This document shows positions 1 through 64,000 of a stretch of DNA of 64,000 nt, in pieces. Where the stretch lies: positions 124,001 through 188,000 of the forward strand of contig NZ_QCZI01000004.1 of the NCBI RefSeq assembly GCF_003097635.1, read 5' to 3'. Position numbers and translations under genes: made by a program. Each line of letters begins with the position of its first letter. Position 1 is the first letter of the stretch. This DNA is from Flavobacterium psychrotolerans (GTDB lineage: Bacteria > Bacteroidota > Bacteroidia > Flavobacteriales > Flavobacteriaceae). The notes under the pieces are model-generated. The model saw only the letters and a program-made list of their open reading frames with translations, made no database searches and was not told where the DNA came from.

Positions 1-1
1 A

Positions 2-526
2 TGGCAAACCCCGATGGGAAATTTGCTTGCAGACATCACCTTGCAAAGAAGCAATTTGATATTTAATGCCCGAGAAAAAAAAACTATTGCTATTTGTTTG
101 CTTAATCATGGTGGGATTCGGTCTATTATTCCAAAAGGGAATGTCACTACTAGAACTGCTTTTGAGATTCAACCTTTTGAAAACACAACCCAAGTAATTG
201 GACTAAAGGGAGAGCAAATTTTGGAAATCACTCAATACATTATTAAAGAAAAAAAACCGCATCCGTTATCCGGAATGACTTTTACGATTGATAAAGACAA
301 TGTTGCCCAAAACATTTTGGTTCAAGGAAAACCATTAGAAAACGACAAAATCTACTATGTAGTCACTTCTGACTATTTGGTAAATGGCGGTGATAACATG
401 CTTTTTTTTAAAAAAGGAGTCGAAAAATATGATTTGGATTATAAATTAAGAAATATCATCATTGATTATTTCAAAGAAGTTGACACCATTCCTTTAATTA
501 CCGACAAAAGAATTAGCGTCGATTAA
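2..526 (+). CDS. 5'-nucleotidase C-terminal domain protein (5' end outside window)
   Basis: The reading frame is open from base 2, so the true start lies before the window. The visible 174 residues match the C-terminal substrate-binding domain of UshA-type 5'-nucleotidases: the NLLAD opening, the NHGGIR motif that contacts substrate, and the YLVNGGDNM segment near the end. This domain normally follows a metallophosphatase domain in one polypeptide and binds the nucleotide in the periplasm. Here the metallophosphatase is a separate gene 135 bases downstream (661-1572), so the enzyme appears split with the C-terminal half first. Whether the missing 5' part carries a signal peptide cannot be seen. 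Confidence 0.85.
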   Translation, partial: WQTPMGNLLADITLQRSNLIFNAREKKTIAICLLNHGGIRSIIPKGNVTTRTAFEIQPFENTTQVIGLKGEQILEITQYIIKEKKPHPLSGMTFTIDKDNVAQNILVQGKPLENDKIYYVVTSDYLVNGGDNMLFFKKGVEKYDLDYKLRNIIIDYFKEVDTIPLITDKRISVD

Positions 527-554
527 ATACAAAAACCGAATTAAAAAACGTAGA

Positions 555-627
555 CCCTAGCCCCGATTGAGCTGATATCCTTTGAGAGGAACGAACAAAG
601 ATAAAGGCGAAAGCGGGAAATAGCTTC
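555..627. repeat. Recurrent flavobacterial intergenic repeat (agccccgat family)
   Basis: The stretch begins with agccccgattgag and ends with aaaggcgaaagcgggaaatagc. The two ends can form an imperfect stem (CCCCG with CGGG, further A/T pairs inward). A degenerate second copy with the same start and a similar gaacaaagat...aaagcg end is at 12722-12821. I recall closely similar elements between genes in many Flavobacterium genomes; that is memory, not a search. The function is unknown, possibly transcript-end processing. Confidence 0.5.
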
Positions 628-660
628 AAAAAAAAAATAAAAACAGAATATTATCTACAT

Positions 661-3759
<3,099 letters not shown>

Positions 3760-5664
3760 TTATTTCTTTCCTATTAATTTATGATACCATTTTAATTTCC
3801 TAAGCCTCTCTATTTCTTTTTTATTCCTGTTTTCTGTTTCTTCCAATTCAGCAATTTTAAAACTTTGTTCTTCTGCTGTCTTTATATAATCAATGATTAA
3901 CTTATCAACTTTTAGATTGTCATCAATAAGAGTTACGATTCTAGTTCTATGATTTTCGTTGGACGTTTCGAGTTTCTTATTATTGCTAAGCAAAACTTTA
4001 AATTCGCTATTCTGTTGACTATTCTTTATTTGTTCTAGGAGTAATTTTGTTTCTAATTCTACATTTATATATTCCAGTTCTTCATATTTTTTAATATAGG
4101 AAACAAGTTTGGAAGCTGTGATTATAAAATACTTCTTGAACGTTTCTGTTTCAATATCATTTCTAAATTTTAGTACTTTGACAAAATTGCTATATGCTTC
4201 ACTAAAATTGAACGTTTTTATATCTTCACGAATTCTTCTATAAAAATAATCAGCTTTACCAGAATTTAATTCTTGAACTATTAGAGTACTTGGCGTTTCT
4301 GATTTGGCAAATTCAAGTACTTTATTATTTGTACTTATTTTATTTCTTGGAATTTGTGATTTCAATACGAGTCCACTAAATGAAGTACAACGACTTAAAG
4401 CAACATAAACTTGACCATCTTCAAATGCAGAACCTAAATCAGCGTAAACTCGTTCAAATGTCAAGCCTTGACTTTTATGTACAGTTATAGCCCAAGCTAA
4501 TCTTAATGGATATTGTGTGAAAGTTCCAATTGTTGTTTCTTCGATTTTACGCTTTTCTTTATTCCAAATATATTGTATATTATTCCAAGATGTTTTTTCT
4601 ATTTGAACTTTGTTTTCGTCCGAAAATTCTACAATTATTTTGTTGTCTTCAAGTGATGAAATTTTTCCAATTTTCCCATTGAAATATCTTTTAATTCCGC
4701 CTGAATCATTTTTCAAAATCATTACTTGTGCACCGATTTTCAAATGTAAATTCTGTTCAGTTGGTAACACAAAAGTTCCTTTACTATCTTTTGGAAATAT
4801 TCCTGTAACTTCTCCTTCAAAAATCTTAGTTTCACTTTTTAATTCATCTAATTTTGTCGCATTCGTTTGGTTTACTTGAGCGTTTGTTGTTGAAAGAATT
4901 ATATGATTATCAATTCCATTAGATGAAAAAGTTGGATTATATTTTTTATTTAAATCGTTAAGTTCTATTTCATTTATTTGATTTACCCTTATTTTGTTTA
5001 ATAAATCAATAAACTCTTGTTCTTTTTGTCTGTATATTTTTTTAAGTTCAATATAAATTGGTTTATTTTCAGCAACAATCTTTGAGCTAAAAAAGAATGG
5101 ACTTTCATAATAATTTTTTAGAATTTCCCATTGAGCAAAATCTGCAATAGGAGGAAGCTGAAAAGTATCTCCAATTAAAATAACTTGTACGCCACCAAAT
5201 GGTAAAAATGGTTTTTTTCTAAAGACTCTTAATATTTTATCAATAACATCAAGTGTATCGCATCTTACCATTGAAATTTCATCAATAATTAGAAGTTCGA
5301 GTTGTTCGATAATTATCTTCTTGTCATCTTTGTATTTAAAAGTGCTGTAAATTGTTGTATTGTCTAAATCTCCAAGTTCTTTACTTGTTCTTAATCTTTT
5401 GTCATTTACTACAAATGGACCAAAAGGTAAATGAAAAAAGGAATGAATTGTTTGTCCACCAGCATTTATTGCAGCGACTCCAGTTGGAGCTAATATCACA
5501 GTGTTTTTAGATGTATTGCTTTTTAATGACTTTAAAAAAGTTGTTTTTCCAGTTCCTGCTTTTCCAGTTAAATAAACGAGTTTATCAGTATGCTTTACAA
5601 ATTCAGAAGCATAATTAAATTCTACATTATTTTCGTCTAATTCTATATTGTCGATTGTTGTCAT
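3760..5664 (-). CDS. PIF1-like superfamily 1 DNA helicase with C-terminal coiled coil
   Basis: The 634-residue product has the full SF1B helicase motif set: Walker A GKAGTGKTT near residue 37, Walker B LLIIDEIS, motif III GDTFQLPPI, the TVHKSQGLTFERVY motif and motif VI VYVALSRC. A roughly 200-residue C-terminal extension is rich in Glu/Lys heptads and ends RLRKLKWYHKLIGKK, consistent with a coiled coil. PIF1-family proteins are 5'-3' helicases. The gene is strongly A/T biased and lies 69 bases downstream of an FRG-domain gene on the same strand, so the two are likely co-transcribed. It could serve genome maintenance or act as the motor of a defence pair. The fold is clear, the role is not. 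Confidence 0.85.
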   Translation of the reverse strand: MTTIDNIELDENNVEFNYASEFVKHTDKLVYLTGKAGTGKTTFLKSLKSNTSKNTVILAPTGVAAINAGGQTIHSFFHLPFGPFVVNDKRLRTSKELGDLDNTTIYSTFKYKDDKKIIIEQLELLIIDEISMVRCDTLDVIDKILRVFRKKPFLPFGGVQVILIGDTFQLPPIADFAQWEILKNYYESPFFFSSKIVAENKPIYIELKKIYRQKEQEFIDLLNKIRVNQINEIELNDLNKKYNPTFSSNGIDNHIILSTTNAQVNQTNATKLDELKSETKIFEGEVTGIFPKDSKGTFVLPTEQNLHLKIGAQVMILKNDSGGIKRYFNGKIGKISSLEDNKIIVEFSDENKVQIEKTSWNNIQYIWNKEKRKIEETTIGTFTQYPLRLAWAITVHKSQGLTFERVYADLGSAFEDGQVYVALSRCTSFSGLVLKSQIPRNKISTNNKVLEFAKSETPSTLIVQELNSGKADYFYRRIREDIKTFNFSEAYSNFVKVLKFRNDIETETFKKYFIITASKLVSYIKKYEELEYINVELETKLLLEQIKNSQQNSEFKVLLSNNKKLETSNENHRTRIVTLIDDNLKVDKLIIDYIKTAEEQSFKIAELEETENRNKKEIERLRKLKWYHKLIGKK

Positions 5665-5733
5665 TTTCTTGTTTTTCAGGATTTTCTAGATGCTTACCAA
5701 TAACTTGTTTTTAAAATTATTTAAATTATACAA

Positions 5734-6474
5734 TCAAGCATAATTTTCATTCAATGCTTTACAAATTTTATCTAAAGTCTTATCCGAAGCATTGGTAACT
5801 GGCATTGCAGGCATATCTAAATCAACATTTGAAGCAATTTTTTTCCAAATTCCACCAACTGCATCTTTAAGGATAATTATTTGTGTCAAATGGTCTGAAT
5901 AAAAAGAGTTTAAATTTAATGGATTGGTAATGTCTTGAAATGGTTGTTTTAAAAAAAATCCTCCTTGTATAAATTTTCTTTTATAATACGTTGATTCAAT
6001 ATAAGGCGTAAATTGAATAATTGAAGGCGTTGTAATTTGATTGAAATTAATTGTTTTTTCTGGTATACTAATTTGTTTAATTTTTGATTTGTTTAGAATC
6101 CAAATAGTCGTGTAATCTATATTTTTAGCTTCAAAATCATAAATTGCAAATTCAATTGCAATATCCAAAGAATTAGACCAATCCATCAAACTACTTGCTA
6201 ACCCATGCTCACGAGCAGCAATTCTAATTTCCCATTCTAAATTATCGCCTTCTTTAAATTTATATTTTAAATGTGAATATTTTTTAAAGCCCTCCAATAA
6301 CAAATATTCTTTTACAACTAAATCTTCATAAGTACTATAAGAACATTTTTGAACAATTGAAGGAATTAAATCGTTAGTAGTTCCTCTATATAAAATTTCA
6401 TCATTAAAATTACACTTCAAATCAAACGTGATTTTTGTTATTTCATCATAGCTAGAGGCACAATATACTTTCAT
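5734..6474 (-). CDS. FRG domain-containing protein
   Basis: The 246-residue protein carries the FRG-family signature: LYRGTTNDLIPSI near residue 28 (the F/Y-R-G core), then REHGLASSLMDWSNSLDIA, a conserved block with invariant His and Asp/Trp, and a C-terminal region on ILKDAVGGIWKKI. There is no signal peptide or membrane segment. FRG-domain proteins have no settled biochemical activity; they occur widely in prophages and anti-phage islands. The gene precedes the PIF1-like helicase in a two-gene unit lying between ligA and the DUF6495 gene, which suggests an inserted cassette. Confidence 0.8.
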   Translation of the reverse strand: MKVYCASSYDEITKITFDLKCNFNDEILYRGTTNDLIPSIVQKCSYSTYEDLVVKEYLLLEGFKKYSHLKYKFKEGDNLEWEIRIAAREHGLASSLMDWSNSLDIAIEFAIYDFEAKNIDYTTIWILNKSKIKQISIPEKTINFNQITTPSIIQFTPYIESTYYKRKFIQGGFFLKQPFQDITNPLNLNSFYSDHLTQIIILKDAVGGIWKKIASNVDLDMPAMPVTNASDKTLDKICKALNENYA

Positions 6475-6605
6475 AATTTAAATATTTTAAAATCAGTTTG
6501 GCAACTAAAATTAGTCAAATGTAATCCCTAAAAAATTGATTTACAACAAAAAGAAACTACTCTTCAAGAATTTTATTTATAATATAGCATTAACGCATTT
6601 AGAAT

Positions 6606-6632
6606 AAAAAAACAGGCAATTTGCCTGTTTAG
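6606..6632 (-). terminator. Intrinsic terminator after the DUF6495 gene
   Basis: ACAGGC and GCCTGT arms form a compact hairpin, followed on the minus strand by seven T residues. It lies about 80 bases beyond the stop of the minus-strand gene at 6710-7183. Confidence 0.6.
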
Positions 6633-6709
6633 TTTATAAAATCATTTCAATATTAGGGGTTAAAAATTCCAAAAGAAGAATAACCAATTTAAAAGAAATA
6701 ATAATAGAA

Positions 6710-7183
6710 TTACGATTCAATAATTGAATTTATTTGTTGGTACAATTGTCCGTCACTCAAAAAAGAGCCTTGTTGTATCAATCCAAAAATGGACGAATTG
6801 CGCTCTTCGGTAAATTCTTTTTTGCCCACTTTCATTTCTATGCTATCGGTAAACATGTTGTCGCTCAACCATTGCAAGCCTTCCTTGGTCAGAAAATCGG
6901 TTTCGGGAACCAATGATTTCAATACAATCGATTTTACATGCGAATCAAAACACTGAAAAAGGAAAATATGGTTTTTAGAAAAATGCTCTAAATATTCGGC
7001 TCTGTCCAAAACGCCTTCCCAAATCAAATCGGAAAAAACATCCAATTCTTGCTCAGCGACTTCTGGTTTTTCTGTTTTTATTTTGTCCCATTCCGCCTTA
7101 TCTATGGCTTGAGTCGATAGAAAATTGATGAATTCTGGGTGCAATTCTTCAAATTGCTCTTTGGTTAGTCTGGAGTATTTCAT
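6710..7183 (-). CDS. DUF6495 family protein
   Basis: A 157-residue soluble acidic protein opening MKYSRLTKEQFEELH. I recognise this as the Bacteroidota family annotated DUF6495 from memory of its N-terminal consensus; no function is assigned to it. No signal peptide, membrane helix or catalytic motif is visible. It is a single-gene unit ended by a hairpin near 6606, and lies just beyond the ribosomal operon terminator. Confidence 0.7.
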   Translation of the reverse strand: MKYSRLTKEQFEELHPEFINFLSTQAIDKAEWDKIKTEKPEVAEQELDVFSDLIWEGVLDRAEYLEHFSKNHIFLFQCFDSHVKSIVLKSLVPETDFLTKEGLQWLSDNMFTDSIEMKVGKKEFTEERNSSIFGLIQQGSFLSDGQLYQQINSIIES

Positions 7184-7220
7184 TATAGATAATTAGATTT
7201 TTAGACTGTTAGATTTTTAC

Positions 7221-7252
7221 TCCCTCTCCTTTGGAGAGGGTTGGGGTGAGGA
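7221..7252. repeat. Short palindromic repeat (ccctctcc/ggagaggg)
   Basis: CCCTCTCC-TTT-GGAGAGGG forms a perfect 8-bp hairpin, followed by ttggggtgagg. The same phrase is, from memory, scattered in many unrelated bacterial genomes. Here it sits between the DUF6495 start and the ribosomal operon terminator and has no T-tract of its own. Confidence 0.5.
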
Positions 7253-7261
7253 TAAACAAAA

Positions 7262-7285
7262 AAATCCCGACTTTCATCGGGATTT
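7262..7285 (-). terminator. Intrinsic terminator of the rpsF-rpsR-rplI operon
   Basis: AAATCCCGA and TCGGGATTT form a 9-bp stem with a 6-base loop. On the minus strand it runs into seven Ts, about 20 bases past the rplI stop. Confidence 0.85.
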
Positions 7286-7304
7286 AAATATTTAAATTTA
7301 GAAA

Positions 7305-7748
7305 TTATGCTTTTTCAGCAACAATTTCATACGCTAATTCAATAACCACATCTCTGTGTAATCTCACGTTGGCAGTATATTTACCGGTACGTTTTACGAT
7401 TCCGCTTGTGATAAATTTTCTGTCAATCACTTGACCACCTTTAGCTAAAGCTTCAGCAATGTCAATATTAGTGATAGAACCGAATAATTTTTCACCACCT
7501 GCTTTTGCAGAGATTTTAATTTCAATAGCTTTTAAAGTTTCAGCCAATGCTTTTGCATCGTTTACCACTTTTGCTTCTTTGTGCGCTCTTTGTTTAAGAT
7601 TTTCAGCTAAAACTTTTTTTGCAGAAGGTGTAGCCAATTGAGCATGCCCTTGAGGAATTAAAAAGTTACGACCGTAACCTGCTTTCACAGATACCACATC
7701 GTCTTTGAAGCCTACATTTTGTACGTCTTTTTTTAATATAATTTCCAT
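7305..7748 (-). CDS. rplI: 50S ribosomal protein L9
   Basis: The 147-residue protein begins MEIILKKDVQNVGFKDDVVSVKAGYGRNFLIPQGHA, the canonical L9 N-terminal domain with its GYGRNFLIP signature, then a long charged helix and a C-terminal RNA-binding domain. L9 binds 23S rRNA at the base of the L1 stalk. It is last in the rpsF-rpsR-rplI operon, 13 bases after rpsR. Confidence 0.98.
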   Translation of the reverse strand: MEIILKKDVQNVGFKDDVVSVKAGYGRNFLIPQGHAQLATPSAKKVLAENLKQRAHKEAKVVNDAKALAETLKAIEIKISAKAGGEKLFGSITNIDIAEALAKGGQVIDRKFITSGIVKRTGKYTANVRLHRDVVIELAYEIVAEKA

Positions 7749-7761
7749 AGTTGCTTCTTTA

Positions 7762-8058
7762 TTATTTTAGTAAATCAGCCACATATGGCATTAACGCTAA
7801 ATGTCTCGCTCTTTTCACGGCAACGGACACTTTTCTTTGGTATTTCAATGAAGTTCCAGTTAAACGACGTGGTAAAATTTTACCTTGTTCGTTTACGAAT
7901 TTCAATAAGAAGTCTGCATCTTTGTAATCAATATATTTGATTCCAGATTTTTTGAAACGACAATACTTTTTAGTTTTGTTGGTTTCGATGTTCAAAGGAG
8001 TAAGATATCTGATATCTCCGTCTTTTTTTCCTGAAGCGGATTGTTGTAGAGTTGCCAT
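7762..8058 (-). CDS. rpsR: 30S ribosomal protein S18
   Basis: This 98-residue S18 has the conserved core: [16 protein letters not shown], then [20 protein letters not shown] and [13 protein letters not shown]18 binds the 30S platform with S6. It lies between rpsF (5 bases upstream) and rplI, the usual bacterial order. Confidence 0.98.
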
Positions 8059-8063
8059 AATGA

Positions 8064-8405
8064 TTACGCTTTTGCTGCTTTTAATTTAGTTCTTCTTCTT
8101 TCTGCCCAAGAAATAGCGTGTTTATCTAAACTTACAGTCAAGAAACGCATTACTCTTTCGTCACGTCTAAATTCAGTTTCAAAAGCAATAAGAACTTCTC
8201 CTGCTACTTTGAATTCGAACAAATGGTAAAAACCACTTTTCTTGTTTTGGATTTCGTAAGCCATTTTTTTAAGACCCCAATCCTCTTTTGATACCATTTC
8301 TGCTCCTCTGGACGTAAGAAATTCTTCGAATTTGCTCACTGTTTCCTTTACCTGAACTTCAGATAAAACGGGATTTAAAATGAAAACAGTTTCATAATGA
8401 TTCAT
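8064..8405 (-). CDS. rpsF: 30S ribosomal protein S6
   Basis: The 113-residue product begins [16 protein letters not shown] and has the S6 ferredoxin-like fold pattern, with [22 protein letters not shown] and [12 protein letters not shown]. It pairs with S18 on 16S rRNA. First gene of the operon; a TTG-N19-TAATTTTG promoter lies directly upstream. Confidence 0.98.
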
Positions 8406-8433
8406 AAATATTATATTTATTTGTTATTTTTTG

Positions 8434-8463
8434 CAAAATTAGATATTTTTTTAAAACAAACAA
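8434..8463 (-). promoter_or_regulatory. Bacteroidota-type promoter for rpsF
   Basis: On the minus strand, TTG (8463-8461) is followed after 19 bases by TAATTTTG (8441-8434). This fits the TTG/TAnnTTTG consensus and spacing, about 30 bases upstream of the rpsF start codon. Confidence 0.75.
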
Positions 8464-8570
8464 GTAAAAAATACCTTTATTCGTTGTACAGCAAAAAAAA
8501 TCGATAAAGTTTAGTTTTTTTTGAAAAAAAAACCTATTTTCGTGTGACCAAATCTAAAAAATTAATTATT

Positions 8571-9266
8571 ATGAAACTAAATTGTGTTGTTGTTGATGAC
8601 AGTTCCATTCAGAGGATGACCATCACAAAACTAGTGAATAATCATGCGAATTTACATTTAATTGGTGATTTTTCTAATGCAATTGAAGCAAAAAATTGCA
8701 TGAAGGTTCATGACGTAGACCTGATATTTCTAGATGTTGAAATGCCTGTCATTAGCGGTTTTGAGTTTTTAGATGGTTTAAAAGTAAAGCCTCAAATTAT
8801 TTTCATAACATCTAAATCAGAATACGCTTTAAAAGCATTTGATTATGACGCAACAGACTACCTACAAAAACCGATTACTCTTGATCGTTTTAATGCTTCC
8901 GTAAAACGTGCCATTGATTTTCATTTACTTAAAAAAGAAAATCAAGAAGAAGATGGTGAACATATATTTATTAAGAGCAATCTTAAAAAACTAAAAGTAT
9001 TTACTTCTAAAATAAAATGGATTGAAGCGTTTGGCGATTACGTTAAAGTTGTTACCGAAGAAGACAGCAACTTGGTACTCTCCACGATGAAATCTTTTGA
9101 GAATGATTTGTCGAAAGATAAATTCATTAGAGTGCACAAGTCCTACATTATCAATATTGACAAAGTAGAACGGTTCAACAGTAAATTTGCAGAAATTGGA
9201 ATAACCAAAATACCTTTAAGCAGAAATAAGAAAGAAGACCTTATTCGCGCTCTTGCAATTAATTAA
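8571..9266 (+). CDS. LytTR family response regulator
   Basis: Two domains are clear in the 231-residue product. The receiver domain has the acidic pair DD at 9-10, phospho-acceptor D55 in DLIFLDVEMP and the K of YLQKPI. The C-terminal LytTR DNA-binding domain runs from about residue 130 (IFIKSNLKKLKVF) to FIRVHKSYIINIDKVE. I chose the ATG at 8571 because MKLNCVVVDD is the usual receiver start; an in-frame GTG at 8544 would add nine atypical residues. No sensor kinase is adjacent, so it is probably an orphan partner of a LytS/YpdA-type kinase. It converges on priA with a four-base overlap. Confidence 0.92.
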   Translation: MKLNCVVVDDSSIQRMTITKLVNNHANLHLIGDFSNAIEAKNCMKVHDVDLIFLDVEMPVISGFEFLDGLKVKPQIIFITSKSEYALKAFDYDATDYLQKPITLDRFNASVKRAIDFHLLKKENQEEDGEHIFIKSNLKKLKVFTSKIKWIEAFGDYVKVVTEEDSNLVLSTMKSFENDLSKDKFIRVHKSYIINIDKVERFNSKFAEIGITKIPLSRNKKEDLIRALAIN

Positions 9267-11743
9267 TAAAAATCTACATTCACGGCGACCTTTATGACCC
9301 TGAATTGGGATACAGAATCAAAACTGTCCAGCATTTTTCGGATGGTTTTTTTTGTGCCCTGCAACGAGTGATTTTGAGGGATTTTTACCATTATCGTTCG
9401 AATATATTCATTTCTAATACGGCTGATTGATGGCTCTTCCGGACCCAAAACCGGTAAGTTCAAATTTTGTTGCATTACTTGATACAACCACATCGCACCT
9501 TCCTTAAGTTTCTCAAAATCACGATGTTTCAAAGTGAGTTTCACTAATCTGAAATAAGGTGGATATTTGTAAATTTGCCGTTCGTATAATTGTTCCTTAT
9601 ACATCCCTACATAATCATTATTGGTAACTTGCTGGATCGTGTTGTGATTCGGGTTATAAGTCTGAATAATCACTTTTCCTCGTTTTTCTGAACGTCCCGA
9701 GCGTCCGGAAACTTGGGTCATCATTTGGAAACTTCTTTCAAAAGCCCGAAAATCAGGATGATATAACATATTGTCGGCATTCATAATTCCGACTAGGCTA
9801 ACGTTATCAAAATCCAACCCTTTGGCGAGCATCTGTGTCCCAACCAAAACATCAATTTCCCTATTTTTGAAACTATCAATGATTTTCTCGAATCCAAATT
9901 TGCCTCTCGTGGTGTCCTGATCCATTCTTCCGATTTTAGTATCCGGAAAAAGAGCAACCAATTCTTGCTGAATTTGTTCCGTACCGAAACCTTTGGTCGT
10001 AAGGTGTGGACTGGAACAGGCATGACAGCTCGTTGGATTTGCCATCGAATAGCCACAATAGTGACAACGCAATTGGTTTTTGTGCTTGTGGTACGTCAAA
10101 CTCACGTCGCATTGCTGGCATTGTGGCACATGCCCACAAGTCATACATTCTACTACGGGCGAAAAACCCCTACGGTTTTGAAATAGAATTACTTGTTCCC
10201 CTAAGGATAAGGCAGTGGTAATTTCTTCAATTAATGTATCACTGAAATGACCTGACATTTTCTTGCGGAAATATTTGTCTTTCAAATCAACTAATTCAAT
10301 ATCGGGCATCATTACGTTTCCAAATCGTTCCGAAATTTCCACCAAGCCATATTTCCCAGATTGGGCATTGAAATACGTTTCAATACTTGGCGTTGCTGAT
10401 CCCAAAAGTACCTTGGCTTTATGAGAATTCGCTAAAACTATCGCCGCATCACGGGCATGGTATCTTGGTGAAGGATCTTGTTGCTTAAATGTTTGTTCGT
10501 GTTCTTCGTCAACAATGATTAACCCTAAATTAGAAAAAGGCAAAAATAAAGCCGACCTTGCCCCAATCACAATTTGACTTTTTTCGGAATTTTCCATGAC
10601 CTGCTTCCAGACCTCCACCCGTTCGTTATTATTGAACTTTGAGTGAAAAACCGCCACTTTATTTCCGAAATATTCTCGCAATCTTTCAACTAATTGTGTT
10701 GTGAGTGCAATTTCCGGCAGTAAATACAAAACTTGTTTTCCTATTGCTATATAGTCCTCAATGAGTTTGATGTAAATTTCCGTTTTTCCGCTAGATGTAA
10801 CTCCATGCAACAGGCAGACTTCTTTACTATCAAAATTGTTTTTAATCTCCTCAAAAGCATTTCCCTGCGCTTCACTTAATTTCAAGGATTCTTCTTTCAT
10901 TTTTCCCTGAAAATTGATACGGTCTTCCTGAATATAATATTCCTCAAAAATTTCTTTATCAATCAAGGCTTTTACTATTGCCATGGTAGATTCAGCTGCT
11001 TCTATCAGTTTTTTTACCGCAATGGGTTTAGCTCCGCTACGTTCGGCTTCGCCTCGGGTCTTATTGGAGGCAATTAATTGGAAATACCTTAATATGATTT
11101 CTTTTTGTTTATTGGCACTTTTTAGCGTTTCGAGTAATTCGCTTAATCCCTGATTGGATTCATATTTGGAGTGCAAGCGGATGTAACGAATTAATTTTGG
11201 TTTATAGGTTTCTAAGATTTCTTCTTGCAAAACCAATATATTTTTGTCTATTAGTTTTTGAACAACGGGGAAAATATTTTTTTTATTGAGAATGGACATA
11301 ATATCCTGAACTTTCAAAGATGATTGTTGCAACAATGCCTGGTAAATCAAAAACTCATCATCAGAAAGTTTGCTTTCATCAATAAACTCATTTGTTTTTT
11401 TGGAAATGATAGTTTCACTTTCCAGAAGCAAAGCACTTGGCATAGCTCCACGATACACATCACCAATCGCACACATATAATAGGATGCAATCCATTGCCA
11501 GTGCGCAATTTGAATTTCGTTTACAACGGGTATTTCATCGAGAATTTGATGTATTTCTTTGGCATCGTATAATGTAGGTTGGTTTTGATGTGTTTGAATT
11601 GCTAATGCCGTGTAGATTTTACTTTTACCAAAAGGCACTGCCAATCGCATTCCAATCTTAATATAATGGAATTCGGTTTCCGAAATACTATAGGTAAAGG
11701 TTTTAGCAAGTGAGAGCGGTAAAATTACTTCAACAAAATACAT
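9263..11743 (-). CDS. priA: Primosomal protein N' (replication restart helicase PriA)
   Basis: The 826-residue PriA has an N-terminal 3'-DNA-binding domain (MYFVEVILPLSLAKTFTY), a winged-helix region, the SF2 helicase core (LLHGVTSSGKTEIYIKL Walker A, DEEH box, GSATPS, QVSGRSGR motif VI) and the eight-cysteine zinc module CMTCGH...CQQCDV...CHYCGY...CHAC. It reloads the replisome at stalled forks. Residues 229-240 (RGEAERSGAKPI) are encoded by a G/C-rich repeat-like segment at 11024-11060 unlike the flanking AT-rich DNA. It lies in the variable region before the helicase core and stays in frame. Confidence 0.97.
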   Translation of the reverse strand: MYFVEVILPLSLAKTFTYSISETEFHYIKIGMRLAVPFGKSKIYTALAIQTHQNQPTLYDAKEIHQILDEIPVVNEIQIAHWQWIASYYMCAIGDVYRGAMPSALLLESETIISKKTNEFIDESKLSDDEFLIYQALLQQSSLKVQDIMSILNKKNIFPVVQKLIDKNILVLQEEILETYKPKLIRYIRLHSKYESNQGLSELLETLKSANKQKEIILRYFQLIASNKTRGEAERSGAKPIAVKKLIEAAESTMAIVKALIDKEIFEEYYIQEDRINFQGKMKEESLKLSEAQGNAFEEIKNNFDSKEVCLLHGVTSSGKTEIYIKLIEDYIAIGKQVLYLLPEIALTTQLVERLREYFGNKVAVFHSKFNNNERVEVWKQVMENSEKSQIVIGARSALFLPFSNLGLIIVDEEHEQTFKQQDPSPRYHARDAAIVLANSHKAKVLLGSATPSIETYFNAQSGKYGLVEISERFGNVMMPDIELVDLKDKYFRKKMSGHFSDTLIEEITTALSLGEQVILFQNRRGFSPVVECMTCGHVPQCQQCDVSLTYHKHKNQLRCHYCGYSMANPTSCHACSSPHLTTKGFGTEQIQQELVALFPDTKIGRMDQDTTRGKFGFEKIIDSFKNREIDVLVGTQMLAKGLDFDNVSLVGIMNADNMLYHPDFRAFERSFQMMTQVSGRSGRSEKRGKVIIQTYNPNHNTIQQVTNNDYVGMYKEQLYERQIYKYPPYFRLVKLTLKHRDFEKLKEGAMWLYQVMQQNLNLPVLGPEEPSISRIRNEYIRTIMVKIPQNHSLQGTKKTIRKMLDSFDSVSQFRVIKVAVNVDFY
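11024..11060. repeat. G/C-rich repeat segment inserted in frame in priA
   Basis: The plus strand reads gctccgctacgttcggcttc then gcctcgggtc, much richer in G/C than the surrounding gene, with a small GGC-GAA-GCC palindrome. I recall the same phrase in Flavobacterium intergenic repeats. It adds about a dozen charged residues to PriA. Confidence 0.5.
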
Positions 11744-11815
11744 TTTAGATTTAGGAATTTAGGTTTACGAATTAGATTCTTTATGTAATTTTCTTTTTGC
11801 AGTAAACTAAATCCC

Positions 11816-12259
11816 TTAGTTCTGATTGTTTTTGACTCTTTGCCAATATTGAGTTCTTCCAAAAAAAGAAATCCCGAGGTATCCCCTAACCTTTATATTA
11901 TCCTGATCTATTAAAGTAATATCACAATTATATAACCTTCCACTTTCTGGATCCAAAATATCGCCATCGGAATACTGGTTTTCGTTTTTTTGTAATCCTT
12001 TAATGACTACCAAGCCAAGAAAGGGCTTGTTTTTGTCTTCACCAGAACAGTTTTCGCACAAAAGACTGCGGCTTTTAGGGTTAGAAATCTCACAGACTTT
12101 TCCGTAGATTTTATTGTTTTCTTCATAAATTTCCACAACAGAAATGATTTTCCCCGTTTCTTCGTGAATACTATTCCATTTTCCAATAATAGTCTTATTT
12201 TGCGCATAAAAAACCATCGAAAACAATGACACTAAAATACATAAGATACGATTTTTCAT
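11816..12259 (-). CDS. Secreted DUF2147 domain protein (copy 1)
   Basis: A 147-residue protein with a signal peptide ending near YAQ and a mature DUF2147 domain: IIGKWNS, SVVEIYEENNKIYGKV, CENCSGEDKNKPFLGL, then GDILDPESGRLYNC and the KVRGYLGISFFGRTQYW C-terminus. DUF2147 is a lipocalin-like beta-rich domain of periplasmic proteins without a defined function. It is a tandem paralogue of the gene 18 bases upstream. Two Cys spaced CxxC in the middle are shared by both copies. Confidence 0.85.
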   Translation of the reverse strand: MKNRILCILVSLFSMVFYAQNKTIIGKWNSIHEETGKIISVVEIYEENNKIYGKVCEISNPKSRSLLCENCSGEDKNKPFLGLVVIKGLQKNENQYSDGDILDPESGRLYNCDITLIDQDNIKVRGYLGISFFGRTQYWQRVKNNQN

Positions 12260-12277
12260 AGTTTAAATTTTAAAGAT

Positions 12278-12706
12278 CTAGACCTTAGTTTTATACCAAT
12301 ATTGCGTTCTTCCAAACAATGAAATTCCAATATAACCACGAACTTTTAATTTGCCACTTCCTTCAAGAGTAATGAAACATTTGTATAATTTTCCGTTTTT
12401 AGGGTCTAAAATTTTTCCGGAATTGTATTGGTTTCCGTCTTTTGAAAGCCCTTTTATGATTGTCATCCCAAGGATGGGTTTGTTTTTATCATCTCCGGAG
12501 CAATTGCTGCAAACGCTATTTTTATGCTTAACATCTAAAATCTCGATTACTTTTCCATAAATTTTTCCTGATTTCTCATATATTTCTACGACTGATTTAG
12601 CTTGGCCAGTTTCATCATCAATAGTCTTCCATTTCCCTATGACACCTTGCCCTTGTATCTGGAAAATTGTTAAAATCAATAGCAATATTGTAAATATATT
12701 TTTCAT
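12278..12706 (-). CDS. Secreted DUF2147 domain protein (copy 2)
   Basis: The 142-residue paralogue of the gene at 11816-12259 shares its full layout: signal peptide ending at IQGQ, VIGKWKTIDDETGQAKSVVE, IYGKVIEI, CSNCSGDDKNKPILGM, ILDPKNGKLYKC and KVRGYIGISLFGRTQYW. It is the first gene of the two-gene unit. Tandem duplication is the simplest origin. The function is unknown; the shared CxxC may bind metal or form a disulfide. Confidence 0.85.
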   Translation of the reverse strand: MKNIFTILLLILTIFQIQGQGVIGKWKTIDDETGQAKSVVEIYEKSGKIYGKVIEILDVKHKNSVCSNCSGDDKNKPILGMTIIKGLSKDGNQYNSGKILDPKNGKLYKCFITLEGSGKLKVRGYIGISLFGRTQYWYKTKV

Positions 12707-12721
12707 GCTTGCATATTTTTG

Positions 12722-12821
12722 AGCCCCGATTGCTTTATTTGACTTTATTGGAAAGAAGTTAAATAAATTATATTTTAGTCAATTAACTTATATAGTATGA
12801 ACAAAGATAGAGCAAAAAGCG
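12722..12821. repeat. Degenerate copy of the agccccgat intergenic repeat
   Basis: It opens agccccgattg and closes gaacaaagatagagcaaaaagcg, matching both ends of the element at 555-627. The middle is AT-rich and unrelated. It fills the gap before the DUF2147 pair. Confidence 0.4.
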
Positions 12822-12871
12822 TGACTATTGACAACCAAATTCTCCTAACCGCTCCATGACTTGCCATAGCA

Positions 12872-13795
12872 TTAAACCGAATTTTTCATTTTTAATTTAT
12901 TAATGGACGCATTCAATTCGAATCCTAAAAGTAAAATCATACAGTTTATCCAAATGTAAAACATCATGATTAACAAAGTCCCTATTGATCCATAAAGCTC
13001 ATTGTATTTAGAGAATCGAATAACCCAAATCCCGAAAATATAGGATGATAAAATGATGAGAATAGTTGTAAATACGGATCCTATTGATATGAATGCCCTA
13101 TTTTTGTCATGTTTAGTCCCAAATTTGAAAAGAATGGATGTCGTAGTGAGAATCATTAAAATTACAAACACATATCGCCCTAAAATAATGAGCGGAATTC
13201 GATCACTTAGTACATCCTGAATAATTGTTTTCTGGATAAAAACTTCAAAAACAACAATTATGGCCACCGTTAACAATAACAGCACTGACAGTAATAATGA
13301 CATCCCGAGAGCGACTAAGTATTGATGTAAAAACCCTCTTTTAACAAGTACATGGCGGGAAGATTCAAAGCCTCCTAGAATTCCGTTCAATCCATTTGCC
13401 ATCAGGAAAATAGATAATAAAAAACCCGTAGATAGCAATCCGGAATGACTATTATTAAGAATGTCATTTATGATTTTATAGATTGCATCATAAGTATTTG
13501 GGGGAACTCCTTCTTTTACAAACTGTAAAAAATCCAACTGAAATCCTTCTATAGGAATATAGGGAATTAGATTTAAAATGAATAACGCAAAAGGGAATAA
13601 TGCCATGAAAAAACTAAATGCAACGGCACTGGCATGATACGTCAAAGCATTTTCTATAATTCCGAAAATATATAACTCTAATAAATCATAGAGAGATAGT
13701 CCCTGCAGCCACGGCAATTTTATCCGTTTTAGAACACGGGCAAGATTCCTTAGTATTGGAATTTTTTCTATTCTATTTTCTATCTCTATTGACAT
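12872..13795 (-). CDS. YihY/BrkB family inner-membrane protein
   Basis: The 307-residue membrane protein has about six hydrophobic segments (for example SAVAFSFFMALFPFALFIL, LSVLLLLTVAIIVVFEVF, IILGRYVFVILMILTTT and TLLIMMFYIWINCMILLLGFELNA). The YHASAVAFSFFMALFPF block and the YGSIGTLLIMMFYIW...GFELNA C-terminal motif are typical of the YihY/virulence factor BrkB family, once mis-annotated as RNase BN. The physiological role is not established. It is a single gene, 44 bases downstream of nadC and perhaps co-transcribed. Confidence 0.9.
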   Translation of the reverse strand: MSIEIENRIEKIPILRNLARVLKRIKLPWLQGLSLYDLLELYIFGIIENALTYHASAVAFSFFMALFPFALFILNLIPYIPIEGFQLDFLQFVKEGVPPNTYDAIYKIINDILNNSHSGLLSTGFLLSIFLMANGLNGILGGFESSRHVLVKRGFLHQYLVALGMSLLLSVLLLLTVAIIVVFEVFIQKTIIQDVLSDRIPLIILGRYVFVILMILTTTSILFKFGTKHDKNRAFISIGSVFTTILIILSSYIFGIWVIRFSKYNELYGSIGTLLIMMFYIWINCMILLLGFELNASINKLKMKNSV

Positions 13796-13838
13796 TATTT
13801 TATTTTATCGTTTAGGGATTATCGTTTTTATTACTAAA

Positions 13839-14696
13839 TCAAATTGCTTTTAAACTTAAATCCATGTTGTAAATTGAATGTGTCAAAGCTCCTGAAGAAA
13901 TGTAATTGACCCCGCATTCTGCATAAAGCCGAATGGTATCTTCATTAATATTCCCTGATGATTCTGTCTGGCACTTATTACCAATTAGCGTTACTGCTTG
14001 TCGCGTATCTTCATAATTGAAATTGTCAATTAAAATTCTATAAATCCCTTCACTTTGCAAGATTTCTTTAATTTCGTCCAGATTTCTTGCTTCAACAATA
14101 ATTTTCAAATCGAGGTTATTTTCTTTTAAAAATGCTTTAGATTTGGCTATTGCCAATGTAATACCACCAGAAAAATCGATATGATTGTCCTTAAGCATAA
14201 TCATATCATACAATGCAAAACGGTGATTTTCGCCACCTCCAATTTTGACTGCCCATTTTTCGCAGGCACGAAATCCCGGGGTAGTTTTTCTAGTATCCAA
14301 TATTTTGGTTGTAGTGCCTTCAAGAAATTTGACATAACCGTTCGTTTTGGTTGCTATTGCAGACATGCGTTGCATGGAATTAAGTACCAATCGTTCTGCT
14401 TTAAGGATAGATTGAGAACTTCCCGAGACGTTAAAAACAACGTCTCCATATTTTACTGGAGTACCATCATTTATGAAGGTTTCTATTAATAGATTTGCAT
14501 CTACTTCATGGAAAATCATTTTGGCAAATTCGACTCCTGCAATGATGCCTTCATCTTTAACCAACAGTTTTGCCTTTCCTTTTGCCGAACTAGGAATACA
14601 GGCTAATGAACTGTAATCTCCGGCTCCTACATCTTCTCGGATAGCATTTTGAATAATGATTTGTAACTCGTTTTGAAACTGTGCTTCGGTAATCAT
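13839..14696 (-). CDS. nadC: Nicotinate-nucleotide pyrophosphorylase (carboxylating)
   Basis: The 285-residue enzyme of the NAD de novo pathway converts quinolinate and PRPP to nicotinate mononucleotide. Family landmarks are REDVGAGDYSS near 19, LNSMQRMSAIAT, the TTKILDTRKTTPGFR phosphoribosyl/quinolinate site, KIGGGENHRFALYDMIMLKDNH and the C-terminal YISSGALTHS. The length is normal. No nadA or nadB lies in the window. Confidence 0.96.
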   Translation of the reverse strand: MITEAQFQNELQIIIQNAIREDVGAGDYSSLACIPSSAKGKAKLLVKDEGIIAGVEFAKMIFHEVDANLLIETFINDGTPVKYGDVVFNVSGSSQSILKAERLVLNSMQRMSAIATKTNGYVKFLEGTTTKILDTRKTTPGFRACEKWAVKIGGGENHRFALYDMIMLKDNHIDFSGGITLAIAKSKAFLKENNLDLKIIVEARNLDEIKEILQSEGIYRILIDNFNYEDTRQAVTLIGNKCQTESSGNINEDTIRLYAECGVNYISSGALTHSIYNMDLSLKAI

Positions 14697-14818
14697 TTTT
14701 TATGGGAATTTATGAAATGCTAAAGTAAGATTTATTTCTAGGATTTAAAAATTTGAGCGTTTGTTAATTTGGCACTGTGCCCATTGATTTCATGGCGGTA
14801 TATTTCAAAAAAAAAAAG

Positions 14819-14846
14819 GAACTGAATTAGCTTCAGTTCCTTTTTT
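14819..14846 (-). terminator. Intrinsic terminator after the M43 protease gene
   Basis: GGAACTGAA and TTCAGTTCC make a 9-bp stem with a 4-base loop. A long T run follows on the minus strand (A-run 14809-14818 on the plus strand) and six Ts follow on the plus strand, so it may work in both directions. Confidence 0.8.
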
Positions 14847-14866
14847 GCAATAATTCCAAAAAACTT

Positions 14867-16249
14867 TTATTCTTTTATGAATTGTAAAGTTTTAGATGAA
14901 TTTCCTTTTACTATTTTAATGAAATAAATTCCTTTGCTATATGAGGTGGTGTTCACATTTAAATCGGTAATTGAACCTATTTTTTTGTTTCCAACCATTT
15001 GCCCCAAACTGTTGTACACCGTAAACCCATCTGGCAATTCCGATTGTGAAACAGCAATATTTAATATATTCTTAGCAGGATTTGGATACAATTGAATTTT
15101 ATTCAAAAATTCATATTTATCAGTTGCCAATGGAGCCAAACAAGCGTCAGACGTTTTCAAATCTTTTCTTCTAGGAGAATTATTCATTACCGCAGTAATC
15201 CTGTCTTTTTGATTTAAAGTAAAAATATTCATGCAAGCATCCGGAGAATAATCCATGTAATTTTCTGGCATATCATTTCCAGGTTTAGATGTACACGTAT
15301 TAAAAGTACCACAATCATAATGTTCCCAACCTGCTTGAGGAGTATCTGCGCAGTAATCTGTTGCAGTACAATCAGGAGAATTACTTGCTTCGTTACCATT
15401 TCCGTCCCCCCAAATGTGCAATAACCCGAAGCAATGTCCAATTTCATGACTAGCGGTTCTTCCTTTATCATAAGGCTCATTTACAGCAAAAGCGGGAACA
15501 ATATCTGATGTGCCAAAAGCCCTATAATCAATAACCAATCCATCGGTATTTGCAGCTTCTCCGTCTAATCCTGACAATCCCGTTAGACCTGAAGTTGCGG
15601 GAAATTGAGCGTATCCTAAAGTACCATTCATTTCTGCGCTTGAAGTATCCGAAAAATATACCGTCCAAATATTAAAATATTTAGTTGGATCCCATTGCGT
15701 GGCCGCTTTCATGGCTTCAGTAGAAGTCATAGTGGCATATTGGGCCGTAGTCTTTTTTACACGATCAATTCCATTAGTTGCAGTTCCGTCCGGCTTTCTT
15801 TGTGCCATACAGAATTCTATTCCTAAGTCGGCGCCAACCGGGTTTGAATTTTCACCTGGGGTACCAGCCATCTTCCTAAAATCTTGGTTTAGTACCGTAA
15901 TTTGTGACAATGCCTGCTCGTCCGAAATATTTTCATTTTTACCAATTGCGTCACCATTATGAATGATGTGTATAACAATTGGGATGGTAATTACGGTAGC
16001 TGCTCTTTGAACTGATTGCTGATTTTTAAGCTCTTGAATTTTTGGGGCAATCCAATTTTCAAACTCCTCTTTTGTAGCTCTCTTGGGATTGTTGGCTCTT
16101 AAGTATTGTTCATATTCTGTCGATGCACAACGCACTTTCCCGGATGGAGTTCTTTTAGTTAAACTAATGCTATTTTGGCTGATAGCAGAACTGGCTATGC
16201 TCAATAACAACATTAAAAGCAACCTTTTTAAAGTAATGTTTTTTTTCAT
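14867..16249 (-). CDS. Secreted M43 family zinc metalloprotease with type IX sorting domain
   Basis: The 460-residue protein has a signal peptide (LLLMLLLSIASSAIS), a propeptide, and a metzincin catalytic domain with the zinc motif HEIGHCFGLLHIWG followed by a Cys-rich segment (CTATDYCADTPQ, CGTFNTC) and MDYSPDACMNIF, which provides the Met-turn of M43 pappalysin-like enzymes. The C-terminal 75 residues (LYPNPAKNILNI...KGIYFIKIVKGNSSKTLQFIKE) form a type A T9SS sorting domain, so the enzyme is probably secreted or surface-anchored by the gliding-associated machinery. Single gene with its own terminator. Confidence 0.93.
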   Translation of the reverse strand: MKKNITLKRLLLMLLLSIASSAISQNSISLTKRTPSGKVRCASTEYEQYLRANNPKRATKEEFENWIAPKIQELKNQQSVQRAATVITIPIVIHIIHNGDAIGKNENISDEQALSQITVLNQDFRKMAGTPGENSNPVGADLGIEFCMAQRKPDGTATNGIDRVKKTTAQYATMTSTEAMKAATQWDPTKYFNIWTVYFSDTSSAEMNGTLGYAQFPATSGLTGLSGLDGEAANTDGLVIDYRAFGTSDIVPAFAVNEPYDKGRTASHEIGHCFGLLHIWGDGNGNEASNSPDCTATDYCADTPQAGWEHYDCGTFNTCTSKPGNDMPENYMDYSPDACMNIFTLNQKDRITAVMNNSPRRKDLKTSDACLAPLATDKYEFLNKIQLYPNPAKNILNIAVSQSELPDGFTVYNSLGQMVGNKKIGSITDLNVNTTSYSKGIYFIKIVKGNSSKTLQFIKE

Positions 16250-16486
16250 GATTGGTTTTTCAAAATTTGTTTAATCTGGAATGATTCGTTTTTTTTTATA
16301 GAGAAATGGAATCGTTTTAAATATCATTTACATAAACCCTTCTTCCATAAAAAAATCAGGCTACAAAAATAATACTATTTTTATCATTTTTTCATATATA
16401 TTGAAAATTTAATAAAATAAAAGCATAAAAATCGTACAATTAATTTTTAATTTTGTAATATTGATTTCAATTAATTGATAATCATC

Positions 16487-16912
16487 ATGCATCGAATTAT
16501 ATATTTAAGCTCTGCCATAAAACCCCTTTCTGCGGAAAAAATTGATTCCCTTTTAAAACAAGCTCGGAAATTTAATTTAGAAAACAACATTACAGGTGTC
16601 TTATTGTATCTCGAAGGAAATTTTCTTCAGGTGATAGAAGGTCCATCAAAATCAATAATCAGTCTTTTTGAAAGGATAAAAAAAGACAAGCGACACACGG
16701 GAATATTAACTGTTTGTAATGACGTGATTTACGAAAAACAATTTCCCGATTGGTCTATGGGATTTAGCCCTATAGTATATAAAAAATTACAAAAAACTAT
16801 TGGCCTTGAAACCTTCAACAGAAAAGAGTTAATTAACTTAGCTGATAATACTGCAATAGGATTCATAAACACATTTATAAATTCACATCGGGATAAAATT
16901 ATGTTTGTTTAA
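16487..16912 (+). CDS. BLUF domain blue-light sensor
   Basis: The 141-residue protein is a stand-alone BLUF domain. The flavin-binding residues expected for BLUF are present: Y6 (IIYLSS), N33/N34 (NNITGVLL) and Q48 (FLQVIEG), with the later DWSMGF loop. BLUF proteins switch on blue light through a Tyr-Gln-flavin hydrogen-bond change. No output domain is fused, so it must act through a partner. I chose ATG 16487; the upstream in-frame TTG would add only four residues. A TAATTTTG box at 16448-16455 could be its -7 element. Confidence 0.92.
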   Translation: MHRIIYLSSAIKPLSAEKIDSLLKQARKFNLENNITGVLLYLEGNFLQVIEGPSKSIISLFERIKKDKRHTGILTVCNDVIYEKQFPDWSMGFSPIVYKKLQKTIGLETFNRKELINLADNTAIGFINTFINSHRDKIMFV

Positions 16913-16960
16913 TCTATTAAAAACTGCTTTTATTTTCAGAACTTTAAAAAGAAGCTGTCT

Positions 16961-18589
<1,629 letters not shown>

Positions 18590-18730
18590 TTATAAAATTT
18601 TTGCAAAAGTAGCAAAAATACTGCACTTATTGCCCTGATTATACCACAATTTAAGAGCGATTTATTTAACTATGCATTAACAGTAATATCCAAACCAACT
18701 AAATATTTTTGTGAACAAGCTATCTTCACA

Positions 18731-20140
18731 ATGCATATTCCAAAACAAATTTATTTTTTAATGTTTGCATCTGCAGCAATCGTACTATTTAGTTCTTGTA
18801 ATAAAGAATTTAAAAGTGATGATTATACAGCCTATTTTGGTGGAGAAGTTACAAATCCCACAAGCCCTTATGTCTTGTTTTGCAGGGATTCAGAAATCAT
18901 TGACACTATAAAAATAGACCGAAATAATCGTTTTTTTATTACTTTCGATTCACTTACCCCAGGCTTATATACTTTTAAAAACGAACCTGAATATCAATAT
19001 GTTTATTTTGATAAAAATGACAGTATCATGGTTCACATCAATTCAAAAGATTTTGATGAATCTATTATTTTTTGTGGAAGAGGTGATGAAAAGAACAATT
19101 TTTTGATGGATTTATACCTCAAAAATGAAAAGGATAAAAGCAATTTGTTTGATGTTTTTGATTATGATATCCCAAAATTCAACAAAAATATAGACTCCAT
19201 TTATGCAAAGACCAAAAAATTCTATCAGATTAAAAAAGAAGAAATAAAGTGGAGTGATGAATTTGATGTGTTTGCTAAAAGCGCTTTAGATTTTCATTAT
19301 TATTCCAAAAAAGAACTCTATCCTATTGTTCATAAAATTCGTACTGGAAAGGATGTTTTTGACGATTTACCCCCAAATTATTATGATTTCAGAAAAACAA
19401 TAGATTTCAACAGCACAATACTAGCTAGTTTTTCTCCCTATATTATGTATTTATCTCACATGCTTGACAATACGGGTGCAATCACTTATCACAATCATTT
19501 TTCAGATATTGACCTTGCTTTAAAAACCAATGTCAACAAGCTAAACATAGCGGACACGTTGATTAAAAACAAAAAAGTAAAAAATATTATTCTCAACAAT
19601 ATTGCCTTTACCTATTTGCTTGAAGATCAAAATATGGTAAACAATCAAAAATTTCTTGAAATTTATCATCAATATTCCACTGATAGTAGTAAGAAAAATG
19701 AAATCCTAAAAATTGGAAATGCAATTCAGTTGTTGAAAATTGGAAAACCACTACCCGAAGTAACTTTAATAGATCAACATAAGAATGTAATCTCCTCGAA
19801 TACCTTCGCAAAAAAGAAAACAGTCATCTTTTTTTGGACAAAAAATTTAACCTCACATTTGATTGCAGCCCATAAAAAAATCGTGTATTTAAAATCGAAG
19901 TATCCCGACTACCAATTCATAGGCATCAACCTAGACAAAGATCAGGCAGAATGGAATATGACTTTATCAAAATATAAATTTGACGGCGTTATGGAGCTCC
20001 GCAGTGCTGATTTTGAAGATTTAAAAGCCAAATGGGCTATTATGAAAGTCCACCGATCTGTAATTCTTAATAAAGACGCTACAATCAAAACTGCATTTAC
20101 CAATATTTTCGATTCCCATTTTGAAGACAATTTGAAATAA
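18731..20140 (+). CDS. Lipoprotein with degenerate TlpA/thioredoxin-like domain
   Basis: The 469-residue protein has a lipoprotein signal (IVLFSSC, lipobox Cys about residue 23), then a DUF4369-like beta domain (YFGGEVTNPTSPYVLF), a helical middle and a C-terminal thioredoxin-like fold from about residue 335 (GKPLPEVTLIDQHKNVI, TVIFFWTKNLTSHLIAA, YQFIGINLDKD). Where TlpA/ResA proteins have a CxxC redox pair after the W, this has WTKNLTSH with no cysteine, so thiol-disulfide chemistry is not expected. It may be a binding protein of the outer membrane. A bidirectional hairpin follows at 20181-20218. Confidence 0.8.
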   Translation: MHIPKQIYFLMFASAAIVLFSSCNKEFKSDDYTAYFGGEVTNPTSPYVLFCRDSEIIDTIKIDRNNRFFITFDSLTPGLYTFKNEPEYQYVYFDKNDSIMVHINSKDFDESIIFCGRGDEKNNFLMDLYLKNEKDKSNLFDVFDYDIPKFNKNIDSIYAKTKKFYQIKKEEIKWSDEFDVFAKSALDFHYYSKKELYPIVHKIRTGKDVFDDLPPNYYDFRKTIDFNSTILASFSPYIMYLSHMLDNTGAITYHNHFSDIDLALKTNVNKLNIADTLIKNKKVKNIILNNIAFTYLLEDQNMVNNQKFLEIYHQYSTDSSKKNEILKIGNAIQLLKIGKPLPEVTLIDQHKNVISSNTFAKKKTVIFFWTKNLTSHLIAAHKKIVYLKSKYPDYQFIGINLDKDQAEWNMTLSKYKFDGVMELRSADFEDLKAKWAIMKVHRSVILNKDATIKTAFTNIFDSHFEDNLK

Positions 20141-20180
20141 ATTCTTTAAAGCTATTGGCTTTCGGAATTTTAGAAATAAA

Positions 20181-20218
20181 AAAAGGCGATTTTCAAAACA
20201 TGAAAATCGCCTTTTTAA
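20181..20218. terminator. Bidirectional intrinsic terminator
   Basis: GGCGATTTTCA and TGAAAATCGCC form an 11-bp stem with a 5-base loop, with A-rich sequence before and TTTTT after it. It lies between convergent genes ending at 20140 (plus) and 20255 (minus). Confidence 0.85.
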
Positions 20219-20254
20219 TTATAGTTATTGCAAATTAACTGCAACTGTTCTTTT

Positions 20255-20911
20255 CTATTTATTCCCTTTCTCGAAATCTGCAACAAACTGTGCCAATCCA
20301 ATATCAGTCAATGGGTGTTTCAACAATCCATAAATTGCAGATAAAGGTCCCGTCATGACATCAGCACCAATTTTAGCGCAATTTACAATGTGCATTGTGT
20401 GACGTACTGAAGCGGCAAGGATTTGCGTTTCGTAACCATAATTATCATAAATTAATCTGATTTCCTCTATAAGAGCCAAACCATCCGTAGAAACGTCATC
20501 AAGACGACCAATAAAAGGAGAAACATAAGTTGCACCCGCTTTGGCGGCCAATAAAGCCTGTCCCGCAGAAAAAACTAATGTTACGTTTGTCTTAATTCCT
20601 TTGTCCGAAAAATATTTTGCAGCCATAACACCTTCTTTGGTCATTGGCAATTTTACTACAATTTGTTCGTGCAAATCGGCCAATTCCTCACCTTCCTTGA
20701 TCATTCCGTCATAATCTAATGCGTTTACTTCGGCGCTTACATCACCATGCACATGATTGCAAATGTCAACATAATGTTTCAAAATGTTGTTTTTTCCGGT
20801 AATTCCTTCTTTCGCCATCAAACTTGGGTTGGTCGTTACTCCGTCCAAAACGCCTAAGGCTTGTGCTTCTTTAATTTGAGCTAAATTAGCTGTGTCTATA
20901 AAAAATTTCAT
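20255..20911 (-). CDS. fsa: Fructose-6-phosphate aldolase / transaldolase-like (TalC type)
   Basis: The 218-residue protein has the short TalC/FSA architecture: [29 protein letters not shown], the Schiff-base lysine in [10 protein letters not shown] (K87), [25 protein letters not shown] and [24 protein letters not shown]. Members act as transaldolase or as fructose-6-phosphate aldolase, and sequence reading alone does not settle which. It links pentose-phosphate and glycolytic sugars. Single gene. Confidence 0.9.
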
Positions 20912-20937
20912 ATTTTTTTGGTTTAATTTTTATTTTA

Positions 20938-21035
20938 TTTTGGGCGTAACACTCAGATGCTTCGTTCCTTCTCAACTTCAAGTCAGACTTTCCGCTACAA
21001 TCCACGTCTAAATGCGTGGGGTTTTCACTAAAATT
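20938..21035. repeat. Possible degenerate flavobacterial intergenic repeat (gggcgtaac family)
   Basis: The sequence starts tgggcgtaac, passes through tttccgctacaatccacg and contains a CCACG...CGTGG hairpin followed by GGTTTT. I recall gggcgt-acc...cgctacaatc elements between genes in Flavobacterium; this copy is degraded. It may end transcription entering from the left on the plus strand. Confidence 0.4.
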
Positions 21036-21053
21036 CTTTACGCGGGTGCAAAA

Positions 21054-21857
21054 TTACAATTTATAATGATTCAAAAGCATTTTTTCATACAATTTATCAG
21101 GTAATATTCTTTTTAAAACAATAGAAAATTTTTGCATGAAAATGCCCACTTTATAATGAATCTTGGGGTTTGGGTTTTGAATAATGGCATATACCGCTTC
21201 GGCCATATCCTTTGGATTACTACCACTGTCCACATGTTCATCCATCATTTTTAGCGTATTGCCATACGAAATTTCATAAGCAGACCCTTTTATTAAAGGA
21301 GCATGAAAGCGACCCGAAGCAATATTGGTGGCAAAATCCCCCGGTGCTACATTCGTAATATGAATACCAAATGATTTGACTTCCATTCTTAGGGATTCAG
21401 TTATTAACTCCAACGCGCCTTTTGATGCCGAATAAATGCTGCGATACGGTAAACCCATATAGCCTGCTATGGAGGTAATATTAATAATTAACCCCGATTT
21501 TTGCAAACGCAACTGAGGCAAAACGGCTTTCATCACTTCAATTGGCCCGAAGAAATTGGTCTCAAAATTATTCTTGATTTCTTCCGCTGGAATCTCTTCT
21601 AAAGGACCTGTAATCCCTACTCCCGCATTATTAATGACAACATCTAATCTTCCTGAAATGGAAATGACTTTGGCAACTGCCAATTTAATACTTTCGATAT
21701 TTCTTACGTCTAAAGCAATTAAAGGAAAAACTGAGTTGGTATTTTTTTCTGGATTGCGGCTGGTTCCGTAAACACTATAACCTTTGTGATGCAACAACTC
21801 TCCTATGGATTTTCCAATTCCTGAGGAACCGCCTGTAATGAGAATAACTTTAGACAT
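21054..21857 (-). CDS. Short-chain dehydrogenase/reductase
   Basis: The 267-residue classical SDR has the cofactor motif ITGGSSGIGKS (TGxxxGxG) at 7-17, NNAGVG at 76-81, catalytic Ser129 and the YSASKGALE motif (Tyr142, Lys146). GTSRNPEK after beta-2 suggests NADP(H) preference. The C-terminus (ILPDKLYEKMLLNHYKL) resembles SDR proteins acting on lipids or retinol-like substrates, but the substrate cannot be read from sequence. Single gene. Confidence 0.88.
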   Translation of the reverse strand: MSKVILITGGSSGIGKSIGELLHHKGYSVYGTSRNPEKNTNSVFPLIALDVRNIESIKLAVAKVISISGRLDVVINNAGVGITGPLEEIPAEEIKNNFETNFFGPIEVMKAVLPQLRLQKSGLIINITSIAGYMGLPYRSIYSASKGALELITESLRMEVKSFGIHITNVAPGDFATNIASGRFHAPLIKGSAYEISYGNTLKMMDEHVDSGSNPKDMAEAVYAIIQNPNPKIHYKVGIFMQKFSIVLKRILPDKLYEKMLLNHYKL

Positions 21858-21928
21858 TTGGATTTATTCAATTGTTCAGACACAAATATAGAATCCGAAA
21901 TAATATTCTGTTTTATTACTTTTTATAT

Positions 21929-22327
21929 TTATTTTTTACGCTCGTAATAATAAACTTCTTGCTTGTCGTCAGCACCTTTCTTACTCGCACGAATAGTATA
22001 ATAGCGGTCACCAATTGGTTTTACTTCATACTCCCAATCGGCAGATAGGTTTGGATTTTTGCTTTTGTCGAATCTGTTCATATCAAAGCACAATTTACGT
22101 GCAGGAGGAACAGTAATGATCTCGTTAGAACCTTTTCCGGTAACCACAAATTTAAGATTATATTGACCGCATGGTGCTGGTTTTATGGTACTGTTTTCTG
22201 AGGAAACTTCAGGATTCGTTCGGTAGGTTTCAAATTCCTGTTCAAAGGATTTGTATGAAGTTTTCACATCCGTTTGTGAAAAAGAAAAAGTTGAGACGAA
22301 CAACAATGCGATTAAAATTGATTTCAT
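21929..22327 (-). CDS. Small exported protein of unknown function
   Basis: The 132-residue protein has a clear signal peptide (MKSILIALLFVSTFSFSQ) and a mature domain with Cys pairs in PAPCGQYNLKF and ARKLCFDMNRF, ending in the charged stretch KKGADDKQEVYYYERKK. I do not recognise the family. It is probably periplasmic, beta-rich, with one disulfide. It stands alone between the SDR gene and the SRP RNA unit. Confidence 0.7.
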   Translation of the reverse strand: MKSILIALLFVSTFSFSQTDVKTSYKSFEQEFETYRTNPEVSSENSTIKPAPCGQYNLKFVVTGKGSNEIITVPPARKLCFDMNRFDKSKNPNLSADWEYEVKPIGDRYYTIRASKKGADDKQEVYYYERKK

Positions 22328-22493
22328 GGTTTTGGTTTTTTAATTAAGTTTTGTTGATTAGGATGGTAAATATACTATTTTACACAAAGCAATTTCACTG
22401 ATTAAATTAGAAATCCATTTTATTTTGTCTCCGGAGAGCAGTTACGGGGATTTTTCAAAACAAAAGATTGCAACGCAAAGCAGGATTACCTTC

Positions 22494-22522
22494 AAAAAAA
22501 AATCTTCCAAATAAGGAAGATT
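22494..22522 (-). terminator. Intrinsic terminator of the SRP RNA gene
   Basis: AATCTTCC and GGAAGATT form an 8-bp stem with a 6-base loop, followed on the minus strand by nine Ts. It begins seven bases beyond the RNA 3' end, which itself runs into six Ts. Confidence 0.85.
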
Positions 22523-22528
22523 AAAAAA

Positions 22529-22621
22529 GGCAAGCGACCTACATCGCACCGCTCAACCACATACCTTTGCTATGTTCCCATCCTGGAGGAGTCTGCAGGA
22601 GCTGGTCGTGTAGGACTTGCC
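22529..22621 (-). ncRNA. ffs: Signal recognition particle RNA (small 4.5S type)
   Basis: Read on the minus strand, the 93-nt segment begins GGCAAGTCCTACACGACC and ends TGTAGGTCGCTTGCC. The ends pair (GGCAAG/CTTGCC, CCTACA/TGTAGG) to make the long SRP hairpin. The apical part holds CCAGGATGGGAACATAGCA, equivalent to the Ffh-binding symmetric and asymmetric loops of E. coli 4.5S RNA (AGG..GGAA...AGCA), and the GGTTGAGCGGTGCGATG run typical of Bacteroidota SRP RNA. A consensus promoter ends five bases upstream and a terminator follows. The RNA guides membrane and secreted proteins to SecYEG with Ffh. Confidence 0.92.
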
Positions 22622-22625
22622 GATG

Positions 22626-22657
22626 CAAATATACAATCTTTTTGTATTTTTGCAAAA
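22626..22657 (-). promoter_or_regulatory. Bacteroidota-type promoter of the SRP RNA gene
   Basis: On the minus strand TTTTG (22657-22653) is followed after 19 bases by TATATTTG (22633-22626), a perfect TAnnTTTG box. The predicted start is at the first base of the RNA. Confidence 0.85.
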
Positions 22658-22709
22658 GGAATTGAACTTATAAATTACTATTGTATATTGCAGTTTTAAA
22701 ATCATAAAA

Positions 22710-23759
22710 ATGAAAAATCACAACTTCCTGTCAATCATTTTATTATACTTCTTCTTAGTCTCCTGTGGACATTCAGAAAAAGATGCGGCATCTTATTTTA
22801 GCTTTAATACTTCAAGTTTTAAGGAGCAATATCGACCAAGTGACACCCTTACTCTAGAAATTTTGAATGCTCAAAATAAGAAAATTGACAGTGTCATATA
22901 TTATATGAATGACGTGAAAATTGGTTCAAAAAAAGGATTGGAAAAAGTATCACTGGATTTTTCATCCAAAAAATTGGGATATCAAAATTTGAAGTCATTG
23001 GTCTATTTTGAAGGAGAAAACGTTGAAACTACGGCAAGAGTAGAATTGGTTTCGGATGTTGAACCTAAATTATTGACATATAAAATCATAAATACTTTTC
23101 CACATGACACTACTTCCTATACTGAGGGACTAGAATTTTACAGAGATACCTTGTATGAAAGTGGCGGGCAATACAATAGATCAAAACTTTATAAATCGGA
23201 TTACAGAACGGGAAAAGTCTATAAAAACATAAATTTGGACGGAAAGTATTTTGGTGAGGGCATTACAATCTTAAACAACAAAATTTTTCAGTTAACCTGG
23301 AAAGAACTAACTGGCTTTGTTTACAATTCAGATACTTGGAAAGTAGAAAAAACATTCACTTTTGATAAAAAAATTGAGGGTTGGGGAATGACAAATGACG
23401 GCAAAAATTTGTATCAATCAGATGGAACGGAGAAAATTTGGAGAATGAATCCGGAAACGCAAAAAATGGTGGATTATATTAATGTTTACACCAATAATAG
23501 TAAAATTAAAAGCGTGAACGAGTTGGAATGGATCAACGGGAAAATCTACTGTAACATTTATCAAAAAGATGCCATAGCCATTGTTAACCCTTTGAATGGT
23601 GCTGTAGAGGCTATATTAAACATGACTGATTTGAGAAAACAGTTAAAATATCCAAAATCTGAAGTATTAAACGGAATTGCCTATAATGCTAAAACACAAA
23701 CCCTTTTTATTACCGGTAAATATTGGGATAAAATGTTTGAAATTAAGGTTGTAGAATAA
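22710..23759 (+). CDS. Glutaminyl-peptide cyclotransferase lipoprotein
   Basis: The 349-residue protein has a lipoprotein signal peptide (FFLVSC, Cys about 19), an Ig-like N-terminal region and then the five-bladed propeller of plant-type glutaminyl cyclases: SYTEGLEFYRDTLYESGGQY, YFGEGITILNNKIFQLTWKE, GWGMTNDGKNLYQSDG, NELEWINGKIYCNIY and LNGIAYNAKTQTLFITGKYW. It converts N-terminal Gln to pyroglutamate. In Bacteroidota secreted proteins often begin with Gln after signal peptidase cleavage, so a periplasmic role is plausible. Confidence 0.92.
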   Translation: MKNHNFLSIILLYFFLVSCGHSEKDAASYFSFNTSSFKEQYRPSDTLTLEILNAQNKKIDSVIYYMNDVKIGSKKGLEKVSLDFSSKKLGYQNLKSLVYFEGENVETTARVELVSDVEPKLLTYKIINTFPHDTTSYTEGLEFYRDTLYESGGQYNRSKLYKSDYRTGKVYKNINLDGKYFGEGITILNNKIFQLTWKELTGFVYNSDTWKVEKTFTFDKKIEGWGMTNDGKNLYQSDGTEKIWRMNPETQKMVDYINVYTNNSKIKSVNELEWINGKIYCNIYQKDAIAIVNPLNGAVEAILNMTDLRKQLKYPKSEVLNGIAYNAKTQTLFITGKYWDKMFEIKVVE

Positions 23760-23762
23760 AAA

Positions 23763-23794
23763 AACGCGACAGGTTTTTAAAAACCTGTCGCGTT
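23763..23794. terminator. Perfect 16-bp palindromic terminator
   Basis: AACGCGACAGGTTTTT is followed directly by its exact reverse complement. Seven Ts follow on the minus strand, so it best serves the minus-strand ridA gene ending at 23817; it also lies just past the stop of the plus-strand cyclotransferase. Confidence 0.8.
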
Positions 23795-23816
23795 AGAATT
23801 ATACAAATCGCATTAT

Positions 23817-24200
23817 TTAGGAGGCTATAGCCGTAAATTCGATTTCCACAAGGTATTCCGGAGCGACCAATTTGCTCACTTCATAGAAACCAGTAGCAGG
23901 TTTTATATCTTTAAAAAAAGTGGCATGTGCTTTTGCAACGGCCTCGAAAGATGAAATATCGGTAGTAAATATACGCGTACGGATTACGTCTTTCATTCCT
24001 ACATTTAAATCTTCCAACACTTTTTCTATTCTTTCCAAAATATTCAATGTTTGTGCGTAGGCATCGTCTGCTTTCACTTTTTCACCATCAACTATGGCTA
24101 CCGTGCCTGAAACTTCTATAACATTACCAATTCGAACCGCACGACAATATCCCATTTTGTCTTCCCATGGTGAGCCTGTCAAAATATTTTCTCTTTTCAT
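23817..24200 (-). CDS. RidA/YjgF family enamine/imine deaminase-like protein
   Basis: The 127-residue product has the YjgF/RidA trimer fold: YCRAVRIGNVIEVSGTVAI, QTLNILERIEKVLEDLNVGMKDVIRTRIFTTDIS, and LVAPEYLVEIEFTAIA. The conserved Arg of the active-site R-x-R context (VIRTRIF) is present. RidA proteins hydrolyse reactive enamines such as 2-aminoacrylate; this subgroup is divergent, so the substrate is open. I chose the ATG at 24200 because MKRENILTGSPWE matches the family start; the longer frame would add 27 unlikely residues. Confidence 0.85.
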   Translation of the reverse strand: MKRENILTGSPWEDKMGYCRAVRIGNVIEVSGTVAIVDGEKVKADDAYAQTLNILERIEKVLEDLNVGMKDVIRTRIFTTDISSFEAVAKAHATFFKDIKPATGFYEVSKLVAPEYLVEIEFTAIAS

Positions 24201-24333
24201 TTTTTGTTTGTTAACTGATTTATAATGCTTTGTGTTTCTATTCTTAATCTTCGTCGCGCAATTTATGAAAAAATAACGCAATCTGAATTACTGATTTTTA
24301 TAAAAAATCTATACTTTTTTTAATGCTTACTTT

Positions 24334-25533
24334 TTAACTCAAAAGCAATTCATAAACCTGATTGGCAATTTCAATTTCTTCATTGGTAGGAATGACCAAA
24401 ATTTTGGTTTTGGATTCTGGTGAATTGATTTCCCTGATTTCCTTGGAACGCATTTCATTTTTAGCATCGTCTAATTCCATTCCGAAATACTCCATATCGG
24501 TGCAAACCAATTTTCGTATATAAGAGGAATTTTCTCCAATTCCAGCCGTAAATACAATCGCATCCAAGCCATTGAGCGCTGCTGTGTAGGAACCAATATA
24601 TTTTTTTATTCGGTAGGCATTCATTGCCAAAGCCAATTGACAATCCTTGTTTCCTTGTTCAGCATTTGATTCAATATCTCTCAAATCACTAAAACCGGTA
24701 AGTCCGAGCATTCCACTTTGTTTTTGCAACATCGTTTCCACTTCTTCAAGCGAATACCCTAAAGATTTAACCAAATAAAATATTACGGATTGGTCTATAT
24801 CACCACTTCGGGTACCCATAATCAAACCATTCATAGGGCCAAAACCAAGCGTATGATCGATACTTTTTCCTTCTTTAATAGCCGTCATACTGCATCCATT
24901 TCCTAAATGGATGGTAATAATGTTAGAACCTTTATTAACTGAATTTGATTTTAAATACTGGATTGCATTTTCTGAAACATACTTATGACTTGTACCGTGA
25001 AATCCATATACTCGAATTTTATTTTCTGTCAACAGCGAATTAGGTACTGCATATTTGTGTGCCACAACCGGAATGGTTTGATGAAAGGCTGTGTCAAAAA
25101 CAGCCACCTGTTTGGCATGTCCAAAAATGGCTTCAGCAACAGCTATTCCTTCAAGATTGGCAGGATTGTGTAGAGGAGCCAAACCAAAAAGTTGTTTGAT
25201 TTTTATTTTCACCTCTTCGTCAATAATTACAGTGTTAGAAAAACTGCTTCCACCGTGAACAACTCGATGACCAACCGCGTCAATCTCTGATGTGCTTTTG
25301 ATTACTCCTACTGTGACGTCCATCAGGAATTGAGCGATTTTTTCCAAACCAATTTTATGATTGGCAATTGGTAAAACCTCTTCAATTCTATGATTTTTGG
25401 TAATATAACTAAGATTTGACGTGTCCAATCCAATTCTATCAATCATACCGGAACAAATGACTTCGTTGTCCGGCATATTGATTAATTGGTATTTAATGGA
25501 AGAACTTCCTGAATTAATAATTACTATATTCAT
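24334..25533 (-). CDS. ackA: Acetate kinase
   Basis: The 399-residue ASKHA-fold enzyme has IINSGSSSIKYQL at the N-terminus, GHRVVHGGSSFS, VFDTAFHQTIP, YGFHGTSHKYV, NIITIHLGNGCSMTAI and GLDAIVFTAGIGENS. It interconverts acetyl phosphate plus ADP and acetate plus ATP. It follows pta by nine bases, the standard Pta-AckA acetate overflow and ATP-yielding unit. Confidence 0.97.
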   Translation of the reverse strand: MNIVIINSGSSSIKYQLINMPDNEVICSGMIDRIGLDTSNLSYITKNHRIEEVLPIANHKIGLEKIAQFLMDVTVGVIKSTSEIDAVGHRVVHGGSSFSNTVIIDEEVKIKIKQLFGLAPLHNPANLEGIAVAEAIFGHAKQVAVFDTAFHQTIPVVAHKYAVPNSLLTENKIRVYGFHGTSHKYVSENAIQYLKSNSVNKGSNIITIHLGNGCSMTAIKEGKSIDHTLGFGPMNGLIMGTRSGDIDQSVIFYLVKSLGYSLEEVETMLQKQSGMLGLTGFSDLRDIESNAEQGNKDCQLALAMNAYRIKKYIGSYTAALNGLDAIVFTAGIGENSSYIRKLVCTDMEYFGMELDDAKNEMRSKEIREINSPESKTKILVIPTNEEIEIANQVYELLLS

Positions 25534-25542
25534 GTATTTATT

Positions 25543-27636
25543 TTATAATCCTTGTGCTTGTATTGCTGTAATTACAACGGTATTTATTATATCGTCAACT
25601 GTACAACCTCTGCTTAAATCATTTACTGGCTTATTTAAGCCTTGCAACATTGGTCCAATGGCTAGTGCGCCCGTTTCTCTTTGAACTGCTTTATAGGTAT
25701 TGTTCCCCGTGTTTAAATCAGGAAAAATTAAAACGCTAGCATGTCCTGCCACTTCTGAATTGGGCATTTTACTTTGTCCTACTTCTAAGTCAACTGCTGC
25801 ATCGTATTGAATTGGCCCTTCTATTTTTAAATCAGGCCGTTTTTTTCTAACTATTTCTGTCGCCGTTCTTACTTTGTCCACCTCATCCCCTTTTCCTGAA
25901 GAACCGGAGGAATAGGAAAGCATGGCAATTTTGGGCTCAATTCCGAAAGCCAAACTCGAATCGGCTGAGGAAATTGCTATTTCAGCTAACTGTTCTGCGG
26001 TAGGGTTAGGATTGATGGCGCAATCTCCAAAAACAGAAACCCGGTCTTCCAAACACATAAAAAACACGGAGGATACAACGGATGAATTTGGTTTGGTTTT
26101 AATGAATTGTAAAGCGGGTAAAATGGTGTGTTGCGTTGTATGGGTTGCACCAGAAACCATTCCGTCAGCGTGACCTTTATAAACCATCATAGTACCAAAA
26201 TATGAAACGTCTTCCATTAAATCTTTGGACATTTCCAGAGTCACGTTCTTTGCTTTTCGCAATTCGCAATAGGTATTTACATAATCGTCATAGTATTCGG
26301 ATTCTATTGGATTGATTATGGCTACTTTTGAGAAATCAAAATCTATACCCAGTTCGGAAACTTTATTTTCGATTTGTTTTTTGTTTCCAATCAAAGAAAT
26401 GTCAACTACGTCCATATCCAATAACCGAGAAGCGGCCATGATAATCCTTTCATCATTTCCTTCCGGCAACACAATATGTTTTCGATTTTTTTTGGCTCTT
26501 TTTACTAAATTGTACTGAAACATTTTTGGAGTCATTCCCTCAGCCTCAAAAGTGATTAATTTCTGGGTCAAATTATCCAAATCAACATACTTTTCGAAAG
26601 TGTGAATTGAGGTTTCAATTTTTTGTTTATTATTGGAATAAATTTTAGCCTTAATATCCCCAATTTTATTGACTATTTGATAGGTACCATCTCGAACTGT
26701 AATAATAGGCACAATTGTTGAAAGTCCCTCTATTAATTTTAAAATGCTCGTTTCCGGTAAAATATTCCCGGTTAAAACGATTCCTGATACTGTTGGATAA
26801 TTTACCGATTCATTGGCTTGCAATGCCCCTAAAATGATATCGGCTCTGTCTCCTGGAGTTATTACTAGGCAATCCTCTTTTAGGTGCATTAAATAATTAC
26901 TCAACTGCATGGCTCCAACGCTAAAATTACTTGTTTGGTTGTTGAGATATTCCTTGCCAAACAAAACTTTTGCACCCAATTCGTTTACAATTTCTTGAAT
27001 TGTTGGATTATTTAGACTTGAAATTATAGGAATTGAATTAATTAAAATGGTATTAGGTAAATTTTTTCTCAATCCGGCAGTGACCAAGTCAATATTATCT
27101 GGTTTGACTTTATTCGCAAAAACAGCCAATACTTCAACCTCTTTTAGACGGAATGAATCGTAAGCCAAATGAAGATTGTCTATTAATTCTTCTAACGTTT
27201 TATCGACTCCTGAACCCACGATGATTACCGGTATTCCTAAATTTTTAGCAATTAGAACGTTCAAATCAAGCTCGATTGCCGTTCCTTCACCAGTAAAACT
27301 AGTTCCTTCGACCAAAACAAAATCAAATCGCTCTTCTAATTTTTTATACTTATCGATAATTAAATCAATAACTTCTCCTAATTTCCCCGAGTTCTTCTTT
27401 TTTATTAACTTACTCTTTGTTATGGCAAATGCATCCTGAAATTGAATATCCAATCCGAAATGGGTTAGCACCGTTTCTATGTGATTATCAAATTTCCCTT
27501 CTTCAAAGTCCTCCACAATTGGTCTAAAATAGCCTACTTTGGCCGTTTTACCTAGAAGCATACTCATTAAACCCAAGGTGATGATAGACTTACCACTATT
27601 TTCTTTGGTGGTTGCTATATAAATAGCTTTGTTCAT
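25543..27636 (-). CDS. pta: Phosphate acetyltransferase (long form)
   Basis: The 697-residue long-type Pta has an N-terminal dethiobiotin-synthetase-like P-loop domain (IATTKENSGKSIITLGLM), a central DRTGG domain (TPGDRADIILGALQAN) and a C-terminal PTA_PTB catalytic domain from about 375 (KHIVLPEGNDERIIMAA, ATHTTQHTILPALQFIKT, MLSYSSGSSGKG, QYDAAVDLEVG). It converts acetyl-CoA and phosphate to acetyl phosphate. It is the first gene of the pta-ackA pair. Confidence 0.97.
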   Translation of the reverse strand: MNKAIYIATTKENSGKSIITLGLMSMLLGKTAKVGYFRPIVEDFEEGKFDNHIETVLTHFGLDIQFQDAFAITKSKLIKKKNSGKLGEVIDLIIDKYKKLEERFDFVLVEGTSFTGEGTAIELDLNVLIAKNLGIPVIIVGSGVDKTLEELIDNLHLAYDSFRLKEVEVLAVFANKVKPDNIDLVTAGLRKNLPNTILINSIPIISSLNNPTIQEIVNELGAKVLFGKEYLNNQTSNFSVGAMQLSNYLMHLKEDCLVITPGDRADIILGALQANESVNYPTVSGIVLTGNILPETSILKLIEGLSTIVPIITVRDGTYQIVNKIGDIKAKIYSNNKQKIETSIHTFEKYVDLDNLTQKLITFEAEGMTPKMFQYNLVKRAKKNRKHIVLPEGNDERIIMAASRLLDMDVVDISLIGNKKQIENKVSELGIDFDFSKVAIINPIESEYYDDYVNTYCELRKAKNVTLEMSKDLMEDVSYFGTMMVYKGHADGMVSGATHTTQHTILPALQFIKTKPNSSVVSSVFFMCLEDRVSVFGDCAINPNPTAEQLAEIAISSADSSLAFGIEPKIAMLSYSSGSSGKGDEVDKVRTATEIVRKKRPDLKIEGPIQYDAAVDLEVGQSKMPNSEVAGHASVLIFPDLNTGNNTYKAVQRETGALAIGPMLQGLNKPVNDLSRGCTVDDIINTVVITAIQAQGL

Positions 27637-27730
27637 TATTTTTATTTATAAATTGATATCCGGAAAATTCTAATTTGGCATTTTCACAAAGGTACTAAAA
27701 ATGATTTTTTCTTCTTATACATTGGCATAA

Positions 27731-27760
27731 AAAAACCGAGCTATTTCTAGCTCGGTTTTA
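27731..27760 (-). terminator. Intrinsic terminator after dnaK
   Basis: AACCGAGCTA and TAGCTCGGTT form a 10-bp stem with a four-base loop and are followed by seven Ts on the minus strand, about 75 bases past the dnaK stop. Confidence 0.85.
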
Positions 27761-27830
27761 CTTTTATAAATCCCGCAAAAAAGCGGAATAAGCGATTTAC
27801 ATAATTTTGTTACACAAAATGGTTCTCTGC

Positions 27831-29717
27831 TTATTTTACTTCTTCAAATTCAACGTCTTCCACATTGTCACCTTGAGCTTCCCCTTTTGGTTGTGCTTCT
27901 TGTGCTTGACCTTGTTCTCCTTGAGCATACATAGCTTCTGTAGCTGTTTTCCATGCTGCATTGATATTGTCAAGGGCTGTTTGAATTGCTGGAATATCTT
28001 GAGATTGGTGTGCCATTCTCAATTCAGTCAAAGCATATTCGATTGCTACTTTGTGATCATCAGATATTTTGCTACCCAATTCTTTCAATTGACTTTCAGT
28101 TTGGAAGATCATTCCGTCAGCTTCGTTCAATTTCTCCACTCTTTCTTTAGCAATTTTATCTGCTCCAGCATTTGCTTCGGCATCTTTCTTCATTCTTTCG
28201 ATTTCTTCAGCAGTTAAACCTGAAGAAGCTTCGATACGAATATCATGAGATTTACCAGTTCCTTTGTCAGTTGCAGAAACTTTGATGATACCATTGGCAT
28301 CAATGTCAAAAGTTACTTCAATTTGTGGAACACCTCTTGGTGCTGGTGGAATACCATCTAAATGGAAACGACCAATTGTTTTGTTATCCACAGCCATTGT
28401 TCTTTCTCCTTGAAGAACATGGATTTCAACTGTTGGTTGAGAATCTGCAGCGGTAGAGAACACTTGTGATTTTCTTGTTGGAATAGTTGTGTTAGACTCA
28501 ATTAATTTTGTCAAAACACCACCCATAGTTTCGATACCTAAAGACAAAGGTGTAACATCAAGTAACAATACATCTTTTACATCTCCAGAAAGAACTCCTC
28601 CTTGAATAGCTGCTCCAATGGCAACAACTTCGTCTGGGTTAACTCCTTTAGATGCTTTTTTACCGAAGAATTTTTCAACTTCTTCAGCAATTCTTGGCAT
28701 ACGAGTAGAACCTCCTACAAGAATAACTTCGTCAATATCAGAAACAGATAAACCTGCATCTTTAAGCGCTTTAGCAACTGGTGCCATAGAACGTTTAACT
28801 AGTGAATCAGTCAATTGCTCGAATTTAGCTCTAGTTAATTTTTTAACTAAGTGTTTTGGTCCTGAAGCCGTAGCCGTAACGTAAGGCAAATTGATTTCAG
28901 TTTCAGCAGAAGATGACAATTCAATTTTTGCTTTTTCAGCAGCTTCTTTCAAACGTTGCAAAGACATTGGATCTAAACGTAAATCAATACCTTCTTCAGT
29001 CAAAAATTCAGCAGCTAACCAGTCAATAATTTCGTGGTCAAAATCATCCCCACCTAAGTGAGTATCTCCGTTTGTAGAAAGAACTTCAAAAACTCCGTCT
29101 CCTAATTCAAGAACAGAAATATCAAAAGTACCTCCACCTAAATCGTAAACAGCAATTTTTTGATCTTTACCTTTTTTATCCAAACCGTAAGCTAAAGCAG
29201 CGGCCGTAGGTTCGTTGATAATACGCATAACTTTAAGACCTGCAATTTCACCAGCTTCTTTCGTAGCTTGACGTTGTGCGTCATTAAAGTAAGCAGGAAC
29301 AGTGATAACTGCTTCAGTAACAGTTTGACCTAAATAGTCTTCAGCAGTTTTTTTCATTTTTTGAAGTGTCATAGCTGACAATTCTTGAGCAGAATACAGA
29401 CGACCATCAATATCCACACGTGGTGTATTGTTGTCCCCTTTTACTACTTTGTAAGAAACTCTTTTTGCTTCATTTGTAATCTCAGCGAAAGAATGCCCCA
29501 TAAAACGCTTGATAGAAGCAATCGTTTTTGTTGGATTAGTTACCGCTTGTCTTTTAGCAGGGTCACCTACTTTAATCTCGCCACCTTCAACAAAAGCGAT
29601 GATAGATGGTGTTGTTCTTTTTCCCTCTGCATTAGGAATTACTACTGCTTCATTACCTTCCATTACAGAAACACAAGAGTTTGTTGTACCTAAATCAATT
29701 CCGATTATTTTACCCAT
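27831..29717 (-). CDS. dnaK: Molecular chaperone DnaK (Hsp70)
   Basis: The 628-residue Hsp70 has [13 protein letters not shown], the linker/ATPase motifs [30 protein letters not shown] and [12 protein letters not shown], a substrate-binding domain ([20 protein letters not shown]) and a helical lid ending in a Gln/Glu-rich tail with EDVEFEEVK. It folds and protects proteins with DnaJ and GrpE, neither of which is in the window. An inverted repeat lies in its upstream region at 29808-29848. Confidence 0.98.
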
Positions 29718-30074
29718 TTTATTTATATTTAATTTTATTATATACTTATTTTAACAACTCGAAGTCGGTAAGTCAATGATTATGCCAATGCAATAAGTTC
29801 TATTAAATTGTCAGTTTTTGTTAAAATCGGCAAAAAACAGGCTGACAAGATGACATTTTAAACTTATTAATTGGTGGGACAAAGCCATAAAAAATGAGGA
29901 TACCGCTTCTTTCAGCAAGTAATAATTCCATTTTTGTCATAAAACAACTTCTCCAACAAAATATGCAATTAAAGTGCTTAAAAAAAGGTATATTGCAAAA
30001 CATAAAACTCCCAGAATTTTTAAATTTTGTGTCGTTTTTAGAATCTTTAACTATGAGACCTAATTTCATCCTAA
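29718..30074. promoter_or_regulatory. Divergent upstream region of dnaK with inverted repeat
   Basis: The gap holds no credible gene. TTGTCAG (29808-29814) and CTGACAA (29842-29848) are inverted arms, with T5G/CA5 inside continuing the complementarity. On the minus strand, TTGGCA (29788-29783) and TTGA (29776-29773) are six bases apart, close to a sigma-54 -24/-12 pair but lacking the usual final C. Either could mediate heat-shock control of dnaK; neither is proven. Confidence 0.4.
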
Positions 30075-31277
30075 ATGCATAATAAAAATCAAAAAACAGA
30101 CTCTAAACTTCTTAAAAAACAGTACGTTCCCACTGCCGAATTTTATAGTCAGCTAATAGATAGCCTTCAGGATTATTCGATTTTTACAATGGATAATGAA
30201 TTAGTCATCAACAGTTGGAGTTCTGGGTCGACAAAAATATTTGGTTATGAAACAGAGGAAATTATTGGCAAACATTTTGACCTTATTTTTATTGATGAAG
30301 ATAAAAAAAAAGGCATTCCTCAGGAGGAAATTGATACCGCATTAAAAGAAGGAAGATCCACAGATAACAGGTGGCACGTTTGCAAAGATGGTAAAAAATT
30401 CTATGCCTATGGTTTAGTTTTTCCGCTTACCGGTAAAGAAGGAGAAATGTTAGGATATGTCAAAATTCTTCGAGACTTGACGGAAAGAAAAAAATCCGAA
30501 GATGCTATACAGAAATATGTAAAAGAAATGGAAGAGCTCGTTATCCATAAAGACAACATCCTATCTATACTTTCACACGACTTGAGAAGTCCATTAACCG
30601 GAATTATTGGGACAGCTAAATATTTAAAAACAAATTTTAGCCGAATGAAACCTTCTGAGATTGAAGAGATGCTCGACCTACTTTATAAAACATCGAAAGA
30701 TGAATTAAATATGTTGGACTACTTAGTGGAATGGGCAAGAATAAAATATGCATCTGAAGCCTTTTCCCCCACAAAAATTGAACTCTCTCAATATGTGAAG
30801 AAAGTTTTTGACACTTTAAATGAAACCGCTACCCTAAATACCATAAATCTCCATAATGAAGTTGAAGAAAACACGAATGTTTTTGCCGATAAAAAAATGT
30901 TGCTTTCCATACTTCAAAACATAGTTTCAAATGCGATAAAACATTCCTACCCTGGAGGAAAAATTACAGTTACAGCAAAAAGTAAAGAAGAAAAGATTAT
31001 CGTGGAAATAAAGGATACCGGAATTGGAATGTCTAAAGAAATAAGAGAAAAATTATTTAGCCCGCAAATGGATGATTTATTAACAGCGAGGAAAGCGACG
31101 AAAGGAGCAGGTATAGGATTATTATTAGTTAAGGGGTTTTTAGAAACTAGTGGTGGTGAAATTTGGGTCGAAAGTGTGGAAGGTGAGGGCTCGTCCTTTT
31201 ATTTCACACTACCGACAGAGGAGCCTACAGCTAAAATAAATAGCTCAGACGAAATTGTGTTTGGTGAGAACAATTAA
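30075..31277 (+). CDS. PAS domain sensor histidine kinase
   Basis: The 400-residue soluble kinase has a PAS domain (about 22-140: IDSLQDYSIFTMDNE, KIFGYETEEIIGKHFDLIF), a HisKA domain with phospho-acceptor H168 in LSHDLRSPLTG, and a HATPase_c domain (QNIVSNAIKHSYPGG N-box, DTGIGMS G1, KGAGIGLLLVKGF G2). No membrane segment is predicted, so it senses a cytosolic signal. No response regulator is adjacent. A bidirectional terminator follows. Confidence 0.93.
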   Translation: MHNKNQKTDSKLLKKQYVPTAEFYSQLIDSLQDYSIFTMDNELVINSWSSGSTKIFGYETEEIIGKHFDLIFIDEDKKKGIPQEEIDTALKEGRSTDNRWHVCKDGKKFYAYGLVFPLTGKEGEMLGYVKILRDLTERKKSEDAIQKYVKEMEELVIHKDNILSILSHDLRSPLTGIIGTAKYLKTNFSRMKPSEIEEMLDLLYKTSKDELNMLDYLVEWARIKYASEAFSPTKIELSQYVKKVFDTLNETATLNTINLHNEVEENTNVFADKKMLLSILQNIVSNAIKHSYPGGKITVTAKSKEEKIIVEIKDTGIGMSKEIREKLFSPQMDDLLTARKATKGAGIGLLLVKGFLETSGGEIWVESVEGEGSSFYFTLPTEEPTAKINSSDEIVFGENN

Positions 31278-31358
31278 ATAGTAGCACAAAACTGTCAACT
31301 CAGACAATTGAATCTCATTAAGAAGCTTACAAAAATCGAAATATCCTTAATTAAAAAA

Positions 31359-31389
31359 GGGTTTGTGCTCTATTGCACAAACCCTTTTT
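31359..31389. terminator. Bidirectional intrinsic terminator
   Basis: GGGTTTGTGC and GCACAAACCC form a 10-bp stem with a six-base loop, flanked by an A-run before and TTTTT after. It separates the convergent kinase and MFS genes. Confidence 0.88.
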
Positions 31390-31409
31390 AATTTTGTTAT
31401 ATTCTAAAA

Positions 31410-32846
31410 TTAATGTCCTCCACTAACTTTTTTATCAAAATTAATCCCTTGGGTCTTCAAAATTCCGCTTACTTTCCAAGCATAGAAAGCCAAATAAGCA
31501 AAACATAAAACACCAACAATGTAACTATTTTGGATCCCTATACTTTCAGAAACTTGTCCTTGTAAAAAACTTATAATTCCTCCACCCATAATCATCATAA
31601 TCAAGAAACTACTCCCTTGACTGGTGTGTTTTCCTAAACCACTTACAGCCAAAGTAAAGATACAAGGCCAAAGAGTACTGCAAAACAATCCGACACTTGT
31701 AAACGCATAAACACTTACCATTCCGCTAGTTGAAATCCCTATCAATAAAGCGAAAATCCCCAAAGTAGCGAAAATAAGGAGCATTCTCGCAGGATTTCCT
31801 TTACTGGCTACATCAGCAGCAATCAACACTAAAATAATTAATCCGTAAATATAAAATGGTGTTAAATCATGTTTTGCCAATGCATTAACGAGTAAGAAAA
31901 CACCAAATGCCAAATAAGGCGCTACAAACCGAAGTATTTTTTGTGTATTCATGTTGTCAGTAAAAGCTTCAACCGCTCCTGTCCAACGGCCAATCATTAA
32001 ACTCGCCCAATACAATGAAATGTATGGGGCAATATCGCCTAATGCAAAACCTAATTTACTTTCCATATAAGCTGGTAAATTACTTGCCGTAGAAACTTCT
32101 ACACCGACATATAAAAAAATCGCAATCATCCCTAAAACCAATTGCGGATATTTTAAAGCTGAACTTTTTGATGAAGTGACATCATTTTTAACTTCAACAA
32201 TTGTTGCAGGTCTTTCAGGTAATGAAGAAAATTTCAATAAAATAGCCACAAGTAAAAAAGCCAGCCCCAATACCAGATAAGGAATTTTCACACTTTCAAT
32301 ACTCATTTCAGTATTTGCACTTGTACTGGAACCAAAAATGGCGAAACTCACAATTAGTGGTCCAATTGTAGTTCCAAGGTTATTTATTCCGCCAGCCAAC
32401 GTTAATCGTTGAGATCCCGTTGTGATAGGACCTAATGCAATCGCTAATGGATTCGCAACCGTTTGTTGCAAAGAAAATCCTAATGCCACAATAAACAAAC
32501 CCGATAACATTAATGGAAATGAACCCATATTTGCTGCTGGATAGAACAGTAAAGTCCCTAAAGCTGAAATGGTTAAACCCAATGCCAATCCGTTTTTATA
32601 TCCAATTTTATTGACAATATCCTCTTTCATTAAATAGGAAATTCCCATATATATTAAGGAACCCACAGTATAAGCAATATAAAATGCCAAAGAAACTAAC
32701 TGGCTTTGCCCTTGCGTTAAATCAAAAGCTTTTTTGAATACCGGAATTAAAATATCATTACTGGCGGCAACAAATCCCCAAAAAAAGAAAACAATTACTA
32801 AGGGAATAAATTGCCCCCATTTGGTTTGAACATTTTCTGAACTCAT
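31410..32846 (-). CDS. MFS sugar transporter, fucose permease (FHS) type
   Basis: The 478-residue inner-membrane protein has about twelve hydrophobic segments. It begins FIPLVIVFFFWGFVAASNDILIPVF, the FHS-family TM1 signature, and has LGFSLQQTVANPLAIALGP and AGGINNLGTTIGPLI, typical of Bacteroidota sugar:H+ symporters of the FucP/GlcP group. It lies upstream of a GH97 gene on the same strand but is separated by a 590-base gap with a decayed gene, so it is probably separately transcribed. The likely substrate is a monosaccharide released by surface glycosidases. Confidence 0.9.
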   Translation of the reverse strand: MSSENVQTKWGQFIPLVIVFFFWGFVAASNDILIPVFKKAFDLTQGQSQLVSLAFYIAYTVGSLIYMGISYLMKEDIVNKIGYKNGLALGLTISALGTLLFYPAANMGSFPLMLSGLFIVALGFSLQQTVANPLAIALGPITTGSQRLTLAGGINNLGTTIGPLIVSFAIFGSSTSANTEMSIESVKIPYLVLGLAFLLVAILLKFSSLPERPATIVEVKNDVTSSKSSALKYPQLVLGMIAIFLYVGVEVSTASNLPAYMESKLGFALGDIAPYISLYWASLMIGRWTGAVEAFTDNMNTQKILRFVAPYLAFGVFLLVNALAKHDLTPFYIYGLIILVLIAADVASKGNPARMLLIFATLGIFALLIGISTSGMVSVYAFTSVGLFCSTLWPCIFTLAVSGLGKHTSQGSSFLIMMIMGGGIISFLQGQVSESIGIQNSYIVGVLCFAYLAFYAWKVSGILKTQGINFDKKVSGGH

Positions 32847-33087
32847 GTAAATTTAATTAAAAAGGTTAATTTAATATATGGATTAATTTTAGTATATGCT
32901 TAATTTTTAGCATAAAAAATAGAAATGTGGTATAAAACAATTCAAATTTATGATAAAAATACATTTATTTAAAAAAGCGGTATGAAAAGAAAAAAATAGT
33001 TATTAACTAAATCGATTTCTTTGATGTTATCCAATAAAAATACAACGTTTACGTGATTAAAAGTTCTGCCAAAATAATCCACTTGTA
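32847..33087. other. AT-rich gap upstream of the MFS transporter
   Basis: No ORF or RNA is recognisable. The region should contain the minus-strand promoter of the transporter gene; no clean TAnnTTTG box with a paired TTG was found. Confidence 0.3.
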
Positions 33088-33370
33088 TTATTCGGATTTT
33101 TTGATTTCACGTCTTATTCGAATACTATTATCTTTGAAAGCTTCAATTTGGAAATAATAAAAATCTGATTTATCCAAGCCATTAAAATAATATTCGTTTT
33201 TGCCATAGACAATAATGGAACCCTAATAATTTATCCGGTGATTTTCCGAAGTAGATTAGATAACCGTAATGTTTTAAAACATTGTTGACGGTATTTTCCA
33301 AGCCTTTGGACTGAAAAGTTTTACGCCATATAATCCACACAAATTACTGGAGACATAATATAGGATCTTT
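33088..33370 (-). pseudogene. Remnant of a GH43-type glycosidase C-terminal (FN3-like) domain
   Basis: Read on the minus strand, two frames joined near base 33220 give a coherent domain end. The first reads NVLKHYGYLIYFGKSPDKLL; the second continues GSIIVYGKNEYYFNGLDKS and DFYYFQIEAF, and stops at 33088. The G-Y-x-I-Y-x-G-x-SPDKL ... VYGKNEY ... YYFxIEAFN pattern is what I recall for the C-terminal fibronectin-III-like domain of Bacteroidota GH43 xylosidases/arabinofuranosidases. No catalytic domain remains. It appears to be a decayed neighbour of the GH97 gene, lost through deletion and frameshift. Confidence 0.55.
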
Positions 33371-33438
33371 TTTCCTTAGGAGTAAAACCAAACAATTAAT
33401 AAAGTTCTATTTACGAAAGTCAATGAAGAATCCTGTTT

Positions 33439-35538
33439 TTAATTTATTGGAACAAAGCTAACAGCTGTCCCTCCACCAGCGGCTAAAACTAATTTCAGTT
33501 TGGACTTTGAGGTTACTTGCATAGTTTTAATTTCATAATTGATCGGATTATTTTTCCAATCTGCTGTTTTTCCATCCTGATAAATGATTGCTTTGTATTT
33601 TTTATTTGGCATTAAGAAGTCTAATTTTATTTCTGTTTTTCTTGGATTTTCATCCGTAATTGCACCTAAAAACCAACTTTCTTTTCCTTTAGTTTTTCTG
33701 GCAACGGTTAGATAATCCCCTGGTTCCGCTTCCAGATATTTACTTTCATCCCAATCAGCGGCAACGTCTTTAATAAACTGAAAAGCATCTGCATATTTTT
33801 CATAATTTTCAGGTAAATCGGCAGCCATTTGTAGTGGAGAATACATGGTTACGTAAAGTGCTAATTGCTTGGCCAAAGTTGTGTGTACTTGTTCTTTTTT
33901 TGAAACATCATAATGGCTCATCTTGATCTCAAAGATTCCGGGGGTGTAATCCATTGGTCCTCCCAACAATCGAGTAAAAGGCAAAATCGTTTCGTGCATT
34001 GGTGGATTTCCATTACTCCAAGCATTGAACTCGGTTCCGCGAGCGGCTTCAGCTGCAATGTAATTGGGATACGTTCTACTGTAACCTGTTGGGCGGGAAC
34101 TTTCATGTGAATTAACCATTAATTTATAATCGGCAGCACGTCTGGCAACAAAATTGAAATGGTTGACCATCGTTTGTCCGTCATGAAATTCTCCACGAGG
34201 AATAATTCTTCCTACATAACCCGTTTTAACCGCTGGATAATCGTATTTTTTCATGTTTTCGAAAGAACGGTCTAAATGCCTTTCAAGATTAGCTACCGAA
34301 CCTGAGGTTTCGCTATGCATAATCATCTTTACTCCTTTTGATTTTGCATAAGCCGAAACCTCAGCAATATTAAAATCAGGATAGGGAGTTACAAAATCAA
34401 AAACTTCTTCTTTCCAATTGCCAAACCAATCTTCCCAACCTACATTCCAACCTTCTACAAGAACGCCATCAAATCCATTTTTTGCGGCAAAATCAATATA
34501 TCGTTTCGTGTTTGCGGTCGTTGCACCATGTTTTCCTGTTGGTTTCATATCATTTACTGAAGTGTTTTGTGCGTTTTGGGAACCAGCATAGTCCCAAGTG
34601 GCTTTGCCAACGTGCATTTCCCACCAAACGCCTACATATTTCATTGGTTTTATCCATGAAGTATCATCAATTTTTGATGGGTCGTTAAGATTTAAAATCA
34701 TTTTGGAACTTACAATATCACGCGCATCATCACTCACCATAATCGTTCGCCAAGGCGAAACACAAGGGGCCTGCAAATAAGCTTTATCTCCAATAGCATT
34801 AGGCACCAAATGTGATTTTAATTTAAAATTAGTGACATCGGCATCTAAATGCATTACAGGATAATTGACAACCGCAGCCTCAAATATGTTAAGATATAAA
34901 TTATTCGCAGATTTCATCATTAAAGGTGACTGAACGGTATATTTTCCTGAAATTGATTTCACTCCGATGCCATTGTTTAAGTCAATTTTTTCGGTATTGA
35001 TATTTGAAAAAAGAGTTTCATTATAAGCATATTCGTTACTATCAAAATCTCCGGGAATCCAAAAGACTTTGTTATCTCCGGCTAAATTAAACTCAGAAAC
35101 TTCATCCGAAATAATGAAATAATTGAGATTCTGTTGTTTTGGAAAATCGTATCTGAACGCAACGCCTTCGTCAAAAATCCTGAAAACAATATTCATTTTA
35201 ATATTAACTTTTGTTTGAGAAAGAGAAATTGTAAGTTCATTATAATGATTCACAATGTTGGCTTGTTCCCCTAAAACAGGCTGCCAAGTTTCGTTAAAAG
35301 TACTTTTTTTTGTGTCTTCAATTTTAAAATTGGAAGCCAAATCAATCCCTCCTTTTAATTTAATTCCAAGAAAACTTTCTAAAATTACAGGTTTATTTTT
35401 ATAAGTAACAGTGTAATTGGGCTTACCATTTTGCGAAAGTTTAAAATCTAGCGTAATTGATTTGGATGGAGATTGGATACTTTGCGCTTGGATTGTACCA
35501 ATTGAAATGAACAGTAAAATGTAATGTAATTTTTTCAT
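33439..35538 (-). CDS. Glycoside hydrolase family 97 protein (SusB-like)
   Basis: The 699-residue secreted protein has a signal peptide ending at IQAQ, an N-terminal beta-supersandwich (SPSKSITLDFKLSQNGKPNYTVTYKNK), a central TIM barrel (KYVGVWWEMHVGKATWDYAG, NGFDGVLVEGWNVGWEDWFGNW, GVKMIMHSETSG, MVNSHESSRPTGYSRTYPN) and a C-terminal beta domain. GH97 enzymes are alpha-glucosidases or alpha-galactosidases; the inverting/retaining class cannot be settled by eye. It probably releases glucose or galactose taken up by the MFS transporter. Confidence 0.93.
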   Translation of the reverse strand: MKKLHYILLFISIGTIQAQSIQSPSKSITLDFKLSQNGKPNYTVTYKNKPVILESFLGIKLKGGIDLASNFKIEDTKKSTFNETWQPVLGEQANIVNHYNELTISLSQTKVNIKMNIVFRIFDEGVAFRYDFPKQQNLNYFIISDEVSEFNLAGDNKVFWIPGDFDSNEYAYNETLFSNINTEKIDLNNGIGVKSISGKYTVQSPLMMKSANNLYLNIFEAAVVNYPVMHLDADVTNFKLKSHLVPNAIGDKAYLQAPCVSPWRTIMVSDDARDIVSSKMILNLNDPSKIDDTSWIKPMKYVGVWWEMHVGKATWDYAGSQNAQNTSVNDMKPTGKHGATTANTKRYIDFAAKNGFDGVLVEGWNVGWEDWFGNWKEEVFDFVTPYPDFNIAEVSAYAKSKGVKMIMHSETSGSVANLERHLDRSFENMKKYDYPAVKTGYVGRIIPRGEFHDGQTMVNHFNFVARRAADYKLMVNSHESSRPTGYSRTYPNYIAAEAARGTEFNAWSNGNPPMHETILPFTRLLGGPMDYTPGIFEIKMSHYDVSKKEQVHTTLAKQLALYVTMYSPLQMAADLPENYEKYADAFQFIKDVAADWDESKYLEAEPGDYLTVARKTKGKESWFLGAITDENPRKTEIKLDFLMPNKKYKAIIYQDGKTADWKNNPINYEIKTMQVTSKSKLKLVLAAGGGTAVSFVPIN

Positions 35539-35718
35539 TTTTGAATATTTAAATATTTTTTAAAAGTAAAAAAAAAATTACTTATAAGGCTATGAATTAT
35601 GCAAACAACTTCGATTTTGGTTTAGACAACACTTTAAATGTTTACCAGTTACAAAATCCTTTAAAATATTAAAACTTTTCATAAGTTTACCCATTTCTAT
35701 TATTTGGTTCAATATTTA

Positions 35719-36921
35719 TTATTTTCCATCAACAAAATCCTGTAAATATTTAAATTTTTCCGTGAGTTTACCGTTTTCGGTCATTTTGGCTCGTTGCAAA
35801 ATACCATCAGCATCACCATTAAAAAAAGCGGGAATTACATGTTGCATAAACATTTCTCCAAAACCTTCACTAGCATCCTTGGGCAATTCACAAGGCAAAT
35901 TATCGACAGCCATGACCACAATTGCGGCTGGATGCGTGAACGGAACTTCCTTATTTTCAATTGGCAAATAACCATATAGAGGCTCCGCAATGGTAGAGGA
36001 TCTTAGGGTACATGCAATAGGCCCGTTAACATCGCAAGAAATATCAGCCACCACTTTTATTTTACAATCTTTAGCCAAGAGCATTTCACGAGTCAAAATA
36101 ACTGGGGCATTATTCCCATGAAAATGTGCCGCTAAATAAATATCAGATACTTTTGTGAAACGTTCAAAATCAGAAGTATACTCTGTTGGGTTCTTATAAA
36201 AATCGCTATTCCCAAGAATCTGTCCGTCTTTTCTTTTATTGTAATCCAACACATCAATTTGTGTGTAAACGGGTTCTGAATAAATTTTAGTCAAATAATT
36301 TTCAATAGATACTTTTTTAATCTTAATAGCATCCAGCGTTTCTTTTACACCCATCCCTGCTTTTCCGCAACCGGTAATCACAATTTTTATGGGGGGCAAA
36401 ATTTGTCTTTTAAGTTTTTCTGTCAAAGCATCTTTTCCTGAAAGCATTTCTGCTTTTGGAAGATGGAACAGCTCGAATTTGATTCCAAATGCGCGTATTC
36501 CGTTATAAACGCCTACAATCCCTGCATATCTCCCAAAACCAATCAAACGATTGTTATTGGCATCCACAATAGTTTCGTGGTCGTACAATTCGATATTTTT
36601 TTCGAGAATTGCCTGTAATAATTTCCTGTTATGTGGTTGTTTTTTTATTGTATGTGAAAAAAAGAAATATTTTTTATTGGGAAGCAACGCTTCTATTGGA
36701 ACTTCTTTCACTCCAAAAAAAACATCACTATCCGAAATGTCAACTGCGACTTCAATACCCAATTCCGAATATTGTTGATCGCTAAAAACTCGAATATCTG
36801 AACTTTCTACTTTTATTTCCACTTCAGGGTATTCTTTCTTTAATCGAACCAATTCTTCAGGAGTGAAGACTACTCTCCTATCAGGTGGATTCTTTCTTTC
36901 ATTAATGATTCCGAACTTCAT
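35719..36921 (-). CDS. NAD-dependent saccharopine dehydrogenase-like (lysine-forming type) oxidoreductase
   Basis: The 400-residue protein begins MKFGIINERKNPPDRRVVFTP, the AlaDh/PNT N-terminal pattern with substrate-binding K/R residues. A Rossmann segment IKIVITGCGKAGMGVKETL follows near 190, then VVADISCDVNGPIACTLRSSTIAEPLYGY, characteristic of Lys1-like saccharopine dehydrogenases. The family uses NAD(H) on saccharopine/lysine; the bacterial role is less certain. Single gene with no lysine-pathway neighbour. Confidence 0.8.
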   Translation of the reverse strand: MKFGIINERKNPPDRRVVFTPEELVRLKKEYPEVEIKVESSDIRVFSDQQYSELGIEVAVDISDSDVFFGVKEVPIEALLPNKKYFFFSHTIKKQPHNRKLLQAILEKNIELYDHETIVDANNNRLIGFGRYAGIVGVYNGIRAFGIKFELFHLPKAEMLSGKDALTEKLKRQILPPIKIVITGCGKAGMGVKETLDAIKIKKVSIENYLTKIYSEPVYTQIDVLDYNKRKDGQILGNSDFYKNPTEYTSDFERFTKVSDIYLAAHFHGNNAPVILTREMLLAKDCKIKVVADISCDVNGPIACTLRSSTIAEPLYGYLPIENKEVPFTHPAAIVVMAVDNLPCELPKDASEGFGEMFMQHVIPAFFNGDADGILQRAKMTENGKLTEKFKYLQDFVDGK

Positions 36922-37125
36922 CTTTGTAAGTACATTTATATTTTGGTTTCAAATGTACTGCTTTACGATAACGTTTTCAAAAAATTTAATCCTTAAAAAA
37001 ACTAGATTTAAATACTGAAAACCAATGAATTGATAAAAATAGTTAACAAATTAAAATAAATAGTTAATAAAATGCGCATTAGATAATTTGAGATTTTGGC
37101 TATATTTGCTTTCAAAGTTTTATTT

Positions 37126-38340
37126 ATGACATCAAAAATCTCGTTTTTATATATCAATCTGTTCTTACTGATAATTCTATTTTTAGCTTGTTCCAACCAC
37201 AAAAAAACGGATGGCAGCGATTCCAATGATTATGAACTTTCGGAAAATTCATTACCAATGATGAAGCCGTCTAATTTAGATTATCCAAGACTTGATGCTA
37301 ATTTTATAAATGCGAAACGGGCTTCTATAGATCGTTTTTGTCAAAAATATTGGAAAAATGAAGCTAATAATTTAAGCTTTCTAGTAGCAAAAAATGGCGA
37401 AATTATTTATGAAAGATATCAGGGCATTGCCAATAGAAGAAAAAACATTTCTATAGAAAAAGACACTCCCATGCATATTGCCTCAGTCAGTAAAGTATTA
37501 ACAGCAACTGCAATTTTACTATTAATTGATAACGGAAAAATTGATTTGGATCAAAAAGTAAACACCATTCTAAAAGGCTTTCCTTATCCGAAAATCACCG
37601 TTAAAAATTTATTGAGTCATCGTAGTGGCTTACGCAATTATGCCTATTTCACCGAAGATAAAGGCGTTTGGGATCGTAAAAAGACACTCACCAACCAAGA
37701 TATTTTGAATCTTTTTACTCAAAAAAACATTAAATTAGAATCTCCAACTGACACCCGATTTTGCTATTGCAATACCAATTATGCCATGTTGGCTTTAGTT
37801 ATCGAAAAAATAACTGGATTAAATTATCGTGAAGCCATGCAACAAATGATTTTTAAACCATTGGGAATGAATAATACTTATGTTTTTGACCTTGAAAAAG
37901 ATAGAAAAACAGCAACTCCATCCTATAAGGCAAGTAATATGGAATTGGCATTGGATTATTTAGATGCCGTTTATGGGGACAAAAACATCTATTCTACACC
38001 GAGAGACTTATTAAAATTTGATTTGGCAAGAAATGCACCTACTTTTTTAAACCCTAAATTAAGAAGTCAAGTCTATCAAGGCTACAGTAATGAGCGCAAG
38101 GGCACCAAAAATTATGGTTTGGGAATTCGCATGGTTGAATGGGAAACAGGACAAAAATTTTATTTCCACAACGGCTGGTGGCACGGAAATACTTCGTCTT
38201 ATATTCCTTTGTCCAAAGATAATGTCACCATTATTGCTTTGTCCAATAAATTTAATAAGAACATCTATGCCTTTAAGAAATTAGCTCCACTTTTCGGAGA
38301 TTATCCTTTTAAATTAGAAGCTGGCGAAAAAGAGGAATGA
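37126..38340 (+). CDS. Serine hydrolase (beta-lactamase/PBP4-like) lipoprotein
   Basis: The 404-residue protein has a lipoprotein signal (LIILFLAC, Cys22) and a class C beta-lactamase-like fold: SVSK (Ser120-x-x-Lys123) as nucleophile and base, the YCNTNY block serving as the YxN motif, and FHNGWWHG in the position of the third (KTG/HxG) motif. GMNNTYVFD and DIYSTPRDLLKFDLA-like segments fit esterase/DD-peptidase members. I chose ATG 37126; ten extra residues upstream are unlikely before a signal peptide. A TATATTTG box at 37101-37108 may be its -7 element. Confidence 0.88.
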   Translation: MTSKISFLYINLFLLIILFLACSNHKKTDGSDSNDYELSENSLPMMKPSNLDYPRLDANFINAKRASIDRFCQKYWKNEANNLSFLVAKNGEIIYERYQGIANRRKNISIEKDTPMHIASVSKVLTATAILLLIDNGKIDLDQKVNTILKGFPYPKITVKNLLSHRSGLRNYAYFTEDKGVWDRKKTLTNQDILNLFTQKNIKLESPTDTRFCYCNTNYAMLALVIEKITGLNYREAMQQMIFKPLGMNNTYVFDLEKDRKTATPSYKASNMELALDYLDAVYGDKNIYSTPRDLLKFDLARNAPTFLNPKLRSQVYQGYSNERKGTKNYGLGIRMVEWETGQKFYFHNGWWHGNTSSYIPLSKDNVTIIALSNKFNKNIYAFKKLAPLFGDYPFKLEAGEKEE

Positions 38341-38420
38341 TTTTTGATAGTTGTTACAAGAAGCAGGTAAAAGCTCAAGGCCAACCAAATCGGATAATCG
38401 TATTTGTTTAAAAAATTGAC

Positions 38421-38428
38421 TATATTTG
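38421..38428 (+). promoter_or_regulatory. Probable -7 box of the tmRNA promoter
   Basis: TATATTTG matches the TAnnTTTG consensus, about 54 bases before the mature tmRNA 5' end. No TTG at the usual distance is present, so it is a partial match. Confidence 0.5.
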
Positions 38429-38481
38429 CATTCCATTTTAAGAATTCGAGTTTAAAATTTCGAATACATAAATTATAAAAC

Positions 38482-38879
38482 GGGGTCGACTGGTTTTGAC
38501 AGCAAGTCGAATTGAAAAGTAAGCACGTCGAGAACTGGGACAATTCTCGTTAATAAAAGGTTTCAAAACACTTACACGGCGAAGGAAACTACGCTCTTGC
38601 TGCATAATCTGAATTATAGTAAGATTAGCCTCGTCCTACCAGGTAGGAAAGCAGGATTCATCTCGAAAGCTTTGGTTTATAGCGGTCGATAAAGATGAAT
38701 CGTAAATTTAAACCTAAGAACAGTGTAGCTTCGGAACTGTTACAAAAATTAAAGAAGATAAGTGTTGTGTGGCTGTTTCTGGCCAAGCACGACGACGAAA
38801 ATTCAATCAGGAAATAAGCGTGTAGAAAGTTTTTTAGTTGCTTGTTTGGACCCGGGTTCGATTCCCGGCGATTCCACCA
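38482..38879 (+). ncRNA. ssrA: Transfer-messenger RNA (tmRNA)
   Basis: The RNA begins GGGGTCGACTGGTTTTGACA and ends with GGGTTCGATTCCCGGCGATT then CCACCA. The ends pair as an alanine-tRNA-like acceptor stem (GGGGUCG with CGAUUCC, two G-U pairs), and the GGACCCGGGTTCGATTCCC T-arm is intact. The resume codon GGC is at 38578 and the tag reads GEGNYALAA, stopping at TAA 38605-38607. It rescues stalled ribosomes and marks proteins for degradation. The minus-strand ORFs over this gene, including one starting MNLDWWNRRESNPGP, are artefacts. Confidence 0.97.
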
Positions 38880-38901
38880 ATCTAAATTCAATTAGAACTA
38901 A

Positions 38902-38937
38902 ATGCCCGTAAATCTTAGGATTTACGGGCATTTTTGT
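38902..38937 (+). terminator. Intrinsic terminator of ssrA
   Basis: ATGCCCGTAAATC and GATTTACGGGCAT make a 13-bp stem with a four-base loop followed by TTTTTG and more Ts, about 22 bases past the tmRNA 3' end. Confidence 0.9.
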
Positions 38938-39062
38938 TTTTCACTACTTTCAAAATTTAGGGTCAATAATTTTCGCTTTTTTTAAGAACACAGGCTAGTG
39001 ACTCTATTCTGGATAAATTTCCTAAAAATCATTAGGTTTGTAATCCTTAAACTCAACAACCA

Positions 39063-39530
39063 ATGCACCCCAATCACCACTACAAACTGACGCTAAAATG
39101 GACAGGAAACAAAGGAACCGGAACTTCCTCTTACCGAACTTATGACCGAAACCACGAAATACTGATTGAAGGAAAAACGACTTTATTGGGTTCTGCCGAC
39201 CCTAGTTTTCACGGAGACAAGACGGTTCACAATCCCGAAGATTTATTGCTGGCTTCGCTTTCGGCCTGCCATATGATGTCGTATTTGCACGTTTGTGTCA
39301 AAGCCGGAATCGTGGTCACCGATTATGTCGACAATGCCACGGGAATTATGGTCGTAAACAATGACGGCTCCGGACAATTTATTGAAGTAACTCTAAACCC
39401 CATTGTAACCATCACTGACGAATCGCAGTTGGCCAAAGCCAATGAATTGCACGCAGCAGCCAATAAATTGTGTTTTATTGCCAATTCCGTGAATTTTCCG
39501 GTGAAGCATAATGCGGAGAGCAAGGTTTGA
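39063..39530 (+). CDS. OsmC/Ohr family peroxiredoxin-like protein
   Basis: The 155-residue protein has the OsmC fold: LLGSADPSFHGD, HNPEDLLLASLSACHMMSYLHVCVKAGI (first redox-site Cys in SACH) and KLCFIANSVNFPVKHNAE (second Cys in LCFIAN). The Cys pair reduces organic hydroperoxides in this family; the substrate here is unknown. The protein is cytosolic. A possible 49-residue gene follows on the opposite strand. Confidence 0.88.
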   Translation: MHPNHHYKLTLKWTGNKGTGTSSYRTYDRNHEILIEGKTTLLGSADPSFHGDKTVHNPEDLLLASLSACHMMSYLHVCVKAGIVVTDYVDNATGIMVVNNDGSGQFIEVTLNPIVTITDESQLAKANELHAAANKLCFIANSVNFPVKHNAESKV

Positions 39531-39550
39531 TTTATTGAGTTACAAAATAC

Positions 39551-39700
39551 TTATTTCCTTTGTTTCTTCTCTTTTGATGTACTCACTTCACTAAGCCATT
39601 TTACCTGTGCTCTTGCTTCTTCTAAAGTAACTGGTTTTTGCTTGGCTAGCATCTCCATACCAATCTTTGCTCTTTCCTCAAATGATATTTTACAGTTCAT
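39551..39700 (-). CDS. Small hypothetical protein (49 residues)
   Basis: The frame reads MNCKISFEERAKIGMEML, AKQKPVTLEEARAQVKWL, then a Lys-rich tail SEVSTSKEKKQRK. Composition is protein-like (regular charged helix, no Cys-rich or low-complexity bias apart from the tail). The FEERAKIGMEML and PVTLEEARAQV phrases feel familiar from small Bacteroidota proteins, but I cannot name the family. It is soluble and basic, possibly DNA- or protein-binding. It sits between osmC and the REP/transposase region, where short accessory genes are common. Confidence 0.55.
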   Translation of the reverse strand: MNCKISFEERAKIGMEMLAKQKPVTLEEARAQVKWLSEVSTSKEKKQRK

Positions 39701-39786
39701 GTTTCATAAAATTTTACAAAACAAATCTAAAGATTTAATTGGTATAATATTTTGATTCAATAATACACCGTTTTACCACTATATTT

Positions 39787-39918
39787 TATTGCTTACTCTC
39801 GTTTGTGGGCACGGTTTGCTTAGTCAGTTTGAACAAGGGATAACGCAGATTTGCACACGAGCGATAGCGAACTGACGAAGTAATCTGTGCCCATTCCAAT
39901 AAGCAACTAAAATAAGTC
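39787..39918. repeat. REP-type repeat, left copy beside the transposase
   Basis: It begins ttattgcttactctcgtttg and contains gtgggcacggtttgc, then a degenerate cagatttgc...aatctgtgcc arm pair and the aataagcaactaaaataagtc end. The same units recur in the same orientation to the right of the transposase (40522-41092). The transposase stop codon lies inside this copy. Confidence 0.8.
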
Positions 39919-40461
39919 CAACAAAATCACTTCTAAATCATTATCTAATCCAGCGTAATTTCTAGCTGAACTGAAATAATAATCTTCAGCGAGAGTAACA
40001 ATTTTATCTTTTACAGGGTTATTATGGATATAGTTCATTTTTTGTTTAATAAACCAATTTGTTTCTACAATTTCTGCGTGATAGCCATCTTGCCAAACTT
40101 TAAACTCTTGTTCTCTTTTTAAATGTTCACAAGATTTTTTAAAATAATCCAACATCCATTCTCTTCTACTTTCAGGCTCGTCTTGAATAGTTTGTATGAT
40201 TTTTTTTGAAGTAAATTTTTTAAAATCTCGCATAATATCCGCCAAAATAAAACCATCTGTTCCTTTACAAAGCAAATGAATATGACTCGACATAATACAA
40301 TACCCATATATTTCTAATCCTTTATTTTTTTGACAATATTGCAATGCATTAATTATATTGTATTTCTGATTTAATCTTGTAAAAACATCTACCCAGCCTA
40401 CTGCTGTTATAGTTATAAAATAGGCTTGGTCTGTAGTGATAGCTTTATATTTTGTCGACAT
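39907..40461 (-). CDS. REP-associated tyrosine transposase (RAYT, Y1 HUH family)
   Basis: The 184-residue protein has the IS200-like Y1 transposase fold: an opening YFITITAVGWVDVF, the metal-binding MSSHIHLL motif (HUH type, H-I-H) near residue 60 and the catalytic tyrosine in KMNYIHNNPV near 145. RAYTs nick single-stranded REP hairpins and are held to domesticate and spread them. Both sides are lined with REP-type hairpins, as expected. The gene looks intact. Confidence 0.9.
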   Translation of the reverse strand: MSTKYKAITTDQAYFITITAVGWVDVFTRLNQKYNIINALQYCQKNKGLEIYGYCIMSSHIHLLCKGTDGFILADIMRDFKKFTSKKIIQTIQDEPESRREWMLDYFKKSCEHLKREQEFKVWQDGYHAEIVETNWFIKQKMNYIHNNPVKDKIVTLAEDYYFSSARNYAGLDNDLEVILLDLF

Positions 40462-40521
40462 TTTTTTGTTTTAAATATACACAAAAAAGCCACAACATTT
40501 ATTATTGTAGCTTTTGGAACT

Positions 40522-41092
40522 TTTATTGCTTTCTCTCGTTTGTGGGCACGGCTTACTTCGTAGTTCGAACAAGGGATAGCACAGATTTGCAATCTGTGCC
40601 GGTTCCAATAGGCAACTAAAACAAGTCTAAAAATTATTGCTTGCTCTCGTTTGTGGGCACGGTTTACAAAACCGCGCTATCCGTTTACGAAATATTTAGT
40701 GTATATCCGAGCGGTCGGGTTTACTTCGTCAGTTCGAACAAGGATAGCGCAGATTTGCAATCTGTGCCGGTTCCAATAGGCAACTAAAACAAGTTTGTGG
40801 GCACGGTTTGCAAAACCGCGCTATCCGTTTACGAGATATTTAGTGTATATCCGAGCGGTCGGGTTTACTTCGTCAGTTCGAACAAGGATAGCGCAGATTT
40901 GCAATCTGTGCCGGTTCCAATAGGCAGCTAAAACAAGTTTGTGGGCACGGTTTGCAAAACCGCGCTATCCGTTTACGAGGTGTTTGGTGTGTGTCCGAGC
41001 GGTCGGAGTTACTTCGTCAGTTCGCTATAGCTCGTGTGCAAAACCGCGCTATCCGTTGAACGAGATATTTTGTTGCATCCGAGCGATCGGGA
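40522..41092. repeat. Tandem array of 144-bp BIME-like REP units
   Basis: Two complete units, 40649-40792 and 40793-40936, are each exactly 144 bases and near identical; a third (40937 on) and a fourth start are truncated, and a partial copy precedes them (40522-40626). Each unit holds a 27-base arm (40656-40682) and a matching arm in reverse orientation (40742-40768), each with its own internal hairpin. This is the REP/inverse-REP layout of bacterial BIMEs. Stem bases differ between the two arms but stay paired (ggtt/aacc against agat/atct). Confidence 0.88.
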
Positions 41093-41334
41093 TTGCTAGT
41101 AACAGAATCATCATCACATTTAATTATTTTATTTGCGATATAATCAATCGATGCTTCAGCTCTAATTTTAAAAGCTAACTGAAGATATTCTTCATCAAAA
41201 GAACTAATCCAAGAAATATTTGAAAGAGATTCGAATACCTGCTTTAACGTCAAAGTAATATCATAAGGATGTATCCTAATAAAAGTAATATGTGTATCAA
41301 TTTTTTGAATATCTATTATGTCATATCCTTTCAT
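41017..41334 (-). CDS. Hypothetical protein with REP-derived C-terminus
   Basis: The 105-residue frame opens MKGYDIIDIQKIDTHITF and stays protein-like to about residue 78, with an acidic helical middle (SSFDEEYLQLAFKIRAEAS). The last 25-27 residues are encoded by the truncated REP unit (to about 41092). I recognise no family. It may be a real gene whose original end was replaced by a REP insertion, or a decayed gene. Confidence 0.4.
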   Translation of the reverse strand: MKGYDIIDIQKIDTHITFIRIHPYDITLTLKQVFESLSNISWISSFDEEYLQLAFKIRAEASIDYIANKIIKCDDDSVTSNPDRSDATKYLVQRIARFCTRAIAN

Positions 41335-41518
41335 ATTTTTTATTTTATTATTGCCATTAAAACGATATCTAACTCTTTATGATTTTATACAACCCAACAT
41401 TATACAACCACTTAACAAACTTTTTCAAATATAATTATAATAATTTTCTTAAAATTATATCAATCTATAAAAAACTAATAAATTCATTAATTGGTCAAAA
41501 TTAAAATCCAAAAAAAAA
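41335..41518. other. AT-rich gap
   Basis: No ORF, RNA or repeat is recognisable between the hypothetical gene and the terminator of the sulfur operon. Confidence 0.4.
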
Positions 41519-41538
41519 CCCAAGAACTAAATCTTGGG
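41519..41538 (-). terminator. Terminator of the encapsulin/cysteine operon (unit B)
   Basis: CCCAAGA and TCTTGGG make a 7-bp stem with a six-base loop, followed on the minus strand by eight or more Ts. It starts 13 bases past the cysteine desulfurase stop and marks the end of the unit. Confidence 0.85.
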
Positions 41539-41550
41539 CTTCTTCACTTT

Positions 41551-43596
41551 TTATTTTTTTCCGGATTTCAACTTCCAGAGGGTTTCTATAAAAACATCCA
41601 CATCCTGGGTGGTGTTGTAAAAGGCCAAAGAAGGCCTCACACAGGTTTCTACGCCCATTCTTCTCAAAATAGGTTGGGCACAATGGTGTCCGGTTCTCAC
41701 GGCAACACCTTCTTTATTCAATGCCTGTCCTACTTCGTCATTGGTAAAACCCTGCAGGTTAAAAGAAAGCACACTCGCTTTATGAGCAGCAGTTCCTATC
41801 AATCGAACGCCTAGAATTTGTTTCAGCAAATGGGTCGCATATTCCAATAAATAATGCTCGTATTGCCCGATTACTTCTATTCCTATTTTAGAAACATAAT
41901 CAATCGCAGCACCAAGGCCAATGGCATCGGCAATATTTCCTGTTCCTGCTTCAAAACGATTCGGTGCTTTGTGGTATTTAATTTCCTCGAAAGTCACGTC
42001 CTGAATCATGTTTCCGCCAGATTGGTACGGCTGGGTTTCGTTCAGCAAATCTTCCTTGCCATACAAAGCGCCAATTCCCGTTGGTCCAAATAATTTATGA
42101 CCGGAGAAAACCAACCAATCGGCATTCAGATACTGAACATCCACTTTCATGTGCGAAACAGATTGTGCTCCATCCAACAATACTTTGGCACCAACAGCAT
42201 GCGCCATTTCCACCATTTGCTTGGCCGGAGTTACCGTTCCCAACGCATTTGAAACTTGGGTAAAAGCCACTAATTTTGTTTTGGAATTCAGCAACTTGGC
42301 ATATTCGTCCAACAGAATTTGTCCGCTATCGTCAACTGGAATCACTCTCAACTTCAAGCCTTTTTTATCGGCTAGACGTTTCCAAGGCACAATATTAGCG
42401 TGATGCTCCAAATTACTCACCACAATTTCGTCACCGGCAACCAAATTCTGGTCACCCCAACTTTGAGCCACCAAATTGATTCCTTCGGTCGCGCCACGAA
42501 CAAAAACAATTTCGTTTACGGATTTGGCATTCAGGAATACTTTCACTTTTTCACGAGCGGCTTCATACGCATCAGAAGCTCTGGCTGCCAATTCGTGAGC
42601 GGCACGATGAATGTTGGAATTTTCGTGCTCATAAAAATAAGCAATACGATCAATCACGGATTGTGGTTTTTGGGTGGTCGCTGCATTGTCAAACCAAATC
42701 AACGGTTTGCCATTCACCGTTTCTCTCAAAATTGGAAAATCCTTCTTGATGCTATGTGCATTGAAATTCGTTCCTCCAAATCCTTCCAATTCGTGGTGAC
42801 TTACGGGAGAAATATCCGCTTTTTTGGAATCAAAGCCAAAAGGGTTTTCATTCAAAAAATAATAAGAACCCGGACTGTCAATAATTTCTGGAGTTGTTAC
42901 CAAAGATGGAATTCCAAAACTGGAATTTAGCGCTTCCAATGCCGTTTTCAATTCCGCTTCAAAAGAAGAATGTTCCAATTCGAATGGCAAATAATTTTGA
43001 TTCAGATTCGACGATGAAGACGAATTACCGCCATTATTTTTCAGATTGGGATCATTGAAACTCGTTTGCGGATCCTCGGCATTGATATTATTGCCGTTAT
43101 TCACGGCATAAGGATCAGCTCCACTTCCCGAAACGGGAGCAGATGCAAATCCTTGATTGACATCCAAGTTCAAATCGCCTAATTGCGAAATATTTTCAAT
43201 AGTGGGATCGGAGAAAGCATTGGGATTCGCTGCAAAAATTCCTAAATTTCCGTATTGGGCAACCGAAGGCGATCCACCAAAACCACCAAAAGATGGCGGT
43301 GTTTGCAGTGAACTCAGCGGATTGCTTGGCACGGTTGGCGTTGCCAATGGTGCATAACCTGTCTGCGCCAATAGGGTATCGTGATTACTCACGGGAAATA
43401 CCGCATCGACTCCTCCTAAATTCCCTGCAGCAAGCAGTGTTTCTGCAATTTTGGTAGCACGAGGATGGTCACTGGCGTTTGGACTCAAGGAAATCTCTTT
43501 TGGAAATTCATTGGGCAAGGCACTGAACAACTCATTGGCTAATTTTTGCAAATCATCTGTACTTGGCAAGCCTGTGTTGTTAGTATTTATACTCAT
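41551..43596 (-). CDS. Encapsulin-cargo cysteine desulfurase (SufS-like, extended N-terminus)
   Basis: The 681-residue protein is a SufS-type PLP cysteine desulfurase (about 281-681) behind a 280-residue low-complexity extension rich in Asn, Ser, Pro and Gly. In the enzyme part, the PLP lysine is K501 (FSGHKLFGPTG), and the catalytic persulfide Cys is C639 (RTGHHCAQP). It turns cysteine into alanine and enzyme-bound sulfane sulfur. The extension has LQKLANELFSALPNE at 16-30 and SPGSYYFLNE at 241-250, resembling conserved segments I recall from the cargo domain of Family 2A encapsulin desulfurases. Its start overlaps the shell gene by 17 bases, indicating coupled translation. Confidence 0.95.
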   Translation of the reverse strand: MSINTNNTGLPSTDDLQKLANELFSALPNEFPKEISLSPNASDHPRATKIAETLLAAGNLGGVDAVFPVSNHDTLLAQTGYAPLATPTVPSNPLSSLQTPPSFGGFGGSPSVAQYGNLGIFAANPNAFSDPTIENISQLGDLNLDVNQGFASAPVSGSGADPYAVNNGNNINAEDPQTSFNDPNLKNNGGNSSSSSNLNQNYLPFELEHSSFEAELKTALEALNSSFGIPSLVTTPEIIDSPGSYYFLNENPFGFDSKKADISPVSHHELEGFGGTNFNAHSIKKDFPILRETVNGKPLIWFDNAATTQKPQSVIDRIAYFYEHENSNIHRAAHELAARASDAYEAAREKVKVFLNAKSVNEIVFVRGATEGINLVAQSWGDQNLVAGDEIVVSNLEHHANIVPWKRLADKKGLKLRVIPVDDSGQILLDEYAKLLNSKTKLVAFTQVSNALGTVTPAKQMVEMAHAVGAKVLLDGAQSVSHMKVDVQYLNADWLVFSGHKLFGPTGIGALYGKEDLLNETQPYQSGGNMIQDVTFEEIKYHKAPNRFEAGTGNIADAIGLGAAIDYVSKIGIEVIGQYEHYLLEYATHLLKQILGVRLIGTAAHKASVLSFNLQGFTNDEVGQALNKEGVAVRTGHHCAQPILRRMGVETCVRPSLAFYNTTQDVDVFIETLWKLKSGKK

Positions 43597-44497
43597 GATA
43601 CTTGCCTATTTCTACGTCTTCCAATACCGCAATGGCATCATCAACGGTAACTGCCAAGGAACAATACAACGATACCAAATAAGAAGCAATGGCTTTTTCA
43701 TTAATCCCCATAAAACGCACGGACAATCCTGGAGATTGTTCGCCTTGCAAGCCTGGTTGAATCAATCCGATTACGCCTTGACGGCTTTCGCCCGTGCGCA
43801 ACAAAATAATTTTGGATTTTCCGTTCTTGATAGGCAATTTATCCGAAGGAATTAGCGGAATTCCTCTCCAAGTCAAGAATTGGGAACCGAACAAAGAAGT
43901 GGTTGGAGGCGGCACGCCACGACGGGTACACTCACGACCAAAAGCTGCGATTGCCAATGGATGCAACAAGAAAAATCCCGGTTCTTTCCAAACTTTGGTC
44001 AACAATTCGTCCAAATCGTCCGGTGTTGGTGCTCCAGTTCTGGTTTTAATAATTTGGGAAGGCGCCACGCTATTCAACAAACCGTAATCCTTGTTGTTGA
44101 TTAATTCGCTTTCTTGACGCTCTTTGATGGTTTCGATGGCCAAACGCAATTGTTCCGAAATTTGGTTGTATGGTTTGCTGTACAAATCCGAAACACGGGT
44201 GTGAACATCAACGATAGTTTGAACTGCCGCCAAGTTGTATTCCCTTGGATTTTCCACATAATCCACAAAAGTATTGGGTAATGTACGCTCATCTCTTGCC
44301 GAACAATCTACTTCGATATGACTCGCATCTTTTACTTTATTCAAACGATATACCCCTGATTCCACTGGAACCCAATGCAAAAGGTGTGTAAGCCATCTTG
44401 GAGATGTTGCCATTGTAGGCACCGAACGTGTCGCGATTGCTAATTGTCTTGCGGCTACGTCGCCTAATGCGGTCTGCTGTTTTTTTTCTTCTGCCAT
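43580..44497 (-). CDS. Family 2A encapsulin shell protein (SrpI-like)
   Basis: The 305-residue protein matches the SrpI-type encapsulin: LGDVAARQLAIATRSVPTM, SPRWLTHLLHWVPVESGVYRLN, then ARDERTLPNTFVDYVENPREY, LLTKVWKEPGFFLLHPLAIAAFGRECTRRGVPPPT and FLTWRGIPLIPSDKLPI. The fold is HK97-like, and shells of this family self-assemble around cargo. In Synechococcus elongatus SrpI packages a cysteine desulfurase, and the adjacent gene here encodes the same kind of enzyme. The upstream genes make cysteine. This is the core of a sulfur nanocompartment. Confidence 0.95.
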   Translation of the reverse strand: MAEEKKQQTALGDVAARQLAIATRSVPTMATSPRWLTHLLHWVPVESGVYRLNKVKDASHIEVDCSARDERTLPNTFVDYVENPREYNLAAVQTIVDVHTRVSDLYSKPYNQISEQLRLAIETIKERQESELINNKDYGLLNSVAPSQIIKTRTGAPTPDDLDELLTKVWKEPGFFLLHPLAIAAFGRECTRRGVPPPTTSLFGSQFLTWRGIPLIPSDKLPIKNGKSKIILLRTGESRQGVIGLIQPGLQGEQSPGLSVRFMGINEKAIASYLVSLYCSLAVTVDDAIAVLEDVEIGKYHEYKY

Positions 44498-44627
44498 TTT
44501 TTTAGTTTTAAATGTTTATAATGTATTCTTGAAACTCTATTTTACGCAATAACGCTATGCTAATTTAATGAATTACAAATAATTAAAATTAATACCCGTT
44601 TATTATTTCATTAAATTCTTCAACTCC

Positions 44628-45545
44628 CTAAACGGCATCAAACAACTCGTCTACAGAAAGGTATCTTTCTCCCGTGTCGTAATTAAAGGTTAGGATTACG
44701 GCGTCTTGCGGTATTTCGTTTATTTTTTTGGAAACTGCCGTCAAGGCCGCTCCGGTTGAAATCCCCGAAAAAATGCCCTCTTCTCTAGTCAATCTTTTGG
44801 AAAAAGCAAAAGCATCATCTTTTTCGACAGGAATGATTTCATCGATGTATTCCCTGTTGAAAACACCCGGCACAAATCCGGCTCCAATGCCCTGAATAGG
44901 ATGTGGTGAAGGCAATCCACCGCTTAAAACCGGTGACAAGGCCGGTTCCACGGCAAAGGTTTTCAGATTCGGAAAGTGTTGTTTCAAAATTTTGGAAACA
45001 CCCGTGATGTGCCCGCCGGTTCCCACTCCCGTAATCAAGTAATCAATCCCATCAGGGAAATCTTTTAAAATTTCCAAAGCAGTCGTTCTTTCGTGAACTT
45101 CCACATTCGCGGGATTGTCAAATTGCAGGGGCAAGAAAGAATTAGGAATGGACTCGGCTAATTCTTTTGCTTTTTCCACCGCACCAGCCGTTCCTTTTTC
45201 TCTTGGCGTCAAGACAAATTCGGCTCCGTAGGCATTCATAATTTTCCGTCTTTCGATACTCATCGATTCCGGCATTACCAAAATAACCTTGTAACCTTTG
45301 ACCGCCGCCACCAACGAAAGCCCAATTCCAGTGTTTCCGGAAGTAGGTTCTATGATGACAGAATCTGGGTTCAAAAGTCCTTTTTTCTCGGCATCTTCAA
45401 TCATCGCCAAAGCGATTCTGTCCTTGATGCTGGCTCCCGGATTTGTTTTTTCCAGTTTAATCCAAACTTTGTTGTTTGGAAACAATTTGTTCAACTTTAC
45501 GTGAGGGGTGTTCCCTATCGTTTCTAAAATGTTTTCGAATTTCAT
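44628..45545 (-). CDS. cysK: Cysteine synthase (O-acetylserine sulfhydrylase)
   Basis: The 305-residue PLP enzyme has [12 protein letters not shown], the PLP lysine K41 in [45 protein letters not shown] and [12 protein letters not shown]. It condenses O-acetylserine with sulfide to cysteine. It lies between serine acetyltransferase and the encapsulin shell, supplying the desulfurase substrate. The gap to the shell gene is 130 bases. Confidence 0.96.
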
Positions 45546-45571
45546 AATGATATTTATTTAGTTGTTTTGCT

Positions 45572-45650
45572 GCAAAGGCGCTAAGTCACGAAGTAAAATT
45601 GTTGTTTAATATTACTCTAAAGCCTTTGTGGCTTTGTGCCTTCGTGGCAC
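45572..45650. repeat. Imperfect inverted repeat between the acetyltransferase and cysteine synthase genes
   Basis: gcaaaggcgctaagtcacga (45572 on) and gcctttgtggctttgtgcct then tcgtggc (45622-45648) are imperfect inverted copies of each other. I recall similar aaggcgctaag/cacgaag sequences as common flavobacterial intergenic repeats. The palindrome may stabilise or separate the two messages. Confidence 0.5.
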
Positions 45651-45676
45651 TATTGTTTGTTTTCTTGGTAGTGAAA

Positions 45677-46501
45677 TTAAATCGAGTAAAAAATAGGTTC
45701 CGGAAAAGGATTGTTGTCCTTAATCTTGATTTCGTTTTTGTGATACACCACCGAATTGGACGGAATCGTGTAAGTCAACCAAACGTTCCCACCGATGATG
45801 GAATCCCGTCCCACCGTGGTTTGTCCGCCAAGAATGGTGCTGTTGGCATAAATAATGACGTTGTTTTCAATCGTTGGATGCCTTTTGATGAAGGCTTCTT
45901 CTTTTTTTACACTCAAAGCGCCAAGAGTCACTCCTTGATAAATTTGAACATTATCACCAATAACGGCGGTTTCTCCAATCACGATTCCCGTTCCGTGGTC
46001 AATGGCAAAATCATCGCCAATTTGTGCCCCGGGATGTATTTCGATGCTGGTTTTGCTGTGGGCATATTCCGAAATGGTTCGTGCCAACAATTTTAAATCC
46101 TGCCTCCAAATTTGGTTTGAAAACCGATAAATCGCTATGGCAAAAAATCCGGGATAGGAATACAAAACTTCTTCCAAGGATTTGGCGGCCGGGTCTTTGG
46201 CAAAAATAGTCTTGGCATCGTTCAATGCCTTTCGATGCAAATTGGGCAAGGCCGAAAAAAACGTTTTGGTTTGCTCCAAACTTTTGTCGTTTTTAGGTTC
46301 AAAATCCAAAACTAATTCATTGAACTGTATTTCCAATTCGACAAATTTATTTTCGATAATATTCAAATCAGACAATGATCTGGAGGTGTTGGAAAACAAA
46401 ACCGTAAACAATTCGTCGATGAATTGATGGATCGTTTTTTTCTTTGGAAGCACCAAAAAGTTTTGATGTTGTCTCGCTATTTCTTTATAAAATGGGTTCA
46501 T
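45677..46501 (-). CDS. Serine O-acetyltransferase (EpsC/CysE type)
   Basis: The 274-residue protein has an N-terminal helical domain and a C-terminal left-handed beta helix of hexapeptide repeats (IHPGAQIGDDFAIDHGTGIVIG, NVQIYQGVTLGALS, IIYANSTILGGQTTVGRDSIIGGNVW). His residues in DHGTG and the GVTLG turn form the acetyl-CoA/serine site. It makes O-acetylserine for cysK, the next gene. The protein ends FPEPIFYSI with a C-terminal isoleucine, the residue with which CysE tails occupy the CysK active site, so a cysteine synthase complex is possible. Confidence 0.94.
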   Translation of the reverse strand: MNPFYKEIARQHQNFLVLPKKKTIHQFIDELFTVLFSNTSRSLSDLNIIENKFVELEIQFNELVLDFEPKNDKSLEQTKTFFSALPNLHRKALNDAKTIFAKDPAAKSLEEVLYSYPGFFAIAIYRFSNQIWRQDLKLLARTISEYAHSKTSIEIHPGAQIGDDFAIDHGTGIVIGETAVIGDNVQIYQGVTLGALSVKKEEAFIKRHPTIENNVIIYANSTILGGQTTVGRDSIIGGNVWLTYTIPSNSVVYHKNEIKIKDNNPFPEPIFYSI

Positions 46502-46529
46502 AATTGTGTGTTTTTAAATTAGTGCCAAA

Positions 46530-47792
46530 TCATTTTCCGAACAGTAAAAAGGCGATTATGAGCGTAATAACCACATTGAACGACTGCGCTATCAAGAAGG
46601 CGTACAACGGTTTTTTGCTGTTGTTGGAGAACAAATCCTTGAAGTTGGTTTCCAATCCAATACTGGTGAAAGCCAAAGCAAACCAAAGCCCTTGCAAATT
46701 CTTCAAACTGTCTTTCACTCCATCCCTGACTTCTGGAGCAATCAAGAAAGAGAAAATCAAGGAAGCAGCAATAAAACCAATGACAAACTTGGGGAAACGC
46801 TCCCAAATCACCTTCAAAGTAGGTTTGGATTCCACAGCTTCCGCCGATTTATTTTGGGTATAAGTCCAATAAACCGAAATGGCAAAAGCGGCAATTCCCA
46901 ACAATACATTTTGAGAGAATTTCACGATTGTGCTAATTTTCAAGGCGGTTTCGCCCACCAATGAACCCGAAGCCACAACTGCTCCCGTGGTATCGATACT
47001 ACCGCCTAACCAAGCACCAGTCACTTCTTCGGAAAAGTGGAAATATTTGGCAATAATGGGCATAAAAATCATCATCGGAATGGCCGTTACCAACACCATC
47101 GAAATGACGTAAGACAATTTTTTGGAATCACCTTTAATGGCACCCGAAGTCGCAATCGCAGCCGAAACGCCACAAATGGAAACCGCACTGGAAATCATCA
47201 ACGCCAGTTCGTCATCGACTTTCAGTTTTTTACACAACCAAAAAGCAAAATACCAAACCGACAAAACCACCACCAAAGCTTGTATCAATCCCAAAGAACC
47301 CGCTTTCAAGATGTCCGAAAAAATGACGCTGGTTCCCAACAATACCAGCCCTATTTTTACAAAAATCTCGGTGGAAAGTGCTGTCTTAAACCATTCGGGA
47401 AGCTTGAAAAAATTACCAATGAACAAACCGATTATCAAACTAAAAATCACGGCCTCCAAATTGAGTCCTTTCACGAAAGTGTTTCCGGCAAGAATCAAAG
47501 CGACAACGGTCAACAGATAAACTGCTGGAAATCCCAACAAAAAGTTTTTGACCGATTTCCCCACCAGAAAAATACCAATGCTCCCGATGGAAATAAAATA
47601 GACAAATTGAACGAGCAAGGTTTTCAAATTCTCGAAAGCCAGCACATCACCCACTAAATCTGCTCCGTTGGACCATTTGAATACGGGAACCGTTGGAAGA
47701 TAAAGAAAAAGAGAAATTCCGATAACCAGGAAACCCAGAATGACTACCGTCCAATCTTCGTGAATGCTGAATTGTTTCGTTTTTTGTGACAT
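46530..47792 (-). CDS. YeiH-family putative sulfate exporter (UPF0324)
   Basis: The 420-residue inner-membrane protein has about ten hydrophobic segments (DWTVVILGFLVIGISLFLYL, FVYFISIGSIGIFLV, PAVYLLTVVALILAG, LVVVLSVWYFAFWL and others). AISGVSAAIAT-like VSICGVSAAIATSGAIKGD and WLGGSIDTTGAVVASG fit the family. It is annotated as a sulfate exporter by homology and context, weakly supported experimentally. In this operon it could export sulfate, or the released sulfite or taurine-type anions. The next gene starts 28 bases on. Confidence 0.88.
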   Translation of the reverse strand: MSQKTKQFSIHEDWTVVILGFLVIGISLFLYLPTVPVFKWSNGADLVGDVLAFENLKTLLVQFVYFISIGSIGIFLVGKSVKNFLLGFPAVYLLTVVALILAGNTFVKGLNLEAVIFSLIIGLFIGNFFKLPEWFKTALSTEIFVKIGLVLLGTSVIFSDILKAGSLGLIQALVVVLSVWYFAFWLCKKLKVDDELALMISSAVSICGVSAAIATSGAIKGDSKKLSYVISMVLVTAIPMMIFMPIIAKYFHFSEEVTGAWLGGSIDTTGAVVASGSLVGETALKISTIVKFSQNVLLGIAAFAISVYWTYTQNKSAEAVESKPTLKVIWERFPKFVIGFIAASLIFSFLIAPEVRDGVKDSLKNLQGLWFALAFTSIGLETNFKDLFSNNSKKPLYAFLIAQSFNVVITLIIAFLLFGK

Positions 47793-47883
47793 TATTTTTA
47801 AATTAAAAGATTAAAAAATTGAACGATTAAATGATTGTGTTTAAAAAAGTCTGACTGTTGTTTTACCTCCAATAGTTAAATTT

Positions 47884-48966
47884 TCAATCTTTCACGCATC
47901 TAAATCCCAAATGACTGCAGGCACTTGTCGTTTCTCCTTTGCCGCGACTTCCTGCCACGTAGCGAATGCAATATTGGTCGCTGCACAAATAGGAACCACC
48001 TCTTTGAACGTGTTTTTCCACTCCCGGTTCTTCGGGATCCTTGCTGGTTGAAGGACCTGCTGGATTATCACTAGTACTATCTTTATAATAATCGTCTCGG
48101 TATAAATCGCTGCACCATTCCCATACATTGCCTTCCAAATCATAGATTCCAAAAGGGTTTTTCGGAAAAGATTTGACTGGAGCTGCGGCTGCAAAACCGT
48201 CTTCGGCCGTGTTGTTGTTTGGGAAAGTTCCTTGAAAAATATTCGCCACCCATTTACCGTTGGGTTTCAATTCCGTTCCCCAATAATATTTGGTATGCGG
48301 TCTTCCCGCTCTGGCGGCAAACTCCCACTCCGCCTCGGTTGGCAATCGTTTTCCTGCCCATTCGGCATAAGCCTTGGCATCCAAATAACTAACTTGCACA
48401 ACAGGATTATTTTCGAGTCCCACAATACTACTTTCCGGTCCTGACGGATGTTGCCAACTCGCTCCCGGAACGTATTGCCACCATTGCTGGATGTTGTCCA
48501 ATGCCACTTTCTCTGTTGGCGGCACAAATACTGCCGAACCCGGCACAAGATTTTCCAGCGGAACACCCGGATAATCCTTTGCATCCAATGGTCTTTCAGC
48601 GATGGTTATATAATTGGTTGCCTTCACAAAAGCGGCAAACTGGGCATTTGTTACCTCGTGTTCGTCCATCCAATAGCCTTTGACACTCACTTTGTGAACG
48701 GGTTTTGCATCGGGATAATCGTTGGTTCCCATACTAAACTCCCCTCCCGAAATCCAAACCATTTCATTGTTTGAAGTAGTCGAATTTTCTTTGGATTTTT
48801 TCCCAATGGATTGCAACAACAAGGCTTTTTTGGAAGTATTAGCCTTGCACATCGCTTCACAGCTGGTTGTAGTAGCAGCAACTAAAACCTTTTTTTCCTG
48901 ACCAAAAGCGGAATATAAACTAGACAAAATAAAGGCAACAATTAAACTAATTATTTTTAGGTTCAT
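47884..48966 (-). CDS. Secreted formylglycine-generating enzyme (SUMF1/FGE family)
   Basis: The 360-residue protein has a signal peptide ending near SAFGQ. It begins with a Cys/Lys-rich segment, then the FGE-sulfatase domain: MVWISGGEFSMGTND, GYWMDEHEVTNAQFAAFV, SYLDAKAYAEWAGKRLPTEAEWEFAA, GNVWEWCSDLY and QRGGSYLCSDQYC. C328 and C333 have the C-x4-C spacing of the copper-binding active-site pair of human FGE (C336/C341). It therefore looks catalytic, converting the sulfatase Cys to formylglycine. A signal peptide suggests it acts after export. It is the first gene of unit B; its likely substrate sulfatase is in unit A. Confidence 0.92.
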   Translation of the reverse strand: MNLKIISLIVAFILSSLYSAFGQEKKVLVAATTTSCEAMCKANTSKKALLLQSIGKKSKENSTTSNNEMVWISGGEFSMGTNDYPDAKPVHKVSVKGYWMDEHEVTNAQFAAFVKATNYITIAERPLDAKDYPGVPLENLVPGSAVFVPPTEKVALDNIQQWWQYVPGASWQHPSGPESSIVGLENNPVVQVSYLDAKAYAEWAGKRLPTEAEWEFAARAGRPHTKYYWGTELKPNGKWVANIFQGTFPNNNTAEDGFAAAAPVKSFPKNPFGIYDLEGNVWEWCSDLYRDDYYKDSTSDNPAGPSTSKDPEEPGVEKHVQRGGSYLCSDQYCIRYVAGSRGKGETTSACSHLGFRCVKD

Positions 48967-49250
48967 TTATTCAAGTATTGATTTTAATCTCCTTTAACGG
49001 GATTAATGTTTTAAAATTCAATGCAAAAAAGGAAAGCTTTAGACATTTTTAAACTTATTAACTCTATTAATTTTATAGAACAAATATATGTTAAAAATAC
49101 GAACTACCAAATTTTGGTTTCTGTTTTTTTAATTCCATATAGAAATCAAAATCATTACACCATTTAAAAAACTAAAATACAATGAATTAACACCACTATT
49201 TTTTTTAAAAAAAATATACAACTGTCACATTTAAAAACAGACATAAAATA
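48967..49250 (-). promoter_or_regulatory. Leader and upstream region of unit B
   Basis: From the promoter at 49081-49111 a leader of roughly 110 bases runs to the FGE start. It holds a short ORF MSKAFLFCIEF with one Cys, and a possible hairpin (TTAATCTC/GGGATTAA, 8 bp) near 48981-49003, with AAAGGAG partly inside it. No polycysteine ORF is seen. The rest is AT-rich. Confidence 0.45.
49081..49111 (-). promoter_or_regulatory. Promoter of unit B (FGE to cysteine desulfurase)
   Basis: On the minus strand TTTG (49111-49108) is followed after 19 bases by TATATTTG (49088-49081), a consensus pair. The spacer begins GGTAGTT and continues TATTTTTAA. This spacer motif recurs in the unit A promoter (58350-58379). 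It does not occur in the SRP or rpsF promoters. Confidence 0.8.
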
Positions 49251-49255
49251 AAAAA

Positions 49256-49290
49256 GGGACTCCATATCACCACAATATGAAATCCCTTTT
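49256..49290 (-). terminator. Terminator of unit A (after the rhodanese-thioredoxin gene)
   Basis: On the minus strand GGGATTTCATAT and ATATGGAGTCCC pair over 12 positions (two G-U), with a seven-base loop and a six-T tract after it. It begins about 40 bases past the gene. Confidence 0.8.
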
Positions 49291-49328
49291 CGGGCAAAAA
49301 ACTATAAAAGACTCTGGCAATTAAAGTA

Positions 49329-50042
49329 TTATTTTGGGACTAAAGCCAAATCAACGTCTTTATTCAAATCTCCCAAACCGTCTTTTTTGAAAGCAATTTT
49401 ACCTTTTTGGTATAAAATCAAGGTAGGGAATACATTAACTGTTTTCAAATCGGCTATCACCTGCGGACTTTCTTCCAAATCAATTTCCACTATTTTTAAA
49501 TTGATTCCATATTGAGCCCTGATGGTTTCCAAAACAGGTTTCACTTTTTTACAAGCCCCACAATAGCGAGAACCTATATCGACCAAAACAATGTTGTTGT
49601 CAGCTATGATTTTTTGGTATTCCTCTAAGGATAATTTGCTTTTCAAATTGGTGTAAAAAGGCTTTCCTCCCCCTATCCAAGCGGCAATCCCTCCTTCTAA
49701 ATCGTGTACATTCGAAAAACCGTTTTTCAACAATTCTTTGGCTAATTCACCACTTCTTCCTGCTCCAATCGAATAAATAAATACTGGTTTTGATTGGTCC
49801 AATGCCGCTACATATTTGGCATAATTCTCCGTTTGTAAGTAAAAATTAAGTGCTCCATCAATATGGTTCAACGCAAACTCTTCGGGGCTTCGAGCATCAA
49901 TAATCTGTGGATTTTTTTGGCTTTTTATTTTGGCATAAAAAGCATCCAAGTGCAATGTGAATGCATTTGGGGTTTGGGCAAAAGCGCCAACTGTTATAAA
50001 CAAGGCTAGCATTGCGATACTATTTTTTAGAAAATTTTTCAT
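49329..50042 (-). CDS. Exported rhodanese-like/thioredoxin fusion
   Basis: The 237-residue protein has a signal peptide ending at GAFAQ, a rhodanese-like domain (about 30-128: PQIIDARSPEEFALNHIDGAL, DLEGGIAAWIGGGKP) and a thioredoxin domain (about 135-237) with CGAC at 161-164 and the cis-Pro segment FPTLILY. In the rhodanese loop the usual Cys is S91 (FIYSIGAGRSGE), so sulfur transfer by the normal persulfide is not expected; the thioredoxin half should be redox active. It is last in unit A, in a sulfur context, perhaps serving disulfide handling during export or processing. Confidence 0.9.
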   Translation of the reverse strand: MKNFLKNSIAMLALFITVGAFAQTPNAFTLHLDAFYAKIKSQKNPQIIDARSPEEFALNHIDGALNFYLQTENYAKYVAALDQSKPVFIYSIGAGRSGELAKELLKNGFSNVHDLEGGIAAWIGGGKPFYTNLKSKLSLEEYQKIIADNNIVLVDIGSRYCGACKKVKPVLETIRAQYGINLKIVEIDLEESPQVIADLKTVNVFPTLILYQKGKIAFKKDGLGDLNKDVDLALVPK

Positions 50043-50094
50043 CTTTTATGATTTAAAAAGTTAGGTTGTTATGGAGACTCTACCCAATACTCCA

Positions 50095-51087
50095 TTATCT
50101 TCTAGCCAATGGACTTCCTTCCTTGCTGGATTTGAATATTGGCCAAAGCAATTGAGCATACCATTCTTCTTGTTTGTATGATTTTGATCCGTAAGTTTTT
50201 GGAAATTGACGTGTAATTATTCCAGTATGAAATATAATGTCCCAGATAAAAAACATGTTTCCAAAATTTCCTTTGTAATTCCCTACTCCATCTCCAGTTG
50301 TGTCTGCATGATGCGCATGGTGTGTGGCTGGTGTCGAAATTACTCTCTCTAAAACCCAAGCAACTGGATGCAAAACTTTGTATTTGTAAAATGGTTTGTC
50401 CCAAGCTATGCTCGAATGTGCCGATAAAGTGATAATGCTTTTTAAAACAGTCACAAATAAAGCCGGCAATCCCAAGCCAAAATAAGCCAACGTAGCCGTT
50501 AGATAAATCTGGGAAAATAATACTGTATATATAAAATTTTGGCGAGAAGCCATCGCCATCCCCATATATGGAGCTGAATGATGAGTTCTATGAAACAACC
50601 ATAAAAAAGGAAGTTGGTGATGCAAACGGTGGTACCAATATTGGGTCAAATCATCGGCAATGGCAATTAGAAAAAAGCCTCCCCAAAAAGGAACCCATGA
50701 AAGTGCGTTTTCAAAATTGGGAACAACTAAAGGCAATATTTTCAAACTAAAGAAGGCAATTATGGGTGGTAAAAGTAATTTGGGGGCCAAAAAACAAACA
50801 ATGTCGACTTTACGCTCGCTAGATGTCCATTTGTTATCATAAAGACCAAAGATGAATTCAATTACACCTAAACCTAGTAAAACGGCTGTTAATCCCCAGG
50901 TTTTAAGATGCTCAAAAGCCGGTTGTACAATTTTTAAGAAAGGTGGCAAACTTACATGACTTTCTAACAATGCCCCATCATTGAACTTAAAATAGAGGTA
51001 AATGGCCAATACTGGCAAGGAATAAATTAAAAGACTCACGCTGATATCTTTTATTATTTTAATTTTTAAACTTGGATCTATTTGCAT
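50095..51087 (-). CDS. Sterol desaturase / fatty-acid hydroxylase superfamily membrane protein
   Basis: The 330-residue integral membrane protein has several hydrophobic segments and the diiron histidine clusters YHRLHHQLP, FHRTHHSAPYM and HHAHHADTTGDG, the eight-His pattern of the fatty-acid hydroxylase superfamily. Family members oxygenate lipids. In Bacteroidota they occur in lipid and sulfonolipid biology, but the substrate here is not known. It follows a 39-residue membrane protein by six bases and precedes the rhodanese-thioredoxin gene in unit A. Confidence 0.88.
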   Translation of the reverse strand: MQIDPSLKIKIIKDISVSLLIYSLPVLAIYLYFKFNDGALLESHVSLPPFLKIVQPAFEHLKTWGLTAVLLGLGVIEFIFGLYDNKWTSSERKVDIVCFLAPKLLLPPIIAFFSLKILPLVVPNFENALSWVPFWGGFFLIAIADDLTQYWYHRLHHQLPFLWLFHRTHHSAPYMGMAMASRQNFIYTVLFSQIYLTATLAYFGLGLPALFVTVLKSIITLSAHSSIAWDKPFYKYKVLHPVAWVLERVISTPATHHAHHADTTGDGVGNYKGNFGNMFFIWDIIFHTGIITRQFPKTYGSKSYKQEEWYAQLLWPIFKSSKEGSPLARR

Positions 51088-51093
51088 AATTTC

Positions 51094-51213
51094 TTATCTT
51101 AAAATTTGATTTACTAATGTTAAACTTCCTGCCAAAATGATTAGCGGAACCAAAAAAATGATTATCCCAACGACAATTTTTTTTCCTATTATTTGAAAAT
51201 CTATTAGTTTCAT
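51094..51213 (-). CDS. 39-residue single-pass membrane protein
   Basis: The frame is too short for usual gene calls: MKLIDFQIIGKKIVVGIIIF then LVPLIILAGSLTLVNQILR. A 20-residue hydrophobic helix follows a short basic N-terminus, giving a cytoplasm-in N-terminus. Its stop is six bases upstream of the desaturase start, so translation is likely coupled. It could be a small partner of the desaturase. The amino-acid pattern rather than any known family is the evidence. Confidence 0.6.
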   Translation of the reverse strand: MKLIDFQIIGKKIVVGIIIFLVPLIILAGSLTLVNQILR

Positions 51214-51229
51214 ATATATTATATTTTAA

Positions 51230-51270
51230 AAGAATCAGGTCTTTTATGTTAAAAAAAAGACCTGAATTCT
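51230..51270 (-). terminator. Hairpin between arylsulfatase and downstream genes of unit A
   Basis: CAGGTCTTTT and AAAAGACCTG form a 10-bp stem that extends with one bulge to AGAAT/ATTCT. On the minus strand it is followed by ATTCTTTT, a poor T-tract, so it probably works as a partial terminator or message stabiliser. Confidence 0.55.
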
Positions 51271-51279
51271 AAATTTTCA

Positions 51280-53199
51280 TTAATGAGTTTCTCCAGGTTT
51301 TGTTACTTGTTGAATCAGATCTTGAAGGTTTTTACCTTTATTTGTTGCGGTGTTGTGAATTCTTCTGCCATACACATCTTGCCAATCGATTAAGGGATAA
51401 AGATTGTTCTCTTTGGCTTGTTCGTCAAACAATTTTTTAAGTTCTTCCAATTTTTCAGGATACTTTTTAGCCAAGTTATTGCGCTCGTTAAAATCTTCGT
51501 TCAAGTTGTACAATTCCCAAACATCTTTGTCAAAATTACTAGCCACTGGCACTTCGTTCTTGCCTAATGATTTTTTTACAGCAAAAGAATCCGGAAGATG
51601 CGCCGCAGCAGCTTTCCAACCATCTTTGTAAATGGCTCTGTTTCCGAAAATATAATAGTATTGTACTTTGTGCAATGATTCGGCTTTGGCATCATTTAGC
51701 GAAGCATACAAAGAAGAGCCTTGAATTTTATCTTGTTTGATTTCACGAATAAATTCTGGGGCTTTGATTCCTGCTATTTCCAATGTGGTAGGAAGAATGT
51801 CCGTCACGTGACTGTATTGGTTTCTAATCCCTCCTTTTTCCTTGATCCCTTTTGGATAATGAATAATCAATGGATTGCGCGTTCCTCCCTCTGAATGTGC
51901 ATCTTGTTTCCAATTTTTGAAAGGGGCATTGGTGGCTTGTGCCCAACCTAAAGGAAAATTAGTATTTAGGCCTTTGGCTGTACCAATTTCTCCTATTTTA
52001 CTCAAATTATCCTGAAGATTTTGCTCATCAGACACGCCTTGGGCAAAAAGATTTTGGCTAATTGTACCTTGCAAAGTTCCTTCTTTGCTGGCTCCATTAT
52101 CACCAATGGCAACAAAAATCAAGGTGTTGTCCAATTGATTGGTCTCTTTCAAATAATTCACGACTCTTCCGATGGCGTGATCCGTATAAGTCAGGTATCC
52201 CGCATACACTTCCATGAATCTAGCATACACTTTCTTTTGGTCTGGTGTTAGTTTTTTCCATTCCGTAATGAGCGGATTGCGTTCCGGCAATATCGCATTA
52301 GCAGGAATTACTCCCAATTTCTTTTGGTTGGCCAATACTTTTTCGCGGTATACATCCCAGCCCTCATCAAATTTTCCTTTGTACTGGTCACTCCACTCTT
52401 GTGCTACTTGATGTGGTGCGTGAACAGCTCCCGGTGCATAATACAAAAAGAATGGTTTTCCTGGTGCTGCCTTTTGTTGTTTGGTAATATAACCAATAGC
52501 TTTATCGGTAATTTGATCGGTTAAATGGCGTCCGTCTGGTTTTACGTGGGCTTGGTCTTCTATCAAATCTGGATTGTATTGATCGGTTTGCGATCCCAAG
52601 AAACCAAAGAAATGATCGAATCCTTTTCCGGTTGGCCAACGGTCAAATGGTCCAGCATCGGTGGCGTCTTCATCGGGAGTTACTCCATATTTACCCACGG
52701 CAAAAGTATTATATCCGTTGTCTCTCAAGATTTCGGCAACAGTTCCTTTGTCCGATGGAATTCTTCCATCCCAACCCGGGAAACCTGCCGATAAAATAGT
52801 ATGCGAAAAACCACTAACGTGTACTTTTCCTGAATTCCTTCCCGTCAATAATGCGGCTCGAGTTGGTGCACAAATGGCTGTGGTGTGAAAATTGGTGTAT
52901 CGCAACCCATTATTGGCCAAAGCGTCAAAAGTTGGGGTTTGTATCAAGCCACCAAAAGCACTACTAGCCCCGAATCCCACATCATCCAGCAAAATCCAAA
53001 CAATATTGGGTGCTCCAGCGGGAGCTTTTACGGGTTCTGGCCAATATTCTTTAGATTCGGCCAAAGTTTTACCAATAACGCCTTTGTAGTTAGCATCAGG
53101 TTTGTTTTGGGAAAAACCAAATTGAGCAACCAGCAAAGCGGTAAGTAAAAGCCCTTTTTTAGGACTTTTTAATTTTTCATTTTTTTTAAAATTTTTCAT
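51280..53199 (-). CDS. Exported arylsulfatase (Cys-type, formylglycine-dependent)
   Basis: The 639-residue sulfatase has a signal peptide (LLLTALLVAQFGFSQ), the metal-binding aspartates in LLDDVGFG (D72, D73) and the catalytic C110-A-P-T-R114 motif, in which C110 must be oxidised to formylglycine. YYAPGAVHAPHQ and VAIGDNGASKEG are further family blocks. It removes sulfate from organic sulfate esters. It lies 18 bases after susD and is the only sulfatase in the window; a matching FGE is encoded in unit B. Confidence 0.95.
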   Translation of the reverse strand: MKNFKKNEKLKSPKKGLLLTALLVAQFGFSQNKPDANYKGVIGKTLAESKEYWPEPVKAPAGAPNIVWILLDDVGFGASSAFGGLIQTPTFDALANNGLRYTNFHTTAICAPTRAALLTGRNSGKVHVSGFSHTILSAGFPGWDGRIPSDKGTVAEILRDNGYNTFAVGKYGVTPDEDATDAGPFDRWPTGKGFDHFFGFLGSQTDQYNPDLIEDQAHVKPDGRHLTDQITDKAIGYITKQQKAAPGKPFFLYYAPGAVHAPHQVAQEWSDQYKGKFDEGWDVYREKVLANQKKLGVIPANAILPERNPLITEWKKLTPDQKKVYARFMEVYAGYLTYTDHAIGRVVNYLKETNQLDNTLIFVAIGDNGASKEGTLQGTISQNLFAQGVSDEQNLQDNLSKIGEIGTAKGLNTNFPLGWAQATNAPFKNWKQDAHSEGGTRNPLIIHYPKGIKEKGGIRNQYSHVTDILPTTLEIAGIKAPEFIREIKQDKIQGSSLYASLNDAKAESLHKVQYYYIFGNRAIYKDGWKAAAAHLPDSFAVKKSLGKNEVPVASNFDKDVWELYNLNEDFNERNNLAKKYPEKLEELKKLFDEQAKENNLYPLIDWQDVYGRRIHNTATNKGKNLQDLIQQVTKPGETH

Positions 53200-53217
53200 T
53201 TTTTATCTTTTTATAAA

Positions 53218-54687
53218 TTAATAACCTGGATTTTGTTGTAACCCAACTGGGTCAATATTTCGCTCACTTTGAGGAATTGGATACAAATTGTTACGTTCTG
53301 AAACCGTGTTTTTTGCAGTTACTTTTTTTACTTCGGTAACCAAAGTTCCCCAACGAACCAAGTCATACCAACGTTGTCCTTCTTGAACAAATTCTTTTTT
53401 GCGCTCTTCTCGAATGGCTTCCCTCAATTGAACATCGGTAAGTCCTGCCAAATCTACTGTTACATCCAGCGTATTGATTGGTTTGGCAAAAGCTCTTCTT
53501 CTTACTTGATTTACCAATTCCAAAGCCTCTGCAGTTGCTCCGTCTTTCTCGTTAATCGCTTCTGCTAAAGACAATAGAACGTCGGCATAACGAATAATTG
53601 GAAAATTAATAGCCACATTTTGTGGCGAAGCCAAATTAGTAACGTCAAGATATTTACTAAAAATCGGTTTTGGAAAAGTATAAAGTGTTCCGGTGGCAGG
53701 ATTCAATAATTGTTTGGTATAACTCACGTCTCTTCTGACATCTCCTGTTGCATAGATGTTATAAAACAAGGTTACGTCCGAAATAATATCTGCTGGTTCC
53801 GTGGCAGTAAATCCTGTAAAAGAGGTAGCCTGAAAAGTACTTCCGCTTGACCCGTTGGATGCTTGGTTCGGCTCGAATTGAACCGAAAAAATGTGTTCTT
53901 TTCCGTTCTTCTTCGTTTTATTGAACACGTCAGCGAAATTCTCGAAAAGTGCATATCCGTAACCACCATTAATAACTTCCTTCGCTTTTAGGATAGCATT
54001 TGGCCAATCTTTTCTGGTCAAATATACTTTGGCCAAAATAGCTTTTGCGGCTCCCGAAGTAGCACGACCTACATTCGCTCCCGTATAGGTCGATGGCAAA
54101 GCTTCAGCATCCTTCAAGTCCAAAATAATTTGTGTGTAAACCTCGTCTACGGTCGCTCTTTTTGATTTTAGACTTTCCACATTGATGGAAGTAGGTTCGT
54201 GCAATACCAATGGAACTCCACCCCAAAGACGAACTGCTTGAAAGTACAACAGACCTCTAATGAATTTGGCTTCATTGATCAATCTGGTTTTGACAGCATC
54301 AGTACCTTGCACATTTGGGATATTGTCAATCGCCACATTGGCTCTGTTGATTCCGTTATAAATTTGGCGCCAAGCCAATTGCACACGATCTGAAGTGGCA
54401 TCGTGAGTCAAACTACTCAATGCCCTAACTTGAGGATTCGTTGCAGAAACTCCAGCAGCTGCATAATCAGAAGCCATATCGGTAAGGAAATATAAATTTC
54501 TCCCAAATAGACTTTGTTCGCCTGGTTCAATATTCAAAGAAGCATAGACTGCCGTAACACTGGCAACAGCATCATCCTGCGTTTTGAAGAACTTATCTTT
54601 GGTAATAAAAGAGGTAGGCGTTACCTCTAATTCGGTGCACGAAACTAATAGAGTGGCACTTAATAGGAATGTGATTATTTTTTTCAT
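53218..54687 (-). CDS. SusD/RagB family nutrient-binding lipoprotein
   Basis: The 489-residue protein has a lipoprotein signal (LLSATLLVSC, Cys near 16), then the SusD pattern: FFKTQDDAVASVTAVY, IYNGINRANVAIDNI, AKFIRGLLYFQAVRLWGGVPLV, AKAILAKVYLTRKDWPNAI and the C-terminal AIREERKKEFVQEGQRWYDLVRWG with PIPQSERNIDP. It caps the SusC pore and captures substrate. It lies 17 bases after susC. The arylsulfatase downstream suggests a sulfated ligand. Confidence 0.96.
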   Translation of the reverse strand: MKKIITFLLSATLLVSCTELEVTPTSFITKDKFFKTQDDAVASVTAVYASLNIEPGEQSLFGRNLYFLTDMASDYAAAGVSATNPQVRALSSLTHDATSDRVQLAWRQIYNGINRANVAIDNIPNVQGTDAVKTRLINEAKFIRGLLYFQAVRLWGGVPLVLHEPTSINVESLKSKRATVDEVYTQIILDLKDAEALPSTYTGANVGRATSGAAKAILAKVYLTRKDWPNAILKAKEVINGGYGYALFENFADVFNKTKKNGKEHIFSVQFEPNQASNGSSGSTFQATSFTGFTATEPADIISDVTLFYNIYATGDVRRDVSYTKQLLNPATGTLYTFPKPIFSKYLDVTNLASPQNVAINFPIIRYADVLLSLAEAINEKDGATAEALELVNQVRRRAFAKPINTLDVTVDLAGLTDVQLREAIREERKKEFVQEGQRWYDLVRWGTLVTEVKKVTAKNTVSERNNLYPIPQSERNIDPVGLQQNPGY

Positions 54688-54704
54688 TTTTTTTTAAATT
54701 TTAC

Positions 54705-57700
54705 TTAGAAAGTTACGTTCAACCCCGAGATGAATGTTTTAGAATTTGGATAAGCACCAAAGTCAATTCCGGGATATAAATTATTTTGTTCATAAGAACT
54801 TACCTCTGGATCGTAGCCCGTATATTTAGTCCAGGTAATCAAGTTTTCGGCAGATACATATAATTTGATGCTCTTCGTTCCTATTTTTGAAGAAAGACTT
54901 TTAGGCAATGTGTAGCCTAAAGTAATCTGTTTTAATCTCAAAAAGGATGCGTCTTCCACGTAGCGTTCTGAAACAATTCCCAAAGGTGAACTTGACGCTC
55001 TAGGTATTTCATTGCTTGGATTGGTAGCAGTCCAACGGTCTTCCAAAGTAGCAGCGGCATTCGTTCCAAGTGTAGAAATTTCTAATTGTTGGTTCAAGGC
55101 GTTAAATATTTTACCTCCATAAGACCCCTGGAAAGAAACATTCAAATCGAAGTTATCATACGAAATCGTGTTACTGAAACTTCCAACAAATTTAGGTTGT
55201 GAACTTCCTAGACTACCTTTGTCGGCAGCCGAGATGATTCCGTCTCCATTAGTGTCCACATACTTTCTGTCTCCTACTTTTGTATTGGCAAGACTGTTTA
55301 TTTTAGGTTGGGTATTGATTTCTTCTTGGGTTTGAAAAATACCATTGGTTTTGTATCCCCAAAAAGTACCAAGAGGCTCTCCCACTTTTACGGTCACAGG
55401 TTGTTGTTGCAACAAAGAACCGTTTGGAACTACCGGAAAAAATTGATTAACACCATTTCCAATTTCAACCACTTTATTTTTATTGGCTGAAAACACAAGG
55501 TTCGAATTCCAAGAGAAATTTTCTGTTTTTATGTTTTCTGTTATTAAACCAATTTCAATCCCTTTATTCTCAACACCTCCAATGTTTTGAAGAACGGTGG
55601 CAAATCCTGAAGTCAATGGAACAGGTACATTTATAAGTAAATCGTTTGTTTTTTTGTAGTAAGCATCAAAAACGAAATTTACTTTTCTATCCAATAATGA
55701 CAAGTCTAAACCAACATTATATTGAGTGGTTTTTTCCCATCTCAAATCCGGATTTGCCAAACGAGTGGGAACCAATCCTGTTTGTATCACACCACCAAAA
55801 CTATAATTAACAGAACCTATTGAAGCCAAGGAAAGGTAATTTCCAATTTCTTGATTTCCTGTTGTTCCTGCGCTTAATCTCAATTTAATATCATCGACAC
55901 CCTTTATGTTTTTAGCAAAATCTTCTTCGGTAATGTTCCAAGAAAAACCTGCTGACGGGAAATATCCCCAAAGTGATTTTGAACCAAATCTTGAAGAACC
56001 ATCGGCACGTGCTGACACGGTAAGATTGTATCGTCCTTTATAAGAATAATTTGCTCTGGCCAGCCATGATTTCAACACGCTTTCGAAAGCATCACTGTAA
56101 GGTTTCACAGCCACACCGTCTTGCAAAGCGTTAAAAGTATTGACATCATTTACAAAAGTATTGGCTCCTGCATTAACCACCTCTCCTTGTGTATATTGAA
56201 GCGTATATCCTGCCAAAGCAGAAAACTTGTGGTCGTTTCCAAAACGGGTATTGTAATTCAAGGTATTTTCATTCAATACCGAACTTACCGATCTGTTACC
56301 AACGGAAGCTAATCCTTTAGTTGCAGCTCCATTTGTGGTATTGGCTGGTGCAAAATAATTTTGTTTGGTATTAATCACATCTCCACTAACAGCAACTTTA
56401 GCCGTAATTTCTTTGTTAATTTTATATTCACCAAACAAGCTAGTCAAAATTCTATTAATTTTGGTCTCATTAATGGTGTTTTCCAAATCATTAATTGGAT
56501 TGGATACATAACCATTCACAGAGGTTGCATAAGGGTTTTGGGTTACATTATAACTTCCGTCAGCATTTTTAATAGGAACTACTGGAGCCGTTAACAAGGC
56601 AACAACAATAGGATTCGGTTGTCTGCCGGCTGCTGCACCGCCATTAGACCCTACACCATTTGCTACTGAATTAGTGTAATTGGTATTTATTCCAAATTTA
56701 AAGTTTTGAGAATAATTTCTTTCGTAATTGGCGCGCAGCGAAATTCGTTTGAAGTCAGATCCAATCACGATTCCTTTCTGATCAAAAAGGGCTGTAGAAA
56801 CTGCATATCGAGAACGATCATCACCACCCGAAAAGGTCAATTGGTGATTTTGAACTGGAGCATTTCTAAAAAGTGCCGATTGCCAGTCATGACCACCTGA
56901 AGATTTAAGCGCTTCTATTTGAGCAGGAGAAAATGAAGGGGTTTGCCCTATACTTGCCTGAACATCGTTACGCAAACTAGCCCATTGTGAAGCATTAAGA
57001 AGATCTAGTTTTTTAGATACTTTTTGTGTACCATAATACGTCTGGAACGAAATAATATCTTGTCCTTTGGTTCCTTTTTTAGTAGTAATAAGTACCACAC
57101 CATTAGCACCACGTGATCCATAAATCGCTGTAGCTGAAGCATCTTTTAGCACCTCAACAGACTCAATATCATTAGGGTTAATGGTTGACAATACGTTAAC
57201 TCCTGCTCCGGCATTAACCACACCAGCCGTACCATTGTTATTGTCATTATAAATCAATACTCCGTCTATGACATAAAGTGGTTCGTTACCTGCCGTAATA
57301 GAATTTCCTCCCCGTATACGAACACTAGAACTGGCACCAGGTTGTCCTGAACTTTGAGTAACTACAACCCCTGCTACGGCACCTCTCAATAAATTGTCTG
57401 CAGAAGAAGTAACTTGATTTAGGTTTGTTTTTGGAACCGAGGAAACGGCACCTGTAATATCCTTTCTTTTTTGAGAGCCATAACCTACAACTACTAACTC
57501 GTTGAGTTCTTGGATATCTTGCTTCAAATTAATAATCGTTGGACTTCCATCTACAATTACTTCTGTTTTTTTATACCCAATATAACTTACTATCAAGGTA
57601 TAAGGGAATTTTTGCCCTGTTTGGAAATAAAATTTCCCTTCTGCATCTGTTGTTACTGAATGCGTCGTTCCTTTAATGGTTATAGATGCCCCTATAATAG

Positions 57701-57833
57701 GTTCATTTGTTATTTGATCGACTACTTTTCCATCGAGTTTTGACTGGATAAGCGGTTTGGTTTCTTGAGCATTAATTCCTATTGAAATTAGCAAAATGCA
57801 TAACCATGTGTATCTATTTAATTTTTTTTTCAT
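54705..57833 (-). CDS. SusC/RagA family TonB-linked outer-membrane transporter
   Basis: The start is the ATG at 57833 (MKKKLNRYTWLCILLISIGI, signal ending at NAQ); the longer frame would add 19 residues. The mature protein has a carboxypeptidase-like beta domain (LDGKVVDQITNEPIIGASITI), the SusC TonB-box region ELVVVGYGSQKRKDITGAVSSV, a plug (GAVAGVVVTQSSGQPGASS, VRIRGGNSITAGNEPLYVIDG) and a 22-strand barrel. With SusD it imports oligomeric or bulky nutrients. The leader upstream is about 510 bases, unusually long. Confidence 0.97.
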   Translation of the reverse strand: MKKKLNRYTWLCILLISIGINAQETKPLIQSKLDGKVVDQITNEPIIGASITIKGTTHSVTTDAEGKFYFQTGQKFPYTLIVSYIGYKKTEVIVDGSPTIINLKQDIQELNELVVVGYGSQKRKDITGAVSSVPKTNLNQVTSSADNLLRGAVAGVVVTQSSGQPGASSSVRIRGGNSITAGNEPLYVIDGVLIYNDNNNGTAGVVNAGAGVNVLSTINPNDIESVEVLKDASATAIYGSRGANGVVLITTKKGTKGQDIISFQTYYGTQKVSKKLDLLNASQWASLRNDVQASIGQTPSFSPAQIEALKSSGGHDWQSALFRNAPVQNHQLTFSGGDDRSRYAVSTALFDQKGIVIGSDFKRISLRANYERNYSQNFKFGINTNYTNSVANGVGSNGGAAAGRQPNPIVVALLTAPVVPIKNADGSYNVTQNPYATSVNGYVSNPINDLENTINETKINRILTSLFGEYKINKEITAKVAVSGDVINTKQNYFAPANTTNGAATKGLASVGNRSVSSVLNENTLNYNTRFGNDHKFSALAGYTLQYTQGEVVNAGANTFVNDVNTFNALQDGVAVKPYSDAFESVLKSWLARANYSYKGRYNLTVSARADGSSRFGSKSLWGYFPSAGFSWNITEEDFAKNIKGVDDIKLRLSAGTTGNQEIGNYLSLASIGSVNYSFGGVIQTGLVPTRLANPDLRWEKTTQYNVGLDLSLLDRKVNFVFDAYYKKTNDLLINVPVPLTSGFATVLQNIGGVENKGIEIGLITENIKTENFSWNSNLVFSANKNKVVEIGNGVNQFFPVVPNGSLLQQQPVTVKVGEPLGTFWGYKTNGIFQTQEEINTQPKINSLANTKVGDRKYVDTNGDGIISAADKGSLGSSQPKFVGSFSNTISYDNFDLNVSFQGSYGGKIFNALNQQLEISTLGTNAAATLEDRWTATNPSNEIPRASSSPLGIVSERYVEDASFLRLKQITLGYTLPKSLSSKIGTKSIKLYVSAENLITWTKYTGYDPEVSSYEQNNLYPGIDFGAYPNSKTFISGLNVTF

Positions 57834-57924
57834 TACTTTGTTTTGGTTTAATAAATAAGGACGCTGAAAACTGAGAATTTCAATTTTCACTTCCTTTTAG
57901 AGATTAACATTTTTTTTTAAGCCT

Positions 57925-57958
57925 GCCATTTCTGTTCCAGCAGAAATGGCTTTTTTTT
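57925..57958 (+). terminator. Intrinsic terminator on the plus strand near the susC start
   Basis: GCCATTTCTG and CAGAAATGGC form a 10-bp stem with a six-base loop, followed by eight Ts on the plus strand. On the minus strand the same hairpin lies in the susC leader, 8 bases beyond the second mini-ORF, but with As rather than Ts after it. No plus-strand gene ends here. Confidence 0.7.
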
Positions 57959-57959
57959 A

Positions 57960-57983
57960 TTACCTACAACACATTCGTTTCAT
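57960..57983 (-). other. Second Cys-containing mini-ORF in the susC leader (MKRMCCR)
   Basis: ATG AAA CGA ATG TGT TGT AGG TAA encodes seven residues with a Cys pair. It shares the 12-base core cgaatgtgttgt with the first leader ORF at 58208-58264. It ends nine bases before the hairpin arms at 57925-57950 and 127 bases before susC. On its own it could be chance; the repeat of R-M-C-C is the reason to report it. Confidence 0.45.
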
Positions 57984-58032
57984 TTTTTTATTTTTAATTA
58001 TTACTATTTTTTGATTACACATCATGAAAAAG

Positions 58033-58073
58033 CGAACTTGCTTTTTTTTGAGAAGCGAACTATAATAAGTTCG
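58033..58073 (-). promoter_or_regulatory. Mutually exclusive stem set in the susC leader
   Basis: On the minus strand, segment 1 CGAACTT (58073-58067) can pair with segment 2 AGTTCG (58061-58056) or with segment 3 AAGTTCG (58039-58033). Segment 3 also lies within its own AAAAAGC/GCTTTTT hairpin that ends in Ts. This gives an either/or fold of the kind used by attenuators. It lies between the two mini-ORFs. Confidence 0.45.
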
Positions 58074-58207
58074 TCTCCATATTTATTTAATACTGAATAT
58101 TGACATGGATTTGTGGAATTTTTTTCAGATAAAATCAAAATAATTTATTCCTAAATTTCTTTGAATCTGATTTTTACTAATAAATAACAAATTATAATTG
58201 AAGAGTC

Positions 58208-58264
58208 TTAACAGCAACAACACATTCGGCATGAGTTACCAAACGCAGTATATTGTCGCATCAT
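58208..58264 (-). other. Cysteine-rich leader peptide ORF upstream of susC (MMRQYTAFGNSCRMCCCC)
   Basis: The 18-codon ORF starts at ATG ATG (58264-58259), about 80 bases after the predicted transcript start, and ends TGT TGT TGC TGT TAA: five cysteines, four in a row before the stop. Polycysteine leader ORFs control sulfur-linked operons by ribosome stalling in mycobacteria (cysteine-responsive attenuation). Its position, in the leader of a SusCD-sulfatase operon next to cysteine synthesis genes, fits that role. No clear Shine-Dalgarno is seen, which is normal for this phylum. Confidence 0.65.
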
Positions 58265-58349
58265 TAAATTGGATATGTTTGTGATCTTCTTCAAAATAGA
58301 GTAGATTAATAATGTATTATTATTTTTTAATTCGACTAATTCCGTAGGA

Positions 58350-58379
58350 CAAAGGTATATTAAAAATCGAAACTACCAA
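58350..58379 (-). promoter_or_regulatory. Promoter of unit A (susC to rhodanese-thioredoxin)
   Basis: On the minus strand TTG (58379-58377) is followed after 19 bases by TACCTTTG (58357-58350). The spacer starts GGTAGTT and contains ATTTTTAA. Aligned without gaps to the unit B promoter, 28 of 36 positions agree, including the spacer. Confidence 0.75.
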
Positions 58380-58867
58380 GAATTAAATATTTATTTTTTA
58401 AAAAATGTTAATTTAGCATTTTCAGTCACAATTACTTTAAATAAAACAGCACCTTGAAAGGTCTTTTATTGCTAAGTCTATTCTAAATATAAAAGTGGAA
58501 TAATCCAAAAAAAAATATCCCAACTTAAATTAAAAACCAAGAAAGAATTTAATAATTATAAAAATGCAGCTTACCTTTTTGTACTCTAAATATTTTCTAA
58601 TTCAGCTTATACATATTGACTTAGTTGGCATTAAAAGATAAGAACAAAAAGACACTCACAATGAAATTAAATGGAATCAACCACAAATAACACCCGGCTC
58701 ACCAGCAGTATTATGTTAAAATTAAAAACTACCCCCCCCTAAAAAACAATACTTAACGTTAAAAATTGAAAAATTCTGTCAAAAAACACCAACAAATGAA
58801 TAATCATTGTATACTTTTTATTATTTTTAGACTTTTAAAGTAAATAAAACAATAAATAGTATACTAC
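58380..58867. other. Divergent gap between unit A and the urease operon
   Basis: AT-rich sequence without a credible gene. A third promoter-like match (GGTAGTT, then 13 bases, then TAATACTG) lies on the minus strand at 58706-58734, with the same GG-to-box spacing as units A and B but a weak -7 box. A run of eight Cs occurs at 58732-58739. No clean ureA promoter was found. Confidence 0.4.
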
Positions 58868-59170
58868 ATGCACCTTTCACCTAGAGAAACCGAAAAATTA
58901 TTACTGCACCTTGCAGGTGAACTTGCTGAAAAGCGCAAAGCAAGAGGATTAAAATTGAATTATCCAGAAGCCATTGCATTAATTAGTTCCCGGCTGCAGG
59001 AAGCCATTCGTGATGGAAAATCGGTGGCCGAACTCATGCAGTATGGAGCTACCATACTGACCAAAAAAGACGTGATGGAAGGCATTGCCGAAATGATTCA
59101 TGACATCCAAGTGGAAGGTACTTTTCCTGACGGTACAAAGTTGGTAACCGTTCATGACCCCATTCGATAA
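58868..59170 (+). CDS. ureA: Urease subunit gamma
   Basis: This 100-residue protein matches UreA over its length: [60 protein letters not shown] and the C-terminal [19 protein letters not shown]. It caps the UreABC trimer. It is first in the urease operon, which is transcribed away from the sulfur island. Confidence 0.97.
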
Positions 59171-59203
59171 AGGAGCTATCCCTAATTTAATTCCAAATTG
59201 ATT

Positions 59204-59521
59204 ATGATTCCAGGAGAATACATTTTAAAAGAAGACAACATTGAACTGAATGTTGGTCGTGCTACCGTAAAAATAGCAGTAACAAATACAGGAGACAGAC
59301 CTGTACAAATAGGCTCTCACTTTCACTTTTTTGAAGTGAATTCCCAAATGCAATTTGACAGAAGCAAGACTTTAGGCATGCGATTGAATATTGCCGCTGC
59401 CACTGCCGTACGGTTTGAACCCGGAGAAGAAAAAGAAGTCGAGTTAGTAGAATTTGGTGGAGCCAAGAAAATCTATGGATTCAATAATTTGGTCAATGGA
59501 AGTGTCGCAATTCAAAAATAA
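59204..59521 (+). CDS. ureB: Urease subunit beta
   Basis: The 105-residue UreB starts at ATG 59204 ([16 protein letters not shown]), with the family blocks [44 protein letters not shown] and a C-terminal NNLVNGSVA. An in-frame TTG two codons upstream is less likely. It is structural, linking alpha and gamma chains. ureC follows by six bases. Confidence 0.96.
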
Positions 59522-59527
59522 CAAACC

Positions 59528-61249
59528 ATGAGTTTAAGCATCAGCAGAATAAAATATGCCAACATGTATGGCCCTACAACGGGAGACAAAGTCCGTTTGG
59601 GTGATACTGAATTGTTTATAGAAATAGAAAAAGACTATACCGTTTATGGTGATGAAGCCAAGTTTGGAGGAGGCAAAACCATACGAGACGGTATGGCGCA
59701 AAGTGCCAGAGCCACACGTGCTAAAGGGGTGTTGGATTTAGTGATTACTAGTGTCATGATTATGGATCATTGGGGCATTGTGAAAGCCGACATTGGTATT
59801 AAAGACGGAAAAATTGTAGGTATTGGTAAAGCCGGCAATCCAGATACTATGGATGGTATTACCCCAAATATGATTATAGGTGCATCTACCGAAGTACATG
59901 GCGGTGCCGGATTAATTGCTACGGCTGGCGGTATTGATACGCACATCCATTTTATTTGTCCGCAGCAAATCGATCACGCTTTGTTTAGCGGCATCACCAC
60001 CATGATTGGAGGAGGAACGGGACCTGCAGATGGAACTAATGCTACAACAGTGACACCTGGAGCTTGGAACATTCAAAAAATGATGGAAGCTGCCGAAGGC
60101 TATCCCATGAACCTCGGATTTTTCGGCAAGGGGAATTGTGCCAGTCTTGAGCCTTTAGAAGAACAAATTGAAGCGGGTGCCTTGGGGTTAAAAATCCATG
60201 AAGACTGGGGAAGCACGGCTGCTGTTATAGACGCTTCCCTTAAAATAGCCGACAAACACGACATCCAAATTGCCATTCATACCGATACTTTAAATGAAGG
60301 TGGATTTTTAGAAGACACCATGAATGCCATCAATGGACGCGTAATCCATACCTTCCATACTGAAGGTGCTGGGGGTGGTCATGCCCCTGATATTATCAAA
60401 GCAGCAATGTACCCTAATGTGTTGCCGTCGTCCACCAATCCAACAAGACCATTTACAGTAAATACGATTGATGAACATTTGGACATGCTAATGGTTTGCC
60501 ATCACTTGGATAAAAATGTACCTGAAGACGTTGCGTTTGCCGACAGTCGCATTCGCCCTGAAACCATAGCGGCAGAAGATATTTTGCATGATATGGGGGT
60601 TTTTAGTATGATGAGTTCTGATTCGCAAGCTATGGGTCGAGTAGCCGAAGTCATTACACGTACTTGGCAAACTGCCCACAAAATGAAAGTACAACGTGGC
60701 GCATTGGAAGAAGACAAAGGCCATGACAATGATAATTTCCGAGTAAAAAGATATGTTTCTAAATACACTATCAATCCAGCCATTACGCATGGTATTAGTG
60801 AATATGTTGGATCTATTGAAGCTGGGAAATTAGCCGATATTGTATTATGGAAACCAGCTATGTTTGGCGTAAAACCAGAAATGATGATTAAGGGAGGAAT
60901 GATTATTGCTGCCAAAATGGGCGATCCGAATGCCTCTATCCCTACTCCACAGCCTGTCATGTACCGACACATGTTTGGTGCAAGCGGTAAAGCTTTATAC
61001 AATACCTGCGCTACCTTTGTTTCTAAATTATCGTTGGATAAAAATGTGGTACAAGGTTATGGTTTGCAGAAAATGATTTTGCCCGTGAAAAATTGCAGAA
61101 ACATTTCTAAGAAAGATTTGATTCACAATGATGCCACACCACAAATTGAGGTAAACCCAGAAAACTACAAAGTAAAAGTAGATGGTGTTGTTATCACTTG
61201 CGAACCCATGAAAGAATTACCCTTAACACAACGGTATTTTTTATTTTAG
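59528..61249 (+). CDS. ureC: Urease subunit alpha
   Basis: The 573-residue catalytic subunit has every nickel and active-site residue expected: H139 and H141 (DTHIHFICP), carbamylated K222 ([12 protein letters not shown]), H251 ([12 protein letters not shown]), H277 ([15 protein letters not shown]), the mobile-flap Cys324-His325 (MVCHHLDK) and D365 (SSDSQAMG). It hydrolyses urea to ammonia and carbamate. Length is normal and no defect is visible. Confidence 0.98.
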
Positions 61250-61290
61250 ACCAAAATTTTTATACCGTTACAAAATTATAGTATTCAGTA

Positions 61291-61794
61291 ATGCTTATTC
61301 AACAAAAAATTGGCAATATCAACAAACACCTTATCAATCATAAAACCATTGATTGGCTTGCATTGCAATGGTTTGAAACCAATAAACGGATTCAAAGAAA
61401 AAAAACCAACTCGGGTCAGGAGGTTGCTCTTAAATTTTTACAAGAAAATCCGTCTTTAACACAAGGCGATATCCTGTTTGAAGACGAAAAAACGATTATC
61501 GCTATAGAAGTTTTGCCATGTGAATGTTTAGTCGTTGCTCCAAAAAATATGTTCGAAATGGCCAGCATTTGCTATGAAATTGGCAACAAACATTTACCGC
61601 TCTTTTTTGAGAATGAGGAATTGTTAGTGCCTTCAGAAATGCCTTTATATCAATTATTAACCGCTCAAGGTTATATCGTAAAACAAGAACAACGCAAATT
61701 GCTACAGCCACTTAAAACATCGGTTACACCACATAGCAGTGGTAACGAAACCCTCTTTTCTAAAATCATGAAGCTCACTACAACCAATGAATAA
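61291..61794 (+). CDS. ureE: Urease accessory protein UreE (nickel delivery)
   Basis: The 167-residue UreE has the N-terminal peptide-binding domain (TIDWLALQWFETNKRIQRKKTNSGQEVAL, DILFEDEKTIIAIEVLPCECLVV) and the metal-binding domain (MASICYEIGNKHLPLFFENEELLVP). It hands Ni to the UreDFG complex. The C-terminus (TPHSSGNETLFSKIMKLTTTNE) lacks the long His-rich tail of some UreE proteins, and only isolated His residues remain. It overlaps ureF by eight bases. Confidence 0.93.
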   Translation: MLIQQKIGNINKHLINHKTIDWLALQWFETNKRIQRKKTNSGQEVALKFLQENPSLTQGDILFEDEKTIIAIEVLPCECLVVAPKNMFEMASICYEIGNKHLPLFFENEELLVPSEMPLYQLLTAQGYIVKQEQRKLLQPLKTSVTPHSSGNETLFSKIMKLTTTNE

Positions 61795-62473
61795 GGCTTT
61801 ACTTTCTTTATTGCATTTAACGGATCCTAACTTGCCTATTGGTGGATTTTCCCATTCGGCTGGTTTGGAAACGTATACCCAACAAGGTTTGGTTAAGGAT
61901 ACGGCAAGTGCAAAAGAATTTGTTGTTCAAATGTTATCACAAAATTTACAATACACCGATGCCGCTTTTGTTTCCTTAGTCTATGAAGCTGCAAGCAAAA
62001 ATGACTTGCAAAAAATACTTTTTTTGGATGCCGAATGTACAGCGGTAAAACTTCCCAAAGAAATGCGAATAGCCAGCAATAAATTAGGCATCCGGTTAAT
62101 GAAGATTTTTCAACCCTTGAATAAAAGTGAATTGATTGATTCTTATGCGAAAGCAATAAAAAGTCAAAAAGCAGTTGGCCATTACTGCATTGCTTTTGGT
62201 TTGTATTCCCAAGCGCTAAACATTCCAAAACCTGACGCTTTGAGTGGATTCTATTACAATGCCGCGGTAGGATTTGTTACCAATGCGGTGAAGTTGGTGC
62301 CTTTAAGTCAGCAAAGCGGACAAGAGATTTTGTTTTCTGTTCAGGATTTAATCGCTGAATTAACACAACAAACTTTAATACCGGATGAAGATTTGATTGG
62401 CTTATGTTGTTCCGGTTTCGACATCAAAAGCATGCAACACGAAAAACTGTATTCGAGATTATACATGTCCTAG
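61787..62473 (+). CDS. ureF: Urease accessory protein UreF
   Basis: The 228-residue helical protein opens LLSLLHLTDPNLPIGGFSHSAGLETY, the UreF signature, with FYYNAAVGFVTNAVKLVPLSQQSGQEILF and a C-terminal CCSGFDIKSMQHEKLYSRLYMS. UreF docks UreG to the UreABC-UreD complex and gates GTPase activity. It overlaps ureE by eight bases, pointing to coupled translation. Confidence 0.96.
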   Translation: MNKALLSLLHLTDPNLPIGGFSHSAGLETYTQQGLVKDTASAKEFVVQMLSQNLQYTDAAFVSLVYEAASKNDLQKILFLDAECTAVKLPKEMRIASNKLGIRLMKIFQPLNKSELIDSYAKAIKSQKAVGHYCIAFGLYSQALNIPKPDALSGFYYNAAVGFVTNAVKLVPLSQQSGQEILFSVQDLIAELTQQTLIPDEDLIGLCCSGFDIKSMQHEKLYSRLYMS

Positions 62474-62504
62474 TTAATTATAAATAGTAATTATTAAATT
62501 ATAA

Positions 62505-63143
62505 ATGATCGAAAGAAATTATATAAAAATTGGAGTTGCCGGGCCCGTTGGTTCTGGTAAAACCGCTTTGATTGAAAGATTAAGCCGAAAGCTGGCAAAG
62601 GATTATAGCCTTGGCGTTATTACCAATGATATTTATACTAAAGAGGATGCGGAGTTTTTAACGCAAAACAGTTTATTGCCCAAAGAACGCATTATTGGAG
62701 TGGAAACTGGAGGCTGTCCGCACACGGCTATTCGGGAAGATGCAAGTATGAATTTAGAAGCTGTGGAAGAAATGGCTGAACGTTTCGCTGACATCCAAAT
62801 TATCTTTATTGAAAGTGGTGGTGATAATTTATCCGCTACATTCAGCCCCGATTTAGCCGATGTAACCATTTTTGTTATTGATGTTGCCGAAGGCGATAAA
62901 ATTCCTCGTAAAGGTGGACCCGGAATTACCAGAAGTGATTTGTTAGTCATTAATAAAATTGATTTGGCGCCTTATGTCAATGCCGATCTCGGTGTCATGG
63001 AACGTGATGCAAGAAAAATGCGGAATGGAAACCCTTTTATATTTACCAATTTGATGAGTCTACAAGGATTGGATGACGTTATCGGTTGGATACAAAAATA
63101 TGCCTTATTGGAAGAAGTGGAGGAACCAAAATTATTGCGATGA
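62505..63143 (+). CDS. ureG: Urease accessory GTPase UreG
   Basis: The 212-residue SIMIBI GTPase has P-loop [20 protein letters not shown] and [19 protein letters not shown] (the CPH nickel motif), [13 protein letters not shown] and the NKID guanine specificity motif. It binds nickel and GTP to activate urease. ureD starts inside its stop codon (ATGA overlap). Confidence 0.98.
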
Positions 63144-63934
63144 AAGCAAAACTGCACATCCAAACCACATTAAGGAATGGCTTAACCCAGTTGGGAAACT
63201 GCTATTTTTCGCCCCCATTTAAAGTGATGAACATAACAGAAGATAAAACTGCAAAGCAATTGCATTTAATGCTGATGAGTTCCTCTCCAGGTATTTTGGA
63301 TGAAGACGAATACGAAATGAGAATTGATGTCATTGAAAACGGGGTATTACAATTGCATACCCAATCCTATCAGCGACTATTCAATATGGTAAAAGGTGCA
63401 AAACAAACTATGGAGGTTCATTTGCAAGACAATGCTTCATTTACGTACTTGCCACATCCATCAGTTCCTCATGAGAATTCAATATTTAAGGCAAAGAATA
63501 AAATTTATCTCAGCACCAATTGTAAACTTATTTGGGGCGAAATACTAACCTGTGGCAGAAAATTGAAAGGAGAAGTTTTTACGTTTTCAAAGTATCACAA
63601 CAGCACGGAACTATTCCTAAACAACAAACTCATCATCAAAGAAAATGTGTTGATACAGCCCTTGCTGATGGATCCTAATTCAATGGGACATCTGGGAGGT
63701 TTTACCCATCAGGCGAGTTTAATCATAATCCATGAAACCATTCCTATAAATGAATTTACTGATACCATATATGAATTTCTACAACAGCAAATAGCAATTG
63801 ATTTTGGTGTTTCTACAACTCCGTCTAACGGAATTATCGTTAGGATATTGGGATATAAAGCAGAGCAATTGTACGATTGTTTGAAACATATTGCTTCATT
63901 AGTAGCAACATTAAAAACGGATATCCATGCATGA
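63140..63934 (+). CDS. ureD: Urease accessory protein UreD (UreH)
   Basis: The 264-residue protein starts at ATG 63140, overlapping the ureG stop (ATGA). The beta-rich UreD pattern is seen: [77 protein letters not shown] and [24 protein letters not shown]. UreD scaffolds apo-urease with UreF and UreG. An upstream in-frame ATG at 63086 would put 18 residues inside ureG and is rejected. Confidence 0.95.
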
Positions 63935-64000
63935 GTTCCAAATATTAATTACTGCAGCCATCACAATTGCCTGTCTGCATACAGTTACGGGACCAGATCA
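63927..64000 (+). CDS. Probable nickel/urease-associated membrane transporter (partial, 3' end outside window)
   Basis: Twenty-four residues are visible: [18 protein letters not shown] then TVTGPDH, running off the end. The start overlaps the ureD stop by eight bases. A hydrophobic helix containing a His followed by the TGPDH segment is typical of UreH/NicO-like metal transporters found at the end of urease operons. Nickel uptake is the expected job, but too little is seen to be sure. Confidence 0.6.
   Translation, partial: MHEFQILITAAITIACLHTVTGPD

Follow-up and report, generated by a model that had tools for sequence, protein, structure and literature searches.

The susC-type operon in the 64-kb window (the whole stretch of Flavobacterium psychrotolerans DNA analysed here, whose coordinates are used throughout) is preceded by a leader of about 510 nt, running from approximately 58344 to 57833 on the minus strand, 5' of susC. 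We believe, with a probability of roughly 0.7, that this leader is a cysteine-responsive leader-peptide element serving a sulfur-scavenging and cysteine-making regulon, its translation and its response to cysteine being what we infer from the comparisons described below. The original prediction had drawn attention to a Cys-tailed frame in front of what it called a SusC-sulfatase operon. The presence of such a frame before this Flavobacterium operon is a real observation, which we confirm, and the feature is larger than was first seen. The susC and sulfatase genes are there as described, but the operon is wider and carries, in addition, sulfur and cysteine genes (cysE, cysK, encapsulin, and desulfurase):

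54705..57833, minus strand: susC-type TonB-dependent receptor gene (Pfam)
53218..54687, minus strand: susD-type gene (Pfam)
51280..53199, minus strand: sulfatase gene (Pfam; NCBIfam below cut-offs)
50095..51087, minus strand: fatty acid hydroxylase family gene (Pfam)
49329..50042, minus strand: rhodanese-thioredoxin fusion gene (Pfam)
47884..48966, minus strand: sulfatase-modifying factor family gene (Pfam)
46530..47792, minus strand: YeiH-type membrane protein gene (Pfam; NCBIfam below cut-off)
45677..46501, minus strand: serine O-acetyltransferase gene, cysE/epsC type (NCBIfam NF041874 just at cut-off; TIGR01172 below its own)
44628..45545, minus strand: cysteine synthase gene, cysK (NCBIfam TIGR01139)
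43580..44497, minus strand: family 2A encapsulin shell gene, srpI type (NCBIfam NF041162)
41551..43596, minus strand: encapsulin cargo cysteine desulfurase gene (NCBIfam NF041166)

It is because of this gene set, from susC to the cysteine desulfurase, that we regard the operon as one for sulfur scavenging and cysteine supply, and these genes, which share one orientation and are separated by no more than about 360 nt, probably lie on one transcript. In Synechococcus, sulfur starvation induces a family 2A encapsulin (PMC8049743). The leader itself contains the following features:

58350..58357, minus strand: promoter -7 element TACCTTTG (sequence; same place in the aligned leaders)
58332..58347, minus strand: element conserved where transcription is expected to start, CTACGGAATTAGTCGA in the window and CTATAGGATTAGTAGA in the family (leader alignment)
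58208..58294, minus strand: sORF1, 28 codons with a TTG start, LKKITNISNLMMRQYTAFGNSCRMCCCC, tail CRMCCCC (comparison of leaders)
58225..58243, minus strand: hairpin P0 inside sORF1, nt 52-57 pairing with nt 65-70, two bases before Cys codon 25 (covariation)
57960..57983, minus strand: sORF2, MKRMCCR, a second Cys-rich micro-ORF (sequence and leader comparison)
57925..57950, minus strand: hairpin P2, GCCATTTCTG-CTGGAA-CAGAAATGGC, 9 nt 3' of the sORF2 stop; on the plus strand, with the T8 that comes after it, it has the form of an intrinsic terminator
57857..57896, minus strand: hairpin P3, just before the susC start (covarying among orthologs)

When the letters were read again, the 18-codon frame with its Cys-codon end was present exactly as claimed at 58264-58208 on the minus strand (ATG ATG CGA CAA TAT ACT GCG TTT GGT AAC TCA TGC CGA ATG TGT TGT TGC TGT TAA), encoding MMRQYTAFGNSCRMCCCC and then a stop, and it does lie about 80 nt downstream of the start expected from the promoter-like sequence TACCTTTG (58357-58350). 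No other frame in the window has Cys at each of its last four codons, and none such appeared in 30 dinucleotide shuffles; the pattern TGYTGYTGYTGYTRR has four matches in the same genome, the other three of which fall inside or antisense to long coding frames. The extent of the frame had to be revised. The 18 codons are real but form the 3' part of the longer frame that is conserved, the 28-codon sORF1 (58294-58208), which starts with TTG.

Orthologs of susD, with 76-87% identity, were found in 27 of 120 other Flavobacterium genomes searched, and the susC leaders at these loci were compared. In all 28 orthologous susC leaders, the window's included, sORF1 with a Cys-rich tail stands at the same place, the loci having been picked by susD orthology. 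The expectation that a run of Cys codons would be conserved in these leaders thus held for the Cys-rich tail but not for an unbroken run, which few of them have: the usual tail among the orthologs is CYMCFCC. A “polycysteine” run of four is present in the window but is atypical, a CCCC ending occurring in 8 of 101 leaders, and the exact pattern C-R/S-M-CCCC-stop was found, among 60 genomes searched, in this genome only. The number and spacing of Cys residues vary (GYMCKCC, RRMCFCC, CRMCCCC, NPMCCCR, YYMYFCC), with three to five Cys codons near the end of sORF1 and a weak start, TTG or GTG, in a U-rich context. Eight of 11 paralogous leaders also carry sORF1, one of them (the second locus in L059) with the degenerate tail YYMYFCC; another (L048) has the second frame only, and two gave nothing, their starts probably being misplaced.

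Several properties of sORF1 are those of a translated frame. Among 24 aligned leaders, 22 keep a length of exactly 28 codons and the other two have one whole codon more (29), and over 101 distinct leaders the length was 28 codons in 97, 27 in two, and 29 in two; the start codon was TTG in 79 of these and GTG in 22. Cys occupies codons 25, 27, and 28 in 88, 90, and 88, respectively, of 90 distinct 28-codon rows, with exchange between TGT and TGC while the residue is kept. The frame is open in 90 of 90 such rows, which had been picked as open frames (the orthologous susC loci, by comparison, were picked by susD orthology), and none of 500 column shuffles of codons 2-21 matched this. Selection on the residues before the tail is weak: the synonymous fraction was 0.166, against 0.122 in column shuffles, and 22 of 500 shuffles were as high. 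In the 24-leader set the synonymous fraction was 0.31 in the real frame and 0.33 in the +2 frame. Since the residues are loosely kept and the synonymous fraction does not exceed that of the +2 frame, the case for translation consists of the frame itself, the tail, the exchange of start codons, and the fact that length changes by whole codons. Codon 24 is ATG in 89 of 90 rows, and because it is so nearly invariant, a 5-codon frame, MCxCC, starting there is possible.

The leader RNA appears to be structured around this frame. The window's leader folds far better than its shuffles (z -4.9; 0 of 100 as good). P0 was examined in 47 sequences of less than 93% identity to one another, in which 96.5% of cells are paired. 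Twenty-eight cells are changed on both sides of the stem, against 5.1 in shuffles, a number that none of 500 shuffles reached, kinship being known to inflate such counts; five of the six pairs change on both sides, as many as in 8 of 500 shuffles, and the signal vanishes when the partner strand is slid by one to three columns. None of Cys codons 25, 27, and 28 falls within P0. Farther downstream, sORF2 is present in 28 of 28 orthologous susC leaders, each time with two or more Cys close to its end; across 87 modules it has at least two Cys in 71 and none or one in 16, and in the 24-leader set the synonymous fraction of its +2 frame is higher than that of the real frame. The P2 stem hardly varies: in family A, to which the window's leader belongs, it is GCCATTTCTG/CAGAAATGGC, and in family B mostly ACCATTTCTG/CAGAAATGGT. 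A P2-like match is absent from 9 of 98 leaders with sORF1. P3 has compensatory changes in four pairs, one of which rests on a single sequence.

Family B is a second susC/susD family (L106-L111 and L113-L123) whose leaders carry the promoter element, P2, and a micro-ORF, MKKRMCCR, in which Cys is less strict; sORF1 is absent from the family B susC leaders. Copies of P2 (core TTTCTGCGGCAACrGAAA) were also seen in the leaders of sulfatase and encapsulin operons (L305, L310, L318, and L303), partly broken in L303, L305, and L310, and these last three leaders have the conserved string GAACATTTATCACT in common.

The promoter is among the most constant parts of the leader, and a sense promoter scan gave matches in 35 of 39 leaders. 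The -7 consensus is quoted as TAnnTTTG (PMC7366714). The element at the transcription start, CTAtnnnATTAGTAGA (58332-58347), resembles what might be an operator for a repressor common to these operons. A search of five genomes for the motif only returned five sites in two genomes, four with sORF1 (three in G131 and one in the window's own genome) and one with a family B leader. In total, 132 distinct loci bearing the motif were collected, 98 with sORF1, one with a degenerate sORF1, and 33 with the family B type of promoter and with P2, a biased sample because the loci had mostly been fetched for P2, susD, or the tail.

The leader is not restricted to susC. Of 150 Flavobacterium genomes, 43 contain the sORF1 tail pattern, at 66 places in all; a reversed control gave 10 places. 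Thirty-three of the 66, chosen mainly as leaders not yet read, were inspected, and 14 have the promoter string together with a frame of 27-28 codons. These 14 leaders precede susC (2), cysE (6), encapsulin (1), sulfatase followed by cysE or cysK (4), and metY-metX-homoserine dehydrogenase (1); nine products from four of the loci were checked by NCBIfam, several scoring below the curated cut-off, and the others were named by eye from likeness. The remaining 19 places lack promoter and leader and look like chance matches, one of them (L294) having a similar promoter string with a 5-codon frame only. The occurrence of cysE, cysK, encapsulin/cysteine desulfurase, sulfatase, and metY genes behind one and the same leader fits a cysteine signal. 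Among 397 genomes of the family, the tail pattern matched 45 times beyond Flavobacterium and its reversed control 19 times there, and none of the 25 pattern matches inspected has the promoter motif; this excess therefore does not appear to represent the leader studied here. A looser tail pattern was dropped, its matches being, by eye, about as frequent as those of the reversed control. An RNA model of sORF2 plus P2 (R1) gave nothing convincing outside the genus, with matches in 3 of 299 family genomes (the window's own, G083, and G206) behind a coarse prefilter that may miss some, and the G206 match turned out to be an ordinary terminator on the opposite strand. When named genomes were scanned for P2, at least 120 stretches were returned, and among the 80 loci listed, 77 belong to Flavobacterium or Flavobacteriaceae and three are unrelated. 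As far as the searches reached, with 25 of the 45 outside tail places inspected, the leader appears to be confined to Flavobacterium. One non-pathogenic carrier is F. denitrificans DSM 15936.

How the leader would act on the genes behind it is a separate question, and here the comparison departs from the attenuator that was first imagined. A conserved intrinsic terminator on the sense strand was sought in 101 leaders and found in 3, against 1 of 101 shuffled leaders; on the antisense strand a terminator is present in 82 of 101. The window's one weak terminator-like match on the sense strand (58247-58221) consists of P0 followed by TTGTTGCTGT. Because no sense terminator is conserved, textbook transcription attenuation is not what these sequences show. 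In ribosome simulations on 11 leaders, the value for P2 was 0.99-1.00 with the ribosome at the first sORF2 Cys codon, 0-0.27 with it at the stop (0.62 in L042), and 0.68-1.00 with no ribosome, and the predicted openness of the susC start was hardly moved by the position of the ribosome on sORF2. The suggestion that ribosomes stall at the Cys codons thus finds agreement in the Cys tail, the TGT/TGC exchange, the position of P0 beside the Cys codons, and the sulfur gene context, which fits a cysteine signal; the suggestion that stalling would switch a terminator in the classical way was not borne out, given the scarcity of sense terminators and the nearly unchanged susC start. RNAalifold chose an 11-bp pairing of the sORF2 Cys codons with P2 in family A, and this pairing was equalled by 0 of 100 shuffles in the loop class CGGCAA and by 20% in the window's class, CTGGAA, with energies that do not agree from class to class. 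Striking in family A, it did not carry over to other loop classes, that of the window among them. Over the 100 nt after sORF1, the mean fold z score against mononucleotide shuffles was -1.2, with 9 of 26 leaders below -1.65, a weak effect. The sign of a Rho signal is weak: the C/G bias after sORF1 is raised in the set, with a median of 3.0, a value reached by 10% of background stretches, and was 1.6 in the window's own leader, where it is not special, 54% of background stretches reaching it.

An alternative reading of the antisense terminators is that P2 ends a short antisense RNA, starting near or inside the 5' end of susC and repressing it in the manner of DonS, with the micro-ORFs secondary. 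Read antisense, P2 has 7-8 T and makes a good intrinsic terminator, both in the window and in nearly all family A leaders, and 82 of 101 leaders have an antisense terminator against 3 with a sense one. Bacteroides is known to have DonS-like antisense RNAs at the 5' ends of susC genes (PMC7366714), and a scan for antisense promoters gave 9 matches in 10 family B stretches against 5.7 expected, slightly above chance. In family A, however, to which the window belongs, the scan showed no conserved antisense promoter (6 matches in 24 stretches, against 13.5 from shuffles), and an antisense RNA leaves unexplained sORF1, P0, and the Cys codons, as well as the nine sORF1 leaders that lack a P2-like match. 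We consider it unlikely that this is what the leader is for. It is very unlikely, in our estimate, that the leader is a structured promoter or operator region with conserved RNA whose open frames are by-products. The promoter, the start-site element, and P2 are indeed its most conserved parts, P0 and P2 are RNA structures, and the third-position preference of sORF1 is modest; against it stand length changes by whole codons only, the exchange of TTG and GTG at the start, third-position exchange at Cys codons that lie outside P0, and the presence of the frame in every ortholog.

It is also conceivable, and to our minds most improbable, that the active agent is the Cys-rich peptide, serving as a nascent-chain sensor or as a small binder of a metal or redox signal, and that Cys-tRNA is not what is counted. 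The common order C-x-C-C, as in CYMCFCC, would suit such a peptide, and the nascent-protein copper sensor that provides a precedent reportedly uses a Cys motif. That sensor is the subject of a published report (PMC9973294). What argues against an acting peptide is that the number and spacing of Cys vary among sORF1 tails and that the leader stands before genes of sulfur and cysteine metabolism.

Under the reading that we prefer, a cysteine-responsive leader peptide, a shortage of Cys-tRNA would cause ribosomes to halt at the terminal Cys codons of sORF1, where they would hold P0 open and act on P2 by way of sORF2, and this halted state would let transcription and translation continue into susC and the cys genes; with ample cysteine, ribosomes would finish and leave, and the leader would be shut down. 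The likeliest output, which we put forward tentatively, may be that, where the leader runs untranslated for a long way from one micro-ORF to the next, transcription is ended by Rho or the mRNA decays, with translational control of susC less likely. Rho or decay is a first guess on weak grounds. We commit ourselves to sensing through cysteine codons without assigning an output because sense terminators are not conserved, the susC start is hardly moved, and the pairing of sORF2 with P2 was not seen to hold across loop classes. A more elaborate proposal, which we regard as quite unlikely, is that two Cys micro-ORFs in series, with no sense terminator, would let the position of the ribosome pick the states of P0 and P2, and hence choose whether the sense genes are expressed or an antisense RNA is made that ends at P2. 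A single family of leaders would, on this view, define a whole sulfur regulon from SusCD importer to encapsulin-stored cysteine desulfurase.

Searches with known models returned little for this leader. A scan of the window at Rfam gathering scores for known leader families gave no match within the leader, and the leader of L064 matched only RefA9, at 22.1 bits against a cut-off of 49. NCBIfam, which includes Cys-rich leader-peptide models, gave no match at an E value of 0.01 for sORF1 from the window and from one ortholog, 28-residue sequences being weak queries. Elsewhere in the window, Rfam 5_ureB_sRNA matched at 81 bits at 59680-59978 on the minus strand, antisense to a long plus-strand frame (59528-61249) that by its look is a urease gene; the match possibly reflects only conserved coding sequence. 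A Flavo-1 RNA match at 555-624 reached 43.6 bits, narrowly exceeding the gathering score of 42.

The closest parallels lie in Actinobacteria. Flavobacterium is not known to have a Shine-Dalgarno system, unlike the hosts of the actinobacterial leaders, and translation starts in Bacteroidota are not known to rely on Shine-Dalgarno pairing. In mycobacteria and other Actinobacteria, polycysteine leader ORFs precede cysteine and sulfur operons and are described as having no conserved terminator hairpin (Seliverstov et al. 2005; PMC1262725); the nearest case is that of Canestrari et al. 2020, as cited in PMC9094748 and PMC13236596. Like these, sORF1 is short, lies upstream, has its Cys codons by the stop, precedes cysteine and sulfur operons, and belongs to leaders without a conserved terminator hairpin. 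The Flavobacterium leader differs in belonging to another phylum and matching no known leader family, in having an internal covarying hairpin, P0, and a second frame, sORF2, with a hairpin of its own, and in counting a SusCD outer-membrane importer among its targets. Like the trp and his attenuators, it is a structured leader in whose early part the control codons adjoin a hairpin; unlike them, it has no conserved sense terminator. With the cis-antisense RNAs of the DonS type in Bacteroides polysaccharide utilization loci it shares an antisense terminator before susC, but no antisense promoter was found in family A, and Cys-codon frames are not described for DonS in the available part of that work (PMC7366714). 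The same text calls short frames in the long 5' untranslated regions of Bacteroides thetaiotaomicron reminiscent of leader peptides (PMC7366714); these resemble sORF1 in being short frames in long Bacteroidota leaders and differ from it in that the accessible passages name neither a cysteine tail nor sulfur genes for them.

The same genome offers a contrast in the leader upstream of its metY gene:

L321:2951-3040 (own genome, contig C3), minus strand: Met/Cys-rich leader frame upstream of metY, followed by a sense intrinsic terminator

The frame encodes MNNLKQKQMNTCNVKSMICAKAMMCVCVC, and a stem and T run follow on the sense strand 28 nt after its stop, a terminator of the kind that the susC leader lacks. 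Judged from its sequence, the metY leader is probably an ordinary attenuator of its own responding to Met/Cys, the sulfur amino acids. A family search matched metY in 201 of 299 genomes, and among the 30 best-scoring loci, which were those examined, 8 have a Met/Cys-rich frame within 420 nt upstream and 5 of these have a sense terminator, counts taken with no shuffle control.

In F. psychrophilum, leader-peptide attenuation has been described before amino-acid biosynthesis operons, and the section of that study on 5' cis-regulatory RNAs makes no mention of cysteine (PMC9723704). We found no cysteine leader described for Bacteroidota in the CC-licensed PMC literature, as far as its accessible text extends. 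If the preferred reading is true, cysteine would be sensed by leader peptides in Bacteroidota too, by leaders that have no sequence family in common with those of Actinobacteria, and amino-acid control would extend to a SusCD outer-membrane importer. The leader would then define a sulfur regulon, comprising importer, sulfatase, cysE, cysK, encapsulin with its cysteine desulfurase, and metY, that would be recognisable by sequence in many Flavobacterium species.
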